NCBI RefSeq assembly: GCF_014199945.1
Contig: NZ_JACHOR010000002.1
Location: forward strand, 372,001-436,000
DNA length: 64,000 nucleotides
Direction: 5' to 3'
Source of the DNA: Brevundimonas variabilis
Lineage (GTDB): Bacteria > Pseudomonadota > Alphaproteobacteria > Caulobacterales > Caulobacteraceae
The stretch's first letter is position 1. Every line of letters begins with the position of its first letter. Made by a program: the position numbers and the translations under genes. A model generated the notes under the pieces. That model worked only from the letters and a program-made list of their open reading frames with translations, was not told the DNA's origin and made no database searches. This document shows, piece by piece, positions 1 through 64,000 of this stretch.

Positions 1-789
1 GGCCAGGCCGGTCGCCAAGGTGACGCCCCGCCCCAGTGTGAGGATGACAGGTCGCTGCCCGCCGGACAGGTTGGTTTGGCATTTGCGGATTAGGGCTTCG
101 CCTGGGGCGGTCGAGACGTGGATCGCCAGATCCCCGATTGAGAAATCGCCAGGACGTGACTGACCCTCATCCTTGGTGGAGACCGAGTGATGCTCCACCT
201 GCCCGTAGGCCCCTTCGAGTTTCGCGCCGACCAGATGTTGGAGCACTGTGCCGACGACCATGGTGCCGGGCGTTTCGCGCTGACGGACTCCGGCCTGCTC
301 GAACAGATTGCGGAAGGCGGTGCGCAAGCTGGCTTGCGGATCGAGTCGCATGACCAGCGGTTTGCCCGCGAAGAAGAGCTGGACCCTGGAAATCCAGAAC
401 GCCTCGACCTGGTCCAGGTCGAGCGCGCTGTCGCCTTCGGCATAAAGCTCATTGAGCAGGGCGACGTAGGCGGTCATCTTGCCCATGGAGCCGCGGCTGG
501 TTCGGCCGCCTTCTTCGGCGAGCACCCGGTCGATGCCGTGGCGGGCGAGCACCTGCTGGACCTTGCCTTTGCCGAGCCCGAGAACCTGTCCCTCCTTCTC
601 CGTGCGGAGGCGTGCCGGATCCAGGGGAAGGCCCATGGTCCGCGCGTGGTCGGTCACAACCAAGGGCAGGCCCAGGGCGCCCTTGGAGCGGATGGCGTGC
701 TCATCAGCGAAGGCCGCGAGGCGGCCCGTGAGACCGTCCTGAGACTGCGGGGCGTCTGTCGGACTTGCCCCGGGCTCTTCGGACGCCAT
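1..789 (-). CDS. DUF4928-like protein, candidate restriction endonuclease (partial)
   Basis: An uninterrupted frame of 263 codons runs from an ATG at 789 off the left edge, so the C-terminus is missing. It begins 4 nt after the methyltransferase stop, as expected for one operon. Visible segments include a helical N-terminus with LPLVVTDHARTMGLPLD (about residues 42-58), GLGKGKVQQVLARHGIDRVL (71-90) and EEGGRTSRGSMGKM (92-105), followed by a mixed alpha/beta part. From memory this pattern matches DUF4928, a family found beside C5-cytosine methyltransferases and suspected to be type II endonucleases; that assignment is recall plus context. No PD-(D/E)XK or HNH motif can be pointed to with certainty in the visible part. 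The coding direction is supported by tight coupling to the upstream gene and by a clean frame; the + strand frame over the same bases is Arg/Gly/Ala-rich and looks like a shadow. Confidence 0.75.
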   Translation of the reverse strand, partial: MASEEPGASPTDAPQSQDGLTGRLAAFADEHAIRSKGALGLPLVVTDHARTMGLPLDPARLRTEKEGQVLGLGKGKVQQVLARHGIDRVLAEEGGRTSRGSMGKMTAYVALLNELYAEGDSALDLDQVEAFWISRVQLFFAGKPLVMRLDPQASLRTAFRNLFEQAGVRQRETPGTMVVGTVLQHLVGAKLEGAYGQVEHHSVSTKDEGQSRPGDFSIGDLAIHVSTAPGEALIRKCQTNLSGGQRPVILTLGRGVTLATGLA

Positions 790-793
790 GCCG

Positions 794-1939
794 TCAGGCG
801 GCCTGTTCGTAGGGAACCGGTCCCGCCAGCACCGGCTCGAAAATCTCGCGCCGCAGATGAGCAACGACCGGGGCCGCGACGCCGTCACCGGTCAGGTGGT
901 AGGCGTCGTTGTAGCGATGCGGCAGGACGTAATCGTCCTTCAGCCCCATGAGCCGCGCCGTCTCCCGTGCGGAGATCAGACGCGACCGAACCTTTGGGCC
1001 ATCGATCACCAGAATGGTCTGGCGGCTGGAGCCGCCGGCCGGGGTGCGCAAGCACCCCGCGACGTCATCGAACCGCACCTCGGCGCGCTGCACCTTCACG
1101 CCCTTTTCGTCGAAGCGGGTGCGGCGGTAGACGCCGCCGACGATCCGGCGACCGGCCTTCTTGGCCTCATCGACCTTGGCCTTGTTGACCTTGGACATCA
1201 TGGCGAGAAGTTTGTTGGTCTCCGCGGGGGTGTGCCAATCCACACTGTCGGGGGTCTCTTCGATCAGATCCGCGAACACGTCCTTGCGGGCTTCCGGGGC
1301 CGCCAGATTCCACCACACCATGTTTGCCCGGACTTTGGGCGGCAGGCTATCGACCGCGCGCAGCAGAGCCTTGGTGTGGAACGGTTCGGAGGGCCGAGGC
1401 GACGTCAGCCCGCAAGGCAGCTCCATATCGTTCCGAACGCCGATGACGAAGAGGCGAGGGCGCGACTGCGGAACGAACAGATCCGCGTTGATCACGAGAG
1501 CGCCGTATCGGTACCCGGCCTCGGAGAAGGTCTTGCAGATCGCCTTGAAGTCTTCGCCGCCATGGGAGGTCAAAGAGCCGCAGACGTTCTCCACCGCGAC
1601 GAGCTTTGGGGAGCGGCTGTCGGCGGCGAGTCCGCGGACGACATCCCAGAACGGATAGAAGGCGCCAGAGCGTTCGCCCGCCAGGCCCGCGCCCACGCCG
1701 GCCAGCGAAAGATCCTGGCAGGGAAAGCTGCCCCAGACGAGGTCGGGCGATCCCGGAAGGTGCGCGGCGTTCAGCTTGCGAATGTCCTCGACCTGCAACT
1801 CGCCGGCGTCGCCCCAGTTGGCGCGATAGGCGTCGCCCTTCTTAGGGTCGAAATCGTTGGCGAACAGACAGGTCCAGTCCTCGCCCAGTCCGGCCCGGGC
1901 CATGCCCCCGCCGGCGAAGAACTCGTAGAAGCTACCCAT
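794..1939 (-). CDS. DNA (cytosine-5-)-methyltransferase
   Basis: Transfers a methyl group from S-adenosylmethionine to C5 of cytosine in a specific DNA sequence. The C5 motifs appear in order over 381 residues: motif I FAGGGMARAGLG (residues 7-18), motif IV with the catalytic Cys in GSFPCQDLS (about 90-98), motif VI ENVCGSL (about 136-142), motif VIII QSRPRLFVIG (about 178-187), the variable target-recognition region from about 200, motif IX-like LRTPAGGSSRQTI (about 306-318) and motif X GDGVAAPVVA near the C-terminus. The length is normal for an M.HpaII/HaeIII-type enzyme. It overlaps the upstream ribbon-helix-helix gene by 8 nt and is followed after 4 nt by the DUF4928-like gene. This fits a type II restriction-modification operon of regulator, methylase and nuclease. 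Target specificity cannot be read from sequence alone. Confidence 0.95.
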   Translation of the reverse strand: MGSFYEFFAGGGMARAGLGEDWTCLFANDFDPKKGDAYRANWGDAGELQVEDIRKLNAAHLPGSPDLVWGSFPCQDLSLAGVGAGLAGERSGAFYPFWDVVRGLAADSRSPKLVAVENVCGSLTSHGGEDFKAICKTFSEAGYRYGALVINADLFVPQSRPRLFVIGVRNDMELPCGLTSPRPSEPFHTKALLRAVDSLPPKVRANMVWWNLAAPEARKDVFADLIEETPDSVDWHTPAETNKLLAMMSKVNKAKVDEAKKAGRRIVGGVYRRTRFDEKGVKVQRAEVRFDDVAGCLRTPAGGSSRQTILVIDGPKVRSRLISARETARLMGLKDDYVLPHRYNDAYHLTGDGVAAPVVAHLRREIFEPVLAGPVPYEQAA

Positions 1940-2135
1940 GTCGACGCTCCACGGCCTCGCTCACGGTCCAACCATCGCGTGCAAGTTTTTCTTGCACCGC
2001 TTCGGTTAGCCAAGTGTTACGCGACACATGGCCCGGTCGGGCCAGCCGGGCCGCATCAATGGCAGTGAACACCTCGCCCGGCAGGCGCAGATTGAGGCGG
2101 TCGAAGGTGGCGGGCGCGGATGGAGATTCGCTCAT
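1932..2135 (-). CDS. ribbon-helix-helix regulator of the R-M operon
   Basis: A 67-residue protein. The segment DRLNLRLPGEVFTAIDAARLA (about 13-33) fits the beta-strand plus first helix of the ribbon-helix-helix fold, and the helix SRNTWLTEAVQEKL follows. It overlaps the methyltransferase start by 8 nt, so the two are probably translationally coupled. Its ATG (2133-2135) directly abuts a perfect 7-bp inverted repeat at 2136-2152, a likely operator for this protein. By analogy with controller proteins of R-M systems it may delay or balance expression of methylase and nuclease. Alternatively it could be an antitoxin-like protein unrelated to control. Family assignment is moderately sure; role is inferred. 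Confidence 0.75.
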   Translation of the reverse strand: MSESPSAPATFDRLNLRLPGEVFTAIDAARLARPGHVSRNTWLTEAVQEKLARDGWTVSEAVERRHG

Positions 2136-2152
2136 GGCGCCACTTTGGCGCC
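2136..2152. promoter_or_regulatory. perfect 7-bp inverted repeat at R-M regulator start (candidate operator)
   Basis: GGCGCCA and TGGCGCC are separated by CTT, and the repeat touches the ATG of the ribbon-helix-helix gene. A regulator bound here would cover the ribosome-binding region and the promoter-proximal end, which suits autorepression of the R-M operon. The divergent gene at 2235 is also within reach. No binding data; inference from symmetry and position. Confidence 0.5.
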
Positions 2153-2234
2153 GCGGTCAGCCAAGGTCCAGTTCCTTTTTTGTTCTTCTTACTCGACTCC
2201 TGTGGACGCCCTAGGCTCTCAACTAGGAGGACGC

Positions 2235-2831
2235 ATGGTCGGCATGGCTGACGACGATCAACAAATGGGGACTCACGGCGCTGCAGCGGGGCAGGCGCTG
2301 GATCTGACAGGTCTGGCCGTTTTGTCGGTCGCTGAAATCGAAGCCGCGGAAGACGAGGGCTTCCTCGCCGGCAATCAGGAATACCTTGATCTCAGTTTCC
2401 TGAGCGTGACCGATCTTGCCGATTGCATCTCACGAGAAGATCAACTCCTGGGTCAGTTCCGGGGCGCGCCGGATTCCGGTGCCGCCGAACGAGCGTTCCT
2501 CGCCAATCGGGAGGTTCAGGACGATGTTGAAGCCCTCTGGCATCTGGACGTGGGCGTCGCCGCCGCGACGGTGGCCCTGATCGCCTCCGGAGCGCATCCG
2601 TTTCTGAGTTGCAACGGCGGCGTCCTCGGAGCCCATCATTCCAGACCGCATCCGTTGGTGCGCTTCTATCTGCAGAATCTGGCACCCCGTCACCTTGGCG
2701 ACTGGCTGGCCGGGTCCGGCCTGTCCCTAAGCAACGAAGAGGGGATCCTTGTTCTGCACGCCGAGCGGTTGGAACCCTTTTCCGTGTTCGCCCGCCTCGC
2801 GCTGGAGACCCTGTCGGAGAACGATCGCTAG
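2235..2831 (+). CDS. hypothetical protein next to the R-M operon
   Basis: The start is chosen at ATG 2235 (MVGMADDDQ) because AGGAGG sits at 2225-2230; a longer open frame from 2028 would run over the divergent regulator gene. The 198-residue product is acidic and soluble, with no signal peptide or membrane segment. A recognisable core lies around residues 118-150, WHLDVGVAAATVALIASG followed by FLSCNGGVLGAHHSRPHPLV. The SCNGG...HH pattern with Cys, Asn and paired His recalls a family of uncharacterised proteins in mobile or defence neighbourhoods, but I cannot name it. It is divergent from the R-M operon, with about 100 bp between. The paired His, Cys and Asp could bind metal; function unknown. 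Confidence 0.75.
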   Translation: MVGMADDDQQMGTHGAAAGQALDLTGLAVLSVAEIEAAEDEGFLAGNQEYLDLSFLSVTDLADCISREDQLLGQFRGAPDSGAAERAFLANREVQDDVEALWHLDVGVAAATVALIASGAHPFLSCNGGVLGAHHSRPHPLVRFYLQNLAPRHLGDWLAGSGLSLSNEEGILVLHAERLEPFSVFARLALETLSENDR

Positions 2832-3008
2832 GGCGTACGGCCGCCCATCCCCGCACGCCAGGATCGCGGCGAGAGAGGGGTCAAACCCGCTGTCGTCCTT
2901 GACTATGCCGTCCGAGGAGTTGCGGAAGAGCGCCGTGAGAATGATCTGGCGATGCGTGTCATCCGTGGCGGCCGATCCTTTGGTGAGCGCCAGATAGGTG
3001 GTGGTCAT
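2727..3008 (-). CDS. small hypothetical protein
   Basis: A 93-residue frame starting at ATG 3008 (or GTG 3011), with a GAGG stretch a few bases upstream on its strand. The first about 60 residues (MTTTYLALTKGSAATDDTHRQ onward) lie outside any other gene and look protein-like in composition. The last about 34 codons are antisense to the gene ending at 2831, so the two genes would converge and overlap by 105 nt. No family recognised. It may be a real small accessory gene or a chance frame. Confidence 0.35.
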   Translation of the reverse strand: MTTTYLALTKGSAATDDTHRQIILTALFRNSSDGIVKDDSGFDPSLAAILACGDGRPYALAIVLRQGLQREAGEHGKGFQPLGVQNKDPLFVA

Positions 3009-3165
3009 CACCTCACGCTCCTCGAAGGACCTGCCGCTCGAGTCTTAGTGGACGTCTGCTCTTTGGCGTCGAGCCAATTTCCGCTGTTGGCGCGTTCGCG
3101 ACTCCCGAGAACGGCTGCCTGCAATTAGCTGTGCCTCGCGTTCCGCTCAGCGAAGCCACAAGCAA

Positions 3166-3369
3166 CTAGTCCAAAAGCTGCGCAGGCTTCACCTGAAGCG
3201 CGTCGGCTATGGCAATCAAGGTTTCCAAGCTCGGGTTTTCTTCCCCGCGCTCAACGCCTGCCACAAATCGAATCGACAAATTAGCTTCGTTGGCCAGAGT
3301 CTGCTGCGACCAACCCTGGACATTCCGGAACTTCAGTATGTTCCTGCCGACATGCGCCTTCCAATCCAT
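3166..3369 (-). CDS. XRE-family helix-turn-helix regulator 1
   Basis: A compact 67-residue Cro/C1-type DNA-binding protein. The HTH is in WSQQTLANEANLSIRFVAGV (about 20-39), followed by ERGEENPSLETLIAIADAL, the classical XRE helix-4/5 signature. It is closely similar to the protein encoded at 3463-3696 (shared MDWKA start, SQQTLA and AGVERGEENPSLET), so the pair arose by duplication. Both genes have the same 16-bp dyad exactly 37 nt upstream of the ATG. There is no effector domain. The protein is probably a small repressor, perhaps of itself, its paralogue and the lasso uptake operon. Confidence 0.88.
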   Translation of the reverse strand: MDWKAHVGRNILKFRNVQGWSQQTLANEANLSIRFVAGVERGEENPSLETLIAIADALQVKPAQLLD

Positions 3370-3406
3370 ATGCCATGGATCGTTGGAACCCGCTGAGTAG
3401 AAAAGG

Positions 3407-3422
3407 TGCTATAGGGCTAGCA
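3407..3422. promoter_or_regulatory. 16-bp dyad TGCTA-N6-TAGCA, copy 1
   Basis: TGCTATAGGGCTAGCA lies 37 nt upstream of the start codon of XRE gene 1. About 30 bp around it (AAAAGGTGCTATA to GCTAGCAATATGTTGC) repeat almost exactly at 3727-3757 upstream of XRE gene 2. Conserved arms, equal arm spacing and identical distance to both starts suggest a shared operator and promoter region. Confidence 0.6.
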
Positions 3423-3462
3423 ATATGTTGCCTCAGAAAGGCGGCCTTGAAGTCCAAATTGA

Positions 3463-3696
3463 TCAGGTGGTTTCAATGCCGTCGCCGCAGGTTATTGCGA
3501 AGAGATCGGCAGGTTCGATACTCATGGCATCTGCAATAGCGACAATGGTTTCCAAGCTCGGATTCTCTTCGCCTCTCTCCACTCCAGCAAGGTACCGAAG
3601 CGAAAGCTCGGCGTTGCCTGCTAGGGTCTGCTGAGACAAGCCTTGCTGCGTCCTAAAGCGCAATACATTGGTCCCTAGTTGAGCCTTCCAATCCAT
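3463..3696 (-). CDS. XRE-family helix-turn-helix regulator 2
   Basis: A 77-residue paralogue of the neighbouring XRE protein: HTH GLSQQTLAGNAELSLRYLAG followed by VERGEENPSLETIVAIADAM, with a short extra tail. The start is set at ATG 3696 (MDWKAQLG), not the in-frame ATG at 3723. This aligns with the paralogue's start and places the 16-bp dyad at the same 37-nt distance; the longer start would put the dyad almost on the start codon. The gene is divergent from the sigma-factor gene, so the region 3697-3796 probably carries both promoters. Likely a repressor or switch for the lasso import operon, by position only. Confidence 0.87.
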   Translation of the reverse strand: MDWKAQLGTNVLRFRTQQGLSQQTLAGNAELSLRYLAGVERGEENPSLETIVAIADAMSIEPADLFAITCGDGIETT

Positions 3697-3733
3697 TCCC
3701 GATGGGTCGGCTAAACGGGCCAACGAGAAAAGG

Positions 3734-3749
3734 TGCTATACAGCTAGCA
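3734..3749. promoter_or_regulatory. 16-bp dyad TGCTA-N6-TAGCA, copy 2, between XRE2 and the sigma factor
   Basis: TGCTATACAGCTAGCA shares both 5-bp arms and the 6-bp spacing with the copy at 3407-3422. It lies in the divergent region between XRE gene 2 and the ECF sigma-factor gene, where one bound regulator could influence both directions. Candidate operator for one or both XRE proteins. Confidence 0.6.
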
Positions 3750-3796
3750 ATATGTTGCTCACCATAACACCCGATTTGCCCGGGTCGGTGTGGAAG

Positions 3797-4288
3797 ATGG
3801 CCGTTCACAATTCTCATCCAGTGATCAAGCACCAGACGGCGACGGAGCTTTATGTTCGTCATTCGGAGTGGCTGAAGAATCGCTTGGCTAAGCGATACGG
3901 TGCCGACGAGGCTGACGAAGTGTCCCAAGAGACGTGGCTACGGATGGTGCCGCATCCACTGCTGGAAGACATAGATCACCCGAAGGCATGGCTTTTAACG
4001 ATCGCGTCGAACGTCGCGCGAAACATGGGCCTGAAGCGCGGCGTTCGACAGAAGTATGCAATGCAGGCCCTTGTCGAACGGCACGAGCAGGCCTCGCAGC
4101 TGACAGAGGTGTTGGCACAACAGCTCCTACTTGGGTTGCCAGTGCCGCTCCGTGATGTCTTTGTGCTATCTAGGATCGTCGGTCTGTCGAATGCACAGAT
4201 CGCAGAGCAGTTGGGGATCAGTCCCAAAACCGTCGAGGGGCGCATGACCAAGGCCTTGGCCCACTGTGCCGCCCAGCTTCGGCGCTAG
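3797..4288 (+). CDS. ECF (FecI-type) RNA polymerase sigma factor
   Basis: Group IV sigma factor expected to direct RNA polymerase to the downstream TonB-receptor operon when a ligand is sensed. Region 2 lies about 15-80 (HSEWLKNRLAKRYGADEADE and VSQETWLRM). Region 4 lies about 100-160 and includes the HTH SNAQIAEQLGISPKTVEGRM. The start at 3797 (MAVHNSHP) gives 163 residues and clears the divergent dyad at 3734-3749. An in-frame ATG at 3752 would add 15 residues and begin only 3 nt after the dyad. The stop (4286-4288) directly precedes the FecR start, so the two are co-translated. The sigma/anti-sigma/STN-receptor trio is the FecIRA layout. Confidence 0.92.
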   Translation: MAVHNSHPVIKHQTATELYVRHSEWLKNRLAKRYGADEADEVSQETWLRMVPHPLLEDIDHPKAWLLTIASNVARNMGLKRGVRQKYAMQALVERHEQASQLTEVLAQQLLLGLPVPLRDVFVLSRIVGLSNAQIAEQLGISPKTVEGRMTKALAHCAAQLRR

Positions 4289-5308
4289 ATGAGGCGCACC
4301 ATGAACAACCCAAAGGTTCGGGTTGGTACGGCGGAAACGGAGGCGGCGCGCTGGCACAGCCGGCTCGGTGGTACCTCCGTGAGCACCGAAACCCTCGAGG
4401 CGTTCTTCACCTGGCGTTCGGATCCGGCGAACGCCGACGCCTATCGACGGGTGGAGACCGCCTGGACATCTGTTGGCAAGCTGGCTGGTGATCCGGTGGC
4501 TGATCAAGCCATTCACGAGGCGTTGTCCCGCCGATCATCGAAGCGGTCGTCCGCGCTGCCAAAGGTGGCTTGGGGACTGACCGCCTTAGCAGCAAGCAGT
4601 GCGCTGGCCTTCAGCGGCTGGTCCTGGTTCGAGACACGGAACGTCTATCAGACCGATATCGGTGAGCAGCGTCTGGTTCAGCTGGCCGACGGGTCGTCGG
4701 TGCGGCTCGATACCGCGTCGCGTGTTAGGGTGCGTTACGGACGCGGGGCTCGCTTTGTCGACCTGGAGCAGGGGCAGGCAATGTTCACCGTCGCGCGTGA
4801 TATACGTCGACCGTTCGTCGTCGAGGCAGGCCTGACCGAGGTCCGGGCCCTGGGCACTGTGTTTGACGTGCGGCGGGATGCTGGCTCGGTTGGCGTGACC
4901 CTGGTTTCTGGCGTCATCGAGGTAGCGACCGAAGGGCAGGGTAGGGCGACCCGGCGGCTGGCTGCGGGGCAGTCTGTGGAGGTCACGCCTTCAGGTGTCC
5001 ATGCGCGCGCCGCGGACGTCGAGAGCGTGACGGGCTGGACGGACGGACGGATCGTGTTCCGGGACACGCCGATGGCCGAAGCGGTGTCGGAAGTTAACCG
5101 CTATCTGACAGACAAGGTGATCCTGGAGCCGGGCACCTGGGACGGCGAGCCGGTGAACGGGGTGTTCAGGACCGGAGACCGCGAGGCGTTCGTCTCGACG
5201 GCCTCGGCGGTGTTCGGTCTGAGGGCCACGGCGCAGGCGGACGGGTCGGTGCTTCTGTCGTCCGACGAAAATAAATCCAGAACGGCTCAAGGGTCAGCCG
5301 GGGTCTGA
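4289..5308 (+). CDS. FecR-type anti-sigma factor / transmembrane sensor
   Basis: Inner-membrane protein that holds or activates the sigma factor and relays a signal from the TonB receptor. A DUF4880-like N-terminal sigma-binding part lies about 15-60 (WHSRLGGTSVSTETLEAFFTW). One transmembrane helix lies about 95-115 (VAWGLTALAASSALAFSGW). The periplasmic FecR domain covers about 125-230 (VQLADGSSVRLDTASRVRV, RALGTVFDVRR). The C-terminal part about 245-320 should contact the receptor's STN domain. The alternative in-frame ATG 4301 (MNNPKVRVG) is equally plausible. It follows the sigma gene with no gap and precedes the receptor by 46 nt, which contains AGGAGG. Confidence 0.93.
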   Translation: MRRTMNNPKVRVGTAETEAARWHSRLGGTSVSTETLEAFFTWRSDPANADAYRRVETAWTSVGKLAGDPVADQAIHEALSRRSSKRSSALPKVAWGLTALAASSALAFSGWSWFETRNVYQTDIGEQRLVQLADGSSVRLDTASRVRVRYGRGARFVDLEQGQAMFTVARDIRRPFVVEAGLTEVRALGTVFDVRRDAGSVGVTLVSGVIEVATEGQGRATRRLAAGQSVEVTPSGVHARAADVESVTGWTDGRIVFRDTPMAEAVSEVNRYLTDKVILEPGTWDGEPVNGVFRTGDREAFVSTASAVFGLRATAQADGSVLLSSDENKSRTAQGSAGV

Positions 5309-5354
5309 ACTGTCTCTTACTTGACGCCACGGGGGCGTTGAGGAGGGATTACGA

Positions 5355-8291
5355 ATGCGTCGTCTGAGTCTGCTGTCCGGAATTGCATCTGCTGCCTGCG
5401 TCATCGCCATCAGCTCGAGCGCCTGCGCGCAGGAGCAGCGGACCTATAACATTCCGCCGGGGTCGCTCCGGGACGCCTTGAACCAGTTCGCGACGCAATC
5501 GGATCAGCAACTGTTTTATTCGGGCGAGCTGGTCCGGGGCCTGCAGTCATCGGGGCTGCGAGGACGCTACACGCCGTCCCAGGCGCTCGACGCGCTTCTC
5601 GCGGGATCAAACCTGGCCTGGTCGGAAACCCGGCCCGGCGTCATCTTCCTCCGATCTTCGAACACCATCGTGGAAGCGGAGACGACAGTCGACGAGATCG
5701 TGGTCACCGGCACCTTGTTGACGGCAGCTGGACAGCTGACCTCGCCTGTCCAGACCCTCAATCGCGATGCGCTGGACGCCCGAGGTCTTGGTAGCGTCGC
5801 GGAGGTTCTCGCGACACTTCCCCAGAACTACGCCGGTTCGGCCAATCCCGCCGCGTCCCTGACCCTGACCGATCGGGCGGGATCGAACAGCGCCCTCGCG
5901 ACTGGCGTCAATCTGCGTGGCCTCGGCCCGGACGCCACCCTGGTTCTGGTCAACGGGAGACGACTGGCGGGCACCGGGTTCCGTGGCGAGTTCGCGGATG
6001 TGTCGGCATTGCCCTCGGCGGCCGTTGAGCGCGTGGACATTCTCTTGGACGGAGCTTCGGCACTTTACGGAGCGGACGCCGTCGCCGGCGTGGTGAACGT
6101 GATCATGCGCCGTTCGTTCGACGGCCAGGAAACGCGGGCCCGGATTTCCGCTGCCCAAGGTGGAGCGGAGACCTTTCTCGTGTCGCACCTCGTCGGTCGC
6201 GACTGGTCGAGCGGCACCGGTCTGCTCTCTTACGAATATCAGACGGCCAACGCCCTGAACTCGGCGGATCGCCCCTACACCGCCGACGGTGACCTTCGAC
6301 CGTTCGGAGGGACGGATCGCCGGGCCGTGTTCGCCTCGCCAGGAAACATCGTCGCCCTCGACCGGCCGTCCGGCGCCTATGTCTCCCAGTTCGCCATCCG
6401 TCCGAACGCCAGCGGAACGGCCCAGTCTCCCAGTGATTTCGCGGCAGGGGAAAGAAGCCTGTCCAACCAGCTGCAAGGGGTCGATCTGATCCCCGAAACC
6501 GAACGCCACAGCGTCTACGGGCGAGTACGTCAGGACCTCTCGGATCGGGTGGAGCTGTCGGCGGATCTGCGGTTCAGCCGCCGTGAGTACGGGCTCGATA
6601 CGGGCACCACCGCCACAATCTTTCAGGTGACCAGGGCGAACCCCTTTTTCGTGTCCCCGACGGGGGCATCCGCCCATCTTCTGGGCTACTCGTTCATCAA
6701 TGATCTCGGGGTCACGCGACGCGAAGGCAGTTCGCGCAGTCTCGGACTGACGGCAGGGGGCTCGATTGCCTTGGGGCCGGACTGGTCTTTGGAGGGCTAT
6801 CTGGCGTTCGCCGAAGAGCGTGGAAGGACCCGCACCGGCAATCGGGTCAACTCGCTGTTCCTCAACGAGGCGCTGGGCAATACCGCCGACAACCCTGCCA
6901 CGACCTATTCCGCCGTTCGCGACGGCTACTTCAATCCGTTCGGAGACGGGCGGGCCAACACTCAAAACGTTCTGGACTTCATCGGGAGCGGCTATTCCAG
7001 CGCCGACGACCGCAGCCGGGCTGAATCGGTCAATCTCCTTTTGGAGGGACCAGCGTTTTCCCTGCCTGGCGGCGACGTGCAGATCGCCTTGGGGGCGCAG
7101 GTTCGGCGCGAAAGCCTCGGCAGCCGCCTTGAGACCTTCGCGTCCTCACTCGCGCCTGTCGAGACGGTCGTCCCGAAGCGCGACCGGACGATCGCCGCCG
7201 TGTTTGCGGAAGCCCGTGTTCCGCTGGTCGGCCCTGCCAATGCGAGACCAGGGCTGCAGTCCCTCGACCTGTCGGTGGCCGCGCGGGTCGAGGAGTACGA
7301 CGACTTCGGCACCACCTCGAACCCAAAGCTGGGCATCATCTGGTCACCGGCCTCGGACTGGTTCGTGCGAGGATCGTTCGGAACCTCGTTCCGAGCCGCC
7401 GCCCTGCCTCAGCTGTTCGATCTGTCGGCAGCCGCTCCGACCTTCGTTCCCAAGGCGAACGGCGCGTCGGTGCTCGTCCTCTACCGATACGGCGGAAACC
7501 CCGACCTGAAGCCCGAAACGGCAGAGACCTGGACGGCGGGCTTCGAATATGCGCCCCGAGGCGGTCCGCGGTTCAGCGGCAGCTACTTCAATACGCAGTT
7601 CAGTGATCGGATCGCCCAGCCGGTCAATGAGAACCTGACGGGCGCGCTTGTCGATCCCGCGCTCGCGCCATTCGTGGATCTGGTTGATCCCGGCAACAAT
7701 GCTCAGGACCTTGCTCTCATCCAGAGCTACCTCAACGATCCGACGTTCGGGTTCCGCGATCTGTTTCCCGCGACATCCTACGGCGCGATCCTGGATGCCC
7801 GCTGGGTTAACGCAGCGTCCGTGTTTGTTCAGGGCATCGACCTCAGCGTCGCCTACCCGCTGACGTTCGGGCGACATGCCGTCTTTTTCGACGCCAACGC
7901 GTCCTATCTTCTGGATTTCAAGACGCGCTTCACACCGACCGCATCGGACCGGCAACGTCTGGGGCTGATCGGAAATCCCACACGACTGAGATCCCGAGCG
8001 GGCGCGACCTGGTCCTATGGAGACGCCAGAGCAAGCCTGCACTGGAACCATGTCGGGGCCTACGACGACAACGTCGGCCGGGAAATCAAGCCCTGGAACA
8101 CCGTGGACATGCAGGTCGCATGGTCGCCCCAGAATCCGGCGTTAGACGGCGTCCAGGTGTCTCTCAGTGTGCAGAACCTGTTCGATGCCGATCCGCCCTT
8201 TTACGACGCACCGATCGGTCTGGGGTTCGATGCCGCCCAGGCCAATCTGCTGGGCCGGATAGTGGCGCTGCAACTGACCAGACGCTGGTGA
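5355..8291 (+). CDS. TonB-dependent receptor with STN signalling domain, probable lasso-peptide receptor
   Basis: A 978-residue outer-membrane transporter. The signal peptide ends near SSACAQ (about residue 25). The STN domain covers about 29-105 (YNIPPGSLRDALNQFATQSD and following). A TonB-box-like VDEIVVTG lies near 112-119. The plug follows (about 125-245, including LRGLGPDATLVLVNGRRLAG), then a 22-strand-type barrel ending in VALQLTRRW with the aromatic C-terminus required by the Bam machinery. AGGAGG precedes the start. The STN domain links it to the upstream FecIR pair, and the isopeptidase gene begins 9 nt after its stop. In known caulobacterial lasso clusters this receptor type imports the lasso peptide. 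That role here is inferred from context. Confidence 0.94.
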   Translation: MRRLSLLSGIASAACVIAISSSACAQEQRTYNIPPGSLRDALNQFATQSDQQLFYSGELVRGLQSSGLRGRYTPSQALDALLAGSNLAWSETRPGVIFLRSSNTIVEAETTVDEIVVTGTLLTAAGQLTSPVQTLNRDALDARGLGSVAEVLATLPQNYAGSANPAASLTLTDRAGSNSALATGVNLRGLGPDATLVLVNGRRLAGTGFRGEFADVSALPSAAVERVDILLDGASALYGADAVAGVVNVIMRRSFDGQETRARISAAQGGAETFLVSHLVGRDWSSGTGLLSYEYQTANALNSADRPYTADGDLRPFGGTDRRAVFASPGNIVALDRPSGAYVSQFAIRPNASGTAQSPSDFAAGERSLSNQLQGVDLIPETERHSVYGRVRQDLSDRVELSADLRFSRREYGLDTGTTATIFQVTRANPFFVSPTGASAHLLGYSFINDLGVTRREGSSRSLGLTAGGSIALGPDWSLEGYLAFAEERGRTRTGNRVNSLFLNEALGNTADNPATTYSAVRDGYFNPFGDGRANTQNVLDFIGSGYSSADDRSRAESVNLLLEGPAFSLPGGDVQIALGAQVRRESLGSRLETFASSLAPVETVVPKRDRTIAAVFAEARVPLVGPANARPGLQSLDLSVAARVEEYDDFGTTSNPKLGIIWSPASDWFVRGSFGTSFRAAALPQLFDLSAAAPTFVPKANGASVLVLYRYGGNPDLKPETAETWTAGFEYAPRGGPRFSGSYFNTQFSDRIAQPVNENLTGALVDPALAPFVDLVDPGNNAQDLALIQSYLNDPTFGFRDLFPATSYGAILDARWVNAASVFVQGIDLSVAYPLTFGRHAVFFDANASYLLDFKTRFTPTASDRQRLGLIGNPTRLRSRAGATWSYGDARASLHWNHVGAYDDNVGREIKPWNTVDMQVAWSPQNPALDGVQVSLSVQNLFDADPPFYDAPIGLGFDAAQANLLGRIVALQLTRRW

Positions 8292-8300
8292 GCCGGTCCG

Positions 8301-10805
8301 ATGCCCGGTCTGATGAGCCGCCTGGCGGTGACGATGCTTGCTGCCTGGCTCCTGTCCAGCACGGCAGCGTTCACGCAATCCCGACCGTTGTCGATCGACG
8401 ATGTCTTGGACATGGAATCGCTTGGCGCGGTGGCCTTCTCGCCGGACGGTCGGTGGGCGATCCACGAGCGCCGGGGGCCATACGGTACTGCGCCTCGATA
8501 CGATCGAGGCCACCGGACGGCCTGGGCGATCACCGACCTGTGGATGTCGGACCTTGAGGGCGACGCCGAACCGGTCCGTCTTCTCCCCAACGAGGAAGGG
8601 GTTGGCCTGCTCTTCGGCGCATGGTCGCCGACGGGCAAGCGTCTGCTGGTCTACCGTCTCACGGACACACGGCTGGAAGCGGGCATCGTGTCGATGGCCG
8701 ATCGATCGGTCCGGTGGACCGACCTGGCCGCCGACCTTGCCGTCACCGGATCGACCGCTGCCTGGCTCGACGACGATCGCCTGGCGCTGACTGTCCGAGA
8801 GTCCGGAGACCTGCCCTGGCTGCTAAGGTTTGACGGAACGGGCAGTGAGGAGATGCGGGCGCGCTGGGCGCTGACGACGGCCGGCGATCGGCCCTCGCGA
8901 TTGATTGTCGACACGGTGGGCGGCGAGCTCAGGACGAACGAACCGACGCCGACGTTGCGGACGGTCGTGATCCATGCCGTGACAGCGGACGTCCGGACCC
9001 TGGCGACCGGCGCGATCAGGGACTTCGCGACATCGCCGGACGGTGTGTGGGTCGCGGTCCTGACATCGACAGGTCCAGTCGCGCTGGATCCAGCGCAGCC
9101 TGTCGTCCAGAGTCCGGTGCTGCACCGCAGCCGGCTGGCGCTCTTTCACGCCAAGACGGGCCGGACCGTTTCGATCGACCCGGACCTGGACGTGGCCCCG
9201 CATCTCCTGAGCTGGTCAGCCGCTTCCCGAGCCGTTCTGATCTGGGCCCGTCGCGATGGATCGAACTGGTCGGATGGGGGACTGCTGACGGTCGATCTCG
9301 ATGGCGAGACGGACAGGCCGAATCTCGCGGGGCTACGGCCTCTGGCCCCCGGTCTCGTCATCGACGAGTTCCAGGCCGTGAGGGCGGGGTGGCTGGGGGA
9401 CAGACCCGTCCTCTATGGGCGCCGAGCGTCTTCCGATCGGTTCGACTGGTGGCTTGTTGACGCGACGGGTCCCCGGGCCCTGACGAAAGATTTTGTGCAG
9501 CCGCCGACCAGCCTGGCCGCAGTGACGAAGACCGGGGCGCTGGCCTTCGCCGATGGCGCGCTATGGCATCTCAACGCTTTTGGCGCCGCCACTCGGCTTT
9601 CACCGGCGGACGAACGGATTGCGGGTGCGCAGACCTCGAGCCAGATGCAGCCGCTCCGACTGCGGGTCAACGATCCACCGCGACGGGACTGGGTGGCCTC
9701 CGCGAACGGCGCGTCGCTGTCGGTGCGGGACGTGAGGGGAGGGCAGACGGCCCAGACGTCGGTATCGGACTGCCCGGGCCTGGCCCTCGTGAGGGCGGCA
9801 TCCGAAAGCCGGATCGCAACCGCGTGCCTGGATGACGGCGTCGAAACCCTGAGCGTCACAGGGCAAGGAGGCGTGAAGATCCTGGCCAGGGCGAACCCCC
9901 AGTTCGAGACCATCGCGGTGCCGCGTCCCTTGCCGGTACCGCACCTAGACCGCCTCGGACGCCCAGCCACGAGCTGGCTCTATTTGCCGGCAGACAGGAC
10001 GGCTTCGCAGGTCAAAGGTCTTCTCGTTCTGGCCTACCCTGGTGGGAGTGATGATGGACGGTATGTCGATGCCACATCGCTTCAGCGAGGACCCCGACCG
10101 CAGATGCTGACGACTGGAGGCTTTGCGGTCCTCTCGCCATCCTTCCCCAACGAAACGGAGAGTGAACGCCTGACCATGGCAGCGGACTTTGAAGCCGGGC
10201 TCGACATGGCCGTCGATGCCGCGCTGGCCGCGCACACTGAGCTGCCGAAAGACCGGATCGTGCTGGTCGGGCACAGTTTCGGTGGCTACGTCGCGCTGAC
10301 CGTCGCGGCCCGTTCCGAACGCTATCGCGGCTACATCGCGTGGGCCGCCCCGACAGACCTGTCGAGCAACTGGGGAGAGTTCCTGTCTCACAGCCGGATC
10401 TGGCCGGGCGAGTGGTTCACCCTCAATCAGAAGATCGGGGGCGTGGAAAACGGACAGGCTGCCATGGGCGGGCCGCCGTGGAGCGATGTCCTGGGCTATG
10501 CGAGCGCGAGCCCCTACCTGGCGGCGGACAAGATCCGGGCCCCCGTGCTCCTGATCACCGCCGACAGAGACTATGTGTCGATGACGCAGTCGGAGCGGAT
10601 GCTCTCCGCCCTCCATCGCCAGGGACGAAGCGCCCGCTATATCGTCTACTGGGGCGAGGGCCACCTGTTCTCCAGCCCGGCCAACATTCGAGACGTCTAC
10701 GGTCAGATGTTTGACTGGCTCAACGGGATTCTGGCCGAAACTCGGCTTCCGATGGCGACAGGATCGCTTCCCAGTGGCGAACCCAACCCTCAAACGCGGC
10801 GGTGA
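8301..10805 (+). CDS. lasso-peptide isopeptidase-like prolyl oligopeptidase (S9 family)
   Basis: Predicted exported serine peptidase of 834 residues. It has a signal peptide (MSRLAVTMLAAWLLSSTAAF, alternative start ATG 8313), a long beta-rich N-terminal region to about 560, and an alpha/beta-hydrolase domain. The likely triad is Ser659 in VGHSFGGYVA, Asp757 in TADRDYVS and His788 in GEGHLF. Prolyl-oligopeptidase-like proteins beside lasso genes (AtxE2 type) cut the isopeptide bond of the cognate lasso peptide after uptake. It lies 9 nt after the TonB receptor on the same strand and converges on the lasso cyclase gene, overlapping it by 86 bp. That pairing makes an isopeptidase far more likely than a general dipeptidyl peptidase. 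Substrate assignment is inference. Confidence 0.9.
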   Translation: MPGLMSRLAVTMLAAWLLSSTAAFTQSRPLSIDDVLDMESLGAVAFSPDGRWAIHERRGPYGTAPRYDRGHRTAWAITDLWMSDLEGDAEPVRLLPNEEGVGLLFGAWSPTGKRLLVYRLTDTRLEAGIVSMADRSVRWTDLAADLAVTGSTAAWLDDDRLALTVRESGDLPWLLRFDGTGSEEMRARWALTTAGDRPSRLIVDTVGGELRTNEPTPTLRTVVIHAVTADVRTLATGAIRDFATSPDGVWVAVLTSTGPVALDPAQPVVQSPVLHRSRLALFHAKTGRTVSIDPDLDVAPHLLSWSAASRAVLIWARRDGSNWSDGGLLTVDLDGETDRPNLAGLRPLAPGLVIDEFQAVRAGWLGDRPVLYGRRASSDRFDWWLVDATGPRALTKDFVQPPTSLAAVTKTGALAFADGALWHLNAFGAATRLSPADERIAGAQTSSQMQPLRLRVNDPPRRDWVASANGASLSVRDVRGGQTAQTSVSDCPGLALVRAASESRIATACLDDGVETLSVTGQGGVKILARANPQFETIAVPRPLPVPHLDRLGRPATSWLYLPADRTASQVKGLLVLAYPGGSDDGRYVDATSLQRGPRPQMLTTGGFAVLSPSFPNETESERLTMAADFEAGLDMAVDAALAAHTELPKDRIVLVGHSFGGYVALTVAARSERYRGYIAWAAPTDLSSNWGEFLSHSRIWPGEWFTLNQKIGGVENGQAAMGGPPWSDVLGYASASPYLAADKIRAPVLLITADRDYVSMTQSERMLSALHRQGRSARYIVYWGEGHLFSSPANIRDVYGQMFDWLNGILAETRLPMATGSLPSGEPNPQTRR

Positions 10806-12489
10806 GCATGATCTCGACGTAGCCGCCCCTCCAGATGAGGCTCTCCGGCGTGAGCAGAACCGACGCCCTGTCCCGGTCGATCAGGCCCTCCTCGGCAAGC
10901 CTGCCGTCCAGCAGCCATGGCCGCAGCACATCGAGACCGCCGGCGATCATATGCCCGTAGAAGGCCGTCATCTCGCCCTTGGACCGCCGATCGAGGATCG
11001 ATTTCGGCAGGCGGTCGGTGAAGGCGAGCCGAGCGAGGCCCCGGTCTCGCCGACCGCATGTCAGGGCCGGGGTCGACAAGGAGAGGCAGAGCTCCACGAC
11101 CGGCATGGCCAGCAGAGGATGAAGCACGTCCACCGCCTCGCTTTGCAGTGATCTGCCGTGGAACTGGAGGGCGTTGACCAGCCCGGCGATCTGATAAACC
11201 TTCCCGGGAGCGAGATGATCGATGTCTGTCATCCAGGGATGCTGCGCCCGGTCACCGGATGGCAGGGGCCGCAGGAGCGCATTCTGATTTCGGGTTGGAG
11301 GAGGGCGGCGAATGGCCTCTGAGACCAACGACCAGACCGACCGCTCGGTCCATCGGGACAGTCGAGGCAAGGCCGGCGATCCCAGTGCTCTCCAACCAAG
11401 AGAATGCCAGACGTCCTGGTAGACCAGTGTGTTGGCGGGCTGGATGAACAGCGAGTCCCCGCCCTTGCCGGTCAGAACCGCCTCAACGCCGGCGCGCCTG
11501 AACCGCGATGCCCAGTCCGCGTCGTGCAGTCCGTCGAGGCCTGCCAGGGCGGGACGAATGCCGTGTGGCATCGACTGCAGGAGGGCGGGGGTCACAACCC
11601 CCGTCGCGCGCGCGATATAGTCCGGCGTGATCGACAGATGCTCCGCGAGATCGGCGACGTAGTGCCGTTCATCGGCGGACCTGTCGGGACCGTAGGCGTT
11701 CATCCAACACCGGACCTGTTCTCGCGATTCCGATCGGGCGGAAGCCGCGACGAGACTGGAATCCAGGCCCCCGGAAATCTCGACCGCTGGATTATCGCTC
11801 AGTCCCAAGAAGCCTTCGACGGCTTCCTCCACGGCGGAGCACAACATCGCGGCAGCCGCATCTTCTGGAAGCGACGCGGCGTTCCTTCGGGCAGCGATCC
11901 AGTCCGGACGCCAGAGGACGACGGGTTCACCTGAGGGGAGGGGCTGCAGCGATCCCGGCAAGACTGACGTCAGGCCTGTCAGGAGCGGCATACCGGAAGT
12001 GAGCAGCGGATCATGCAGTGCGGCGGAGACCCGCTCGAAGTCAATCCGCCAGTCCGGTCGTAAGGCGGTGACCAGCCAGGGTGGAACATGAGACGAGACC
12101 AGGGTCAGAGCCCCCGTGTTCCACGTCAGGCACTCGAGGCTGCCAGACGGGTCTCTCAAGACCGCGGTCAGCGCGCCTCGTGGTCCAAACGACAGGCCCA
12201 CGAACCGGCCCCAGACCCGAGCGAACAGCTTCTTCTCATAGCTCCAAGGAGAGAAAATCGGCGGGTCATCGAGGTTCGGTTTTCGGCGATCCAGGACGTC
12301 GCCGATCAGAGACCAGGGTCCGACAGTGGTGAGCTTCACGGGGCGCGCGCCCCATCGCCCCAGCCAGCAGTTTGGGTTGAGCTCACGGATCGTCATGCCG
12401 TTTGCCTCAGCATGCCGGCGGAGCGCCGCAGACTGAACGGTGCCGGCCTCGTTCCCGGGGTCATGCGCCGTGACCAGATAGTCGCCCAT
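10720..12489 (-). CDS. lasso peptide cyclase (C protein, asparagine synthetase-like)
   Basis: ATP-dependent enzyme that adenylates the ring-forming Glu/Asp side chain and closes the macrolactam with the core N-terminus. The start at ATG 12489 (MGDYLVTAHD) overlaps the B-protein stop as ATGA, giving 589 residues; an earlier in-frame ATG at 12669 would lie wholly inside the B gene. The N-terminal Ntn-like half lacks the Cys2 of glutamine-dependent synthetases (Met-Gly-Asp instead). The synthetase half has the pyrophosphate loop SGGLDSS at 239-245 and a second nucleotide-site segment VLTGKGGDSLF. Missing Cys2 and the neighbouring B protein separate it from housekeeping AsnB. Its last 86 bp are antisense to the isopeptidase gene. 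Confidence 0.93.
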   Translation of the reverse strand: MGDYLVTAHDPGNEAGTVQSAALRRHAEANGMTIRELNPNCWLGRWGARPVKLTTVGPWSLIGDVLDRRKPNLDDPPIFSPWSYEKKLFARVWGRFVGLSFGPRGALTAVLRDPSGSLECLTWNTGALTLVSSHVPPWLVTALRPDWRIDFERVSAALHDPLLTSGMPLLTGLTSVLPGSLQPLPSGEPVVLWRPDWIAARRNAASLPEDAAAAMLCSAVEEAVEGFLGLSDNPAVEISGGLDSSLVAASARSESREQVRCWMNAYGPDRSADERHYVADLAEHLSITPDYIARATGVVTPALLQSMPHGIRPALAGLDGLHDADWASRFRRAGVEAVLTGKGGDSLFIQPANTLVYQDVWHSLGWRALGSPALPRLSRWTERSVWSLVSEAIRRPPPTRNQNALLRPLPSGDRAQHPWMTDIDHLAPGKVYQIAGLVNALQFHGRSLQSEAVDVLHPLLAMPVVELCLSLSTPALTCGRRDRGLARLAFTDRLPKSILDRRSKGEMTAFYGHMIAGGLDVLRPWLLDGRLAEEGLIDRDRASVLLTPESLIWRGGYVEIMLTAAFEGWVRHWEAILSPSEAEFRPESR

Positions 12490-13151
12490 CAAACGACCAG
12501 GATCGGAGTGAACCCGCTGACACGTTCGACGGTGTCCCCGACGACCCTGTCGTCGATCTGGATCCAGCAGTGGGCGAGAAACGGCCAGGTTCTGACGCCA
12601 AAAACCCAGTCTGTGGTGATGTCCGATGCATGCAGGTAGCTGCGCAACATGAATGCCCGCTGGAGGCATTCGCCGGTGTCGGGCAGCCAGGGTTGAACGG
12701 CCTGAAATGCCGCCAGCATTTCGCCTGCCCTGTCGAGAGGAGCGCAGCCGCGCTGGGCGGTCAGGAGGTTCGGGATTGAAACGAGGTCCGCCATCGAGCT
12801 TCGGACAAACTGTCTCTTCGATCGGAACCCGGTCGCTGCAGCGCCGAACAGGTCTCTGCGGCGCGGCGACCGGGACGCTTCCAGCGCGCGCTCTGGCGGC
12901 ATCTTGGGGACGGAACGACGGCCGTTCGTGGCGTGGGGACAGAGCAGTCCCGCTTTCAGCATCTCCTCCGCAAACAGGACATCACTGACCCGCACCGTCC
13001 CAGGCGAGTGGCCTGGGCGGATCATCTTACCGCCATCGACCACGCAGGCGTATTCGTCGGCCTGGACATTGAGAATGACGATGTCGTCGTCGCACCACGC
13101 CAGATGAACGTCTGGGTGCAGAAACAACGCGTCTAGCAGGGCTTGGGGCAT
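12489..13151 (-). CDS. lasso peptide B protein: fused RRE and transglutaminase-like leader peptidase
   Basis: Binds the precursor's leader and removes it so that the cyclase can act. In 220 residues it combines a strand-rich N-terminal RiPP recognition element (about 1-80, HLAWCDDDIVILNVQADEYA) with a C-terminal cysteine-peptidase domain. The triad reads Cys162 (GECLQRAF), His194 (FLAHCWIQ) and Asp206 (VVGDTVE). The spacings of 32 and 12 residues equal those recalled for McjB (Cys150, His182, Asp194). It is the single fused form typical of proteobacteria, not the split B1/B2 of Gram-positives. It sits 48 nt after the precursor gene and overlaps the cyclase start by the ATGA junction. Confidence 0.93.
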   Translation of the reverse strand: MPQALLDALFLHPDVHLAWCDDDIVILNVQADEYACVVDGGKMIRPGHSPGTVRVSDVLFAEEMLKAGLLCPHATNGRRSVPKMPPERALEASRSPRRRDLFGAAATGFRSKRQFVRSSMADLVSIPNLLTAQRGCAPLDRAGEMLAAFQAVQPWLPDTGECLQRAFMLRSYLHASDITTDWVFGVRTWPFLAHCWIQIDDRVVGDTVERVSGFTPILVV

Positions 13152-13162
13152 CGACTGAAATC

Positions 13163-13194
13163 TGGGCGATCCACCGGTATCGATGAACCGCCCA
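13163..13194 (-). promoter_or_regulatory. weak stem-loop between lasso precursor and B gene
   Basis: TGGGCG (13163-13168) pairs with CGCCCA (13189-13194), with a short inner ATC/GAT pairing and an ACCGGT palindrome in the loop region. There is no T-tract, so it is more likely an mRNA stabiliser or a damper of downstream translation than a full terminator. It could explain unequal expression of the precursor and the enzymes. Confidence 0.35.
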
Positions 13195-13199
13195 AACTT

Positions 13200-13316
13200 T
13201 CACATCGGCGTGCGGCTGACGTAGATGCCGATCTCGGCGAACAGGCCGTCGAGCTCGGCCTGGGTCAGGGCCCGGGCGCTGCCGATGGCGACGATGCGGA
13301 GGGTTGGGGTGGTCAT
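13200..13316 (-). CDS. lasso peptide precursor (A), predicted core with Ala1-Glu9 ring
   Basis: A 38-residue peptide with a good ribosome site (AAGGAG about 8 nt before the ATG), placed directly before the B gene. The leader is MTTPTLRIVAIGSARALTQ (19 residues) with the conserved Thr at -2. The predicted core is AELDGLFAEIGIYVSRTPM (19 residues). Ala1 can bond to Glu9, the only acidic residue in the allowed 7-9 window, giving a nine-residue ring, a short loop and a tail with Tyr13 and Arg16 as possible plugs. Ala or Ser at position 1 with Glu9 is known in some caulobacterial lasso peptides. The cleavage point is inferred from the Thr at -2 and the ring rule. The short frame is easily missed by gene callers. 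Confidence 0.85.
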   Translation of the reverse strand: MTTPTLRIVAIGSARALTQAELDGLFAEIGIYVSRTPM

Positions 13317-13407
13317 GGTCGTCTCCTTGGTTGATTGCCACGGATGTGGCCAACCTAGTGAGCGCCGAGGTTTGCGGACTTCAAAACTATATCTGGAGTA
13401 TATTTGA

Positions 13408-13890
13408 TCAGCGTCCCGGCTTGGGACGTTTGGCGGTCAGGTCCTCGGTGCCCGCCTTCAGCCAGGCGGCGGCCTCGTCGCGCGCGAGCGTGGCCTCCAG
13501 GCCGTCGAACATGTCCGTGACCGCCGAGATCAGGGCATGGATGTGGAGATCGGAGACCCGGTCGCCGACGCGGGCGTCGAACTTCTGAAGGGCGATCGTC
13601 AGGATTGTCGCCATCCGGTTGTCGCAGCAGCGGCGGGCAAAGTCCGGCGCGCCGATCACGACGGCCATCAGGATGGCGTTGGGATCGCAGTTCGTGGCCC
13701 GAGCGAACCGGGCGATATGATCCATGTTCAGCCGTGTCCGTCCGGCCTCGAACCGTTCGTAGGTCCGCTTGGCGATATGCATCCTGGAGGCGGTTTCCGC
13801 AGCGGTCAGGCCGCGATGCCTGCGTACCTGTCGGAGCGCCTCGGACAGGAGCGCGCCATCGCGCGGAGCATTTGCAGGGGCACCACTCAT
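13408..13890 (-). CDS. XRE-type helix-turn-helix regulator upstream of the lasso genes
   Basis: A 160-residue protein from ATG 13890 (MSGAPANAPRDG); an in-frame ATG at 13941 would add 17 residues. An N-terminal HTH lies about 15-70 (LLSEALRQVRRHRGLTAAET, MHIAKRTYERFEAG). The uncharacterised C-terminal helical part (about 75-155) contains LTIALQKFDARVGDRVSDLH and may be a sensor or dimerisation domain. It is codirectional with the lasso A-B-C genes, and the 91-bp gap before the precursor includes an AT-rich patch (13383-13404). It could govern lasso production or belong to the mobile element's control circuit; sequence does not decide. Confidence 0.8.
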   Translation of the reverse strand: MSGAPANAPRDGALLSEALRQVRRHRGLTAAETASRMHIAKRTYERFEAGRTRLNMDHIARFARATNCDPNAILMAVVIGAPDFARRCCDNRMATILTIALQKFDARVGDRVSDLHIHALISAVTDMFDGLEATLARDEAAAWLKAGTEDLTAKRPKPGR

Positions 13891-14120
13891 CCACGCGACC
13901 TTTCCGAGTCTTATGTTGGGTGCTGACGAAGTTTCGATCAACGATGAGTTGCGATTTCTGAGCGTAAGCGACCATGCACCGCCACAAAGTGGCGGACGGT
14001 CCGCCGAAAATCAGCGGGGCATCCGACCATTTGTGGCGGGTAAGGCCCTGGCGGCGGTCCGGTGGCTGGACGTCAGGGATTCGGCGTCGATAGTCAGGCC
14101 TGGCTTGACTGGAGACGACC

Positions 14121-14741
14121 GTGACCCGACGGCGGGATCCCTTTCACATGGCGCTCATGACCCTGCGCACCTATGCGCGCAGCGGGATGTTCGCGCCGGG
14201 ATCGCCGATCGTCATCGCAGAGGAAGCCCGTCGCCTTCGCCTGTCGACGACACCGGTGCGAGAGGCCCTGGCCTACCTCTACGGTGAGGGCCTGATCGAG
14301 CGATCCCCGTCGGGCGGCTATCTGGCCCCTCGGCTTGACGTCGCGCTGATCCGCGATCGCTTCGCCTTTCGGCTGCACTGCCTAGAGATCGGATTGGCAC
14401 TGACGACAATCATCCGCGTCCCTCCAGTCGCCGAAACGACCGGCGCGCCGGACGCCCGCGCACGGATGGACCAGCTGGTCCGGATGGCGGGCAATCCGGT
14501 TCTGGCCGAAGCCTTCCAACGGGTGGGATGCCAGCTTCATGTCCTGCTGGAGCCGGAACGCCGCGTCTTCGGGGATATCGACGAGGAGGCGACCTCGCTC
14601 GTCGCGGCCCTGGACCACGGCGACCCCCAGCGCATCCTTGAGTGTCTCCGGACCTATCATTGGCGGAGGATCGACGCGGCAGGCGCGCTGGTCCTCGAGA
14701 CCGAGGCTGGGCGCCTCGGCCTGGATCTGAGGTCGGACTGA
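14121..14741 (+). CDS. GntR-type transcriptional regulator, first gene of the traG operon
   Basis: A 206-residue protein with a GntR-like winged helix (about 1-70). The pattern LRTYARSGMFAPGSPI, VIAEEARRLRLSTTPVREAL and YLYGEGLIERSPSGGYLA is typical of the family, including the recognition helix STTPVREAL. The C-terminal half is helical and poorly conserved. It does not show a clear FCD or UTRA signature, so no ligand can be suggested. It ends one nucleotide before traG, so it is co-transcribed with the coupling protein and probably senses a condition that permits transfer. Confidence 0.85.
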   Translation: MTRRRDPFHMALMTLRTYARSGMFAPGSPIVIAEEARRLRLSTTPVREALAYLYGEGLIERSPSGGYLAPRLDVALIRDRFAFRLHCLEIGLALTTIIRVPPVAETTGAPDARARMDQLVRMAGNPVLAEAFQRVGCQLHVLLEPERRVFGDIDEEATSLVAALDHGDPQRILECLRTYHWRRIDAAGALVLETEAGRLGLDLRSD

Positions 14742-14742
14742 G

Positions 14743-16617
14743 ATGATGCTCCGTCTGCTGCTGATGAGCCTTGGACTGCTCGCCGGTCTTCAGGCCGCGA
14801 CCCAGACCTTCGCCTGGACGTATCTGGCCGCGCCTGTGCTCGGTCCGGCCTGGCGCCCGATCGATGGGCTCTCGCTCTATCCGCCCTGGGCCATCCTGGA
14901 ATGGCGCGGCAGGTTCGAGACCGAGGCCGCAGAGGCCCTGGCGCGCAGCACGTCGCTCATCCTGCTGGGCGCGACAGGAGGCCTGGGTCTGGCCAGCCTG
15001 GTCGGACAGGCCGGGGGCAGGCCTCGGCTGCGGGGTTGGGGCAGCCAGGCGGACGCGCGCCGCGCGGGCCTGACCACCAAGAGCGGTGCCGTCCTCGGTG
15101 TGATGGGCGGTCGGTTGCTCGCGACGGCCGATCTTCGGCCAACCCTGGTGACCGGGGGAACGCGATCGGGGAAGGGAAGGGGGCATGTCGTGCCCACACT
15201 GCTGTCCTGGAGCTCCAGCGTGCTGGTGCACGACCCCAAAAAGGAGCTGTGGCGAATGACGGCCGGGTGGCGGTCGGCGTTCTCGCACAGCCTGTTCTTC
15301 GACCCGAGAGACCCGGCATCGGCGCGGTGGAACCCGCTGGCAGAAATTCTGCCCGGCCCCGGAGAACTGGCCCAGGTGCAGAGGCTGGTCGCCATCCTGT
15401 CCGATCCGGGCGGGGCGCGGGACGACGAGGCGATCTGGGACAAGGCGGCCTCGGAGATTCTGGAGGCGGTGATCCTGCATGTGCTCTACACGGCCGAGGA
15501 CGCGGACAAGACGCTGCTCCGGGTCCGGGAGCTGCTTGCCGATCTCGATGAGGCCGCTGACGTCATGGCCAGGGCGCTGCACCGGACGGGGGCGGACGGC
15601 GAGCCGGAGACCCATCCCTTCATCCGGACGGCGGTGAAGGGTTATGCGGCCATGCACGACCGGTTCCGGACCTCGGTCCAGGGCACGGCGCGGTCCTATC
15701 TCAAATGGCTGGCTGGCGAGGATGTCGAGCGGGCGCTGTCGGCGTGCGACTTCGCGCTGGGCGACCTGATGTGCGCCGAGGCGCCGGTGTCGCTCTATGT
15801 CCAGGTCGCGCCCGCCGACGCGGCGGCGCTGCGACCGCTCGTGCGGCTGCTGTTCTACGCCTCAGCCCAGGCCCTGACCGTGCATGAGGACCGCGACGCG
15901 GCAGACCGCCCGAAGCGGCATCGGCTGCTGATGGTGATGGACGAGTTCCCGCTTCTGGGACGGGTCAGCTTCTTCGAGAAGTCGCTGCGGCTGCTCAGCG
16001 GCTTCGGCGTCAAGGTGATGTTCGTGGCCCAGAGCCTGAACGACATCGTGGAGACCTATGGCGTCAACAACACCATCCTCGACAACTGCGCGGTCTATAC
16101 AGCCTTCTCGGCGCTCGATCCGCTGACCCAGGACAAGGTGTCGAGACTGACCGGGTCGGTGACGGAGACGCGGACAAGCCGGAGCGGGCCGGCGGGCCTG
16201 GGCGCGGGCCGCACATCGGTGTCGCGCTCGGAGGTCGAAAGGCCGTTGCTAGAACCCGGCGAGATCCGCGCCCTGCCAGACGACGAGCAGCTGGTCTTCG
16301 TGGCCGGCTTCCGGCCCTTGCGGACCAAAAAACTCCTCTATGACCAGCGGCGGCCCTTCCGGGAGCGTGCGCGGTCGCTGGCACCCGATCAGGCGTTGCG
16401 CGTCGACACCCCGGGACGGTCGCCCCATCCCTGGGCGGGTCGGAGGAGCCTGGGGCAGGACGCGGAGGCCGGCCTGCCCCTGTTCAAGGAGGTGATCGCG
16501 GCCATGGACGACAAGAAACGGGCCGCTCGCGCCGCCGACATCTTCGGCCGGGTGGCCGAGGAGATGGCCGCCCAGCAGGCGGCGCTGGATCAACTGCAGG
16601 GACTGGGACATGACTAG
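14743..16617 (+). CDS. traG: type IV secretion coupling protein TraG/VirD4
   Basis: Inner-membrane ATPase that brings the relaxase-DNA complex to the mating channel. It has 624 residues with N-terminal membrane segments (about 1-30 and 65-85). The Walker A is VTGGTRSGKGRGHVVPTLLS (about 136-155), DPKKELW follows, and the Walker B is LLMVMDEFPLLG (about 388-399). Further motifs are FVAQSLNDI and a C-terminal soluble part. It is the first structural gene of the conjugation set, overlapping the next gene by 8 nt. No relaxase gene lies in the window. Confidence 0.95.
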   Translation: MMLRLLLMSLGLLAGLQAATQTFAWTYLAAPVLGPAWRPIDGLSLYPPWAILEWRGRFETEAAEALARSTSLILLGATGGLGLASLVGQAGGRPRLRGWGSQADARRAGLTTKSGAVLGVMGGRLLATADLRPTLVTGGTRSGKGRGHVVPTLLSWSSSVLVHDPKKELWRMTAGWRSAFSHSLFFDPRDPASARWNPLAEILPGPGELAQVQRLVAILSDPGGARDDEAIWDKAASEILEAVILHVLYTAEDADKTLLRVRELLADLDEAADVMARALHRTGADGEPETHPFIRTAVKGYAAMHDRFRTSVQGTARSYLKWLAGEDVERALSACDFALGDLMCAEAPVSLYVQVAPADAAALRPLVRLLFYASAQALTVHEDRDAADRPKRHRLLMVMDEFPLLGRVSFFEKSLRLLSGFGVKVMFVAQSLNDIVETYGVNNTILDNCAVYTAFSALDPLTQDKVSRLTGSVTETRTSRSGPAGLGAGRTSVSRSEVERPLLEPGEIRALPDDEQLVFVAGFRPLRTKKLLYDQRRPFRERARSLAPDQALRVDTPGRSPHPWAGRRSLGQDAEAGLPLFKEVIAAMDDKKRAARAADIFGRVAEEMAAQQAALDQLQGLGHD

Positions 16618-17059
16618 GAAGGCTGCTCAGACGTGCCGCGTTCAGGTCTATCTGAACGATCCCAAGATCGTCACGGGGCTTAATCGCGAGGCCCGAAGCG
16701 GGCGGATGCCGCTGAGCCAGGCGGCCGGCCGGGCCATAGCGCGGGGATTGCAGAAGAGCCCTCATGCGGATCCGGAGGACCGGCTGCTGCGTCTGGAGCA
16801 CGCCTTGCGCGATCACATGCGATCCACGGCGCGCGACATGCAGATCGTGCAGGAACTGCTGGTCGAGGTGGCGCGGGCCTTTTTCCTCCGTCTGCCCGAT
16901 GCGGTCATCGATGAAGATCCGACCGTGCAGGCCGCCGTGGATCGCAGGATCGAACGCCTGCTGGATGCGACCGCTGCCCGGATCGTCGCCGGACGCCATG
17001 CCCGGGAGCCGGTGTCTACGGGACCGGCGGACGGCCCCACCAATGGCGCAGCGCACTGA
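16610..17059 (+). CDS. ribbon-helix-helix (CopG-like) conjugation-associated protein
   Basis: A 149-residue protein between traG and trbB, overlapping traG by 8 nt and ending 1 nt before trbB. The N-terminus (CRVQVYLNDPKIVTGLNREA) fits a ribbon-helix-helix strand and helix, with SQAAGRAIARGL as second helix. The remainder is helical (EDRLLRLEHALRDHMRSTAR). Small RHH/CopG proteins at this position recur in Tra/Trb elements and are thought to bind oriT-region or promoter DNA. The exact role here is unknown. Confidence 0.8.
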   Translation: MTRKAAQTCRVQVYLNDPKIVTGLNREARSGRMPLSQAAGRAIARGLQKSPHADPEDRLLRLEHALRDHMRSTARDMQIVQELLVEVARAFFLRLPDAVIDEDPTVQAAVDRRIERLLDATAARIVAGRHAREPVSTGPADGPTNGAAH

Positions 17060-17060
17060 G

Positions 17061-18017
17061 ATGACGCCCCACCCCATCGTCGCCGAGCGCAAGCTGGAGG
17101 CCCTGCGTCATGCCCTGGGCGAGACCGTGTTGGCGGCGCTTGTTGAACCGGCGGTCGTCGAGATCCTCGCCAATCCCGACGGACGGGTGGTGCTGGACCG
17201 GATCGGGGAGGGGCGGCGCGACACCGGGCGCACGCTGTCGGTCGAGGCGCGGGAGCGGGTCATACGGCTGATCGCGGACTATGTCGGGGAGACGGTGACT
17301 CGGGAAGATCCGCGTCTGGCCGGGGTGCTGCCTGGGACGGGCGAGCGGTTCCAGGGCCTGCTGCCGCCGGTCTCGGCGGGGCCGACCTTCTCGATCCGGA
17401 AGCGCCCGGCCGTGATTTGGGGGCTGGACGACTATGTGCGGGATGGCGTGATGACCGGGGATCAGGCGGCGGCGCTGCGCAGCGCTGTGTCAGACCGGAA
17501 GAACATCCTGATCTCAGGAGGGACGGGATCGGGCAAGACGACCCTGGCCAATGCCGTGCTGGCCGAACCGGCTTTCGCGGAGGATCGTGTGTTCCTGGTG
17601 GAGGACACACCGGAGCTGCAGTGTTCCGCCTGGGATGTTGTCGCGGTGCTGACCCGTCGGCAGCCCGTTGTGATCGGCGTGGTGGACCTGGTCCGCGACG
17701 CGTTGCGCATGCGGCCCGACCGGATCGTCATCGGGGAGATGAGGGACGGGGCAGCCGCGCTGGAGACCCTGAAGAGCTGGAACACGGGTCACCCGGGAGG
17801 ATTGTCGACGGTGCACGCCAACTCTGCCGGCGAGGCCTTGCGACGGGTGGAAGACCTGATCGCCGAGGTGTCCAGTCAGGTGCCGCAACGGACCATCGGC
17901 GAGGCCGTGGACAGGGTCGTTCATATCCGGCGAACCCCCCAAGGACGTCGTGTGGATGCGGTGATTGCGGTCGAGGGCTTTGTCGATGGCCACTATCAGG
18001 TCCGATCACTGGCATGA
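17061..18017 (+). CDS. trbB: conjugal transfer ATPase TrbB (VirB11-like)
   Basis: Cytoplasmic hexameric secretion ATPase of the mating channel. The start is placed at ATG 17061 (MTPHPIVAERKLE), 1 nt after the preceding stop, for 318 residues, the usual TrbB length; ATG 17043 is an alternative, and a still longer frame overlaps the RHH gene. It shows Walker A ISGGTGSGKTTLANAVL (about 148-164), Asp box VFLVEDTPELQC, Walker B RIVIGEMRDGAAALE and the His box STVHANSAGEALRR. Unusually, it is not followed by trbC: a 3.4-kb block with a toxin-antitoxin pair intervenes. Confidence 0.95.
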   Translation: MTPHPIVAERKLEALRHALGETVLAALVEPAVVEILANPDGRVVLDRIGEGRRDTGRTLSVEARERVIRLIADYVGETVTREDPRLAGVLPGTGERFQGLLPPVSAGPTFSIRKRPAVIWGLDDYVRDGVMTGDQAAALRSAVSDRKNILISGGTGSGKTTLANAVLAEPAFAEDRVFLVEDTPELQCSAWDVVAVLTRRQPVVIGVVDLVRDALRMRPDRIVIGEMRDGAAALETLKSWNTGHPGGLSTVHANSAGEALRRVEDLIAEVSSQVPQRTIGEAVDRVVHIRRTPQGRRVDAVIAVEGFVDGHYQVRSLA

Positions 18018-18225
18018 AACGTCTTCCGCCAAGGCGCGCTGGACGCAAGCGGGCAACGGACGGCCCTGAATGTTCGCCCGAAGGCCTCACGCCCTTGGAG
18101 TCGAAGGTTCGGATCCTGTCACTGGGGCAGACATTGTTCAGAGCGCGGTTGAATATATAGACTGCCTCCAAGGTAAGAGCAGCCGAAGGCCCTGAAAATC
18201 CTGGAGGACCCGGCCATCAATCCGG

Positions 18226-18648
18226 TCAGATCGACCTGGGCATATCCGCTCGATCGGGATCTGCGCCCGGCTCTCCGGTCTCGCTGCCGGCCTGTCGGCG
18301 CCGAACGGTCTTCATCAGATTCTCATCCAGGCGAGGTCGGTCCCAGCGTCCCGTCGAGGTCCGCAGACCCGCCATCACCTCGGGAAAACTCACAAAGGTG
18401 AAGACCCGATCCACGACCTCGATCATCAGGGCCTTCATCTCCTCATCCGAAATCCGGCTGAGGTCGGTCCAGGCGATGTCTCCATAGGGCGTGACGACCG
18501 TCACATCGCTGAAATCCCCACACTTCGAACGCGGTGAGGTACCGGCATGCAGGGTCTCGAGCTGGGTGTTGCGCACGCAGATTTCGACCAGGGACAGAGC
18601 GAGCCGCTCCGCGTCTCGTCGATCCTTGGCTGTGACGGCGTCCGTCAT
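18226..18648 (-). CDS. conserved hypothetical protein
   Basis: A 140-residue soluble protein whose ATG overlaps the stop of the upstream small gene (ATGA, 18645-18648), so the two form an operon. The core contains LSLVEICVRNTQLETLHAGT, VVTPYGDIAWTDLSRISDEE and MKALMIEVVDRVFTF. I recall very similar VVTPYG/RISDEEMK segments in uncharacterised proteins of plasmids and genomic islands, without an assigned function. No membrane segment or metal motif. It is on the strand opposite to the trb genes, within the cargo between trbB and trbC. Confidence 0.75.
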   Translation of the reverse strand: MTDAVTAKDRRDAERLALSLVEICVRNTQLETLHAGTSPRSKCGDFSDVTVVTPYGDIAWTDLSRISDEEMKALMIEVVDRVFTFVSFPEVMAGLRTSTGRWDRPRLDENLMKTVRRRQAGSETGEPGADPDRADMPRSI

Positions 18649-18899
18649 CGCGTGGACACCCTGTCGAAACGCGCCCGGTCTTGGCCAGGAACCCGAACAG
18701 CCGTGTAGCCTGCGGCGCGCCAGGCGCGCTTTTGGACGTGTTTCGGATCAGGCTCGGCGAGATCGGCCCACCAGTCGTCCCGCAAGGCGCTTTTGGGAAG
18801 CATGCCCCCGATCAACCGTTCGATCTCGGTGAAGGTCAGACTGACGGTGCCGCTCTTCTGGCGCGCCAGGTAATGGCACAGGGGATCGTATTTTGCCAT
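18645..18899 (-). CDS. small conserved protein, DUF7662-like
   Basis: An 84-residue protein beginning MAKYDPLCHYLARQ, with LTFTEIERLIGGMLPKSALR and DDWWADLAE, then VQKRAWRAAGYTAVRV. This layout (short leading helix, FxEIExxxG.LP.SA, WW, AW..AGY) matches from memory a small family labelled DUF7662 that is often found beside restriction or accessory genes. Function unknown. Four-base overlap with the downstream hypothetical gene indicates co-translation. Confidence 0.7.
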   Translation of the reverse strand: MAKYDPLCHYLARQKSGTVSLTFTEIERLIGGMLPKSALRDDWWADLAEPDPKHVQKRAWRAAGYTAVRVPGQDRARFDRVSTR

Positions 18900-18925
18900 A
18901 AGCCATCATTGCCCGGACCGGCCGG

Positions 18926-19177
18926 ATGGCCAACCCGCCAAGCGTCCCCCGCCTTGACGAGGCTCTCCTGCCGGTCGAACTGAGTTGTATGTGGGGAATC
19001 GTTTTGATCAACGCTGCGGGTGATATGGTCGACTCGTTCGTCTTGCCGGGACCGATCGAAACGATCCGCGACGGCTGTCGTCGTCATCTCGAAGCCCGGC
19101 CGGACGCCGCGCAAGCCCGGCTCGTCTCTCAGGACGGCCTTCTCGATCACGTCTATCCGGAGTGTGGCGCGGATTGA
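18926..19177 (+). CDS. possible small hypothetical protein
   Basis: An 83-residue frame, MANPPSVPRLDEALLPVELS onward, containing WGIVLINAAGDMVDSFVLPG and ARLVSQDGLLDHVYPE. The composition is protein-like and it fills the gap between two - strand operons, but no clear ribosome site is seen and a - strand frame overlaps it. Not recognised. Could be a real accessory gene or chance. Confidence 0.35.
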   Translation: MANPPSVPRLDEALLPVELSCMWGIVLINAAGDMVDSFVLPGPIETIRDGCRRHLEARPDAAQARLVSQDGLLDHVYPECGAD

Positions 19178-19204
19178 GGCGGCAACACGCCGCAAAAGCC
19201 GATC

Positions 19205-20473
19205 TCAGGCCGCGGGTTCCGGGTCGAGCGTCGGGTCGGCCTGACGAAAGCATGTCGCGAACCGTCCACGATCCGCGAGACTGACCCCCGCCTCGGCGTA
19301 GAGGGTATCCCATCGCCGCCGGACCATGCCGGCCATTGCCTCGGCCTCGGCCTCGGCCTCCTCTGCCGTCAGATGAAAGACAGCGGCTCCAGCCAGGGCG
19401 TTGGAGACCGTGGCCGCTCGCCCTTCGGGCCCGACCCGGAGCACGAGCGTCCGGTCCCGTCCCACCTGCGGCTTGGGCACGACATCGTAGAGGGGCGACA
19501 GGCGCCACCCGTCCTGGCCCAGCAGGAAACCGTGGTTGCGCAGATGGTCGTCGTCATTTGTGACGAGGATGTTGAACAGCATCCGGCGCCACAGCTCTCG
19601 CAGGTCGCGGCGAGGATCGCCGCCATGGCGGCGAAGCGCCTCGGCGATATCGGCGTAGCCGTGCCGGCCTGTGTCGCCCTGATGCGCCCCCAGGAGGGTC
19701 AGGCCAGAGGCGAAGGGGGTGCGGTAGACGGCATTGCCGTCCCGTCGGCGGTCGAAGCGCCGGATGAGATAGATGTCGCGACCAAGAACGGACCGGAAGT
19801 CCAGCGACGGAACGTCGAGGCCGCACTCGGCGGCCAGCCGCATGGTCGCGAGTTCGATCCGGCATTCCGGATAGGTGTCGTTGCGAGATGGAAATTTGGC
19901 GATCCAGGCCTGGCCGTCGATCTCCGTTGCGGCCTTGGGTCGCGCACCGCCCAGGGATGAGCCGGCGCTGAGAAGGGTGCGCAGGTCGGGGTCGAGCTGG
20001 TCGACGCTCTGAACCCGCTCCACGGCCTCGGCCAGGACGTCCAGGCTGAACTCTTCACCGGGCGCATCGCCCTCGCCCCAGGGCGTCAGCCGTTGGGGGG
20101 CGGCGGGCGTCGGGCCGAAGGCCAGGGCGCCGACGCGGTGTTCACCCGAGGCGAGGATGAGGTCAGCGTCGGTCGGGAGACGATCGCCCATGGCCTTGTA
20201 CATGAGGTACTGGCCCCAGCCGTCCGGGGCGGCGTCGCGGACGCCGTTGAAGACCGTGAAATCCTCCTGGGTGCGGAACTCAACGTCCCGGCCGGGCTCC
20301 GGAAGGGGCAACTGGACCGGATCGATCGGCACGCGATCGGCGCGCTCCAGATAGCGTCGTCCATAAGCGAAGGTGGCGTAGGCGTTGCGGGGCTCGTCGA
20401 CCATGACGAGACGTCCGGCGGGCACGGGCTGGCCGTCGAGATGGACGAAGACGATGGTCGAGACGCGGGCCAT
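19205..20473 (-). CDS. hipA: HipA-family serine/threonine kinase toxin
   Basis: A 422-residue kinase expected to phosphorylate a translation component (glutamyl-tRNA synthetase in the E. coli case), causing growth arrest. The start at ATG 20473 (MARVSTIVFVHLDG) is 4 nt after the antitoxin stop. Visible are the HipA N-terminal region with FNGVRDAAPDGWGQYLMYKA (about 76-95) and HRVGALAFG (about 115-123). The glycine-rich, autophosphorylation-type loop is SAGSSLGGARPKA (about 172-184), then IRRFDR, catalytic FNILVTNDDDHLRNHGFLL (about 301-319) and LSPLYDVVP. All key kinase motifs are intact, so it looks active. It forms a toxin-antitoxin operon with the upstream HipB-like gene. Confidence 0.92.
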   Translation of the reverse strand: MARVSTIVFVHLDGQPVPAGRLVMVDEPRNAYATFAYGRRYLERADRVPIDPVQLPLPEPGRDVEFRTQEDFTVFNGVRDAAPDGWGQYLMYKAMGDRLPTDADLILASGEHRVGALAFGPTPAAPQRLTPWGEGDAPGEEFSLDVLAEAVERVQSVDQLDPDLRTLLSAGSSLGGARPKAATEIDGQAWIAKFPSRNDTYPECRIELATMRLAAECGLDVPSLDFRSVLGRDIYLIRRFDRRRDGNAVYRTPFASGLTLLGAHQGDTGRHGYADIAEALRRHGGDPRRDLRELWRRMLFNILVTNDDDHLRNHGFLLGQDGWRLSPLYDVVPKPQVGRDRTLVLRVGPEGRAATVSNALAGAAVFHLTAEEAEAEAEAMAGMVRRRWDTLYAEAGVSLADRGRFATCFRQADPTLDPEPAA

Positions 20474-20477
20474 GGCG

Positions 20478-20819
20478 CTAGAAGTCCAGGTCCGGATCTG
20501 CGGGCGCATGGGCGTGACGCGGAAGGCGCGAAACCTCCTCGCTGATGCCCACCCGGTCCAGATCCGCAGCGACAAGATCCCCGAGCCGGCCGGTCAGGCC
20601 GAGAATGAACAGGGCGCTGGCGAGCACCCCCAGGCCCACGGTCGGGTCGCCGGCTTCGAGGCGGCGCAGCGTCCCGCGCGAGATGAGCATACGGTCGGCC
20701 ATCAGCTGCTGGGGAATCCGGCGGCGCGTACGGGCCGTCACCAGATCGCGTCCGAGCTTGACCAGAGCCTGTCGGCTCGGGTCGGGCAGGGCGGTCTTTG
20801 CAGCAGAGGCGCGGGGCAT
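20478..20819 (-). CDS. hipB: HipB-like XRE antitoxin
   Basis: A 113-residue XRE protein from ATG 20819 (MPRASAAKT). The HTH covers about 18-60 (LGRDLVTARTRRRIPQQLMA, RMLISRGTLRRLEAGD), with a C-terminal tail rich in acidic residues. It binds its operator and neutralises the kinase encoded 4 nt downstream. The upstream in-frame ATG at 20852 is rejected because it would put the start inside the operator-like inverted repeat at 20833-20869. Confidence 0.88.
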   Translation of the reverse strand: MPRASAAKTALPDPSRQALVKLGRDLVTARTRRRIPQQLMADRMLISRGTLRRLEAGDPTVGLGVLASALFILGLTGRLGDLVAADLDRVGISEEVSRLPRHAHAPADPDLDF

Positions 20820-20832
20820 GCGTGTCTGTATC

Positions 20833-20869
20833 ACATATCGACCGCATTTCAAGACTTCGGTCTATATGT
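20833..20869. promoter_or_regulatory. 12-bp inverted repeat upstream of hipBA (candidate operator)
   Basis: ACATATCGACCG (20833-20844) and CGGTCTATATGT (20858-20869) are inverted copies with one mismatch, separated by 13 bp. They lie just upstream of the antitoxin start, where HipB-type proteins repress their operon through paired sites. Confidence 0.65.
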
Positions 20870-20880
20870 AGATCATGACA

Positions 20881-21375
20881 TCGATGGATTACCGTGAGGT
20901 GCATTCACCCGATCAAGGGCGAAGGGTCGACCCGCCGGGCGGAGGACTGTGGATCGGGTCGAGGCGAATGCGGCTTGTCGTTCGAGCGGAACGAAGACTT
21001 TCGATGTTCGCGAGCCCGGCCCATACGGATTTATCCCCTTTGGCAACCCCGGTCTTTCAGAGATCGCGAGCGATGGAGCCCTGCCTTGGTTCCAGGGCCG
21101 GGGTCGCGATCGCCCCGCCGCTGAATGTAGCGATCCCGGCCAGGGTCAACGGTCGCGCGGAGTCTACGCAAGTCGGTCCAAGTCGTGGAAGCGTCGCGAC
21201 GACATCGGACCGGGCAAGTCGACGCGACCCTTCATCGACTTGCTGAAAAGTCTCTCAGAAGTCGCATGTAAGTTACTGAAATATTGTTAATAAATAGGAT
21301 TGACAGGCTGTGGATGGATTTGCTTGCAATGAGTCGCGGCGCTCTGGAAAGCGCTGAACGCCAAGGGAGCGGACC
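20881..21375. other. intergenic stretch between hipBA and trbC
   Basis: No gene is called with confidence here. An open frame at 20949-21290 (+) has 113 codons but lacks a recognisable motif or ribosome site. The last 100 bp turn AT-rich (21265-21310, including ATATTGTTAATAAATAGGAT), a plausible promoter region for the trbC-to-traF operon that starts at 21376. Confidence 0.5.
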
Positions 21376-21693
21376 ATGCGCAGACTTCAACGCCGCCTGT
21401 GCGGCGCAGCGATTACCTGTGGCCTTTTTCTGGCCGGACCGGCCCTGGCCGGAGGCTCGGGCATGCCGTGGGAAGGCCCCCTTCAACAGGTGGTCCAGTC
21501 CATCACCGGACCCGTCGTTCAGGCGGCCGCCGTGGTGGCTGTCGTCATCTTCGGGGCCGGCATCGCCATGAGCGAGAACGGGTCGTCCATGCGACGCGGT
21601 CTCGGCATCATGTTCGGCCTCTCGATCGCCTTTGCGGCCTCGACCTTCTTCCTGGACTTCTTCGGCTTCGCCGGAGGGGTGGAGATCGGCTGA
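21376..21693 (+). CDS. trbC: conjugal pilin TrbC (VirB2-like)
   Basis: A 105-residue membrane prepilin. The signal peptide runs to about ALAGG (residue 26; LCGAAITCGLFLAGPALAG). Two hydrophobic segments follow: about 41-65 (ITGPVVQAAAVVAVVIFGAG) and about 75-98 (LGIMFGLSIAFAASTFFLDF). It polymerises into the mating pilus. First gene of the long trb operon, sharing the TGATG junction with trbD. Confidence 0.92.
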   Translation: MRRLQRRLCGAAITCGLFLAGPALAGGSGMPWEGPLQQVVQSITGPVVQAAAVVAVVIFGAGIAMSENGSSMRRGLGIMFGLSIAFAASTFFLDFFGFAGGVEIG

Positions 21694-21971
21694 TGGCCCA
21701 GACCGTCTTGGATCGTCGTCCCGATGGCTGGGATCTGCCCGTCGCCCAGGCCCTGGCCGAGCCCGTGCTGATGGCGGGCATGCCGCGCGACTACGCCATT
21801 CTGATGGGAACGGTGGCCATGGTGCTGGGGCTGGCACTCCGCATCTGGTGGCTGGGCCTGCTGTGGTGGGCGGTCGCCCATGCGATCGGCTTGGCGGCGG
21901 CGCGCGCCGATCGCCGCTTCTTCGATGTCCTGCGACGCCATCTGGCGCTGCCCGGGCATCTGGACGGGTGA
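21693..21971 (+). CDS. trbD: conjugal transfer protein TrbD (VirB3-like)
   Basis: A 92-residue inner-membrane protein starting at ATG 21693, inside the trbC stop. The N-terminal segment contains LAEPVLMAGMPRDYAILMG, which fits TrbD's start before the membrane part. A hydrophobic hairpin follows (about 38-65, MVLGLALRIWWLGLLWWAVA), then an amphipathic tail. It assists the TrbE ATPase in pilus assembly. The frame is open well upstream, but the overlap with trbC fixes the start. Confidence 0.9.
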   Translation: MAQTVLDRRPDGWDLPVAQALAEPVLMAGMPRDYAILMGTVAMVLGLALRIWWLGLLWWAVAHAIGLAAARADRRFFDVLRRHLALPGHLDG

Positions 21972-21977
21972 CGGGCC

Positions 21978-24401
21978 ATGCGGTTTCTTGAGGAGCATCG
22001 CCGCCGGCCCGCCGCCCTGGCCGACCATCTGCCATGGGCCGCTCTGGTGGCCCCCGGCGTGGTGCTGAACAAGGACGGGTCGTTCACCACCGCCCTGCGG
22101 TTCCGGGGACCCGACCTGGAGTCCTCGACCGAGGACGAACTGATGGCGGTGCGGGCCCGGCTCAACAATGCCCTCAAGCGGCTGGGCACTGGCTGGTGCC
22201 TGCATGTGGAGGCGCGCAGGCGGTCCGCCGAACCCTATCCGGAGAGCGTGTTCGACCTTGATGCGGCCTGGCTGCTGGATGCCGAACGCAGGGATCGGTT
22301 CGACAGTGCCGACCCGGCCTTCGAGACAGACTTCCGGCTCGCCCTGACCTGGCTGCCGCCAGCCGACGAGACGCGGACGCTGGAACGCTGGCTGTTCGAT
22401 GGTCTGGCCAAGGGGGGACAGGACTGGCGTCTGTCGCTGGAGGCCTTCCGGCGCGAGACCGGTGTGGTCACCGATCTGCTGGCCGACGCCCTGCCGGAGA
22501 TCGACCGGCTGGGCGACGCCGAGCTCCTCACCTGGCTGCACGACACCGTGTCGCCGAGGCCCTTTCGGATCGAACCGCCGGACACGCCCGTGTTTCTCGA
22601 CGCCTGGCTGGCGGACGCGGCGCTGACGGGTGGCATGGCGCCCCGGCTCGGAGACCAGTGGCTCAAGGTGGTGTCGGTGAGGGGGCTGCCGAGCGTCACC
22701 CGGCCGGGCTTGCTCGATGCCTTGGGCAGCCTGCCGTTTCCCTATCGCTGGACGGCGCGCTGGATCGGCCTGGACAAGACCGAGGCCGAGCGCGAGATCG
22801 TCAAGCTGAGGAAGCGCTGGTTCGCCAAGAGGAAGGGCGTCGGCGTGCTGCTTCGCGAAGCCATCACCAAGGAAGAGGTGCCGCTTCTCGACACCGACGC
22901 CTCGGCCAAGACCGAGGAATGCGACGGAGCCCTTGAAGCCCTCGGAGCCGAGTCCTGCGCCTTCGGCTATCTGACCCTGACGGTCACAGTGCTGGACACG
23001 AGCGAGGCGGGGGCGCTGTCCAAGGCCCGGGTCATCGAGGCGGCGCTGAACGCCCAGGGGCTGGTGGCGCGGATCGAGGATCTCAATGCGGTCGAGGCCT
23101 GGCTGGGGTCCCTGCCGGGCGAGCCCTATGCGGATGTCCGCCGTCCCCTGGTCTCGACCCTGAATCTGGCCGACCTGCTGCCGGTCTCGGCGGTCTGGGC
23201 GGGACCGGCCGAGGACGCCTGCCTGGACGGACCGCCGCTGGCAACGGCGCGGACCACGGGATCGACGCCGTTCCGTCTGGTGCTGCATGTCGGCGATGTC
23301 GGACATGCGATGGTGGTCGGGCCGACCGGTTCCGGCAAGAGCGCGCTCCTGTCCTTCCTGGCCCTGCAGTGGTTCCGCTACCCGGACGCGCGGGTGGTCT
23401 TTTTCGACAAGGGCCGGTCTGCGCGCGCCGCAACCCTTGCGGCCGGCGGGCGCTGGCGGGCGCTGGAGCCCGGCCAGCCGTTCGCGATGCAGCCGCTGGC
23501 CCGCATCGACGAGGATGGCGAGCGGGCTTGGGCCGCGGAATGGATCGGCGAGACCGTCAGACTGGCTGGGCTCGATCCCGTGCCCCGCGTCCGGGAGGAG
23601 ATCTGGGCGGCGCTTGCAGCCCTAGGGGATGCCCCGATCGGCCAGAGGACCCTGACGGTATTCTGCGCCCTGGTTCAGGACCGGGCGGTCGCGGCAGCGC
23701 TGGAGCCGCTGACCCTCAAGGGTCCGCACGGGGCCCTGCTGGACGGGGCGGGCGACGCCTTCGGATTGAGCCGGTTCGACACCTTCGAGCTGGAGAGCCT
23801 GATGGCGACGCCATCGGCGGTGGCCCCCGTGCTTTCGGCCCTCTTCCACCAGCTGGAGCGCAGCTTCGACGGTCGACCGACCCTGCTGGTGCTGGACGAG
23901 GCCTGGCTGTTCCTGGGCGAGACCGCCTTCGCCGCCCGGATCCGGGAGTGGCTCAAGACCCTGCGCAAGAAGCGGGTCTGCGTGGTGTTCGCCACCCAGA
24001 GCCTGGACGACGTCGCGGCCTCCTCGATCGCCTCGAGCCTGATCGAGAGCTGCCCGACCCAGGTGTTCCTGCCCAATCCGCGCGTGCTCGAACCCGCCTC
24101 GGCGGACCTCTACCGGGCTTTCGGGCTGAACCGGCGTCAGCTGGAGCTGATCGCCTTCGCCACCCCCAAGCGATCCTACTACTGGCGCCAGCCCCGGGGA
24201 CGACGCCTGTTCGACCTGCGGCTGACGGGCGTAGCGCTTGCCCTTTGCGGGTCCGGGTCTCCCGAGGACCAGACCCTGATCGACACCGTCCTGGCGCGGT
24301 CCGGCGAGACCGGGTTCGCGCGCGATTTCCTCAGAACCAAGGGAGTGCAGAATGTGGAGTCCGTCTTCGACGCCTTCGCCGGCCCGATCGCGGCCGAATA
24401 G
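21978..24401 (+). CDS. trbE: conjugal transfer ATPase TrbE (VirB4-like)
   Basis: The large ATPase (807 residues) that energises pilus assembly and channel function. An N-terminal VirB4 domain lies about 1-400. Walker A is VVGPTGSGKSALLSFLALQW (about 445-464), followed by ARVVFFDKGRSARA. The Walker B is TLLVLDEAWLFLGE (about 634-647), with FATQSLDDVAASSIA as the following sensor motif and a KRSYYWRQP segment near the end. Length and motif order are normal. It overlaps trbJ by 50 nt. Confidence 0.96.
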   Translation: MRFLEEHRRRPAALADHLPWAALVAPGVVLNKDGSFTTALRFRGPDLESSTEDELMAVRARLNNALKRLGTGWCLHVEARRRSAEPYPESVFDLDAAWLLDAERRDRFDSADPAFETDFRLALTWLPPADETRTLERWLFDGLAKGGQDWRLSLEAFRRETGVVTDLLADALPEIDRLGDAELLTWLHDTVSPRPFRIEPPDTPVFLDAWLADAALTGGMAPRLGDQWLKVVSVRGLPSVTRPGLLDALGSLPFPYRWTARWIGLDKTEAEREIVKLRKRWFAKRKGVGVLLREAITKEEVPLLDTDASAKTEECDGALEALGAESCAFGYLTLTVTVLDTSEAGALSKARVIEAALNAQGLVARIEDLNAVEAWLGSLPGEPYADVRRPLVSTLNLADLLPVSAVWAGPAEDACLDGPPLATARTTGSTPFRLVLHVGDVGHAMVVGPTGSGKSALLSFLALQWFRYPDARVVFFDKGRSARAATLAAGGRWRALEPGQPFAMQPLARIDEDGERAWAAEWIGETVRLAGLDPVPRVREEIWAALAALGDAPIGQRTLTVFCALVQDRAVAAALEPLTLKGPHGALLDGAGDAFGLSRFDTFELESLMATPSAVAPVLSALFHQLERSFDGRPTLLVLDEAWLFLGETAFAARIREWLKTLRKKRVCVVFATQSLDDVAASSIASSLIESCPTQVFLPNPRVLEPASADLYRAFGLNRRQLELIAFATPKRSYYWRQPRGRRLFDLRLTGVALALCGSGSPEDQTLIDTVLARSGETGFARDFLRTKGVQNVESVFDAFAGPIAAE

Positions 24402-25092
24402 GCGTGTCATCCTGGCCGTGGGCGCTTTGCTCGCGACCTGGGCCCCGGCCACGGCCATGGCCCAGCAGGTCGTGTTCGATCCGCGCAATCACATCGAGAA
24501 CGCGCTTCAGACGGCGCGTCAGCTCGAAAGCTTGGCCAATGAGGCGCGCACGCTGGCCGCCTCGCCCTACAGTCACCTGACCAGGAACAGCCAGTCCCTG
24601 CGCGACATGGCCGAGCTGGCCCGGACCGCGCGGGGGGTCGCGACCTCCGTCGAGGGGCTGGAGCGACAGTTCGAGACCCTCTATCCGGACGACCTGTCGG
24701 GCGCAGACGCCCTGCGTCTGCTCGAGCAGGGCGAGGCCCGGACGGCGGTCGCGCGCCGCACGGCCGAGGACCTCGCGCGCACGGCGGCGGAACTCGAGAG
24801 GCTGGGTCGGGGCAGGGACCAGAGACTGACCGGCGCGCTGAGCGCCAGCGAGATCGCCCAGGGCCAGACGGCGGCGGTGCAGTCGTCCAACCAGATGCTG
24901 GCCGTACTGGCCGAGGACCTGGCGGCGCTCAGAACCATCATGCTGGCCCAGTCGCGGCTGCTGGCTGAGGCGACCGCGCGGGAATCCGCCGAGCGATCGG
25001 CTGGGACGGAAGCCCGCCGCCGGATGTGGAGCCGGTCGGTTTCGGCACCCGCCGCGCCGGGCTTCTCTCCCTTGTCGCGCGCGCGGGACTGA
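24352..25092 (+). CDS. trbJ: conjugal transfer protein TrbJ (VirB5-like)
   Basis: A 246-residue periplasmic protein thought to sit at the pilus tip or to exclude entry. The signal peptide ends near ATAMAQ (about residue 38), followed by VVFDPRNHIENALQTARQL, a TrbJ hallmark. The long helical part (about 50-220) contains LARTARGVATSVEGLERQF and AQGQTAAVQSSNQMLAVLAE. It begins 50 nt inside trbE. No separate trbK entry-exclusion gene is seen between it and trbL. Confidence 0.9.
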   Translation: MWSPSSTPSPARSRPNRRVILAVGALLATWAPATAMAQQVVFDPRNHIENALQTARQLESLANEARTLAASPYSHLTRNSQSLRDMAELARTARGVATSVEGLERQFETLYPDDLSGADALRLLEQGEARTAVARRTAEDLARTAAELERLGRGRDQRLTGALSASEIAQGQTAAVQSSNQMLAVLAEDLAALRTIMLAQSRLLAEATARESAERSAGTEARRRMWSRSVSAPAAPGFSPLSRARD

Positions 25093-25103
25093 GGAGGCCG
25101 GTC

Positions 25104-26504
25104 ATGTCAGCACCGGTCGGCGTCGACACGCCCAATGATCTGATGGTGGTCTTTTCCAACACCGTGTCGGCGGGCTTCGACGCCCTGCAGGCCTCGGTAA
25201 CCGGCATCTTAGGGCTGATGATCGTCCTGGTCGTCGCCCTGACCGGCCTGCAGTGGGTTCTGTCGCCCAATCGCGAGGTCCTGGCTTCGGGCTTCGGCAA
25301 GGTGCTGCTGATCGGGGCCTTCGCCTGGCTGATCAACGACTGGCAGGCGCTGTCGGAGACCATCTACTTCGGCTTTCTGGAGTTGGGGCTGACGGCGGGC
25401 GGGGGAGCGCTGTCGCCGTCCGAGTTCCTGAATCCCGGAGCGATCCTGGCCCAGGGCTGGGAAATCGTGAAGGCGTTGGGCGAGACGCCGGCCCCGGTCG
25501 ACAATCCGCTCGACATCGCCGGAAACCTCACCGACGCCCTGATCCTCGGCCTGGCCATGATCGGCATCATGCTGGCCTTCGCCATCCTGGCGCTGCAGAT
25601 CATCGTCTCCTTGATCGAGTTCAAGATCGTGACGCTGGGCGGCTTCGTGCTCCTGCCGTTCGGCATCTGGAACAAGACCGCCTTCCTCGCCGAACGGCCG
25701 CTCGGCTACGTCGTGTCGTCGGGGCTGAAGGTCCTGGCCCTGGCCATCGTCGTCTCGGGCGCGCGGACTGTGTTCGACCAGCTTCAGCCGTCGGCCAACC
25801 CCGACATCTACGAGGCCCTGACCATCCTGGTGGCGGCCATTCTCCTGGCCATGCTGGCGCTGTTTATCCCGAACCTGGCCTCGGCCTTGGTGACGGGTGG
25901 CCCTTCGCTGGGTGCGGGCGCCCTTTTGACCGGGGCGTTGGCGGTCGGTGGAGCAGGGGCCCTGGCGGGCGCCGGGATCGCCGGAGCCGGAGCGATGGCC
26001 TCGGGCGGCGCGGCGCGAGTGGCCGGTCCCGCCCGGGCAGCAGCCGGGGCGGGATCGGGACGATCCCCGTCGCCTCCGTCAAGTCCGGGGCCGAACGCAC
26101 CCCCTCGCCCCTCGAACGACAATCCCGCGCCAATGGGTCCACGTGGGCCGATGTCAGGCGCGGGGGCCCGGCAATCGCCCTCCGGGGCTGAGGGCGTCGG
26201 TGAGGCTGCGGTCGCCTGGACGCCGGAGCCGACCCTCGGGTCCGGCACCGTGGCTTCGACGGGCGGGGCGTCGGCGAGCGGTGAACGTTCGGCGCGGTCG
26301 CCCGGAGTGATCGCTGCCGAGGCCAAAGCCGCGCGGTCCAATTTTCATCGCGCGGCCGACGGTTCGAGCGCCGTGGCGCGGTCGCCGCAGGGCCGGTCGG
26401 CGGCGCTGCAGGCCTTCTTCGTCGCCAATGCCGGACGGGGGCTCCTGCCCGCCGGTGAGACCAGCGGCAGCCTGTCCCCCAACCTGAAAGCCGAGGACAC
26501 CTGA
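25104..26504 (+). CDS. trbL: conjugal transfer protein TrbL (VirB6-like)
   Basis: A polytopic inner-membrane channel component of 466 residues. The start at ATG 25104 (MSAPVGVDTPND) has GGAGG just upstream and avoids overlap with trbJ; the longer frame from 25026 is rejected. At least six hydrophobic segments lie between about 25 and 310, for example TGILGLMIVLVVALTGLQW and LGLAMIGIMLAFAILALQII. The Ala/Gly/Pro/Ser-rich cytoplasmic tail (about 310-466) is low-complexity, as is usual for TrbL. Confidence 0.93.
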   Translation: MSAPVGVDTPNDLMVVFSNTVSAGFDALQASVTGILGLMIVLVVALTGLQWVLSPNREVLASGFGKVLLIGAFAWLINDWQALSETIYFGFLELGLTAGGGALSPSEFLNPGAILAQGWEIVKALGETPAPVDNPLDIAGNLTDALILGLAMIGIMLAFAILALQIIVSLIEFKIVTLGGFVLLPFGIWNKTAFLAERPLGYVVSSGLKVLALAIVVSGARTVFDQLQPSANPDIYEALTILVAAILLAMLALFIPNLASALVTGGPSLGAGALLTGALAVGGAGALAGAGIAGAGAMASGGAARVAGPARAAAGAGSGRSPSPPSSPGPNAPPRPSNDNPAPMGPRGPMSGAGARQSPSGAEGVGEAAVAWTPEPTLGSGTVASTGGASASGERSARSPGVIAAEAKAARSNFHRAADGSSAVARSPQGRSAALQAFFVANAGRGLLPAGETSGSLSPNLKAEDT

Positions 26505-26505
26505 G

Positions 26506-27189
26506 ATGCATCCCTTCTTTCGACCCAAGCGGGCGCTCGCCTCGGCACCGGACTCGACGCCCTATCAGCGCGCGGGGCAGGTCTGGGACGACCGCATGGG
26601 CCTGTCCCTCGCCCATGCCCGGAACTGGCGTCGCATGGCGGTGGCCAACTTGGCTTTGGCCGCCTTCCTGGGCGCGGGCTGGTGGGTGCAGGCCGACCGG
26701 GCCGTGGTCAAACCGTTCGTGGTCGAGGTGTCGGACTGGGGACAGACCCAGAGGATCACCGCCATCGGAGGCCGCTACGAGCCCAGCGAGGCCCAGATCG
26801 GTCACGCCCTCGCCGGCTGGATCCGCGACGTGCGGGGCAAGAGCATCGATCCGGTCGTGATCCGTCAGAACTGGCTGCGCGCCTATGACCTGATGACGCC
26901 CAAGGCCGCCGCCTTCCTGAACGCCTGGGCCCAGACCCATGACCCCTTCGCCGATGCGGGGCGGGAAGCCATCACAATCGAGGTGCTGAATGTCGTGCCC
27001 CGGACCGGAGACACCTACGACCTTCAGTGGCGCGAGACCCGGTTCGTGAACGGCCAGTCGGCCGGGACCGAACGCTGGCGTGCCCTCATCACGACCGGGG
27101 TCGAGCCGCCCCGGACGGAAGCCGAACTCATGAAGAACCCCCTGGGACTGAAGATCGAGGACATCTCATGGACACCCGACGCAACCTGA
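26506..27189 (+). CDS. trbF: conjugal transfer protein TrbF (VirB8-like)
   Basis: A 227-residue bitopic protein. A short cytoplasmic N-terminus leads to one membrane helix (about 45-62, MAVANLALAAFLGAGWWVQ), then a periplasmic NTF2-like VirB8 domain (YDLMTPKAAAFLNAW, YDLQWRETRFVNGQSAGTER). It nucleates the secretion core. One nucleotide separates it from trbL, and it overlaps trbG by 22 nt. Confidence 0.95.
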   Translation: MHPFFRPKRALASAPDSTPYQRAGQVWDDRMGLSLAHARNWRRMAVANLALAAFLGAGWWVQADRAVVKPFVVEVSDWGQTQRITAIGGRYEPSEAQIGHALAGWIRDVRGKSIDPVVIRQNWLRAYDLMTPKAAAFLNAWAQTHDPFADAGREAITIEVLNVVPRTGDTYDLQWRETRFVNGQSAGTERWRALITTGVEPPRTEAELMKNPLGLKIEDISWTPDAT

Positions 27190-28172
27190 CCCTCACAGCC
27201 GCCGCCTGTCTGGTCGCGGGGTGTTCGAGTCTGAGCGCGCATGTCGGCACGCCGGCCCCGGTCGCCGAGCTGATGGAGGACACGCTTGTCCTCGCCACGG
27301 CGCAACTGTCCGAGCTCCCGCCGCTTACGGCCACCGCCAAGCCCTATGTCGCGCTGGTCGAAGTCGAGCAAGGCGCTGCGCCGAAGCTTGCGGATCCCGT
27401 GGCTGCGCCACGGCCAGCCCGCACCGGCCGGGCGGCCATCGCTGCGGCCAATGGCGAGGCCCGGGCGGCATCTCGGTCCGATCAATTCGTGGGCGGCGTC
27501 CAGGTGTTCGCCTGGGCACCGGGCCGTGTCTATGAAGTGTGGACGGCCCCGCTGAGGGTCACCACCCTGACCCTGGGGCCTGGCGAGACGGTGGTCTCCA
27601 AGGCCGCCGGGGATACGGTCCGCTGGCAGATCGGCGACACCACCTCGGGGACCGGGGCCAACGCGAGGACCCACATCCTGCTCAAGCCCCTCGAGCGGGG
27701 CCTTGAGACCAACCTGGTGCTGACCACCAGCCATCGGGTCTACTGGCTGGATCTGAAGAGCGGATCGGCTGAGGCCTTCAACGCCGCGATCGCGTGGGAC
27801 ACCCCGGTCGATCTGGCCGATCAGATCGCCGATGTCGTGGATCCCGCGACCGAAACGGGGTTGGTGATGCCGCAGGGCGCGCTGGACGCGCGCTACCGCA
27901 TCCGGCCGCAGGGTCGCGCACCGCGGTGGACACCGACGGCGGTGTTCAACGATGGCGTGAGGACCTTCATCACCTTCCCGCCGGATGTCTGGACCGATGA
28001 GGCGCCGACGCTGTTCGTCATCGCGGCGGACGGCGGGTCCCAGCTGGTCAACTATCGCCAGCAGGGCGGTCTGTTCGTGGTCGATCGGCTGTTCGATCAG
28101 GCCGAGCTGCGATCGGGCGACCGCCGACCGCGCATCGTACGGCTTGAGCGGCTCACGGGAGATCGGCCATGA
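27168..28172 (+). CDS. trbG: conjugal transfer lipoprotein TrbG (VirB9-like)
   Basis: A 334-residue outer-membrane-associated core component. The start at ATG 27168 gives a lipoprotein signal, LTAAACLVAGCSS, with the lipid-bearing Cys near residue 19. The VirB9 domain is seen in FAWAPGRVYEVWTAPLRVT, HILLKPLERGLETNLVLTT, VYWLDLKS and the C-terminal RWTPTAVFNDGVRTFITFP. It overlaps trbF by 22 nt and trbI by 4 nt (ATGA). Confidence 0.95.
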   Translation: MDTRRNLTLTAAACLVAGCSSLSAHVGTPAPVAELMEDTLVLATAQLSELPPLTATAKPYVALVEVEQGAAPKLADPVAAPRPARTGRAAIAAANGEARAASRSDQFVGGVQVFAWAPGRVYEVWTAPLRVTTLTLGPGETVVSKAAGDTVRWQIGDTTSGTGANARTHILLKPLERGLETNLVLTTSHRVYWLDLKSGSAEAFNAAIAWDTPVDLADQIADVVDPATETGLVMPQGALDARYRIRPQGRAPRWTPTAVFNDGVRTFITFPPDVWTDEAPTLFVIAADGGSQLVNYRQQGGLFVVDRLFDQAELRSGDRRPRIVRLERLTGDRP

Positions 28173-29296
28173 CCACCGATCCGGAGACCGGGCCTGACGC
28201 GCCCTTGGCCAAAGCGCCGGCGCCTGGCCTGTCGATGCGCGCCGCCCGCCCGCCCGTCGTCCGGCTGCGCAAGTCGGTCGTCCAGGGCCTGGTGATCACC
28301 GGCGCGCTCCTCGTGTCGGGCTCACTGGCCTGGGCCTTCGTGATCCAGCCCGACCTCCGCGACCAGGCCCGCCAGCGCGCCGCCGAAGGCCGGGACGATC
28401 CGGCGCGGGGCGTCGTGCGGCCGTCAGAAGCCGTCACCGATCAGCCGGCCAGCTACGATCGTCTGCCGGAGCCCCGAATCTTGGGCGCGGAGCCGGCACC
28501 GGTCGAACCGGTTCCGACGGTGACCGGGGACTATGCGTCGCCACCGGCCTATCGGCCCGTCTCGGAGCCGCGCCGGACAGGTCCGGCCCCGGGAGAGCTC
28601 GCCGCGCGATCGACCCTGTTCTTCGAAAGCGATCGCCGGGACGGGCCTGACGTCGCGAGCGCGGCGCCGACAAGCCCGGACACCGGCGGCGTCTACAATC
28701 CCAACGGCCTGGTCGCGCCCCTGTCTCCGTTCGAGCTGAAGGCCGGCGCCGTGCTCCCGGCGGCTCTCCTGACCGGCATTGACACAGCCCGGTCAGGACC
28801 GGTCGTGGCGACCGTGACCCAGAACGTGTTCGACAGCGTGAGCGGACGGCATCTGCTGCTGCCGCAGGGGACCCGGCTGATCGGCCGGCATGACGGCGAC
28901 AGCGCCTATGGGGACAGAAGGGCGTTTCTCACCTGGGACCGGCTGATCCTGCCCAACGGCAAGAGCCTGGTCCTCAGCGGCGAGCCCGGCGTGGATGCCC
29001 AGGGTGCGATCGGCGTGCGCGGCGAGGTCGATCGGCGTCTGTTCCCGCTGTTGGTGGGCACCCTGTTCGCCGGCGCCATCACGACCCTGGGCCAGATCGC
29101 GCGCGACGATGACGACGGGCGTCCGGGCGGCTTTGTCGGAGACGCCGGCGACGCCGCCGCCATCGAAGGATCGCGCGTGGGCGGGCGGCTGGTCGATCGC
29201 GAACTGGAGGTCCGTCCCTCGATCCGGCTGCGGCCGGGCGCGTCGGTGCGGGTGCTGATCACCCGCGATCTTGTGCTGGAGCCGTACCGCTCATGA
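28169..29296 (+). CDS. trbI: conjugal transfer protein TrbI (VirB10-like)
   Basis: A 375-residue protein that spans the envelope. A cytoplasmic tail and one membrane helix (about 38-55, VIT GALLVSGSLAWAFVI region) are followed by a Pro-rich periplasmic stretch. The conserved VirB10 domain runs from about 200, with AGAVLPAALLTGIDTARSGP, VFDSVSGRHLLLPQGTRLIG, FLTWDRLILPNGKSLVL and RVLITRDLVL near the end. ATGA overlaps on both sides show tight coupling with trbG and the S26 peptidase gene. Confidence 0.95.
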   Translation: MTTDPETGPDAPLAKAPAPGLSMRAARPPVVRLRKSVVQGLVITGALLVSGSLAWAFVIQPDLRDQARQRAAEGRDDPARGVVRPSEAVTDQPASYDRLPEPRILGAEPAPVEPVPTVTGDYASPPAYRPVSEPRRTGPAPGELAARSTLFFESDRRDGPDVASAAPTSPDTGGVYNPNGLVAPLSPFELKAGAVLPAALLTGIDTARSGPVVATVTQNVFDSVSGRHLLLPQGTRLIGRHDGDSAYGDRRAFLTWDRLILPNGKSLVLSGEPGVDAQGAIGVRGEVDRRLFPLLVGTLFAGAITTLGQIARDDDDGRPGGFVGDAGDAAAIEGSRVGGRLVDRELEVRPSIRLRPGASVRVLITRDLVLEPYRS

Positions 29297-29814
29297 AACG
29301 TCTCAGGAACATCTTCACGCGACGCGGCTGGGCGGCGCTCGTGCTGCTGCCGATCGCGATCGCCCTGGGGGCCGCAACGGCGGTCCGCACAACGCCCGCG
29401 CCTTTGCTGGTAAACGAGAGTCCCAGTCTGCCGAAGGGCATCTACTGGCGTGCCTTCGGCCATGACACGTCCTCCGGGAGTATCGTGGCGCTCGCCCAGC
29501 CGGCCCGCGTTCAGCCGTACCTGCGATCCCTGGGGCTCCCGACCGACGTGCTTCTGATCAAGCGGGTGGTGGCCGTCGGTGGTCAGAGCGTCTGCGCCGA
29601 GGGCACGACACTGGTGACACCGTCGGGCCGCCATCCTGTGCGGGCACGAGACCGGCAAGGTCGGCACCTGCCGGTCTGGACCGGGTGCCGCCGGCTCGGT
29701 CCCGATGAAGTGTTTCTGCTGGGCGACACCGAGACCAGTCTGGACAGCCGCTATTTCGGGCCAGTTTCGCGAAAGGCCATTCTGGGTGTCTATCGAGAGG
29801 GCCTGTCATGGTGA
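29293..29814 (+). CDS. traF: TraF-type S26 signal peptidase for pilin maturation
   Basis: A 173-residue membrane peptidase. It has one N-terminal helix (about 13-33), then NESPSLPKGIYWRAFG with the catalytic Ser region (about 38-53). The catalytic Lys lies in LIKRVVAVGG (about 93-102), and the S26 box GDTETSLDSRYFGPVSR is near the C-terminus. In RP4-type systems TraF cleaves and cyclises the TrbC pilin, and the operon position supports that job. Confidence 0.92.
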   Translation: MKRLRNIFTRRGWAALVLLPIAIALGAATAVRTTPAPLLVNESPSLPKGIYWRAFGHDTSSGSIVALAQPARVQPYLRSLGLPTDVLLIKRVVAVGGQSVCAEGTTLVTPSGRHPVRARDRQGRHLPVWTGCRRLGPDEVFLLGDTETSLDSRYFGPVSRKAILGVYREGLSW

Positions 29815-30422
29815 GGCGATGGACCGGGGTCGTCATGGCCGCGATGCTCGCGGTCCCTTCAATCGCGACAGGGCAGTCCTTGGACTGGTCGCGCGCCGGA
29901 GGGGACATGTTCGGCCGTCCTGCCGATATCGCGGCGGGGCAGGGGCAAGATGAGACCGCCTTGGCCGGTGCAGTGGTCGCGCCGCTGCGGCAGCCCTATG
30001 GGGAGGCCATCGCGTTCGCGGCGGCGCGGCACGGCGTCGACCCCAAGCTCCTCCACGCTCTGGTGGTGGTCGAGAGCGGTTATCGCCCCGATGCGCGGTC
30101 GCCCGTCGGGGCCGGCGGTCTGACACAGCTCATGCCCGCCACCGCCGGTGAGCTCGGCGTGACCGACCGGTTCGACGTCGCGCAGAACCTGGCGGGCGGG
30201 GCCGACTATCTGGCGCGGCAACTGAACCGGTTCGGCGACGTGCGGCTGGCGCTTGCGGCCTACAACGCCGGGCCGGGCCGGGTCGCGCGGCTGGGCCGGA
30301 TCCCGGACATCGAAGAGACCAGGACTTACGTCGTCCGGGTGGTGGACTGCTATCTCGCCCTGACCGCCGGGCGCGGAGTGCGCAGTGTCCGGGACTGCGG
30401 CACGGCCGGAGCTCAGCCATGA
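29808..30422 (+). CDS. conjugation-associated lytic transglycosylase
   Basis: A 204-residue exported SLT-type enzyme that opens peptidoglycan for the mating channel (VirB1-like). It has a signal peptide to about ATGQ (residue 23), catalytic Glu in LHALVVVESGYRPDARS (about 82-98), then VGAGGLTQLMPATAGELG, NLAGGADYLARQL and LALAAYNAGPGRV. It overlaps the preceding peptidase gene by 7 nt and the next small gene by 4 nt. Confidence 0.93.
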   Translation: MVRRWTGVVMAAMLAVPSIATGQSLDWSRAGGDMFGRPADIAAGQGQDETALAGAVVAPLRQPYGEAIAFAAARHGVDPKLLHALVVVESGYRPDARSPVGAGGLTQLMPATAGELGVTDRFDVAQNLAGGADYLARQLNRFGDVRLALAAYNAGPGRVARLGRIPDIEETRTYVVRVVDCYLALTAGRGVRSVRDCGTAGAQP

Positions 30423-30700
30423 CACTGGAGGTGTCGGCGGAACCCTCGGACGGACAGGCCGCGCCTGCAGCCTGGCTCACGCGGGCTGAGGCCTCGGCCT
30501 GTCTCGAGAGGCGGGGCATCCGCATGAAACCGGCCACCCTGGCCCGGCTGTTCTCGACGGGGGGAGACGGTCCACCCTGTCGGCACATTCGTGGCAGGCC
30601 CTTCTATCCCGAGGATGTGCTCGAGGCCTGGGCCGACACCCAGATCACCGAGCTGCGCACCTCGGCACCCCCCAAGAAGGCGCGCCGCCATGGACGGTGA
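30419..30700 (+). CDS. small excisionase-like winged-helix protein
   Basis: A 93-residue protein starting on the ATGA junction after the transglycosylase. WLTRAEASACLERRGI (about 19-34), then TLARLFSTGGDGPPCRHI and RGRPFYPEDVLEAWAD, is the MerR/excisionase-type helix-turn-wing with the final strand and helix. The basic tail PPKKARRHGR follows. It may regulate the transfer operon or assist excision. The family is fairly clear, the role is not. Confidence 0.75.
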   Translation: MTLEVSAEPSDGQAAPAAWLTRAEASACLERRGIRMKPATLARLFSTGGDGPPCRHIRGRPFYPEDVLEAWADTQITELRTSAPPKKARRHGR

Positions 30701-30881
30701 CCGCCCCGCCCCTGCGGCGACCATTCAAGGGTTGCTCGCGGATCCAGCGACCAGTTTCGCCCTCCGGAGGGTTCTTTGGGACTGGGAAGGCCGCGATCCG
30801 GTCGATGCTGCGAACGACGCGGCGTGCCTGGCCGAAGCGTTCCATGAGCGCGTCCGGGAGATGTCGGCATGCACACACTGA
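30690..30881 (+). CDS. small hypothetical protein
   Basis: 63 residues from ATG 30690 (MDGDRPAPAATIQGLLADP), overlapping the gene before it by 11 nt and the gene after by 13 nt. The rest is helical and acidic (FALRRVLWDWEGRDPVDAAN, LAEAFHERVREM). It looks like a small accessory protein coupled to its neighbours; no family recognised. Confidence 0.6.
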   Translation: MDGDRPAPAATIQGLLADPATSFALRRVLWDWEGRDPVDAANDAACLAEAFHERVREMSACTH

Positions 30882-31363
30882 GCGAGGATCATCGCGACGT
30901 GCCCTCGGTCGATTGGCGCGAGACCGACGATCGTCTCCTGCTCTGGCCGGAGGTCAGGCATCATACGGGGGTCAGTCGGACAACCGCTTGGCGCATGGAA
31001 CAGACGGGCGGGTTTCCGGCGCGGGTGCAGCTGTCGCCGGGGCGAGTAGGGTGGTGGGAAAGCGAGGTGACGGCCTGGAAGATGTCGCGCCGACTGGCCC
31101 GCCTGGCGGAGACGGCCCGCGGTCGACGACCGAAGTTCGTCCAGCCTGTCGTCGAACCGTCCCGACCTGCAGCATCACCCCCGCCTCAGCCACACCCGGC
31201 ACCTCGGGTGTTGGATAGCCGGGAACCGTCGGGTCGTGAATGCCAGGTGTGCCCGACCGAGACCCGGGGCGGCGCAGATGAGGACACGACGCCCGTCGTC
31301 GCGCCTAAGCGCCGAGGTCGGGCCGCGCGCGTGGCTCCAGGCCAGATGGGCTTTGATTTTTGA
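30869..31363 (+). CDS. AlpA-like regulator / possible recombination directionality factor
   Basis: A 164-residue protein with an AlpA-type HTH about 23-75: LLLWPEVRHHTGVSRTTAWR, MEQTGGFPARVQLSPGRVGW, then WESEVTAW. The Pro/Arg-rich tail ends in GQMGFDF. AlpA and excisionase proteins control integrases of phages and mobile elements. As the last gene before the tRNA, this is the best candidate in the window for a directionality factor of the element. The tail is unusual for AlpA, which is normally about 70 residues. Confidence 0.75.
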   Translation: MHTLSEDHRDVPSVDWRETDDRLLLWPEVRHHTGVSRTTAWRMEQTGGFPARVQLSPGRVGWWESEVTAWKMSRRLARLAETARGRRPKFVQPVVEPSRPAASPPPQPHPAPRVLDSREPSGRECQVCPTETRGGADEDTTPVVAPKRRGRAARVAPGQMGFDF

Positions 31364-31667
31364 GACCGTTGCCGGACGGCACCGGCCATGATCAGTGACG
31401 GATGATCTGAAACGACCCAAACCGGCCTGATGGGCTCCCTCCATCCGTCGCGCCCGGCTGCGCAGAACAGGTTCGGCTGCGACAGGTCTGACGATCTCCG
31501 TCGTTGATCGCACAGGCATGGAAAGCGCTGAACCGGCGTGGACCAACCTGCAACGGTGCCTTGGCTGGCTGTCGCCTCCAGCAAGCCCCTATCGGAGTGG
31601 CACTGGCCTCTGAGGCGATACCTCAGAACCGAGCCAAATGAACCGCTGCGAAAAGTCCTGATTTGAC

Positions 31668-31702
31668 GTCGCTTTGTGCCCCCGGTGTGACCCCAAAGCG
31701 AC
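31668..31702. repeat. 9-bp inverted repeat near the tRNA-Thr junction
   Basis: GTCGCTTTG (31668-31676) and CAAAGCGAC (31694-31702) are perfect inverted copies, 17 bp apart, about 40 bp from the tRNA 3' end. They could be a recombinase arm or accessory-protein site, or a terminator for one direction. Confidence 0.6.
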
Positions 31703-31703
31703 T

Positions 31704-31721
31704 TGTGCAAAATTTTGCACA
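31704..31721. repeat. perfect 18-bp palindrome beside tRNA-Thr
   Basis: TGTGCAAAATTTTGCACA reads the same on both strands and lies 18 bp from the tRNA 3' end, directly after the 9-bp inverted repeat. Candidate recombinase or regulator binding site of the integrated element. Confidence 0.65.
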
Positions 31722-31739
31722 CCTAAGTCGTTGAAATTG

Positions 31740-31815
31740 TGGTGCCGGCTGCAGGAATCGAACCCGCGACATCCAGTTTACAAAACTGGCGCTCTACCAA
31801 CTGAGCTAAGCCGGC
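31740..31815 (-). tRNA. tRNA-Thr (anticodon UGU)
   Basis: 76 nt on the - strand including encoded CCA. The acceptor stem GCCGGCT pairs with AGCCGGC, the D arm is AGCTCAGTTGGTAGAGC-like, the anticodon loop TTTGTAA has anticodon TGT on stem CCAGT/ACTGG, and the T arm is GCGGGTTCGATTCCTGC. Its 3' end faces the mobile element on the left, the usual insertion point for integrative elements. Confidence 0.97.
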
Positions 31816-31886
31816 CTCCGGCGGAGGCTTATGACGACAGATCGGCGGAGGAGCAAGCGCCACCTCCACCGATCAGCGTTTGAGGA

Positions 31887-34526
31887 TCATCCAGCAGCCT
31901 TGGCCTTTTTCGGCGCAGCCTTCTTCTTCGCGGCGGCGGGCTTTGCGGCCGGCTTCGCGGCCGCCTTGGCCGGAGCGGCCTTCTTGGCTGGTGCCTTCTT
32001 TGCCGCGACCTTCTTCTTCGGAGCCGCTCCGGCCTTGGCTGCCAGCAGCGGCAAGGCCTGCTCCATGGTCAGATCCTCGGGCGTCGTGCCCTTGGGCAGG
32101 GTGGCGTTGATCTTGCCGGATTTCACATAGGGACCGAAACGACCGGCCATGACCTGGACCGGATCGCCGGTCTCCGGGTGGGCTCCGAGATCCTTGAGCG
32201 GGGCCGTGGCCTGACCCCGGCCTGCAAACTTGCCCGCCCGTTTCTCGGCAAGAAGGACGACCGCGCGGTTCAGCCCGACTTCGAACACCTCGTCGATGTC
32301 GGCGACATTGGCATAGGTCCCGGCGTGCAGGACGAACGGCCCATAGCGACCGAGGCCCGCCGTGATCGGCTTGCCGTCCTCCGGATGCATCCCGACCTCG
32401 CGCGGCAGGGCCAGCAGCCGCAAGGCGCTCTCCAGCGTCAGGGAAGCCGGCGACCAGCCCTTGGGCAGGGAAGAGCGTTTCGGTTTTTCGGCCTCGGGCG
32501 GAGTCGTTTCGACATAGGGTCCGAAGCGCCCGATCTTCAGATGGACGGGCTGGCCGGTTTCGGGATCGAGGCCCAGTTCGCGATCGGTGCCGGTCTCGGC
32601 CTCGCTGGCGCCGGAACCGAAACCGCGGGTGTAGCGGCACTCCGGATAGTTGGAGCAGCCGATGAAGGATGACCGCATCTTGAAGCTGGCCTTCAGGTGC
32701 AGACGGCCGTTCCCGCACGCTGGGCAGAGCCGGGCGTCCGTCCCATCTTCCTTGGGCGGGAACAGGAAGGGCCCGATGGCTTCGTCCAGTTCGTCGATGA
32801 CGCCCTGGCGCTCCAGCATGGCGGCCGTGGCCGGCTTCAACTGGCCCCAGAAGTCCCGCAGCAGGGCCTTCCAGTCCATCTGTCCTGCAGAGACCTCGTC
32901 GAGCTGGTTTTCCAGACCGGCGGTAAAGTCATATTCGACCCACTGCCGGAAGAACTGCTCGAGGAAGGCGGTGACAAGGCGTCCGTTGTCCTCGGGGATG
33001 AACCGGTTCTTGTCCATGCGGACATATTCGCGGTCGCGCAGTGTCGTCAGGATCGAGGCATAGGTCGACGGACGACCGATGCCGAGTTCCTCGAGCTTCT
33101 TGACGAGGGTCGCCTCGGAGAAGCGGGGCGGAGGCTCGGTGAAATGCTGGTCGGCGCGCACGGCCTCGACCTTGGCCTTCGCCCCTTCCTTCAGGGCGGG
33201 CAGGCGGGTGGAATCGTCGTCGTCCTCGCCCTCGGTGCCCTTCTGCCGCTCGTCGCGGCCTTCTTCGTAGACGGCGAGGAAACCATCGAAGGTCACGACC
33301 TGACCGGTCGCGCGCAGGCCGGTCTGGCCATCCGGCGTCTCGATCTCGACGGTCGTCCGGTCCATCCGGGCCGACTCCATCTGGGAGGCGACCATGCGCT
33401 TCCAGATCAGTTCGTAGAGCCGCTGCAGATCGGATTCGAGCCGCAGGCTGTCCGGATGGCGGGCGATGTTGGTCGGGCGGATGGCCTCGTGCGCTTCCTG
33501 GGCATTCTTGGCCTTGGTCTTGTAATAGCGGGCCTCGGAGGGGACGAAGGCAGGTCCGAACCGGTCGGCGATGACCTCGCGGGCCTGGGCGATACCTTCG
33601 GGCGTCGTCTGGACGCCGTCGGTCCGCATATAGGTGATCAGGCCCCCCGTCTCGTCGACGCCTTCGTACAGTTTCTGTGCCGCACGCATGGTGCGCTGGG
33701 CATCGAAACCAAGCTTGCGCGAGGCTTCCTGCTGCAGAGTCGAGGTGGTGAAGGGCGGTGCAGGGCTGCGCCGGACCGGCTTCTTTTCGATCGAGCGGAT
33801 GGTGAAGTCGCCGCTCTGGATCGCATCGCGAGCGGCGAAGGCCATGGCCTCGTTCGGGATATCGAGACGCTGGATGCGCTTGCCGGCATGTTTGACCAGG
33901 CGCGTAGTGAAGGGCGGACTGTCCGCGACCAGATCGGCCTCGACGGACCAGTACTCCTGGGGCCGGAAGCGTTCGATCTCCAGCTCGCGATCGACGACGA
34001 TGCGAAGCGCGACGGACTGGACCCGGCCGGCGGATCGCGCGCCAGGCAGCTTGCGCCACAGGACTGGCGACAGGGTGAAGCCCACCAGATAGTCCAGCGC
34101 TCGGCGGGCCAGATAGGCCTCGACCAGTTCCATATCCAGCTGGCGGGGTGCGGCCATGGCCTCGAGCACGGCCGATTTGGTGATGGCGTTGAAAGTCACA
34201 CGCTCGACATGGGTGTCCTTGAGCGCCTTCTTTTTCGTCAGGACTTCCAGAACGTGCCAGGAAATGGCTTCGCCCTCGCGGTCCGGGTCGGTCGCCAGGA
34301 TGACGCGGTCGGCGCGTTTGGCGGCAGCGGCAATCTCGGACATCCGGGTGGAGGCGCGGGCGTCGATCTCCCACTCCATGGCAAAATCCTCATCGGGTTT
34401 CACCGATCCGTCCTTCGAAGGCAGGTCGCGGATATGTCCGTAGGAGGCCAGAACCTCGAAGTCGGAGCCGAGGTATTTGTTGATGGTCTTGGCCTTGGCC
34501 GGGCTCTCGACGATGACGAGGTTCAT
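31887..34526 (-). CDS. topA: DNA topoisomerase I
   Basis: Type IA topoisomerase (879 residues) that relaxes negative supercoils. The TOPRIM domain starts with VIVESPAKAKTINKYLG (4-20) and has ILATDPDREGEAISWHVLEV (about 75-94). The catalytic Tyr is in LITYMRTDGVQTTP (about 297-310). A zinc-finger-type CPAC...CSNYPEC unit lies around 590-625, followed by further C-terminal TopA repeats (GRFGPYVET, GRYGPFVLH, GRFGPYVKS). The last about 50 residues are a Lys/Ala-rich tail (KKAPAKKAAPAKAAAKP), common in alphaproteobacteria and likely DNA-binding. First core gene beyond the tRNA. Confidence 0.97.
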   Translation of the reverse strand: MNLVIVESPAKAKTINKYLGSDFEVLASYGHIRDLPSKDGSVKPDEDFAMEWEIDARASTRMSEIAAAAKRADRVILATDPDREGEAISWHVLEVLTKKKALKDTHVERVTFNAITKSAVLEAMAAPRQLDMELVEAYLARRALDYLVGFTLSPVLWRKLPGARSAGRVQSVALRIVVDRELEIERFRPQEYWSVEADLVADSPPFTTRLVKHAGKRIQRLDIPNEAMAFAARDAIQSGDFTIRSIEKKPVRRSPAPPFTTSTLQQEASRKLGFDAQRTMRAAQKLYEGVDETGGLITYMRTDGVQTTPEGIAQAREVIADRFGPAFVPSEARYYKTKAKNAQEAHEAIRPTNIARHPDSLRLESDLQRLYELIWKRMVASQMESARMDRTTVEIETPDGQTGLRATGQVVTFDGFLAVYEEGRDERQKGTEGEDDDDSTRLPALKEGAKAKVEAVRADQHFTEPPPRFSEATLVKKLEELGIGRPSTYASILTTLRDREYVRMDKNRFIPEDNGRLVTAFLEQFFRQWVEYDFTAGLENQLDEVSAGQMDWKALLRDFWGQLKPATAAMLERQGVIDELDEAIGPFLFPPKEDGTDARLCPACGNGRLHLKASFKMRSSFIGCSNYPECRYTRGFGSGASEAETGTDRELGLDPETGQPVHLKIGRFGPYVETTPPEAEKPKRSSLPKGWSPASLTLESALRLLALPREVGMHPEDGKPITAGLGRYGPFVLHAGTYANVADIDEVFEVGLNRAVVLLAEKRAGKFAGRGQATAPLKDLGAHPETGDPVQVMAGRFGPYVKSGKINATLPKGTTPEDLTMEQALPLLAAKAGAAPKKKVAAKKAPAKKAAPAKAAAKPAAKPAAAKKKAAPKKAKAAG

Positions 34527-34699
34527 GGATGCGCAGTCTGTGGGGAGGGGCGCAGAGCGTGGTGGGGGCCGCGCCTTAAGTCAATCGGGGGGCTGAACCC
34601 GCGACAATCACGGGGGGGCTGACGGTCCTGGTGCAGACGACGGTTCCGGAACGGATCAGGAACCGCTAGGGTCGAGTCCCGTATCGATGGAGCCCGCCC

Positions 34700-35224
34700 A
34701 TGCCGTTCACAGCGCTGCTTCTGGCCCTGGCCCTGCAGGAGACTGCATCCGCGCCAGGCCCCGAGGCTCCCGATCCTGCAGCTGTCGAAGTCGGGACCGT
34801 CATCGACCAATTGCACGAGGCCGCTTCGCGAGCCGACGGCCCTCTCTACTTTTCCCTGTTCACGCCGGACGCCCGGTTCATCGGCACCGATGCGACCGAG
34901 CGCTGGAGCCTTGGCGGATTTCGGGCCTATGCCGAACCCTATTTCGCGAAGGGGCAGGGATGGACCTATCTGCCGCGTGACCGCGTCATCACCTTTGCGC
35001 CTGTGGCCTGCCATTGCGTGGCCGCGTTCGACGAGATTCTGGATAACGCATCCTATGGATCGGTGCGCGGGTCAGGGGTGCTGGTCCGTACGGAGACTGG
35101 CTGGAAGATCGAACAATATGTCCTCAGCTATGCGATCCCCAACGACCTTGCCCGGCCGGTGACCGCCCTGATCCGGGAGCACGAGGCGGCAGCGTCCCCG
35201 GCGGCACCGTCTTCGGATCGCTGA
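34700..35224 (+). CDS. NTF2-like (SnoaL-like) exported protein
   Basis: A 174-residue protein with a short hydrophobic N-terminus (MPFTALLLALALQETASA) resembling a signal peptide. An NTF2-like domain follows: VIDQLHEAASRADGPLYFSL, FTPDARFIGTDATERWSLGG, WKIEQYVLSYAIPND. Such proteins are small cone-shaped pockets or catalytic domains; no substrate can be inferred. It overlaps recO by the TGATG junction, so the two are co-translated. Confidence 0.85.
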   Translation: MPFTALLLALALQETASAPGPEAPDPAAVEVGTVIDQLHEAASRADGPLYFSLFTPDARFIGTDATERWSLGGFRAYAEPYFAKGQGWTYLPRDRVITFAPVACHCVAAFDEILDNASYGSVRGSGVLVRTETGWKIEQYVLSYAIPNDLARPVTALIREHEAAASPAAPSSDR

Positions 35225-35955
35225 TGGACTTTCACGAAGAGGCGTTCGTTCTTTCGGCGCGGGCGCATGGTGATACGGGGGTCGTGGTCGATCTTCTGAC
35301 GGAGACCCACGGGCGACGCGGGGCCTATGTTGCCGGCGGGGCATCGCGCAAGATGAAGCCGTTCCTGCAGGTCGGCGCGCGGGTGATCGTCGACTATCGC
35401 GCGCGCAGTTCCGATCATCTGGGTTCGGCCCGCCTCGAGGCGATGGGGGAGGGGCCGTCCGCCCTGTTCGACGACGCCATGGCCCTGACCGGTCTGGCGG
35501 CCGCAGCGGCCGTCGCTCAGGGGGCCTTGCCGGAGCGCGAGCCGCACCCGGGGGCCTTCCTGGCGTTCGAAGCCATGATGGCGGCATTTGCCATCCCGGA
35601 GGTCTGGCCCGCCATCTTCGTGCGGTTCGAGGCCGGACTTCTGGATGACCTGGGGTTCGGCCTTGATCTTTCACGCTGTGCGGCGACCGGTTCGATGGAT
35701 GACCTGGTGTATGTCAGTCCCCGCACCGGGAGGGCGGTGTCGCGCGAGGCGGGTGCACCCTATGCCGAAAAGATGCTGAAACTGCCGCCCTTCATGCTGG
35801 GTGCACAGGCGGGACTGAGCGAGGGCGACGTCGGCGCAGGACTGGACCTGACGGGGCATTTTCTCGAACAGTTCGTCTTCCACCCCCAGAACCGGCCCCT
35901 CCCGGAAGCAAGGGTCTGGATGATCGATCGCCTGCGCGAAACCGGACGAATCTGA
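35224..35955 (+). CDS. recO: DNA repair protein RecO
   Basis: A 243-residue recombination mediator of the RecFOR pathway that anneals strands and helps load RecA. The OB-fold N-terminus contains DFHEEAFVLSARAHGDTGVV and VDLLTETHGRRGAYVAGGAS (2-41). The helical C-terminal part has RFEAGLLDDLGFGLDLSRCA and a C-terminal helix with FVFHPQNRPLPEAR. The zinc-binding cysteines of some RecO proteins are absent, as usual in alphaproteobacteria. Confidence 0.94.
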   Translation: MDFHEEAFVLSARAHGDTGVVVDLLTETHGRRGAYVAGGASRKMKPFLQVGARVIVDYRARSSDHLGSARLEAMGEGPSALFDDAMALTGLAAAAAVAQGALPEREPHPGAFLAFEAMMAAFAIPEVWPAIFVRFEAGLLDDLGFGLDLSRCAATGSMDDLVYVSPRTGRAVSREAGAPYAEKMLKLPPFMLGAQAGLSEGDVGAGLDLTGHFLEQFVFHPQNRPLPEARVWMIDRLRETGRI

Positions 35956-36024
35956 GCAATTTCAGACCGTTCACGGACCAAGCGTAGCCATTCGGCAACG
36001 CCGGGAACCAATCATCGACGAACA

Positions 36025-38463
36025 GTGGTTTGTCATGGCGATGCCATGGACCCGTCGTCCCTCCGTCGTGAGGCGCTCCTAGGGACGGCCAGCTTGCACT
36101 GGTGCGAGCCTAGATCCGTTGGGGGCTATCATGATCCACGTCACCTGCTTGCAGGCGTTTCCATGCTGTCGCTCGCGATCGCGAGCCCGGTCCTGGCCCA
36201 GGCTCAGGCCGTCGTCGCCCCCGAGGCCGATGGGCCGGTGACCACCGTCGACGATGTGATCGTGTTCGGCACTGGCCAGACCCGCCAGCAGGCCTCAATC
36301 ACTCAGGCGGCCATTGCAATCGAGGCACCCGGCACCAGCCCGCTCAAGGCGATCGAGCGTCTTCCCGGCGTCAGTTTCCAGTCGGCGGATGCCTTCGGCA
36401 ACTACGAATGGTCGGCCCGGATCGTGCTGCGCAGCTTCAACCAGAACCAGCTGGGTTTTACGCTGGACGGCGTGCCGCTGGGTGACATGAGCTACGGCAA
36501 CCACAATGGGCTGCACATCTCGCGCGCCATCATCTCTGAGAACGTCGGCCGGGTCGATGTGGCGCAGGGATCCGGTGCGTTGAGCACCGCGTCGAGCAGC
36601 AATCTGGGCGGCACCGTCCAGTTCGTCAGCCGTCGCCCTTCGGAAGGCTTCGGCCTGGACGTCGCCGGAACAATCGGAAACGAGGACACCCTGCGCGGGT
36701 ACGTCCGTCTGGACACGGGTGCCTTTGGCCCGGCCAGCACAGCGCTGGCCCTTTCCTATGCTGACCACAGCATGGACAAGTGGAAAGGCGTCGGCGAGCA
36801 GAACCAGAAGCAGTTCAACGCCAGCCTGCTGCAGCCGATCGGTCGGGGCGAAATCACCGGCTTCATCAACCACTCCGAACGCCGCGAAAACGACTATCAG
36901 GATCTGTCGCTCGAGCAGATCGCGCGTCTCGGCCGGGATTTCGACAACATCTCCGGGGACTACGCCCTGGCTGTCCGGATTGCCGACGTCGCCAACAACC
37001 GCGGTGACACCGGCGCGGCCGTCACCAATGCTGCGTCGGGCCGGGTGTATCCTGCGGGCATCGGGACCGTGGACGACGCCTATTTCGACGCCTCGGGGCT
37101 GCGCGACGACACGATCGGTGCGCTGACCCTGAACTATCCGGTCACCGATGCCCTGTCGTTCTCACTGACGGGCTACGGCCACAAGAACGAGGGTCAGGGC
37201 CTGTGGTGGACCCCCTATGTGGCCACACCGGTCGGTGCGCCGGATCAGAATGGCACTGCGATCACGGCACCGAGCCCGATCTCGGTCCGCACGACGGAAT
37301 ACGAAATCGACCGCAAGGGTGCATTTGGATCGGTCAATCTGGATCTCGGTGCACACGCTCTCGAAGCCGGATTCTGGTTCGAACAGAACGACTTCAACCA
37401 GGCGCGGCGGTTCTATGGCCTGGCGCGCGCAGCCAACACGCGAAGCTCGCTGGATTTCCTGGAGAACCCGTTCCTCACGCAGTGGGAATACGACTTCGAT
37501 ACTGAAACGCGTCTGTTCTATGTGCAGGACAGCTGGAGCGTCACCGAAGCCCTGACGGTCTTTGGCGGCTTCAAGTCGCTGTCGGTTGAGAACAGCGCAA
37601 GCACCGTAACGGGTCCGAACAAGACCGGGACCATCAAGGCGGAAGACAATTTCCTGCCCCAGATCGGCGCGACCTATGAGCTGAACGCGGATCACCAGCT
37701 CTTCGCCTCCTACTCCGAGAACATCCGCGCCTTCGAATCCTCGAACACCGGCGGCCCCTTCTCCGCCTCAGCCGCCGGCTTCGCGGCGTTGAGGGCGACG
37801 ATCGAACCGGAGAGCTCGAAGACGATCGAGGCCGGCTGGCGTTTCCGCTTCGACCAGCTGCAAGGTTCGGTGGCGGTGTATGACGTCGAGTTCGAGAACC
37901 GTCTGCTCGGGGTCTCCCTCGGGGCTCCGATTCTGGGCCTTGGTTCCGGCATCCAGAACGTCGGCTCCGTGAAGAGCCGGGGCTTCGAGGCGGCGGCGGT
38001 CTGGACCATTGCCGACGACTGGTCGGCCTTCGGATCGTTCAGCTACAATGACTCGACCTATGAGGACGACGTGCGGGACGGCGCCGGGGCCCTGGTCGCG
38101 GCAACGGGTGGCAAGACCGTGGTCAATACGCCCGACACCTTGTTCCGCGCCGAACTGGCCTATGACAATGGTGCCCTGTTCGGCACCGTGGCTGCTGCCT
38201 ACACGAGCGAGCGCTTCTCGAGCTATCTGAATGACGAGAGCGTGGACGGCTATACGCTGGTCGAGCTGACCGGCGGCTACCGTTTCGTTGACACGAGGAC
38301 CTGGGCGGACGGTACCGAGATCCAGGTCAACGTCACAAACCTGCTGGATGAAGACCACATCTCGACTGTGGGATCGGGCGGCTTCCAGAACACGGCCGGT
38401 CGTCAGACCTTCCTGCCGGGTGCGCCGCGTCAGGCGTTCGTGACCCTGCGTCGTCGTTTCTAG
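36025..38463 (+). CDS. TonB-dependent receptor (start region probably frameshifted)
   Basis: Outer-membrane transporter of about 770-812 residues. It has a plug with LKAIERLPGVSFQSADAFGN and VQFVSRR, and a barrel ending LPGAPRQAFVTLRRRF. No STN domain. The signal peptide PRHLLAGVSMLSLAIASPVL is in frame, but the sequence before it (36025-36135) does not look like protein. The best start, ATG 36131 with GGGGG upstream, is out of frame by one base. Adding one base after that ATG would give an ordinary signal peptide. So there is either a sequencing or real frameshift, or a poor internal start at ATG 36163. The gene next door is a PhoD-like phosphodiesterase, hinting at a phosphorylated substrate. 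Confidence 0.85.
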   Translation: MVCHGDAMDPSSLRREALLGTASLHWCEPRSVGGYHDPRHLLAGVSMLSLAIASPVLAQAQAVVAPEADGPVTTVDDVIVFGTGQTRQQASITQAAIAIEAPGTSPLKAIERLPGVSFQSADAFGNYEWSARIVLRSFNQNQLGFTLDGVPLGDMSYGNHNGLHISRAIISENVGRVDVAQGSGALSTASSSNLGGTVQFVSRRPSEGFGLDVAGTIGNEDTLRGYVRLDTGAFGPASTALALSYADHSMDKWKGVGEQNQKQFNASLLQPIGRGEITGFINHSERRENDYQDLSLEQIARLGRDFDNISGDYALAVRIADVANNRGDTGAAVTNAASGRVYPAGIGTVDDAYFDASGLRDDTIGALTLNYPVTDALSFSLTGYGHKNEGQGLWWTPYVATPVGAPDQNGTAITAPSPISVRTTEYEIDRKGAFGSVNLDLGAHALEAGFWFEQNDFNQARRFYGLARAANTRSSLDFLENPFLTQWEYDFDTETRLFYVQDSWSVTEALTVFGGFKSLSVENSASTVTGPNKTGTIKAEDNFLPQIGATYELNADHQLFASYSENIRAFESSNTGGPFSASAAGFAALRATIEPESSKTIEAGWRFRFDQLQGSVAVYDVEFENRLLGVSLGAPILGLGSGIQNVGSVKSRGFEAAAVWTIADDWSAFGSFSYNDSTYEDDVRDGAGALVAATGGKTVVNTPDTLFRAELAYDNGALFGTVAAAYTSERFSSYLNDESVDGYTLVELTGGYRFVDTRTWADGTEIQVNVTNLLDEDHISTVGSGGFQNTAGRQTFLPGAPRQAFVTLRRRF

Positions 38464-38487
38464 GCAAAGACGCTTTTTGCCCCGGGG

Positions 38488-38520
38488 CGGGGCGTACCTT
38501 ACGGTGCGCCCCGTTCCCTT
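38488..38520 (+). terminator. rho-independent terminator-like hairpin after the TonB receptor
   Basis: CGGGGCGTACC and GGTGCGCCCCG form an 11-bp stem with one G-U pair around a TTAC loop, followed by TTCCCTTT. It lies 25 nt after the receptor stop and just before the phosphodiesterase gene, so read-through between the two may be partial. Confidence 0.65.
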
Positions 38521-38540
38521 TCCGGACCGGAGCCAGGTGA

Positions 38541-39647
38541 ATGAACGGACTTTCGAGACGCGGCCTGATGGCCGGAACTGTCGGTGCCGGTCTGATCGCG
38601 GGCGCGGTCCGGGCCGAGCCCGACGCTCATCCCGAGGCCGGGCGAACCCTGACCCGGATCGCGTTCGGATCCTGTGCCAAGAGCGACAAGCCGCAGCCGA
38701 TCTGGGACGCCGTACTGGCCACGCAGCCGGACCTGTTCATCTTCCTCGGCGACAACGTCTACCTGGATACCCGGGACCCGGCGGTCATGCGTCGCAAATA
38801 CGCCGAGCTTGCCGCCCAGCCCGGGTTCCAGCGCCTGAAGGCCACGGTGCCGATCCTGGCGATCTGGGATGACCATGACTACGGCGAGAACGACGCCGGG
38901 GCCGACTACCCCATGAAGGAGGAGTCGCGCCGACTGTTCCTAGACTTCTTCGGCGAACCCGCAGACAGCCCCCGCCGGACCCGGGATGGCATCTACACGG
39001 CCCATGTGTTCGGTCCGGCCGGGCGGCAGGTCCAGGTTATTCTGCCCGACCTGCGCTGGAACCGGACGCCGCTGATGTCCCTCGAGCTCGGAGATCAGGA
39101 TTATGATGCCTGGATAGAGAAACGCGCGGAATCCGGTGAGCCCACGCCCGGGCCTTACGCCCGAAATCCGGAAATCGGCGCAACCCAGCTTGGCGAAACC
39201 CAATGGCGCTGGCTGGAGGCGCAACTGGGCGTTCAGGCCGACGTAAGGATCCTGGCGTCGAGCCTGCAGGTGCTGGCGGACTTTGCCGGCTGGGAGGGCT
39301 GGATCAACTTCGCCCACGATCACCAGCGCCTCATCGCGGCCATCCGGGACAAGAGGGCCAATGGCCTGATCTGTCTTTCCGGGGATACCCACTATGGCGA
39401 GATTTCGCGTCTCGATGTGAACACCCCGTATCCGCTTTGGGACATCACCTCGTCCGGGCTGACCGAGGTCTGGCCTGTGACACCGCCCAACGCCTTGAGA
39501 GTCGGGTCGGTCTTTCGGGACCAGAATTTCGGCCTGCTGACCATTGATTGGGAGGGAACGAGCCCCACCGTGCTGGCGCAGGTCCGGGATGTGAACGGGG
39601 TGGTCAGGCTCGAGCAGCCAATTAGGATCGGAGATCTGGTAGTGTAA
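38541..39647 (+). CDS. PhoD-like alkaline phosphatase / phosphodiesterase
   Basis: A 368-residue exported metallo-phosphoesterase. The N-terminal SRRGLMAGTVGAGLIAGAV resembles a Tat signal (paired Arg). Metal-site motifs: AFGSCAKSD (about 43-51), FIFLGDNVYLDTRD (about 68-81), WDDHDYGENDAG (about 114-125) and CLSGDTHYGEISRLD (about 282-296). These fit the PhoD/metallophosphatase superfamily with Ca/Fe ligands. It probably releases phosphate from phosphodiesters in the periplasm. The TonB receptor upstream may import its substrate; the pairing is inference. Confidence 0.88.
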   Translation: MNGLSRRGLMAGTVGAGLIAGAVRAEPDAHPEAGRTLTRIAFGSCAKSDKPQPIWDAVLATQPDLFIFLGDNVYLDTRDPAVMRRKYAELAAQPGFQRLKATVPILAIWDDHDYGENDAGADYPMKEESRRLFLDFFGEPADSPRRTRDGIYTAHVFGPAGRQVQVILPDLRWNRTPLMSLELGDQDYDAWIEKRAESGEPTPGPYARNPEIGATQLGETQWRWLEAQLGVQADVRILASSLQVLADFAGWEGWINFAHDHQRLIAAIRDKRANGLICLSGDTHYGEISRLDVNTPYPLWDITSSGLTEVWPVTPPNALRVGSVFRDQNFGLLTIDWEGTSPTVLAQVRDVNGVVRLEQPIRIGDLVV

Positions 39648-39714
39648 ATCCGGCGGCGCAAAGACGGAGCGCAAGGCCTAGACTTGGGCGGCAAACCAGC
39701 CGATTCGCAGGTCC

Positions 39715-41916
39715 ATGACTGTTCATACCCCTCCGCCCGAAGGCGGGCGCATCATCGACGAGCCTCTGGAGACTGCCCTGTCGCGGCGGTATCTGGCCTA
39801 TGCGCTGTCGACGATCACCAACCGGGCGCTGCCGGATGTGCGCGACGGCTTCAAGCCGGTGCACCGTCGCATTCTCTACGCCATGCACCAGATGCGGCTG
39901 AACCCCCAGGCCGCGGCGCGGAAATGCGCCAAGGTCGTGGGCGAGGTCATGGGCGGCTATCACCCGCACGGGGACGCCTCGATCTATGACGCCCTGGTAC
40001 GTCTGGCGCAGGATTTCGCCCAGCGATATCCGCTGGTCGACGGGCAGGGCAATTTCGGCAACATCGACGGCGATAACGCTGCGGCCATGCGCTACACCGA
40101 GTGCAAGCTGACGGCAGCGTCGGTCCTGCTGATGGACGGGATCGACCAGGCCACGGTTGATTTCCGCCCGACCTATGACGATCAGGACGAGGAGCCGATC
40201 GTCCTGCCGGCCGGGTTCCCGAACCTGCTGGCCAACGGCTCGTCCGGCATTGCCGTGGGCATGGCCACATCCATCCCGCCGCACAATGTCGGCGAACTGA
40301 TCGATGCCTGTCATCTGCTGCTGGAGCGGCCCGACGCAACGACAGCCGAACTGGCCGAGATTGTTCCGGGGCCGGACTTCCCGACGGGCGGTGTTGCCGT
40401 CGAGGGGCATGCAGCGATCCTGGATGCCTACGAGACCGGCCGGGGTGGCGTGCGGCTGCGCGCGCGCTGGGAGGTCGAGGACACCGGGCGGGGTACCTAT
40501 GTGATCGTCGTCACCGAGATGCCGTACCAGATCCAGAAGAACAATCTGGTCAAGGCGCTGGCGGATCTGATCGAGCAGAAGAAGGCTCCCCTGCTGGCCG
40601 ATGTGCGCGATGAGTCCGCCGAGGATATCCGGCTGGTCATCGAGCCGAAGTCGCGGACGGTCGAGGCCGAGGTCCTGATGGAGAGCCTGTTCCGGCTGTC
40701 CGATCTGGAAGTGCGCTTCCCGATCAACATGAATGTACTCGATGCGACGGGGACGCCGCGGGTGATGGGGCTGAAGGCCTGTCTGCAGGCCTTCCTGGAT
40801 CACCGGCGCGAGGTGCTGAACCGGCGTTCGCAATGGCGGATCGAGCGGGTCGAGAAGCGGCTGCACCTGCTGGAAGGCCTCCGGATCGTCTTCCTCAATC
40901 TGGACGAGGTCATTCGCATCGTCCGCGAGGAAGAACAGCCCAAGGCCGTTCTGATCGCCCGCTTCGGACTGTCCGAAGTCCAGGCCGACTTCATCCTCGA
41001 TACCCGACTGCGGCAGCTGGCGCGGATCGAGGAAATGACCATCGAGACCGAGTTTAGGGCGCTCATGGAGGAACTGGCCGCACTGCAGGCGCTGACGTCG
41101 TCGCCCGCAAAGCAGTGGAAGAAGATCGGCCAGGAACTGACCGCAGTGCGCAAGGTCATGGTCTCGCCGCGCCGGACGACGATTGCCGAGGCGGTCGACA
41201 GTTCGGCCTTTGCGCCGGTCGAGGCGTTCATCCCCAGGGAGGCCATCACGGTCATCCTGTCCGAGCGCGGCTGGATCCGCGCTGCGAGAGGCAAGGTCGA
41301 GGATCCGTCGGAACTGAAGTTCAAGGAGGGCGACGGCCCGGGCTGGCTTGTGCCGGCCTATACGACCGACAAGTTGCTGGTCGCGGCGTCGGACGGGCGC
41401 GTCTTCACGATCGGAGCCGACAAGCTGGCGTCCGGTCGGGGGCATGGCGAGCCGTTGCGCCTGATGATCGAACTGGACGACAAGGCCGAGATCATTGCGC
41501 TCCTGGCCCACCAGCCGGGAGCAAGACTGCTTGTGGCATCCAGGGCTGGCTACGGCTTCATCGCACCCGAGGATGACATGCTGGCCCAGAAACGCGGCGG
41601 GAAGCAGGTCCTGAACGGAGATCTTCTGGCTCTGATGCGGGTCAACGGGGACCACATCGTCACCATCGGTGAGAACCTGAAAACCCTGATCTTCAAGGCC
41701 GAAGAACTGCCAGAGATGGGTCGTGGCAAGGGCGTGAAGCTGCAGGCCTTCAAACAGGGCGGACTGACCGATATCGCCGTCTTCGACGGGGCCCACGGTC
41801 CGGAATGGGTCGACGGCGGCGGTCGGCGCCGCAACTGGCCTGACTGGAAGGACTGGCTGGGCAAGCGTGCCGGTGCCGGTCGGATGGGGCCGCGGGGTTT
41901 GAGAAAGTTTCGCTGA
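39715..41916 (+). CDS. parC: DNA topoisomerase IV subunit A
   Basis: A 733-residue type IIA topoisomerase subunit that decatenates chromosomes. N-terminal [38 protein letters not shown], the quinolone region [20 protein letters not shown], and the catalytic Tyr in [11 protein letters not shown]. The shorter, weakly bladed C-terminal domain (about 500-733) and no GyrA box indicate ParC, not GyrA. In the quinolone-resistance region the residue matching E. coli ParC Ser80 is Ala (HPHGDAS). Confidence 0.95.
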
Positions 41917-41987
41917 GAGATGACGGCGATTTCACTGTTCGCCCCCAGGCATTCACGCAATAACGGCTGCGAGGGCAGGAGGGAACC

Positions 41988-42551
41988 ATGACCGCCATTA
42001 TCGTTATCGCCATCGCATTGTGTCTCCTTGGAGCCGTTTTCGCTTACAACAAGCTGGTCGCGCTGGATCAGCGGGCAGATCAGGCCTTTGCCGATATCGA
42101 TGTTCAGCTGAAGCAGCGTCAGGACCTCATCCCCAATCTGGTCGAGACGGTGAAGGGCTATGCCGGTCACGAGAAGGGCACGCTGGAGGCCGTGACCCAG
42201 GCCCGTGCCGCCGCTGCCGGGGCAACCTCGGTGGGTGACAAGGTCGCCGCCGAGAACATGCTCACAGGGGCTCTGGGCAAGCTGTTCGCCGTGGCCGAGG
42301 CCTATCCGGACCTGAAGGCAAACTCCAATTTCCTCGAACTGCAGCGCGAGCTGTCGGACATCGAGAACAAGCTGGCCGCGGCTCGCCGCTTCTTCAACAA
42401 TGCCGTGTCCGAGTTCAATGCGGTCCGCGCTCAGTTCCCCACGGTGCTGTTTGCCGGTCTCATCGGCTTCGGCAGTGAAAAGCCGTTCTTTGAGGTCGAC
42501 TCGACCGAGCGTGCCGCGCTGAACTCCGCCCCCCCGACGGTGAAATTCTAG
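41988..42551 (+). CDS. lemA: LemA family protein
   Basis: A 187-residue membrane-anchored protein. One N-terminal helix (about 3-20, IIVIAIALCLLGAVFAY) is followed by LDQRADQAFADIDVQLKQRQ and DLIPNLVETVKGYAGHEKGT, the LemA signature, then a helical bundle ending with VRAQFPTVLFAGLIGF. LemA is commonly encoded beside M48 peptidases, as here (9 nt upstream of one). Molecular role not settled. Confidence 0.93.
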   Translation: MTAIIVIAIALCLLGAVFAYNKLVALDQRADQAFADIDVQLKQRQDLIPNLVETVKGYAGHEKGTLEAVTQARAAAAGATSVGDKVAAENMLTGALGKLFAVAEAYPDLKANSNFLELQRELSDIENKLAAARRFFNNAVSEFNAVRAQFPTVLFAGLIGFGSEKPFFEVDSTERAALNSAPPTVKF

Positions 42552-42560
42552 GGCCCTGCC

Positions 42561-43553
42561 ATGGGCGCTGTCGGACTGCAGACCCACATCTGGGCTAACA
42601 ACACCCGGACGATCCTGCTGCTGGCTGGGTTTCCGGTGCTGCTTGTGCTGTTGCTGTATGGGGCCCAGCTCATCCTGATGGGGATGGGCGTGATCCCCGG
42701 TGCGGGCGGCGACCTGGGGGGTGATCTGGTGCTGTCGGCCTCCATGCTGTGGCAGACTGTGCCGTTGGCCCTGATTGCGGCAGGCATCTGGTTCGCCATC
42801 GCCTACCTTGGCAACCAGGTCATGATCGACGCGATGACCGGCGCACGTCGGGTCGACCGCAGTGACGAACCAGAGCTCTACAACTTGCTGGAAAACCTCG
42901 CGATCTCGCGGGGGATGACCATGCCGGCACTCAGGGTGATCGATAGTCCGGCTCTGAATGCCTATGCGTCGGGACTGCACGCCGGGCGTTACAGCGTGAC
43001 CGTGACGCAAGGCCTGCTGGCCACACTGGACCGCGACGAGCTGGAAGCCGTGCTGGCGCATGAGCTGACGCACATCATCAACAAGGATGTGCGGACCATG
43101 GTCATAGCGGCGATCTTTGCCGGGATCATCACTGTGGTGGCCGAGTTGATCTTTCGCGGCATGTTCAGGGTGCGCGGGGGATCGAAGAACAAGAACGCCG
43201 GGCCGCTGATCCTGATCGGCTTCGTCATCGCCGGGGTCGGGTTCGCGCTCGCCCTGGTGATCCGGATGATGCTGTCCCGGACCCGGGAGTATGTGGCCGA
43301 CGCTGGTTCTGTCGAACTGACCAAGAATCCCGATGCCATGATCTCGGCGCTTAGGAAGGTTTCCGGTCAGTCGCGACTGAAGGCCCCGGACGAGGTCCAG
43401 GGCATGTTCCTGGACAACCAGCCGGACGGGGGAGGGATCGACGCGATCTTCTCGACCCACCCCTCGATCGAGTCCCGGATCGCGGCCCTTGTCGAGTTCG
43501 CAGGCGGCCGGGACATGGGACAGCCAGCCTCATCGGTGCCCTTTACGCGCTGA
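42561..43553 (+). CDS. M48-family membrane metalloprotease (HtpX-like)
   Basis: A 330-residue inner-membrane zinc peptidase. Two hydrophobic segments lie near the N-terminus (about 18-40 and 65-90), then the zinc motif HELTH in LEAVLAHELTHIINKDVRT (about 168-186). Two more membrane segments follow (about 190-210 and 220-245), and the third ligand Glu is in SRTREYVADAGSVELTKNP. The terminal IFSTHPSIESRIAAL is typical of HtpX-like enzymes. Likely involved in membrane protein quality control with LemA. Confidence 0.92.
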   Translation: MGAVGLQTHIWANNTRTILLLAGFPVLLVLLLYGAQLILMGMGVIPGAGGDLGGDLVLSASMLWQTVPLALIAAGIWFAIAYLGNQVMIDAMTGARRVDRSDEPELYNLLENLAISRGMTMPALRVIDSPALNAYASGLHAGRYSVTVTQGLLATLDRDELEAVLAHELTHIINKDVRTMVIAAIFAGIITVVAELIFRGMFRVRGGSKNKNAGPLILIGFVIAGVGFALALVIRMMLSRTREYVADAGSVELTKNPDAMISALRKVSGQSRLKAPDEVQGMFLDNQPDGGGIDAIFSTHPSIESRIAALVEFAGGRDMGQPASSVPFTR

Positions 43554-43728
43554 AACAGCGTGGTATTTTAATACCGTATCCGAAATAACGTCCTAAACCA
43601 GTAGATTAGCCTGCATTCACGCATTTCACCTGCATTGACCTCTGTGGATGGTTCCTCTATCAGCGCGCCTTCCGTTCGTTTCGGCATCGCCGGGACGGGC
43701 CCACCGTTCGTCTATCGGGATACCCTCA

Positions 43729-44205
43729 ATGCTGAAGAACACGACGGCCGCGCTCAAGCCGGCCGACGTCGACAAGAAATGGATCGTCATCGACGCCGAA
43801 GGCGTCGTGGTCGGTCGTCTTGCGACGTTCATTGCCATGCGCCTGCGCGGCAAGCACCTGCCGACCTACACGCCCCACGTCGATTCCGGTGACCATGTCG
43901 TCGTCGTCAACGCCGACAAGGTCGTGTTCACCGGCAAGAAGCTGACCGACAAGATCTACTATCGCCACACCGGTCACCCGGGCGGCATCAAGTCGACCAC
44001 GCCGCAGAAGGTGCTGAACGGCCGCTTCCCCGAGCGCGTGCTCGAGAAGGCCGTCGAGCGCATGCTGCCCAAGGAAAGCCCGCTGGCCCGCGCCCAGATG
44101 ACCCATCTGCGTCTGTTCTCCGGACCGAACCACACCCACGAAGCTCAGAAGCCCGAGACCATCGACTTCAAGTCGATGTCGGCCAAGAACACCCGGAGCC
44201 TGTGA
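43729..44205 (+). CDS. rplM: 50S ribosomal protein L13
   Basis: A 158-residue L13. The start ATG 43729 ([18 protein letters not shown]) matches the family; an upstream in-frame start would add 27 atypical residues. Signature [49 protein letters not shown]. Paired with rpsI as in nearly all bacteria. Confidence 0.97.
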
Positions 44206-44207
44206 GC

Positions 44208-44705
44208 ATGACTGACGTTACCCAAGACACCGCCGCAACCGGCTTCGACGCCCTCAAGGGCATGGGCACCGGCGGTGCCGGTGAAGACGCCCCCGTCTAC
44301 GTCCAGAAGCTGGACGCCCAGGGCCGCGCCTATTCGACCGGCAAGCGCAAGAACGCCATCGCTCGCGTGTGGATCAAGCCCGGCTCCGGCAAGTTCACGA
44401 TCAACGGCAAGGACCAGGAGCAGTATTTCGCTCGTGCCGTCCTGCGCATGATGATCGCCCAGCCTCTGGAGGTCACCGACCGCCTGACGCAGTTCGACGT
44501 CAACTGCACCGTCGAGGGCTCGGGCCTGTCCGGCCAGGCCGGCGCCATCCGCCACGGCCTGTCGCACGCCCTGACCCACTATGAGCCGGCGCTGCGTCCG
44601 GTCCTGAAGCCGCACGGCTTCCTGACCCGCGACAGCCGCGTCGTCGAGCGCAAGAAGTACGGCCGGGCCAAGGCTCGCAAGTCCTTCCAGTTCTCGAAGC
44701 GCTAA
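44208..44705 (+). CDS. rpsI: 30S ribosomal protein S9
   Basis: A 165-residue S9 with an N-terminal extension of about 40 residues usual for alphaproteobacteria. The core starts at [20 protein letters not shown]; the C-terminal basic tail [14 protein letters not shown] reaches toward the P-site tRNA. ATG 44208 is 2 nt after the rplM stop; GTG 44202 overlapping that stop is an alternative. Confidence 0.97.
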
Positions 44706-44728
44706 ACCGCTTCGGCTTCGGCCAGGGA

Positions 44729-44763
44729 AAAGGCGCTTCGGGGAAACCCGGAGCGCCTTTTTT
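44729..44763 (+). terminator. rho-independent terminator after rpsI
   Basis: A 14-bp stem (AAAGGCGCTTCGGG against CCCGGAGCGCCTTT) with a GAAA loop and a run of six T follows the rpsI stop by 24 nt. Confidence 0.88.
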
Positions 44764-44799
44764 CTCGCGTGCCAAACCGCGCGTGCAGGCGGCAGGAGC

Positions 44800-44916
44800 C
44801 TATTTCTTGCCAGGCACCTGGGTGAAGGGTGACGTCCCAACCGAGACAGCCGGCTTTGGCTTTTCGGCCTTGGGCTTGCGGATTTCCTTGTTGCTCTTGA
44901 CTTGACCCTTGGCCAT
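44800..44916 (-). CDS. 38-residue conserved basic protein
   Basis: A short gene from ATG 44916, preceded by GGAG on its strand. It begins MAKGQVKSNKEIRKPKAEKP and ends SPFTQVPGKK. Very similar Lys-rich peptides starting MAKGQ...SNKE.RKPK occur in many proteobacteria as uncharacterised proteins; this is recall, not a search. Basic and probably disordered, perhaps nucleic-acid- or ribosome-associated. It converges on rpsI across the terminator. Confidence 0.8.
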   Translation of the reverse strand: MAKGQVKSNKEIRKPKAEKPKPAVSVGTSPFTQVPGKK

Positions 44917-45178
44917 GGCGGCTCTCCTGACGCCGAGCGCCGGAATGGCGAAGCAGCGTTTCGACCGGAATACCCCGATTTGGCCGACGGTGCTCGCCCT
45001 ATTGACGAGAACAAATCCGCAACATAGAACATTACAGGAACACGCAATCTGGGGATAAGACGATGTCAAGGTTGGTTCGGGAGACTCTGTCGCTTGCATC
45101 ATGCGGCGGCTTTGTCTGGATGGTCTGGCAGGCGGCGATGCTGGCGACGTGAGTCGGCACCGGCCTGACCCTGAGGAC

Positions 45179-48100
45179 ATGGCCATCATCGACACACAGT
45201 CATCCGCCGTATCGCAAGGCTTCGTGCATCTGCGTGTGCGCTCGGCCTATTCACTGCTGGAAGGTGCGATCAAGGCCGGGAAAGTGGGCAAGCTCGCCGC
45301 CGATGCCGGTATGCCTGCCGTTGCGGTCACTGACCGGGTCAATCTGTTCGGGGCGCTCGAGTTTTCGGAAGCGGCAAAGGCGGCTGGGGTCCAGCCGATC
45401 ATCGCCTGCGCCCTCCCGGTCACCGGCATTGGTGGCAAGGCTGCGCAGCGCTGGGCCAAGACCCCGACCGTCGTCCTGATCGCCCAGGACGAGACGGGAT
45501 GGCGCAATCTCTGTGCCCTGTCGTCTTCCGCATATCTGGATGCCGGTGACGAGGAGCCGAACGTCGCCTGGAACCAGGTCGTTGCGCGATCTGCAGGCCT
45601 GATCCTGTTGTCCGGTGGACCCGATGGACCTGTGGATCCCCTGTTCGGACAGGGCAAGGAGGCCGAGGCAAAAGCTACGCTGGCCCTCATGGCCGGGGCC
45701 TTTGGTGACCGGTTCTACGTCGAGCTCCAGCGGCATGGACTGGCCAGCGAAGGTCAGGCGGAGCGCGGGCTGGTCGAATGGGCCTATGACCATGATGTGC
45801 CGATCGTGGCGACCAACGATGTCCACTATGCCGAGCAGAAACAGGCCAAGGCGCATGACGCCCTGCTTTGCATCGCCGACGGAGCCTTTATCGGGCAGGA
45901 GGATCGGCGCCGGATCACGGACCAGCATGGCTTCAAGTCCGCGGCCGACATGCGGGCCCTGTTCGCCGACCTGCCTGAGGCCTGTGACAACACCATCGAC
46001 ATCGCGCGGCGCTGTGCCTTTCTGGTGAAGACCCATCCGCCGATCCTGCCGCGCTTCGATGCCGGGGACGGGCGGACAGAACCGGATGAACTGATGCATC
46101 AGGCCCGGGAGGGCCTGAAGATGCGGCTGCGAACCGTCACGCCGTCGGCGCCCGAAGCCGAATACTGGACCCGTCTGGAGTGGGAGGTCGGGATCATCCA
46201 GCAGATGGGTTTCCCCGGCTATTTCCTGATCGTGGCCGACTTCATCAAATGGGCCAAGAGCCACGGCATTCCCGTCGGACCGGGCCGGGGGTCGGGTGCA
46301 GGGTCTCTGGTGGCCTGGGCCCTGACCATCACGGATCTGGATCCGCTTCGGTTTGGCCTGTTGTTCGAGCGTTTCCTGAACCCCGAGCGGGTGTCCATGC
46401 CCGACTTCGATATCGATTTCTGCCAGGAACGCCGGGAAGAGGTCATCGAATACGTCCAGCAACGTTATGGCCGCGATCGGGTCGCCCAGATCATCACCTT
46501 CGGCACGCTTCAGGCGCGGGCCGTGCTGCGCGATGTGGGACGGGTGCTGCAGATGCCCCTGGGGCAGGTGGACCGGCTGGCCAAGATGGTACCGGCGAAC
46601 CCTGCCAATCCGGTGACCCTGGCCCAGGCCATCGAGATCGAGCCCCGGCTGAGGGAAGCCCGCGATTCGGACGCGGCCGTGAAGACCCTGCTGGCTACGG
46701 CACTCGAGCTGGAGGGGCTGTATCGCAATGCCTCGACCCATGCCGCCGGCATCGTCATCGGGGACAGGCCGCTGGTCGAGTTGACCCCACTGTATCAGGA
46801 CCCGCGTTCGGACATTCCGGCGACCCAGTTCAACATGAAATGGGTCGAGCCGGCCGGGCTGGTGAAGTTCGATTTCCTGGGCCTGAAGACCCTGACCGTG
46901 CTGGACCGGGCGTCCGGCTATCTGAAGCGGCGCGGTGCCGCCTGTGATTTCAACCTGCTGCCGCTGGACGATGGCCGGACCTATGAACTGATGGCGTCGG
47001 GCCAGACGGTGGGTGTGTTCCAGCTGGAATCCCAGGGCATGCGCGACACGCTTCGCAAGATGCGCTGCGGTTCGATCGAGGAGATTACCGCCCTGATCTC
47101 GCTGTATCGGCCGGGCCCGATGGAGATGATCGACACCTATATCGACCGGAAATTCGGCCGGGCCGAGGTTGACTATCTTCACCCCTCGCTGAAGGAGGTG
47201 CTGACCGAGACCTATGGCGTCATCATCTACCAGGAGCAGGTGATGAAGATCGCCCAGATCCTGGCGGGATACAGCCTCGGCGAGGCCGACCTGCTGCGTC
47301 GGGCGATGGGCAAGAAGAAGAAGGAGGAGATGGACTTCCAGAAGGCGCGCTTCGTCAAGGGCGCGTCCGAGAAGTCGGTCCCGGAGACCCAGTCGGACAG
47401 CATCTTCGAACTGGTGGCCAAGTTTGCGGGCTACGGGTTCAACAAGTCCCACGCCGCTGCCTATGCCATGATCAGCTATCAAACCGGATGGCTGAAGGCG
47501 AACCACCCGGTCGAGTTCTTCGCCGCCTCGATGTCGCTGGACCTGTCCAACACCGACAAGCTGGCGGTCTTCTATCAGGATGCGCGCAAATTCGACGTGC
47601 CGGTGCGCAGTCCCGACGTGAACCTGTCCTCGGCCGATTTCGACGTGGCCTGGTCGGAAGGGCAGGGTGCCGTTCTCTATGCGCTGGGCGCGATCCGGAA
47701 CGTCGGATTGGAGGCCATGCGCCACGTCGTAGAGGTGCGCGAGACCGGTGGCCGGTTCGTCGATATCTTCGACTTCCTGGAACGGGTCGATCCACGCAGC
47801 GTCAACAAGCGGGCGCTGGAGGGCCTCGCCAAGTCCGGAGCCTTCGACAGCATTCATCCGAACCGGCGCCAGCTGTTCGAACAGGCCGACACCCTGATGG
47901 CCTATTGCCAGAGCGTGGCCGCCGAACGGGCCTCGTCACAGGTGTCACTGTTCGGCGGCGATCAGGCCGGGGCTGCGCGTCCGCGCCTCAAACCCGTCGA
48001 GCCCTGGGTCGGCCCGGAGCGTCTGGATCAGGAACTCTCGGCGGTCGGCTTCTATCTGTCAGGCCATCCACTCGAGGACATGGAGGCCGCGCTGCGGCGC

Positions 48101-48646
48101 AAGCGCGTGACCTTCGTCGCCGAGGCCGTGCAGCGCGCGGAACAGGGCCATGACGCCTTCCTGATGGCCGGGGTCGTTCGCCGGCGCCAGGAACGGGCGA
48201 GTGCCAAGAACGGCGAGAAATTCGCCTTCGTCACCTTTTCGGACCCGACGGGCGAGTTCGAATGCCTCTTCCCGCCGGAGCAGCTCAGGAAATGCCGCGA
48301 ACTGCTGGAGGTCGGCTCGGCGCTGATGGTTCGGGTTCGGGCCAAGGCCTCGGACGGCGAGGTGCGCTTCTTCGGCGATGACTGTTCGCGCCTCGAGACC
48401 CTGATCGATGAGTCCAGCGTCGGTCTTCGGGTCCATGTCTCGGCGCGCGGCACCGATACGGCCGCATTGAAGGCTCGGCTGGATCGTGCTGTCGCCAAGG
48501 GTAAGGGCGGGGAGGTGTCCCTGATCGCGTCACTCGATGGACGACGCGAGATCGAAATGAAGCTGCCGGGTCGTTACCGTCTGGACGGTGCCCTGCGCGG
48601 CGCGCTGAAGTCGGCACCCGGCGTGCTGATGCTCGAGGACGCCTGA
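45179..48646 (+). CDS. dnaE: DNA polymerase III subunit alpha
   Basis: Replicative polymerase of 1155 residues from ATG 45179 ([19 protein letters not shown] upstream). PHP domain: [20 protein letters not shown] (15-34) and [15 protein letters not shown]. The polymerase core has [16 protein letters not shown] and the catalytic Asp pair in [16 protein letters not shown] (about 405-420). Then [20 protein letters not shown], a helix-hairpin-helix region around 810-870, and an OB-fold ([16 protein letters not shown]). Normal length for DnaE1. It stands alone, with a 262-bp gap upstream where I see no other gene. Confidence 0.97.
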
Positions 48647-48831
48647 GGCCTCAACCGAAGACCCCTGCGTCCGCAAAGGCTTGCTTTCTCGACGCAACGC
48701 GCCTAAAGCCCCGCCCACTTCACACGCAGGCGTGGCGCGTTTCGGGGAGACATCCCGGGCGCACCGTTCCGAGGGGCCAGTTGGTCCTTTCACCGTCTGC
48801 GGCGGAATAATCGGAAAAAGGACTTCCAACG

Positions 48832-49707
48832 ATGGCACTGCCAGAATTCTCTATGCGTACCCTGCTCGAAGCAGGCGCACACTTTGGTCACCAGACGCAC
48901 CGCTGGAACCCGAAGATGGAACGCTACATCTTCGGTTCGCGCTCCAACATCCACATCATCGACCTGTCGCAGTCGATGCCCCTGTTCCACCAGGCTCTGG
49001 TCGCCGTGCGCGACGTGGCTGCCAAGGGTGGCCGGGTCCTGTTCGTCGGCACCAAGCGCCAGGCCGCCGAGCCGGTCGCCGAGGCCGCAAAGCGTTGCGC
49101 ACAATATTACATGAACAACCGCTGGCTGGGCGGCACGCTGACCAACTGGCGCACCGTGTCGGGCTCGATCGCCCGCCTGCGCGAGCTGGAAGGCATTCTT
49201 GAGAGCGGCGGCGAAGGCCGCGTCAAGAAGGAGCTCGTCAATCTGGCGCGCGAGAAGGAAAAGCTGGAACTGTCGCTGGGCGGCATCCGGGACATGGGCT
49301 CGATCCCCGACATCATGTTCGTGATCGACACCAACAAGGAAGCGATCGCGATCCTCGAGGCCCGCAAGCTGAACATCCCGATCATCGCCATCCTCGACAC
49401 CAATTCCGATCCTGACGGCATCACCTATCCGATCCCGGGCAATGATGACGCCGCGCGCGCCATTCAGACCTATTGCGACCTGATTGCCGATGCCGTCCTC
49501 GACGGTCTGGCCGCCGGTGCTGCCCATTCGGGCATCGATCTGGGTGCGTCGGAAAACCCTGTCGAGCCCATGCTGGCCGAGGCCTCCGCTCCGGTCGCCG
49601 CTGACGTGGCTCCGGCCGGTACGGAAGCTGTCGCCGAAGAAATGATCGCAGCCTCGGGTGAAGAAGCCCCGGCCGAGGAAACCAAGGCCGAAGACGTTCC
49701 GGCCTGA
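48832..49707 (+). CDS. rpsB: 30S ribosomal protein S2
   Basis: A 291-residue S2: [20 protein letters not shown] start, [55 protein letters not shown]. The acidic Ala/Glu-rich tail of about 45 residues beyond the E. coli length is usual in Caulobacterales. Followed by tsf as in most bacteria. Confidence 0.97.
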
Positions 49708-49717
49708 CCCCGTGATC

Positions 49718-49752
49718 GTCGCTTCGGGGTGCTGGTCGCACCCCGGAGCGAC
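49718..49752 (+). promoter_or_regulatory. strong hairpin between rpsB and tsf
   Basis: GTCGCTTCGGGGTG and CACCCCGGAGCGAC form a 14-bp stem with one G-T wobble and a 7-nt loop, 11 nt after rpsB, with no T-tract. Probably an attenuator or RNA-processing site that sets the rpsB:tsf ratio, not a full terminator. Confidence 0.6.
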
Positions 49753-49846
49753 GGACCGGACCGGGTGGGCATGGCTCACCGTCAAACTGACATGAGGCCG
49801 GGGTAACACCCGGCCTATCCGCATTCGAATACCCAGGAGACTGAAA

Positions 49847-50788
49847 ATGGCCGAGATCACCGCCGCCCTCGTGATGGAACTGCGCGCCAAATCCGGCGTC
49901 GGCATGATGGACTGCAAGAAGGCACTGCAGGAAACCGACGGCGACATCGGTGCCGCCATCGACTGGCTGCGCGCCAAGGGCCTGTCCAAGGCCGCCAAGA
50001 AGGCCGACCGCGTCGCTGCAGAAGGCCTGGTTGCCGTGGCTTCGAAGGAAGTCGGCGCTGGCGAGATTGGTGCCGCCATCGAGTTCAACTCGGAAACCGA
50101 CTTCGTTGCCCGCAACGAACTGTTCCAGAACGCCGCCAAGGCCTTCGCCCAGCACGGCCTCGAGCACGACTCGGTAGAAGCCCTGCACGGTGCAGAACTG
50201 GAAGCCGGCAAGACGGTTCAGGACGAGGTCACCAGCATGATCGCCACCATCGGCGAGAACATGCAGCTGCGTCGCGCCGCCCGCCTGTCGGTCGATGAAG
50301 GCGTCGTGGCGTCTTACGTCCACAATGCCGTGTCGCCGGGCCTGGGCCGTATCGGCGTGCTGGTGGCCCTGCACGGCGGTGGCGACAAGGTCGCCCTGCG
50401 CGAACTGGGCCGCAAGATCGCCATGCACGTCGCAGCGACCGCCCCGCTTTCGCTGAACACCGATGACCTGGACCCCGCAGCCGTCGAGAAGGAACGTCAG
50501 GTCCTGACCGAAAAGGCCAAGGAAGAGGGCAAGCCCGAGAACATGATCGCCAAGATCGTGGAAGGCCAGATCAACAAATTCCAGAAGGACGTCGTGCTGA
50601 CCAAGCAGCCGTTCGTCATGAACCCGGACGTGACCATCGAACAACTGGTCGCCGAAACGGGCAAGGAACTGGGCGCACCCGGGCTCCATCTGGCGGGCTT
50701 CGTCCGTCTGGCCCTCGGCGAAGGCGTGGAGAAGGTCGAAGGACCGGATTTCGCGGCTGAAGTCGCCTCGATGATGGCGCCCAACTAG
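49847..50788 (+). CDS. tsf: translation elongation factor Ts
   Basis: A 313-residue guanine-nucleotide exchange factor for EF-Tu. The UBA-like N-terminus has [40 protein letters not shown], and the signature [11 protein letters not shown] (about 82-92). The core subdomains follow, with MHVAATAPL and the helical hairpin [15 protein letters not shown]. Closed by a strong terminator, unlike the tsf-pyrH joining seen in many bacteria. Confidence 0.97.
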
Positions 50789-50818
50789 GCCTCGGCCGGT
50801 TTCAGGCACAATCACAGG

Positions 50819-50857
50819 AAGGGCCGGCGATCCTCGATCGTCGGCCCTTTTTCTTTT
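50819..50857 (+). terminator. rho-independent terminator after tsf
   Basis: AAGGGCCGGCGATC and GATCGTCGGCCCTT pair over 14 bp (one G-T) around CTC, followed by TTTCTTTT. Confidence 0.9.
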
Positions 50858-50922
50858 CCGGGACTTGGCGTTACGCCTGATCTGCACTCAGATGCCGATC
50901 TGTTGATTCACGGGGTCTGTTC

Positions 50923-52542
50923 ATGAAGCGCCTGCTTGCTGCCGTTTCCGCCATTGCCATCCTCGCCACCGGTCCAGTGGCTGCCCAGTCGGTCGACCGG
51001 GTCGCCATCAATGGCATCATTGACCAGGGCCTGAACCACTCCGAGGTCATGCAGACCGCGGCTCACCTGACAGACCGGATCGGCGGCCGGATGACGAACT
51101 CGCCCGCCATGCGCGAAACGGAGCGCTGGACCCAGGAGCAGTTCCGCAATTGGGGTCTGTCGAATGTCCGGACCGAAGGCTTTGACTTCGGACGCGGCTG
51201 GTCGATGGCGCGGTCCAGCGCACGGATGACCTCGCCACGGGCGCTGGACCTGAGAGCCATTCCGGTGGCCTGGACCCCTGGCACCGATGGCAACGTCTCC
51301 GGCGAAGTCATCCTGGCTCCCATGGCCAATGCCGGGGACCTGGCCAAATGGCGGGGCAAGCTGGCGGGCAAGATCGTCATGATCTCGGCACCGACAGCGG
51401 CCACCGATCCGACCGAGCCGGCGTTCCGCCGCTGGACGGATGCTGAGCTCGCTGAACGCTCGGGATATGTTCAGCCAAACAACAATCCGGCCGCGGCCGA
51501 ACGGTCGGTCCAGACCAGCGCACGCGACGACTTCCCCTTGCGACTGGATGCCTTCCTGCTGGAGGAAGGGGCCCTGGGCTGGGTCCGGATGTCCTACCGA
51601 GACGGCGGACTGGTCCATGGCGCAGGATACACGCACCTCGTTGGCCGAACCCCCAAACTGCCGGGCATGGAAATTGCGGCTGAGGACTATCGCCGTCTCG
51701 CCCGGCTGACGCTGGGGGAAACGCCTCCGACGATCGAGATCATGAGCGAGGTCCAGTTTCATGACGAGGACACCAACGCCTACAACGTCCTTGCCGATAT
51801 CCCGGGCTCGGACCGGTCGGGTGAATATGTCATGGCGGGCGCGCATTTCGACAGCTGGGTGGCTGCGGACGGGGCCGTCGACAACGCTGCCGGAACGGCC
51901 GTCGTAATGGAAGCTGCACGCATCCTGAAGACGCTGGGCGTTCGGCCCAAGCGCACCATCCGTTTCGCCCTTTGGAACGGCGAGGAGCAGGGGTTGTATG
52001 GATCACTGGCCTATGTGGACCGTCACCTGGCAACGCGGGCCCCGTTGAGCGATCCGGAACTGGCCAATCTGCCCAACGGCAGGACCTGGCGGGCCCGCTG
52101 GCCGATCCAGCCGCGCGAGGGCTACTCCGACCTGGTCGCCTATTTCAACCTGGACAACGGCTCGGGCCGCATCCGGGGTATCAACGCCGAGGGCAATGTC
52201 GCCGCGGTCCCGGTGCTGGAGGCGTGGTTGGCCCCCTTTGCCAGCATGGGGGCGACAACCGTCTCGCTTCGGCCGTCCGGCGGTACCGACCATGTCTATA
52301 TGCAGACCGTGGGGGTGCCAGGCTTCCAGTTCATCCAGGACCCCCTCGATTACAGCAGCCGCCTGCACCACAGCTCGCTGGACAGCTATGACCACCTCAA
52401 GCCCGAGGACTTGCGTCAGGCGGCGGTCGTGCTGGCCAGCCTGCTTCTGAGCGCCGCCAACAGCGACGAGCCTTTGCCGCGAATGCCGCTGCCGACCCGG
52501 CCGACACCGAGCGATCCGTTCGCTTTCCAGGGCGCTAACTGA
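50923..52542 (+). CDS. exported M28-family zinc aminopeptidase
   Basis: A 539-residue secreted peptidase. The signal peptide is [20 protein letters not shown] with cleavage near AAQS (residue 22). A PA-like insert covers about 120-240. The M28 core has ligands in [20 protein letters not shown] (about 306-325), [11 protein letters not shown] (about 351-361), [12 protein letters not shown] (about 409-420) and [11 protein letters not shown] near the end. Two metal sites appear complete. It probably trims peptides in the periplasm or outside. It sits between tsf and pyrH with hairpins on both sides, so it is its own transcription unit. Confidence 0.9.
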
Positions 52543-52569
52543 GCGCGTTCCCGGGTTTAAATTGGCATG

Positions 52570-52601
52570 GGGCGCGTTGGGCTTTGAAGCCTGACGCGCC
52601 C
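52570..52601 (+). terminator. hairpin downstream of the M28 peptidase gene
   Basis: GGGCGCGT (52570-52577) pairs with ACGCGCCC (52594-52601), and an inner GGCTT/AAGCC stem closes on a TG loop. The following TTCGTCTAT is only moderately T-rich. Either a weak terminator for the peptidase gene or a leader structure for pyrH. Confidence 0.5.
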
Positions 52602-52646
52602 TTCGTCTATAAGACACCGCCGAATCCCGACACGGACCGATTTCCC

Positions 52647-53411
52647 ATGCCTGATACCCGCGACCACGACGGTCCAAAGCCTGCCCACGGATTCCGTTAC
52701 AATCGCGTGCTGCTGAAGGTATCGGGCGAGGTGCTGATGGGCGATCAGGCCTATGGCATCGACATGAAGACGGTTGGCCTGGTCGCTGAGGCCGTGGCCA
52801 AGGTCGCGCGCGAGGGTGTCGAGATCTGTCTGGTAATCGGCGGCGGTAACATCTTTCGCGGCCTGTCCAAGGCAGCAGGCGACATGGACCGGGCCAGTGC
52901 CGACTACATGGGCATGCTGGCAACCATCATGAATGCGCTGGCCATGCAGAGCGCACTCGAGAAGATCGGCGTGGCGACCCGGGTCCAGAGCGCCATTCCC
53001 ATGGCGGCGATCGCCGAGCCCTATATCCGCCGTCGCGCCATGCGCCACCTCGAAAAGGGCCGTGTCGTGATCTTCGCGGCGGGCGTGGGGGCCCCCTTCT
53101 TCACGACCGATTCGGGTGCGGCTCTGCGCGCTGCCGAAATGGGCTGTGACGCCCTCCTGAAAGGCACCAGTGTCGATGGGGTCTATACCGCTGACCCCAA
53201 GAAGGACGCCAGTGCGACCCGCTACAAGACACTGACCTATCAGGAAGTTCTGTCGAAGGACCTGCGGGTCATGGATGCCTCCGCAATCAGCATGATGCGA
53301 GACACCGGCATTCCGATTGTGGTCTTCTCGATCCGGGAAGAAGGCTCGTTGTTGAGAGTTCTGAAGGGCGAAGGCGTCTATACGGTGATCACCAACACGC
53401 CTGAAGCGTAA
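52647..53411 (+). CDS. pyrH: UMP kinase
   Basis: A 254-residue kinase converting UMP to UDP. The start at ATG 52647 ([15 protein letters not shown]) avoids a longer, hairpin-overlapping start at 52584. Motifs: [20 protein letters not shown] (18-37), [10 protein letters not shown] (about 67-76), [20 protein letters not shown] and [11 protein letters not shown]. It opens the pyrH-to-lpxI gene run. Confidence 0.96.
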
Positions 53412-53438
53412 GACGACAAGAAGAGTACGGAGACGACC

Positions 53439-53996
53439 ATGGCCAAACCAGAATTGAAGACCTATCGCGAACGCATGGAAAAGGCGGTCAGCGCGCTGAA
53501 GGAAGAGTTCAGCGGGCTGCGGACCGGGCGTGCCAATGCCGGACTGCTGGATCCCGTCCAGGTCGAGGCCTACGGTTCGACCTCGCCACTGCATTCTGTC
53601 GCGGCCATCAGCGTGCCAGAGCCTCGCATGATCTCGGTCAGCGTCTGGGACAAGTCCATGGTCGGGCCAGTGGAAAAGGCAATCCGGTCAGCGGGCTTGG
53701 GTCTGAACCCGATCACAGACGGGCAGACATTGCGGATCCCCGTGCCACCCCTGACCGAGGAACGCCGCAAGGATCTGGTCAAGCTGGCCGGGAAATACAC
53801 TGAGCAGCAGAAGATTGCCGTCCGCAATGTGCGCCGCGATGCCAACGACGACCTGAAGAAGGCCGAGAAGGCGGGCGAGATCAGCCAGGACGAACAGAAG
53901 AAGATGGAGGCCGAAGTCCAGAAGGATACGGACGCCGCGATCAAGCGGATGGACGAGTCGTTCAAGACCAAGGAAGTCGAAATCATGCAGGTCTGA
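53439..53996 (+). CDS. frr: ribosome recycling factor
   Basis: A 185-residue RRF that, with EF-G, splits the post-termination ribosome. [20 protein letters not shown] (12-31), [40 protein letters not shown] and [20 protein letters not shown] are all in the expected order. 27 nt after pyrH. Confidence 0.97.
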
Positions 53997-54020
53997 GCCC
54001 CGGACCTTATCGGACATAAA

Positions 54021-54785
54021 ATGACAGCCCAAGACCCAGGGACCCATAAGCTTGTCGCCCTGCCGGGATCACCCCGGCACGTCGCTTTGATCATGGACGG
54101 CAACGGACGGTGGGCGGAAGCCCGGGGCCTGCCTAGAGCCATGGGACATCGCGAAGGTGTCCAGGCCCTGAAGCGCACGGTTCAGGCAGCGCCGTCGCTG
54201 GGCATCGAATGTCTGACGGTTTTCGGTTTTTCGACCGAAAACTGGCGTCGTCCGGTGGAGGAAGTGTCCGACCTGATGGGTCTGGTCAGGTCCTATGTGG
54301 CCAGCGACCTGAACCGCCTCGCGCGTGAGGGCGTGCGGGTGAAGGTTTTAGGGCGTCGCTGCGGCCTGCCGAAGGACATTGCAGAGATCGTCGAGCGGGC
54401 TGAACGCACGACGGCGCACAATAACCGTTTCGTGCTTCAGGTCGCCTTCAACTATGGCGGCCGCGCGGATCTGGTCGATGCTGCCCAGAGGCACGTGGAC
54501 CGCGTGCTCGCAGGAGAGGCCAGCGGTCCGCTCGATGAGGCGATGTTCGAATCGGGCCTATCCACGGCGGGATCGCCGCCGCTCGATCTTATCGTCAGGA
54601 CTTCCGGCGAGCAGCGCCTGTCCAACTTCCTGCTTTGGGAAGCAGCCTATGCCGAACTGGTGTTCCAGGACGTCCTGTGGCCGGATTATGGACCCAAGGC
54701 GCTGGGTGACGCAGTTGCCGTGTATCGTCATCGTGACCGGCGCTTCGGCGGTGTCGAGGTACAGCCGGCACTCGCGACGGGCTGA
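54021..54785 (+). CDS. uppS: undecaprenyl diphosphate synthase
   Basis: A 254-residue cis-prenyltransferase making the C55 lipid carrier for peptidoglycan and O-antigen. HVALIMDGNGRWAEARGLPR (22-41) holds the catalytic Asp; then HREGVQALKR, LTVFGFSTENWRRPVEEV and the C-terminal LIVRTSGEQRLSNFLLW and FQDVLWPD. Joined to cdsA by a TGATG overlap. Confidence 0.96.
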   Translation: MTAQDPGTHKLVALPGSPRHVALIMDGNGRWAEARGLPRAMGHREGVQALKRTVQAAPSLGIECLTVFGFSTENWRRPVEEVSDLMGLVRSYVASDLNRLAREGVRVKVLGRRCGLPKDIAEIVERAERTTAHNNRFVLQVAFNYGGRADLVDAAQRHVDRVLAGEASGPLDEAMFESGLSTAGSPPLDLIVRTSGEQRLSNFLLWEAAYAELVFQDVLWPDYGPKALGDAVAVYRHRDRRFGGVEVQPALATG

Positions 54786-55603
54786 TGGCGGTCAGGGTTG
54801 GCGATATCGGGCTGAGAGCTGCATCGGCCGTTGTGCTGGCTCCCGCCGCATTGCTGGCGACCTGGGCTGGCGGTCTGTGGTTCCTTGCGCTGGTCCTGAT
54901 CGGCACCGTCCTCCTGGCGATGGAGTGGGCGACGATGAGTGCGCCCCGCAACTGGCGCACGGTCACGACTGCGGTCACGGCTGCGCTCTTTGTCTCAGCG
55001 ATCCTGATGCATCTGGGCCATACGGCGCTGAGCCTGATCATGCTCGTCGTCGGGGCTGGACTAGCCGGGATGATGGCCAAGCTGCGACGCGATGACGGGG
55101 TCGATGCAGCTTATGGGGTGCTTTACCTGGGTTGGCCAATTGCCCTGCTGATATGGCTGAGAGACGTCGACTCCGCTGTCGGCCTGACCTGGACCGCGCT
55201 GGTATTCGTCGTCGCCTGGTCGTCGGATATCCTGGCCTATCTGGTCGGCAGCACCGTGGGTGGCCCCAAGCTCTGGCCGCGTTTTTCGCCCAACAAGACC
55301 TGGTCGGGCTTCCTTGGGGGGCTGGTGGCCGGGATGGTAGCGGGGGCTGCCATGGCAGGCTGGCTGGACATGGGCCGACTGAACGTATTCTGGGGCGGGG
55401 GGCTCGGGCTTGCCGCGGCGTTGGCGACCATGGCTGGCGACCTCTGGGAATCGGCCTTGAAGCGTCGTTTCGGGGTGAAGGACAGCGGGACCATCATCCC
55501 CGGTCACGGGGGCCTGCTGGACAGGGTGGACGGCCTGATGTTTGCCATCGTTGTGGTGGCGACGGGTCGGGTGCTGGTGAATATCATGGAGCGTGCCGGG
55601 TGA
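54785..55603 (+). CDS. cdsA: phosphatidate cytidylyltransferase
   Basis: A 272-residue polytopic membrane enzyme forming CDP-diacylglycerol. Hydrophobic segments run throughout ([20 protein letters not shown] and others). The C-terminal signature is [20 protein letters not shown] followed by [15 protein letters not shown], with the metal-binding Asp residues. Its stop overlaps the GTG start of dxr. Confidence 0.95.
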
Positions 55604-56796
55604 TCCGCCGTCGTGTCAGCGTGCTGGGCTCGACCGGCTCGGTCGGGGTTTCGACCCTCGATCTCATGGATCACGCGGAGGCGGCAGGGTCTGCGGCATT
55701 CACGGTCGAGGTCCTGACGTGTGGCGACAACATCGCCCTGCTCGCCGAACAGGCGCGCCGCTGGAAGCCCGCTCTCGTCGTGACCGCCGATCCGGCTCGC
55801 CTTGAGGATCTGAGAGCTGCACTGGCGGGATCGGCAACTGAGGTGGCGGCGGGTGACCAGGCCATCGTGGAGGCCGCGACCCGGCCTGCGGACATCGTGA
55901 TGGCCTCGATCGTGGGCGCGGCGGGCCTGCGATCGACCTGGGCGGCGGCCGGGACGGGGGCAACCCTCGCGCTCGCCAACAAGGAAAGTCTCGTCTGTTG
56001 CGGCCCCGGCCTGCTTGCCCGGGTAAGGGCGGCTGGCAGCCAACTGATCCCGGTCGATTCGGAACACTCGGCCATCTTCCAGGTCTTTCCAGCCGGAAAT
56101 CCGGAGCAGGTCTCGCGCCTGGTGCTGACCGCTTCGGGAGGGCCCTTTCGTCAGACTTCCCTGGCCGAGATGGCGAAAATGTCGCCCAAACAGGCTGTTG
56201 CCCATCCGAACTGGAGTATGGGGGCCAAGATCTCGGTTGATAGCGCCACCATGGCCAACAAGGGGCTGGAGACCATCGAGGCCGCCTATCTGTTCAACAT
56301 GGGTGCCGAACGGATCGACGTGGTGGTCCACCCCCAGTCGATCATCCACAGCCTGGTGGAGTTCGTCGATGGCTCGACCCTGGCCCAGATGGGGCCGCCC
56401 GACATGAAGACGCCCATCGCCTGTGCCTTGGCCTGGCCTGACCGGCTGAGCTGGCCAGCCCCGAAGCTTGACCTGGCGGCCCTCGGGCAGTTGACCTTCG
56501 AAGCTCCGGACGAGGTTCGCTTTCCGGCCCTGAAACTGGCGCGCCAGGCCCTTATGGCCGGGGGTACGGCTCCGACCGTCTTCAATGCCGCCAATGAGGT
56601 TGCGGCCTATGCCTTCCTCGATCACAAGCTGGGCTTTCTCAATATTGCCGCAGTCGTCGCCGAAACGCTGGAGCGGGCGGAGAAGACCGGCATGATTTCC
56701 AATGCAGCAGACGGCTGTGATGCAGCGCTCGAGATCGACGCTGAAGCCCGCATCATCGCGCGTCTTGTCGTTGCAGAACGCGCGTTGGCAGCGTGA
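55600..56796 (+). CDS. dxr: 1-deoxy-D-xylulose 5-phosphate reductoisomerase
   Basis: A 398-residue enzyme of the MEP isoprenoid pathway (DXP to MEP, NADPH-dependent). The start GTG 55600 overlaps the cdsA stop; the frame is open far upstream but only this start gives the normal N-terminus [20 protein letters not shown] with the NADPH loop. Metal and substrate motifs: [20 protein letters not shown] (about 150-160), [28 protein letters not shown]. Confidence 0.95.
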
Positions 56797-56841
56797 TATG
56801 AGCCAGCATCTGCTTTACGCGACCCGGGACAAATCACATCG

Positions 56842-58053
56842 ATGAACGCCGTCCTCCAGATCCTGACCTATGTGGTTCCCTTTCTCCTCGTACTGACCGT
56901 CATTGTGACGATCCACGAAATGGGCCATTTCCTTGTGGCCCGGGCGTTTGGCGTCAAGGTTGACCGTTTCGCCATCGGCTTCGGCAGCGGACCCAGCCGG
57001 ACCGACCGCCACGGGATCGAATGGCGCATCGGCTGGATCCCTCTGGGCGGCTATGTGAAATTCTCGGGCGATCTGGATGCCTCCAGCGTTCCCGACAAGC
57101 GCGGTCTGGACGTGCTGAAGAGCGAGATCATCGCGACACATGGTGTCGGTGCCGAGCGGGACTATTTCCATTTCAAGCCCGTTTGGCAGCGGATGCTGAT
57201 TGTCGCGGCCGGACCCGCAGCCAACTTTATCCTTTCGATCCTGATTTTCACCCTGCTGTTTTCGGTCGTCGGCGTGGAGCTCCGTCCGGCGCGCGTCGCC
57301 GAAGTCACCGCTGGGTCTCCGGCTGCTCTCGCAGGCTTCCGGTCGGGGGATCTGATCACCAAGATCGACGGACGGATCATCGAGGATGCCGGCGAGGTGA
57401 CCCGTAAGGTGTCCCTGTCCAGCGGAGACGCCATCGCGTTCACGGTCGAGCGCGACGGACGGGAAGTCGAGGTCGTGGCCACGCCGGAACGCCGCGTGGA
57501 AAACGATCCTATCGCAGGGCGGGTCACGGTCGGGCGGATCGGCCTGGCCCTGGGCTCGACGTCCGCTGAGCGTCGTCAGGTTCGTTACAATCCGATCGAG
57601 GCGGTCGGGCAGGGGGTTCGGGAGACCGGAAACATCCTGGGCACCACCCTGACCTATCTGGGGCGCATCTTCACCGGGCGAGAAAGCGGCGATCAGCTCA
57701 GTGGCCCTCTTGGCATCGCCAAGGCCTCGGGGGCCCTGACCAATGCCGCGGTCGATGCCAATCCTGACCCGGGCGCGATCGCGATCAATCTGCTTCTGAC
57801 CCTGACGAGCTTTGCTGCCATACTTTCGATCGGAATCGGCTTCATCAACCTGATGCCCATCCCGGTTCTGGACGGTGGCCATCTGGTTTTCTACGCCTAT
57901 GAGGCTGTGGCGAAGAAACCCGTGGCGGCTGGTGTTCAGGAAGCGGGTTACCGGGTTGGTCTTGCTTTGCTGGCGGGTTTGATGTTGTTCGCCACCTGGA
58001 ACGACCTGCAGAAGTTGAACCTGTTCCAATTCCTCGGCGGGCTCGTTTCGTGA
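56842..58053 (+). CDS. rseP: site-2 protease RseP (M50)
   Basis: A 403-residue intramembrane zinc protease that cuts anti-sigma factors and signal-peptide remnants. The first helix carries HEMGH in VIVTIHEMGHFLVARAFGVK (about 22-41). One PDZ domain lies about 145-225 (AGFRSGDLITKIDGRIIEDA), fewer than E. coli's two. The third ligand is in FINLMPIPVLDGGHLVFYAY (about 334-353). The TGA overlaps the GTG start of bamA. Confidence 0.95.
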   Translation: MNAVLQILTYVVPFLLVLTVIVTIHEMGHFLVARAFGVKVDRFAIGFGSGPSRTDRHGIEWRIGWIPLGGYVKFSGDLDASSVPDKRGLDVLKSEIIATHGVGAERDYFHFKPVWQRMLIVAAGPAANFILSILIFTLLFSVVGVELRPARVAEVTAGSPAALAGFRSGDLITKIDGRIIEDAGEVTRKVSLSSGDAIAFTVERDGREVEVVATPERRVENDPIAGRVTVGRIGLALGSTSAERRQVRYNPIEAVGQGVRETGNILGTTLTYLGRIFTGRESGDQLSGPLGIAKASGALTNAAVDANPDPGAIAINLLLTLTSFAAILSIGIGFINLMPIPVLDGGHLVFYAYEAVAKKPVAAGVQEAGYRVGLALLAGLMLFATWNDLQKLNLFQFLGGLVS

Positions 58054-60503
58054 GCCGACGCCAGCCCCCGATGGTTTCCCGCATGATGACGTCCATTTCC
58101 GCCGCCCAATCCCTTTCGCGCGGTTGCGTTCGCGCTGGAAGCAGCGCCCTGGCGCTAGTGTTCGCGGCCGGTCTGGGCTCCACGGCGATGGCTCAGAGCG
58201 CGCCAGCCATCACGACAGCCCCGCTACAGGAAGCGCCCCGGGCCGCTCCGGCCCAGGAGGGCGGCGTCGTCAATCGTATCCTGGTGCAGGGCAACCAGCG
58301 GATCGATGCCACGACCGTTCTGTCGTATCTGCCGATCCAGCCGGGCGACACGCTGGATCCGGTGCTGCTGGATGTGGCGATCCGCACCCTGACGCGCACC
58401 CAGTTGTTCGCGAACATCCAGATCGGTCTGCAGGCCAACGGCGATCTGATCGTTACCATCGTCGAGAACCCGATCATCAACCAGGTGGTGTTCGAGGGCA
58501 ACGGCGCGATCAGCGAGGACAAGCTCACTGAAGAGGTCACGGTCGCGCCGCGCGGCATCTACACCCGCGCCCGGGTCCAGGAGGATGTGGGTTCGATCAT
58601 CGAGCTCTATCGTCTGGGCGGACGGATTTCGGCAACGGTCACTCCCAAACTGGTGCAGCTCGAGCAGAACCGCGTCGACGTGATCTTCGAGATCGACGAA
58701 GGCCCAGAGACGGGTCTGCGGACCATCACCTTCCTGGGCAATCAGGAGTTCAGCGACAGCGACCTGCGCGAAGTGATGGTGACGAAGCAGACCCGCTGGT
58801 TCCGCCTGTTCAATACCAACGATAACTACGACCCCAACCGCCTGGACTACGATCGCGAGCAGCTGCGGAAATTCTATACCAACCGCGGCTATTACGACTT
58901 CCGGATCGTTTCGGCCGTAGCGGAGCTGGCCCCGGACGACAGCGCCTTCGCCATGACCCTGACCGTCGATGAAGGCGCGAAATTCAACTTCGGCGAGGTC
59001 AAGGTTGTGACCGAAAACGCGCGGCTGAACGGCGATTTCCTCGCCCTGCTGCTGCCGATCCAGACCGGAGACCTGTACGAGAGCGACAAGATCGAGTCCT
59101 CGGTCGACGCCCTGACGTTTGCAGCCGGTTCGGCCGGCTATGCCTTCGTCGAGATCAATCCGACCTATACGGCAAACCGCGAGACCAACACCGTCGACGT
59201 GACCTTCAACGTCAGCGAAGGCCAGCGGGTCTATGTCGAGCGGATGAATGTGGTTGGCAACACCCGCACGATCGACCCTGTGATCCGCCGCGAGCTTCTG
59301 CTCACGGAAGGTGACGCGTTCAACCGGACGCTTGTCGAGGCGTCACGCAACAACCTGCGTAGGCTGGGCTTTTTCAAGGAAGTGACGATCGAGGAAACGC
59401 CGGGATCTGCCCCGGACCGTTCGGTCGTCAATGTTACGGTCGAAGAGCAGCCCACCGGCGAACTCTCTGTCGGTGCAGGCTTCAGCTCGGTCGACAGTTT
59501 CGTGGTCAACCTCGGGATTTCCGAGCGGAACTTCCGGGGTCGCGGCCAGAACCTGACCGCCCGGGTCGAATGGGGCTCCTTGCGCCAGCAGATCGATTTC
59601 CGCTTTACCGAGCCGAAATTCCTGGGCCGTGACGTCGGCGCCGGCTTCGACATGTTCCACTCGCGCTACGACTTCCAGGACGAGTCTTCGTTCGACTATC
59701 GTTCGACCGGGGCCGGGCTGCGCCTGTCCTATCCGCTGAACGGCTATACCCGGTTCAGCACGCGTTACTTCGTGAAGGACGACGAGATCATCGTCCCGTT
59801 CGGATATTGCGATGCGGGCGGCGCGGGCTCGCGCGCCCTGTGTGAGCAGGTCGGGGCTTCGTTGAACTCCTCGGTCGGCTACACGCTGCAGATCGATCGC
59901 CGAAATGACCCGATCCGCGCCACGCGCGGCTGGAGTGGTGCGCTGCGTCAGGACCTGGCGGGCATCGGCGGCGACGTAAACTATCTGAAGACCGAGGTCG
60001 ACGGTGCCTGGTATTACGGCATCACGCCGAACTGGATCGTCAGCCTGCAGGGCTCGCTGGGCTATGTCACGGGCTGGAACGGTGATGCGGTCCGGATCAA
60101 CGACCGCTTCTTCCGGGGTGGCAACACATTCCGCGGCTTCGAGACCGCGGGCCTTGGACCGCGCGACCTGCGCACCAATGACTCTCTCGGCGGCAATTTC
60201 TACGCAGTCGGCAGTGCAGAGCTGACCCTGCCGAACGGCCTTCCCGAACAGTATGGCATTCGCACCTCGCTGTTTGCCGACGTTGGCACCACAGGCCTGC
60301 TGGATGACCGCTACACCCTGACCTCGGGTGGGGTGGTCGATACCCAGATCGTCGACGACCTGTCCCTGCGGGCCTCGGCCGGCCTCAGTGTGCACTGGCG
60401 CTCACCGATGGGACCGATCCGCTTTGACTTCAGTCAGATCCTGTCCAAGGAAGACTACGACCAGTCCGAAACCTTCCGCTTCTCCACCTCGACCCAATTC
60501 TAA
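58050..60503 (+). CDS. bamA: outer membrane protein assembly factor BamA
   Basis: The 817-residue core of the beta-barrel assembly machine. The start GTG 58050 overlaps the rseP stop; ATG 58071 and 58083 are alternatives. The signal peptide ends near TAMAQ (about residue 50). Five POTRA repeats lie about 70-425 (VNRILVQGNQRIDATTVLSY is the first). The barrel follows from about 450 with the conserved FRGGNTFRGFETAGLGPRD loop region, ending in ETFRFSTSTQF with terminal Phe. Confidence 0.96.
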   Translation: MSRRQPPMVSRMMTSISAAQSLSRGCVRAGSSALALVFAAGLGSTAMAQSAPAITTAPLQEAPRAAPAQEGGVVNRILVQGNQRIDATTVLSYLPIQPGDTLDPVLLDVAIRTLTRTQLFANIQIGLQANGDLIVTIVENPIINQVVFEGNGAISEDKLTEEVTVAPRGIYTRARVQEDVGSIIELYRLGGRISATVTPKLVQLEQNRVDVIFEIDEGPETGLRTITFLGNQEFSDSDLREVMVTKQTRWFRLFNTNDNYDPNRLDYDREQLRKFYTNRGYYDFRIVSAVAELAPDDSAFAMTLTVDEGAKFNFGEVKVVTENARLNGDFLALLLPIQTGDLYESDKIESSVDALTFAAGSAGYAFVEINPTYTANRETNTVDVTFNVSEGQRVYVERMNVVGNTRTIDPVIRRELLLTEGDAFNRTLVEASRNNLRRLGFFKEVTIEETPGSAPDRSVVNVTVEEQPTGELSVGAGFSSVDSFVVNLGISERNFRGRGQNLTARVEWGSLRQQIDFRFTEPKFLGRDVGAGFDMFHSRYDFQDESSFDYRSTGAGLRLSYPLNGYTRFSTRYFVKDDEIIVPFGYCDAGGAGSRALCEQVGASLNSSVGYTLQIDRRNDPIRATRGWSGALRQDLAGIGGDVNYLKTEVDGAWYYGITPNWIVSLQGSLGYVTGWNGDAVRINDRFFRGGNTFRGFETAGLGPRDLRTNDSLGGNFYAVGSAELTLPNGLPEQYGIRTSLFADVGTTGLLDDRYTLTSGGVVDTQIVDDLSLRASAGLSVHWRSPMGPIRFDFSQILSKEDYDQSETFRFSTSTQF

Positions 60504-60542
60504 GCCCGGTCCCAAGGGCCACACGTCTCCACAAGGTACGTC

Positions 60543-61133
60543 ATGAAAATCCTCGCCATCGGCGCTCTCGCGCTTACCTCGCTTCTCGCCACGACCGCCC
60601 TGCCGTCGGCGGCGACGGCCCAGACAGCTGGACCCGTCAATCAGGGACCTGCAATCCCGGGCGTCTGCGTCTATTTCAACCAGCGCCTGCTGGCCCAGTC
60701 GACTGTTGGCGCTTCGGTCCAGGCGCGCATGGAGCAACTGGCGACGGAAGTTCAGGGTGAACTCGCCCCCTACGGCACGTCGATCACCAATGAGTACCAG
60801 CGCATCCAGGCCGGTGGCCCAACGGTGACTGACGCTGATCGCCAGGCGCTGCAGACCCGTGTTCAGGAAGCCCAGCTGCTTGAGCAGACGCGCGAGAACG
60901 AGCTTCGCTACACCCTGTCGGAACAGCGTCGCCTGATCTCGGCTGCCGTCGAGCCCCTGCTTGTGACCGTCTATCAGGAGCGTGGCTGCGGGATTCTGAT
61001 CGACCGCGAAAGCGTCTTCATTCTGAACCCGGCCATGGATGTGACGGACGCGGTGATCGAGCGCCTGAACACGGCCCTGCCGTCGCTCAGCTTCAACCGT
61101 CTGCCTGTGCCGGTCCAGCAGCCCGCACAATAA
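60543..61133 (+). CDS. skp: OmpH/Skp-family periplasmic chaperone
   Basis: A 196-residue exported protein. The signal peptide is MKILAIGALALTSLLATTAL with cleavage near ATAQ (residue 28). The OmpH domain follows: VCVYFNQRLLAQSTVGASVQ, a coiled-coil middle (about 75-135) and ERGCGILIDRESVFILNPAM near the end. It delivers unfolded outer-membrane proteins to BamA. The usual gene order with bamA and lpxD supports it. Confidence 0.92.
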   Translation: MKILAIGALALTSLLATTALPSAATAQTAGPVNQGPAIPGVCVYFNQRLLAQSTVGASVQARMEQLATEVQGELAPYGTSITNEYQRIQAGGPTVTDADRQALQTRVQEAQLLEQTRENELRYTLSEQRRLISAAVEPLLVTVYQERGCGILIDRESVFILNPAMDVTDAVIERLNTALPSLSFNRLPVPVQQPAQ

Positions 61134-61157
61134 GACCCCGAGCGGGCGCGAGGGACC

Positions 61158-62171
61158 ATGCCGGACGCCCGCTTCTTTCTGACGCTGGACGCGATCAAGG
61201 TCTCCGACCTTGCCGAGCGGATCGGCGGCACACTCGTGCGCGGCGGTGACGCTGTCGTTACGGGGGTTGCTCCCCTGGCAACCGCTGATGATCAGACCGT
61301 GGCCTTTCTGGGTGACCGCAAATTCGTCGAGGCCATGGCCTCGACTTCTGCGGGGTGCGTTATCCTTCCGGAATCCGCTGTCGAGCTCGCGCCGTCGTCA
61401 GCGGCTGTGATCACCTCGCGCGAGCCACAGGCCGCATGGTCCAGAGCCGCTCTTGCGCTCCACAGACCCATCCTGCTCGATCACGCCGCGTCCGTATCCG
61501 AGGTCTGCGAGGACGAGAGCGTCAGCCTCGCGCCGGGTGTGGTGCTCGGCAAGGGAGCCCGGATCGGGCGTGGCACCCATGTCGGAGCCAATACCGTCAT
61601 CGGACCGGGCGTCCAGATCGGGCGCAACTGCCAGATCGGCAGCCAGGTCACCCTCGGCTTTGCGCTGATTGGCGACCGCGTCACCATCCTGTCCGGAGCC
61701 CGCATCGGCGAAGCCGGGTTTGGTGCCGCAGGCTCAAGCACTGGCCCGGTCGACGTGCCGCAACTGGGGCGCGTCATCCTGCAGGACGGCGTGACGATCG
61801 GTGCCAACACCTGCATCGATCGCGGGGCGTTTGATGACACGGTCGTTGGCGAAAACTCTAAGATCGATAACCTGGTCCAGATCGGCCACAACTGCGTGAT
61901 CGGTCGCAATGCGCTGATCGCGGCGCACACCGGGATTTCCGGTTCGGTCAGGGTCGGCGACAATGTGATGTTTGGCGGCAAGGCCGGCATCGGGGACCAC
62001 ATCTCGATCGGCGAGGGGGCCCGTGTGGCTGCCGGTGCCGGCGTCCTGGCCGATATTCCGGCTGGCGAGACCTGGTCCGGTTATCCGGCCAAACCGATCC
62101 GTCAGTTCTTGCGCGAGACGGTCTGGCTTGCCAGACAGGTAACCCGCAAGAAGGGCGAAGGGCGTGACTGA
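61158..62171 (+). CDS. lpxD: UDP-3-O-(3-hydroxyacyl)glucosamine N-acyltransferase
   Basis: A 337-residue trimeric left-handed beta-helix enzyme for the third lipid A step. N-terminal uridine-binding domain (about 1-105, [20 protein letters not shown]). Hexapeptide repeats from about 110 ([20 protein letters not shown]). Catalytic His in [20 protein letters not shown], with [14 protein letters not shown] following. Overlaps fabZ by 8 nt. Confidence 0.96.
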
Positions 62172-62640
62172 ACAAACCGACACTATCCGAATCGACTATG
62201 CCGAGGTCATGCGGCGACTGCCTCATCGCTACCCGTTCCTGCTGGTGGATCGCGCCGAGGATTTCGTCGCGGGCGTTTCGATCACCGGCATCAAGAACGT
62301 CAGTCACAACGAGCCCTTCTTTCAGGGCCATTTCCCGATCGATCCGGTCATGCCGGGCGTCCTGATCGTCGAGTCGATGGCCCAGACCGGGGCCTTGCTG
62401 ATGTCCAAGACGCTGGACGTCGCCGTCGAGGGCAAGGTCATCCTGTTCATGTCCATTGATGGCGTCCGCTTCCGCAAGCCCGCCCGGCCCGGCGACCAGC
62501 TTCGGCTGCAGGTCAAGGTCACCCGGCAGCGGGGCGACATCTTCAAATTCCGGGGCGAGACCTACATCGACGGCAAACTGGCTGCCGAAGCCGATTTTGC
62601 AGCCATGGTGGCGACCGTCGCTGATCCGGTCACGCCGTGA
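62164..62640 (+). CDS. fabZ: 3-hydroxyacyl-ACP dehydratase FabZ
   Basis: A 158-residue hot-dog-fold enzyme of fatty acid synthesis, starting at GTG 62164 inside lpxD. Motifs: [20 protein letters not shown] (15-34), catalytic His in [19 protein letters not shown] and Glu in [12 protein letters not shown]. It competes with LpxA/LpxD for hydroxyacyl-ACP; co-translation with them balances lipid A and phospholipid synthesis. Confidence 0.96.
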
Positions 62641-63419
62641 TCCATCCCAGCGCAATTGTCGACCCCTCTGCTGACCTCGCGGCCGATGTCGTCGTCGGCC
62701 CGTGGTGCACGGTCGGTCCCGGCGTCGCCTTAGCAGAGGGTGTGCATCTGGTCAGCCATGTCGTGATCCAGCAGGACACCACGGTCGGCGCGCGAACGGT
62801 GATCCATCCGTTCGCCGTTATGGGTGGTGATCCCCAGCACAATGGCTATCGCGGCGAGCCTGTACGGCTGGAGATCGGCACGGACAACAGCATTCGCGAG
62901 CACTGCACCTTCAACCGTGGAACTCCCCAGGGAACCGGCGTGACGCGTGTCGGGTCGCACGGGCTGTTCATGACCGGGGCCCACGTCGGTCATGACGCGG
63001 TCGTGGGCGACACGGTCGTCATGGCCAATCAGGCCACACTGGGCGGACATGCGCGGATCGGGGACCGGGTGTTCCTTGGGGGGCTCTGCGCCGTGCATCA
63101 GAACGGACGGGTCGGGCAGGGGGCCATCGTCGGGGGACTGGCGGCTGTGACCCGTGACGTCATCCCCTATGGCTCTGCCTGGGGAAATCATGCGCAACTT
63201 CACGGGCTCAACCTGATCGGGTTGAAGCGCAAGGGCTATGGCAAGGATGCGATCCGCCGGTTGCTGGCGGCGTACCGGGACCTTTTCGAGGGGCGGGACG
63301 TCTTCGTAGAGCGGCTGGACCGGGTCGAGGCCACGTTTGCCGATCTTCCCGAGATTCAGGAGATCGTCGGGTTCATCCGCGCGGACTCCAAACGTCCCCT
63401 GTGCCTGCCAGGCGCATGA
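62637..63419 (+). CDS. lpxA: UDP-N-acetylglucosamine O-acyltransferase
   Basis: A 260-residue first enzyme of lipid A synthesis. The start GTG 62637 overlaps the fabZ stop. Left-handed beta-helix repeats (VGARTVIHPFAVMGGDPQHN), catalytic His in FMTGAHVGHDAVVGDTVVMA (about 118), and a C-terminal helical domain (GLKRKGYGKDAIRRLLAAYR). Its stop overlaps the ATG of lpxI. Confidence 0.96.
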   Translation: MIHPSAIVDPSADLAADVVVGPWCTVGPGVALAEGVHLVSHVVIQQDTTVGARTVIHPFAVMGGDPQHNGYRGEPVRLEIGTDNSIREHCTFNRGTPQGTGVTRVGSHGLFMTGAHVGHDAVVGDTVVMANQATLGGHARIGDRVFLGGLCAVHQNGRVGQGAIVGGLAAVTRDVIPYGSAWGNHAQLHGLNLIGLKRKGYGKDAIRRLLAAYRDLFEGRDVFVERLDRVEATFADLPEIQEIVGFIRADSKRPLCLPGA

Positions 63420-64000
63420 CGGCACCCGTGGCAGGGCGGCTGGGCCTGATCGCGGGCGGCGGCGAACTCCCGCAGGCCATCGCGCGGCGCTGCGAGGCGG
63501 AGGGGCGGGGGCTGTATGTCATCCGGCTGGCTGGTTTCAGCGACACTCAACTGGAACGCTGGCCGGGCGAGACCTTTGGCATGGCCGAGATCGGAGGCAT
63601 CCTGAAGGCCCTCAAACGGGAAGGCTGTACCGCCATTTGTCTGGCCGGGACGGTCAATCGTCCGGATTTCAAGACGTTGAAGCCTGATTTGAAGGGCGCG
63701 TCTGTGCTGCCCGGGATCATCGCTGCCGCGACCCGGGGGGATGATGCCCTCCTTCGCAAGATTCTGTCGGTGTTCGAGAACGAGGGATATGCCGTCGAGG
63801 GAGCCGACGACATCCTGGGCGGCCATACCCTGCCGCTCGGGGCATTGGGCGGCATCAGTCCCACGACCGACCAGTTGTCTGATCTCAGAAAAGCTCTCCA
63901 CGTCGCGGAAAAAGCGGGAGAACTCGATATCGGGCAGGGTGCCGTGGTCTGTGACGGACTGGTTCTGGCCGTAGAGGCTCAGGAGGGGACGGACGCGATG
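63416..64000 (+). CDS. lpxI: UDP-2,3-diacylglucosamine diphosphatase LpxI (partial)
   Basis: The frame starts at ATG 63416 (MTAPVAGRLGLIAGGGELPQ) and runs 195 codons to the right edge without a stop, so the C-terminus is missing. LGLIAGGGELPQAIARRCEA, MAEIGGILKALKREGCTAIC, LAGTVNRPDF and DDALLRKILSVFENEGY fit LpxI, the alphaproteobacterial replacement for LpxH that makes lipid X. The position after lpxA is the standard one in this class. Confidence 0.94.
   Translation, partial: MTAPVAGRLGLIAGGGELPQAIARRCEAEGRGLYVIRLAGFSDTQLERWPGETFGMAEIGGILKALKREGCTAICLAGTVNRPDFKTLKPDLKGASVLPGIIAAATRGDDALLRKILSVFENEGYAVEGADDILGGHTLPLGALGGISPTTDQLSDLRKALHVAEKAGELDIGQGAVVCDGLVLAVEAQEGTDAM

Follow-up and report, generated by a model that had tools for sequence, protein, structure and literature searches.

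The precursor gene and its cluster

The window, by which we mean the whole 64,000-nucleotide stretch of Brevundimonas variabilis DNA that was analysed, carries a lasso peptide gene cluster beside a block of type IV secretion system (T4SS) genes (Table 1). Genes A, B and C lie in that order on the minus strand with an HTH regulator gene upstream; a GntR-like gene and then a VirD4 gene diverge from them, and the genes for FecI, FecR, a TonB-dependent receptor and an S9-family hydrolase (E) face the operon.

Table 1. Positions of the features discussed, in window coordinates
Feature	Position	Strand	Basis or remark
FecI-type ECF sigma factor	3752..4288	+	
FecR anti-sigma/sensor protein	4289..5308	+	
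TonB-dependent receptor with STN domain	5355..8291	+	
E, S9-family hydrolase with GHSFGG, probable lasso isopeptidase	8301..10805	+	context; end overlaps C end
C protein, asparagine-synthetase-like macrolactam cyclase	10720..12489	-	PF00733; SGGLDS at 239; no Cys2
B protein, putative RRE-like N-terminal part and B2 cysteine protease	12489..13151	-	NF033537, PF13471
Lasso precursor gene A, leader MTTPTLRIVAIGSARALTQ and predicted core AELDGLFAEIGIYVSRTPM (Ala1-Glu9)	13200..13316	-	leader profile, homologues
Ribosome-binding stretch ACCAAGGAGACGACC, 5' of the ATG of gene A	13317..13331	-	sequence
HTH (Cro/C1-type) regulator, module member	13408..13941	-	upstream of gene A
GntR-like regulator, module member	14121..14741	+	26.4 bits, just below Pfam cut-off 27
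VirD4, the T4SS coupling protein, at the start of the conjugation block adjoining the cluster	14743..16617	+	
VirB11-like T4SS ATPase (T2SSE domain)	16764..18017	+	
T4SS genes: TrbC/VirB2, VirB4/TrbE, TrbL/VirB6, VirB8, CagX/VirB9, TrbI/VirB10, S26 peptidase, SLT	21376..30422	+	
tRNA-Thr(TGT)	31740..31815	-	final 45 bp (31740-31784) form the right-hand direct-repeat copy

Gene A opens with an ATG and encodes 38 residues, the leader being followed directly by the predicted core. An AAGGAG stretch lies 6 nt ahead of the ATG and 48 nt separate the stop codon from the ATG of B, which confirms the original prediction of a short frame with a good ribosome site just before the B gene. Precursors were scored against a profile covering the 12 leader positions nearest the core, seeded with 18 precursors from other loci, the window's own being left out. 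Among the window's 1,235 frames of 26-70 aa (both strands, every start counted), gene A scored 22.1 bits and the runner-up 10.4 bits; a better precursor near B and C, the outcome that would have counted against the original prediction, is thus rejected within the window. With the same seeds, none of 4,625 ORFs from 33 stretches unused in precursor finding reached 22 bits, the highest scoring 9.8.

A chance frame here, with the true precursor elsewhere, might be suspected from the shortness of the ORF and from the lack of any family model above chance: the precursor had no NCBIfam match up to E 1, a single chance-level Pfam row (E 0.16) and no match in the PDB up to E 10. This lack is uninformative, however, because the precursor of brevunsin, taken as a control, likewise matches no NCBIfam model, and brevunsin's C protein and (partial) E protein also stay under their cut-offs. 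The chance-frame reading is contradicted by the uniqueness of the leader-profile score in the window and by the 65 proteins, of 70 candidates, that were kept at E ≤ 0.1 when about 5.8 billion proteins were searched. The query was an alignment that contained the window's precursor; the 65 include that precursor and other rows of the alignment, and several of the 65 have one core in common. We regard the chance frame as practically impossible, and take 13200-13316, on the evidence of its sequence, to be a genuine lasso peptide precursor gene. The exact precursor was found only in the source genome among 131 Brevundimonas genomes (E ≤ 1), the next best being 61% identical, and it falls in a cluster of two member sequences in the large protein search (P0002). 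The core is a new sequence, and the precursor belongs to an already known kind.

The enzymes of the cluster are in keeping with this assignment. B scored 66.5 bits against NF033537, for which the curated lasso B2 cut-off is 33, and also matched PF13471; its Cys162, His194 and Asp206 are invariant in an alignment of 12 rows. A B profile retrieved nothing from PDB sequences up to E 0.1, and because the fold search returned no Foldseek match at E ≤ 0.001, the claim of an RRE-like N-terminal part rests on weak VIA-align rows. The start of C overlaps the stop of B, and C, with its SGGLDS motif, scored 90.9 bits against PF00733 (cut-off 21); it lies under the stricter NCBIfam lasso cyclase cut-off, as does brevunsin's C, with which it is 42% identical over 585 residues. 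In a tree of 90 C sequences built with a quick method without bootstrap, both fall in a 30-row clade with an SH-aLRT of 100.

E has a predicted S9 fold consisting of a beta-propeller and an alpha/beta hydrolase (model pLDDT 86.1), a fold that does not distinguish isopeptidases, and its Ser659, Asp757 and His788 are invariant in 20 rows. Against NF033523, the AtxE2-family lasso isopeptidase model, it scored 35.3 bits, below the curated cut-off of 400; the E protein of the brevunsin locus, cut by the locus end, scored 27.1 bits. The gene context makes E a probable lasso isopeptidase. Throughout the window's cluster the reading frames are open and the catalytic motifs retained.

In 106 of 121 loci an HTH match and a GntR match are both found no farther than 5 kb from B; counts over these loci are not independent, because loci L033-L072 and L073-L152 partly cover the same contigs. 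Among 17 of the 25 VirD4 places without B, the pair occurs only in L156, a locus considered below. By this distribution both regulators belong to the lasso module. FecR adjoins the receptor in all 12 extended loci and FecI in 11 of them.

Core, cleavage register and first residue

The predicted core has 19 residues, and recomputation of the mature lasso mass (2063.0398 Da; [M+2H]2+ 1032.5272) agrees with the hand-calculated values of about 2063.04 Da and 1032.53. Its acidic residues stand at positions 2, 4 and 9, and Glu9 is therefore the only one within positions 7-9. The original prediction had rested on this single acidic residue at a legal ring position and on a leader ending ALTQ with Thr at -2; both were borne out, in that Thr(-2) and an acidic residue at core position 9 are found throughout the 65 homologous precursors. 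A wider set, the precursors beside Caulobacteraceae B genes, comprises 123 distinct sequences of at least 17 bits upstream of B, the window's included, after weaker, downstream and duplicate candidates had been dropped (174 candidates in total at ≥10 bits, in 115 of 121 loci). In this set 122 of 123 have Thr(-2), which is partly built in because the leader profile itself favours that residue, and an acidic residue stands at position 7, 8 or 9 in every one of the 123. Core residue 9 lies outside the leader profile; the 18 profile seeds, which count among the 123, were chosen by a pattern that required Gly, Ala, Ser or Cys at position 1 together with an acidic residue around 7-9. In eight of the 120 loci L033-L152, some near contig ends, no precursor upstream of B scored ≥17 bits (L033, L060, L067, L068, L069, L113, L131 and L151).

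The cleavage register can be read from brevunsin. A precursor of the same kind from Brevundimonas diminuta ATCC 11568 (L073:3713-3832, plus strand) runs ...GSAKALTR and then DGMGEEFIEGLVRDSLYPPAG, and the chain of PDB 5zcn, named brevunsin, is exactly this post-leader part, starting two residues past the leader Thr; the register is thereby fixed, and that predicted for the window agrees with it. A different core boundary or ring in the right precursor, through a cut one residue off or C-terminal trimming, could still be imagined, given that the window's cleavage site is a predicted one and that a form of benenodin-1 without five tail residues is described (PMC13352647). The agreement of all 65 homologues and the brevunsin chain speak against this, and a shift by one residue would require a Glu1-Glu8 ring; we judge such an alternative highly improbable. 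Cleavage behind Thr(-2)-Gln(-1) and a ring closed at Glu9 remain predictions, which the homologues support.

The original prediction also held Ala at core position 1 to be uncommon, and here the data disagree: residue 1 of the 123 B-adjacent precursors is Gly in 53, Asp in 32, Ala in 26, Ser in 8, Thr in 2, and Gln and Leu in one each. Of the 65 homologous cores, 55 begin with Asp, 5 with Ala, 3 with Gly, and one each with His and Leu; the distinctive feature of these relatives is Asp1 and not Ala1. In the 30-row C clade the precursor nearest B begins with Asp in 26 cases, Gly in two, Leu in one and Ala in one, the last being the window's; Asp1 thus appears common in the brevunsin clade and not defining, as the window with its Ala1 falls inside it.

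The five Ala1 homologue cores, of which the window's is one, have the common pattern A[EQ]xxGxFxEIGxxxS[RK]TPx. The other four (P0011, P0047, P0057 and P0063, with the Leu1 sequence P0060 beside them) resemble the window's precursor in this pattern and in the kind of leader, and differ from it at the variable core positions; we know of no product for any of them. Leu1...Glu9 cores occur in the brevunsin clade at L047/L095 and in P0060 (LEIEGKYVEAAGLRTDFPM; LELVGPFAEIGLGRSKTPV), and there is one His1 core, P0014. Two further lasso clusters of the source genome also offer Ala1 candidates. In the second (L034, G000:C3), two of the three precursors upstream of B begin with Ala (AVTEGDYAELNTSKLYDIPPGE, AVTDGDFVEMNAHFRWDMPTE), and in the third (L033, G000:C4) a frame picked out by eye, some 237 nt ahead of the B match on its upstream side, could yield an Ala1...Glu9 core behind ...RQATR (ATR followed by ASDFGDRTELVPPYGYIQP...).

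The combination of Ala1 and Glu9 is less unusual than first thought, because caulonodin VI of Caulobacter sp. K31 (AGTGVLLPETNQIKRYDPA), whose core is otherwise different from the window's, is tabulated with both (review table in PMC12427821). The same 2025 table prints brevunsin as GDMGEEVIEG..., in conflict with the genome and the PDB entry, both of which have DGMGEEFIEG.... Examples of observed lasso N-termini given in a passage of another 2025 paper are glycine, cysteine, serine and alanine (PMC12670498), in contrast to the Asp that begins the brevunsin chain. The window's core offers a testable sequence for lasso discovery, coming from a small Ala1 subgroup where Asp1 is the norm, and the subgroup bears on which position-1 residues the cyclase accepts.

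An integrated element and its lasso cargo

The T4SS block ends shortly before the tRNA-Thr gene, whose last 25 bases have exactly two copies in the genome, one here and one 102 kb leftward, with no third copy at ≤2 mismatches. The direct repeat extends to 45 bp, is exact, and has unrelated flanks. The left repeat copy is followed, about 0.1 kb further in, by the start of a 496-aa integrase ORF, whose catalytic domain lies about 1 kb inside. Given the paired repeats and the integrase, the lasso cluster lies inside an integrated element of about 102 kb (window 1-31784; G000:C2:301805-403764), with the integrase at its left end and the T4SS at its right. The element also holds RND and metal-pump genes and a ParB-like gene, seen in a scan of ten ORFs left of the window. 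A HipA/HTH pair sits within the T4SS block (19205-20852, minus strand), between the VirB11-like and TrbC genes. As judged from its genes and repeats, the cluster rides on a mobile, putatively conjugative element that has a T4SS and a coupling protein, a setting very common for lasso clusters of this genus. No integrase above the Pfam cut-off was found on the contigs of the other two lasso clusters of the source genome, and among 72,556 plasmid records 15 had a B relative, all below 60% identity and none from Brevundimonas.

The association with conjugation genes extends well beyond this element. Each of the three lasso B genes of the source genome lies 2.6-13.5 kb from a VirD4 gene, and across the 131 Brevundimonas genomes at least 71 of 100 B genes have one no more than 20 kb away, where uniform placement in a 3.2-Mb genome would give 2.7. 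This count, which used all 100 B places, is a lower bound because 149 of the 158 VirD4 matches entered it, one fragment being left out. The distances fall into two tight classes, 26 at 2.5-5.5 kb and 45 at 12.5-18.1 kb; of the remaining 29 B genes, 22 have no counted VirD4 on the same contig and seven are separated from one by more than 20 kb. HipA, chosen as an accessory control family and itself enriched near VirD4, as an accessory gene may be, was near VirD4 in 19 of 100 cases against the 71 of 100 for lasso B (Fisher p 1.1e-13). VirD4 is present in 65 of 67 Brevundimonas genomes with B, as against 18 of 64 without it. In 40 other Caulobacteraceae genomes, selected because they contain a B match and 39 of them with VirD4, the distance to VirD4 is at most 20 kb for 27 of the 64 listed B places and at most 50 kb for 46 (expected, 1.7 and 4.2). 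None of the titles and abstract openings listed in literature searches, most subscription journals being outside their scope, reports this linkage. It is the linkage to the element, rather than the core, that we find the interesting part.

The lasso genes are a frequent, not an obligatory, cargo of this element family. Of the VirD4 genes at least 65% identical to the window's, only 26 of 51 are accompanied by a lasso B at a distance of 8 kb or less, so the family exists also without lasso genes. A decayed cluster stands beside VirD4 in L156 (G159:C1:672500-691500, at about 5.0-9.4 kb), where FecI- and FecR-sized frames, a shortened 629-codon TonB receptor, HTH and GntR are retained and no match to B, C or E was found. 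Such decay in a relative, together with the location of the cluster on a mobile element, would fit a silent cargo, in which the window's precursor is intact and the peptide not produced. The open genes and kept catalytic motifs of the window, and the core pattern common to five homologues, argue otherwise, and we think silence decidedly unlikely.

At the loci with the window's kind of VirD4, that protein is 71-83% identical to the window's over the best segment (63% over one short segment in L085), whereas identity to the window's falls to 35-44% for B and 42-50% for C. Such strong divergence of B, C and E beside a better conserved VirD4 fits an arms race, and the lasso peptide might then be a narrow-spectrum bacteriocin, a competitive cargo of the element; astexin-1 is indeed credited with a narrow activity in the part of PMC9266682 that deals with it. 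However, the same part of that paper describes the known isopeptidase-type lasso peptides apart from astexin-1 as lacking antimicrobial activity, and no ABC exporter is present among the genes identified from FecI to VirD4. We hold a bacteriocin role to be possible but rather unlikely.

Proposed pathway and known systems

Starting from the genes, their order and conserved motifs, and the place of the module inside the element, we infer the cleavage site, the ring and the later fate of the peptide. Gene A very probably specifies the precursor of a brevunsin-clade lasso peptide of class II, which would be matured, re-imported, sensed and finally hydrolysed. The RRE-like N-terminal part of B would bind the leader, and the B2 protease would cleave past ALTQ, with Thr at -2; C would then activate Glu9 and link it to the amine of Ala1 around the threaded tail, yielding the 19-residue lasso of 2063.04 Da. 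The peptide would exit the cell and re-enter via the cluster's own TonB receptor, FecR and FecI would sense its return, and the S9-type hydrolase would linearise it, the HTH and GntR regulators governing the module.

The role of isopeptidase-type lasso peptides has been called enigmatic (in a passage of PMC9266682), and the genus-wide VirD4 linkage gives a concrete, testable setting for it, one in which the beneficiary of the lasso peptide may be the mobile element and not its host. A broader idea, which we put forward as a long shot, is that the Caulobacteraceae isopeptidase-type lasso peptides are recognition or density signals of their carrier conjugative elements and not host metabolites: the element would make the peptide, re-import it through TonB, read it through FecR/FecI and clear it with the isopeptidase, and the peptide and its partners would diverge for self/non-self discrimination.

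Among characterised systems, brevunsin of Brevundimonas diminuta (PDB 5zcn) is the nearest relative of the window's precursor. The two have closely similar leader ends (GSAKALTR in brevunsin, GSARALTQ in the window), Glu9, the B-C-E order, a VirD4 neighbour and the C clade in common; they differ in residue 1 (Asp in brevunsin, Ala in the window), in length (21 against 19 residues) and in the tail (DSLYPPAG against SRTPM). The window's cluster has the usual isopeptidase-type layout, matching the description in the relevant part of PMC9266682: a GntR gene before A, an isopeptidase, a TonB receptor and a sigma/anti-sigma pair. Astexin/AtxE2-type clusters thus resemble it in the GntR gene, the isopeptidase-like S9 enzyme, the receptor and the regulatory pair, whereas the window's E lies far under the AtxE2-family cut-off; and that part of PMC9266682 makes no mention, for them, of a conjugative-element setting like the one proposed for the window's cluster.
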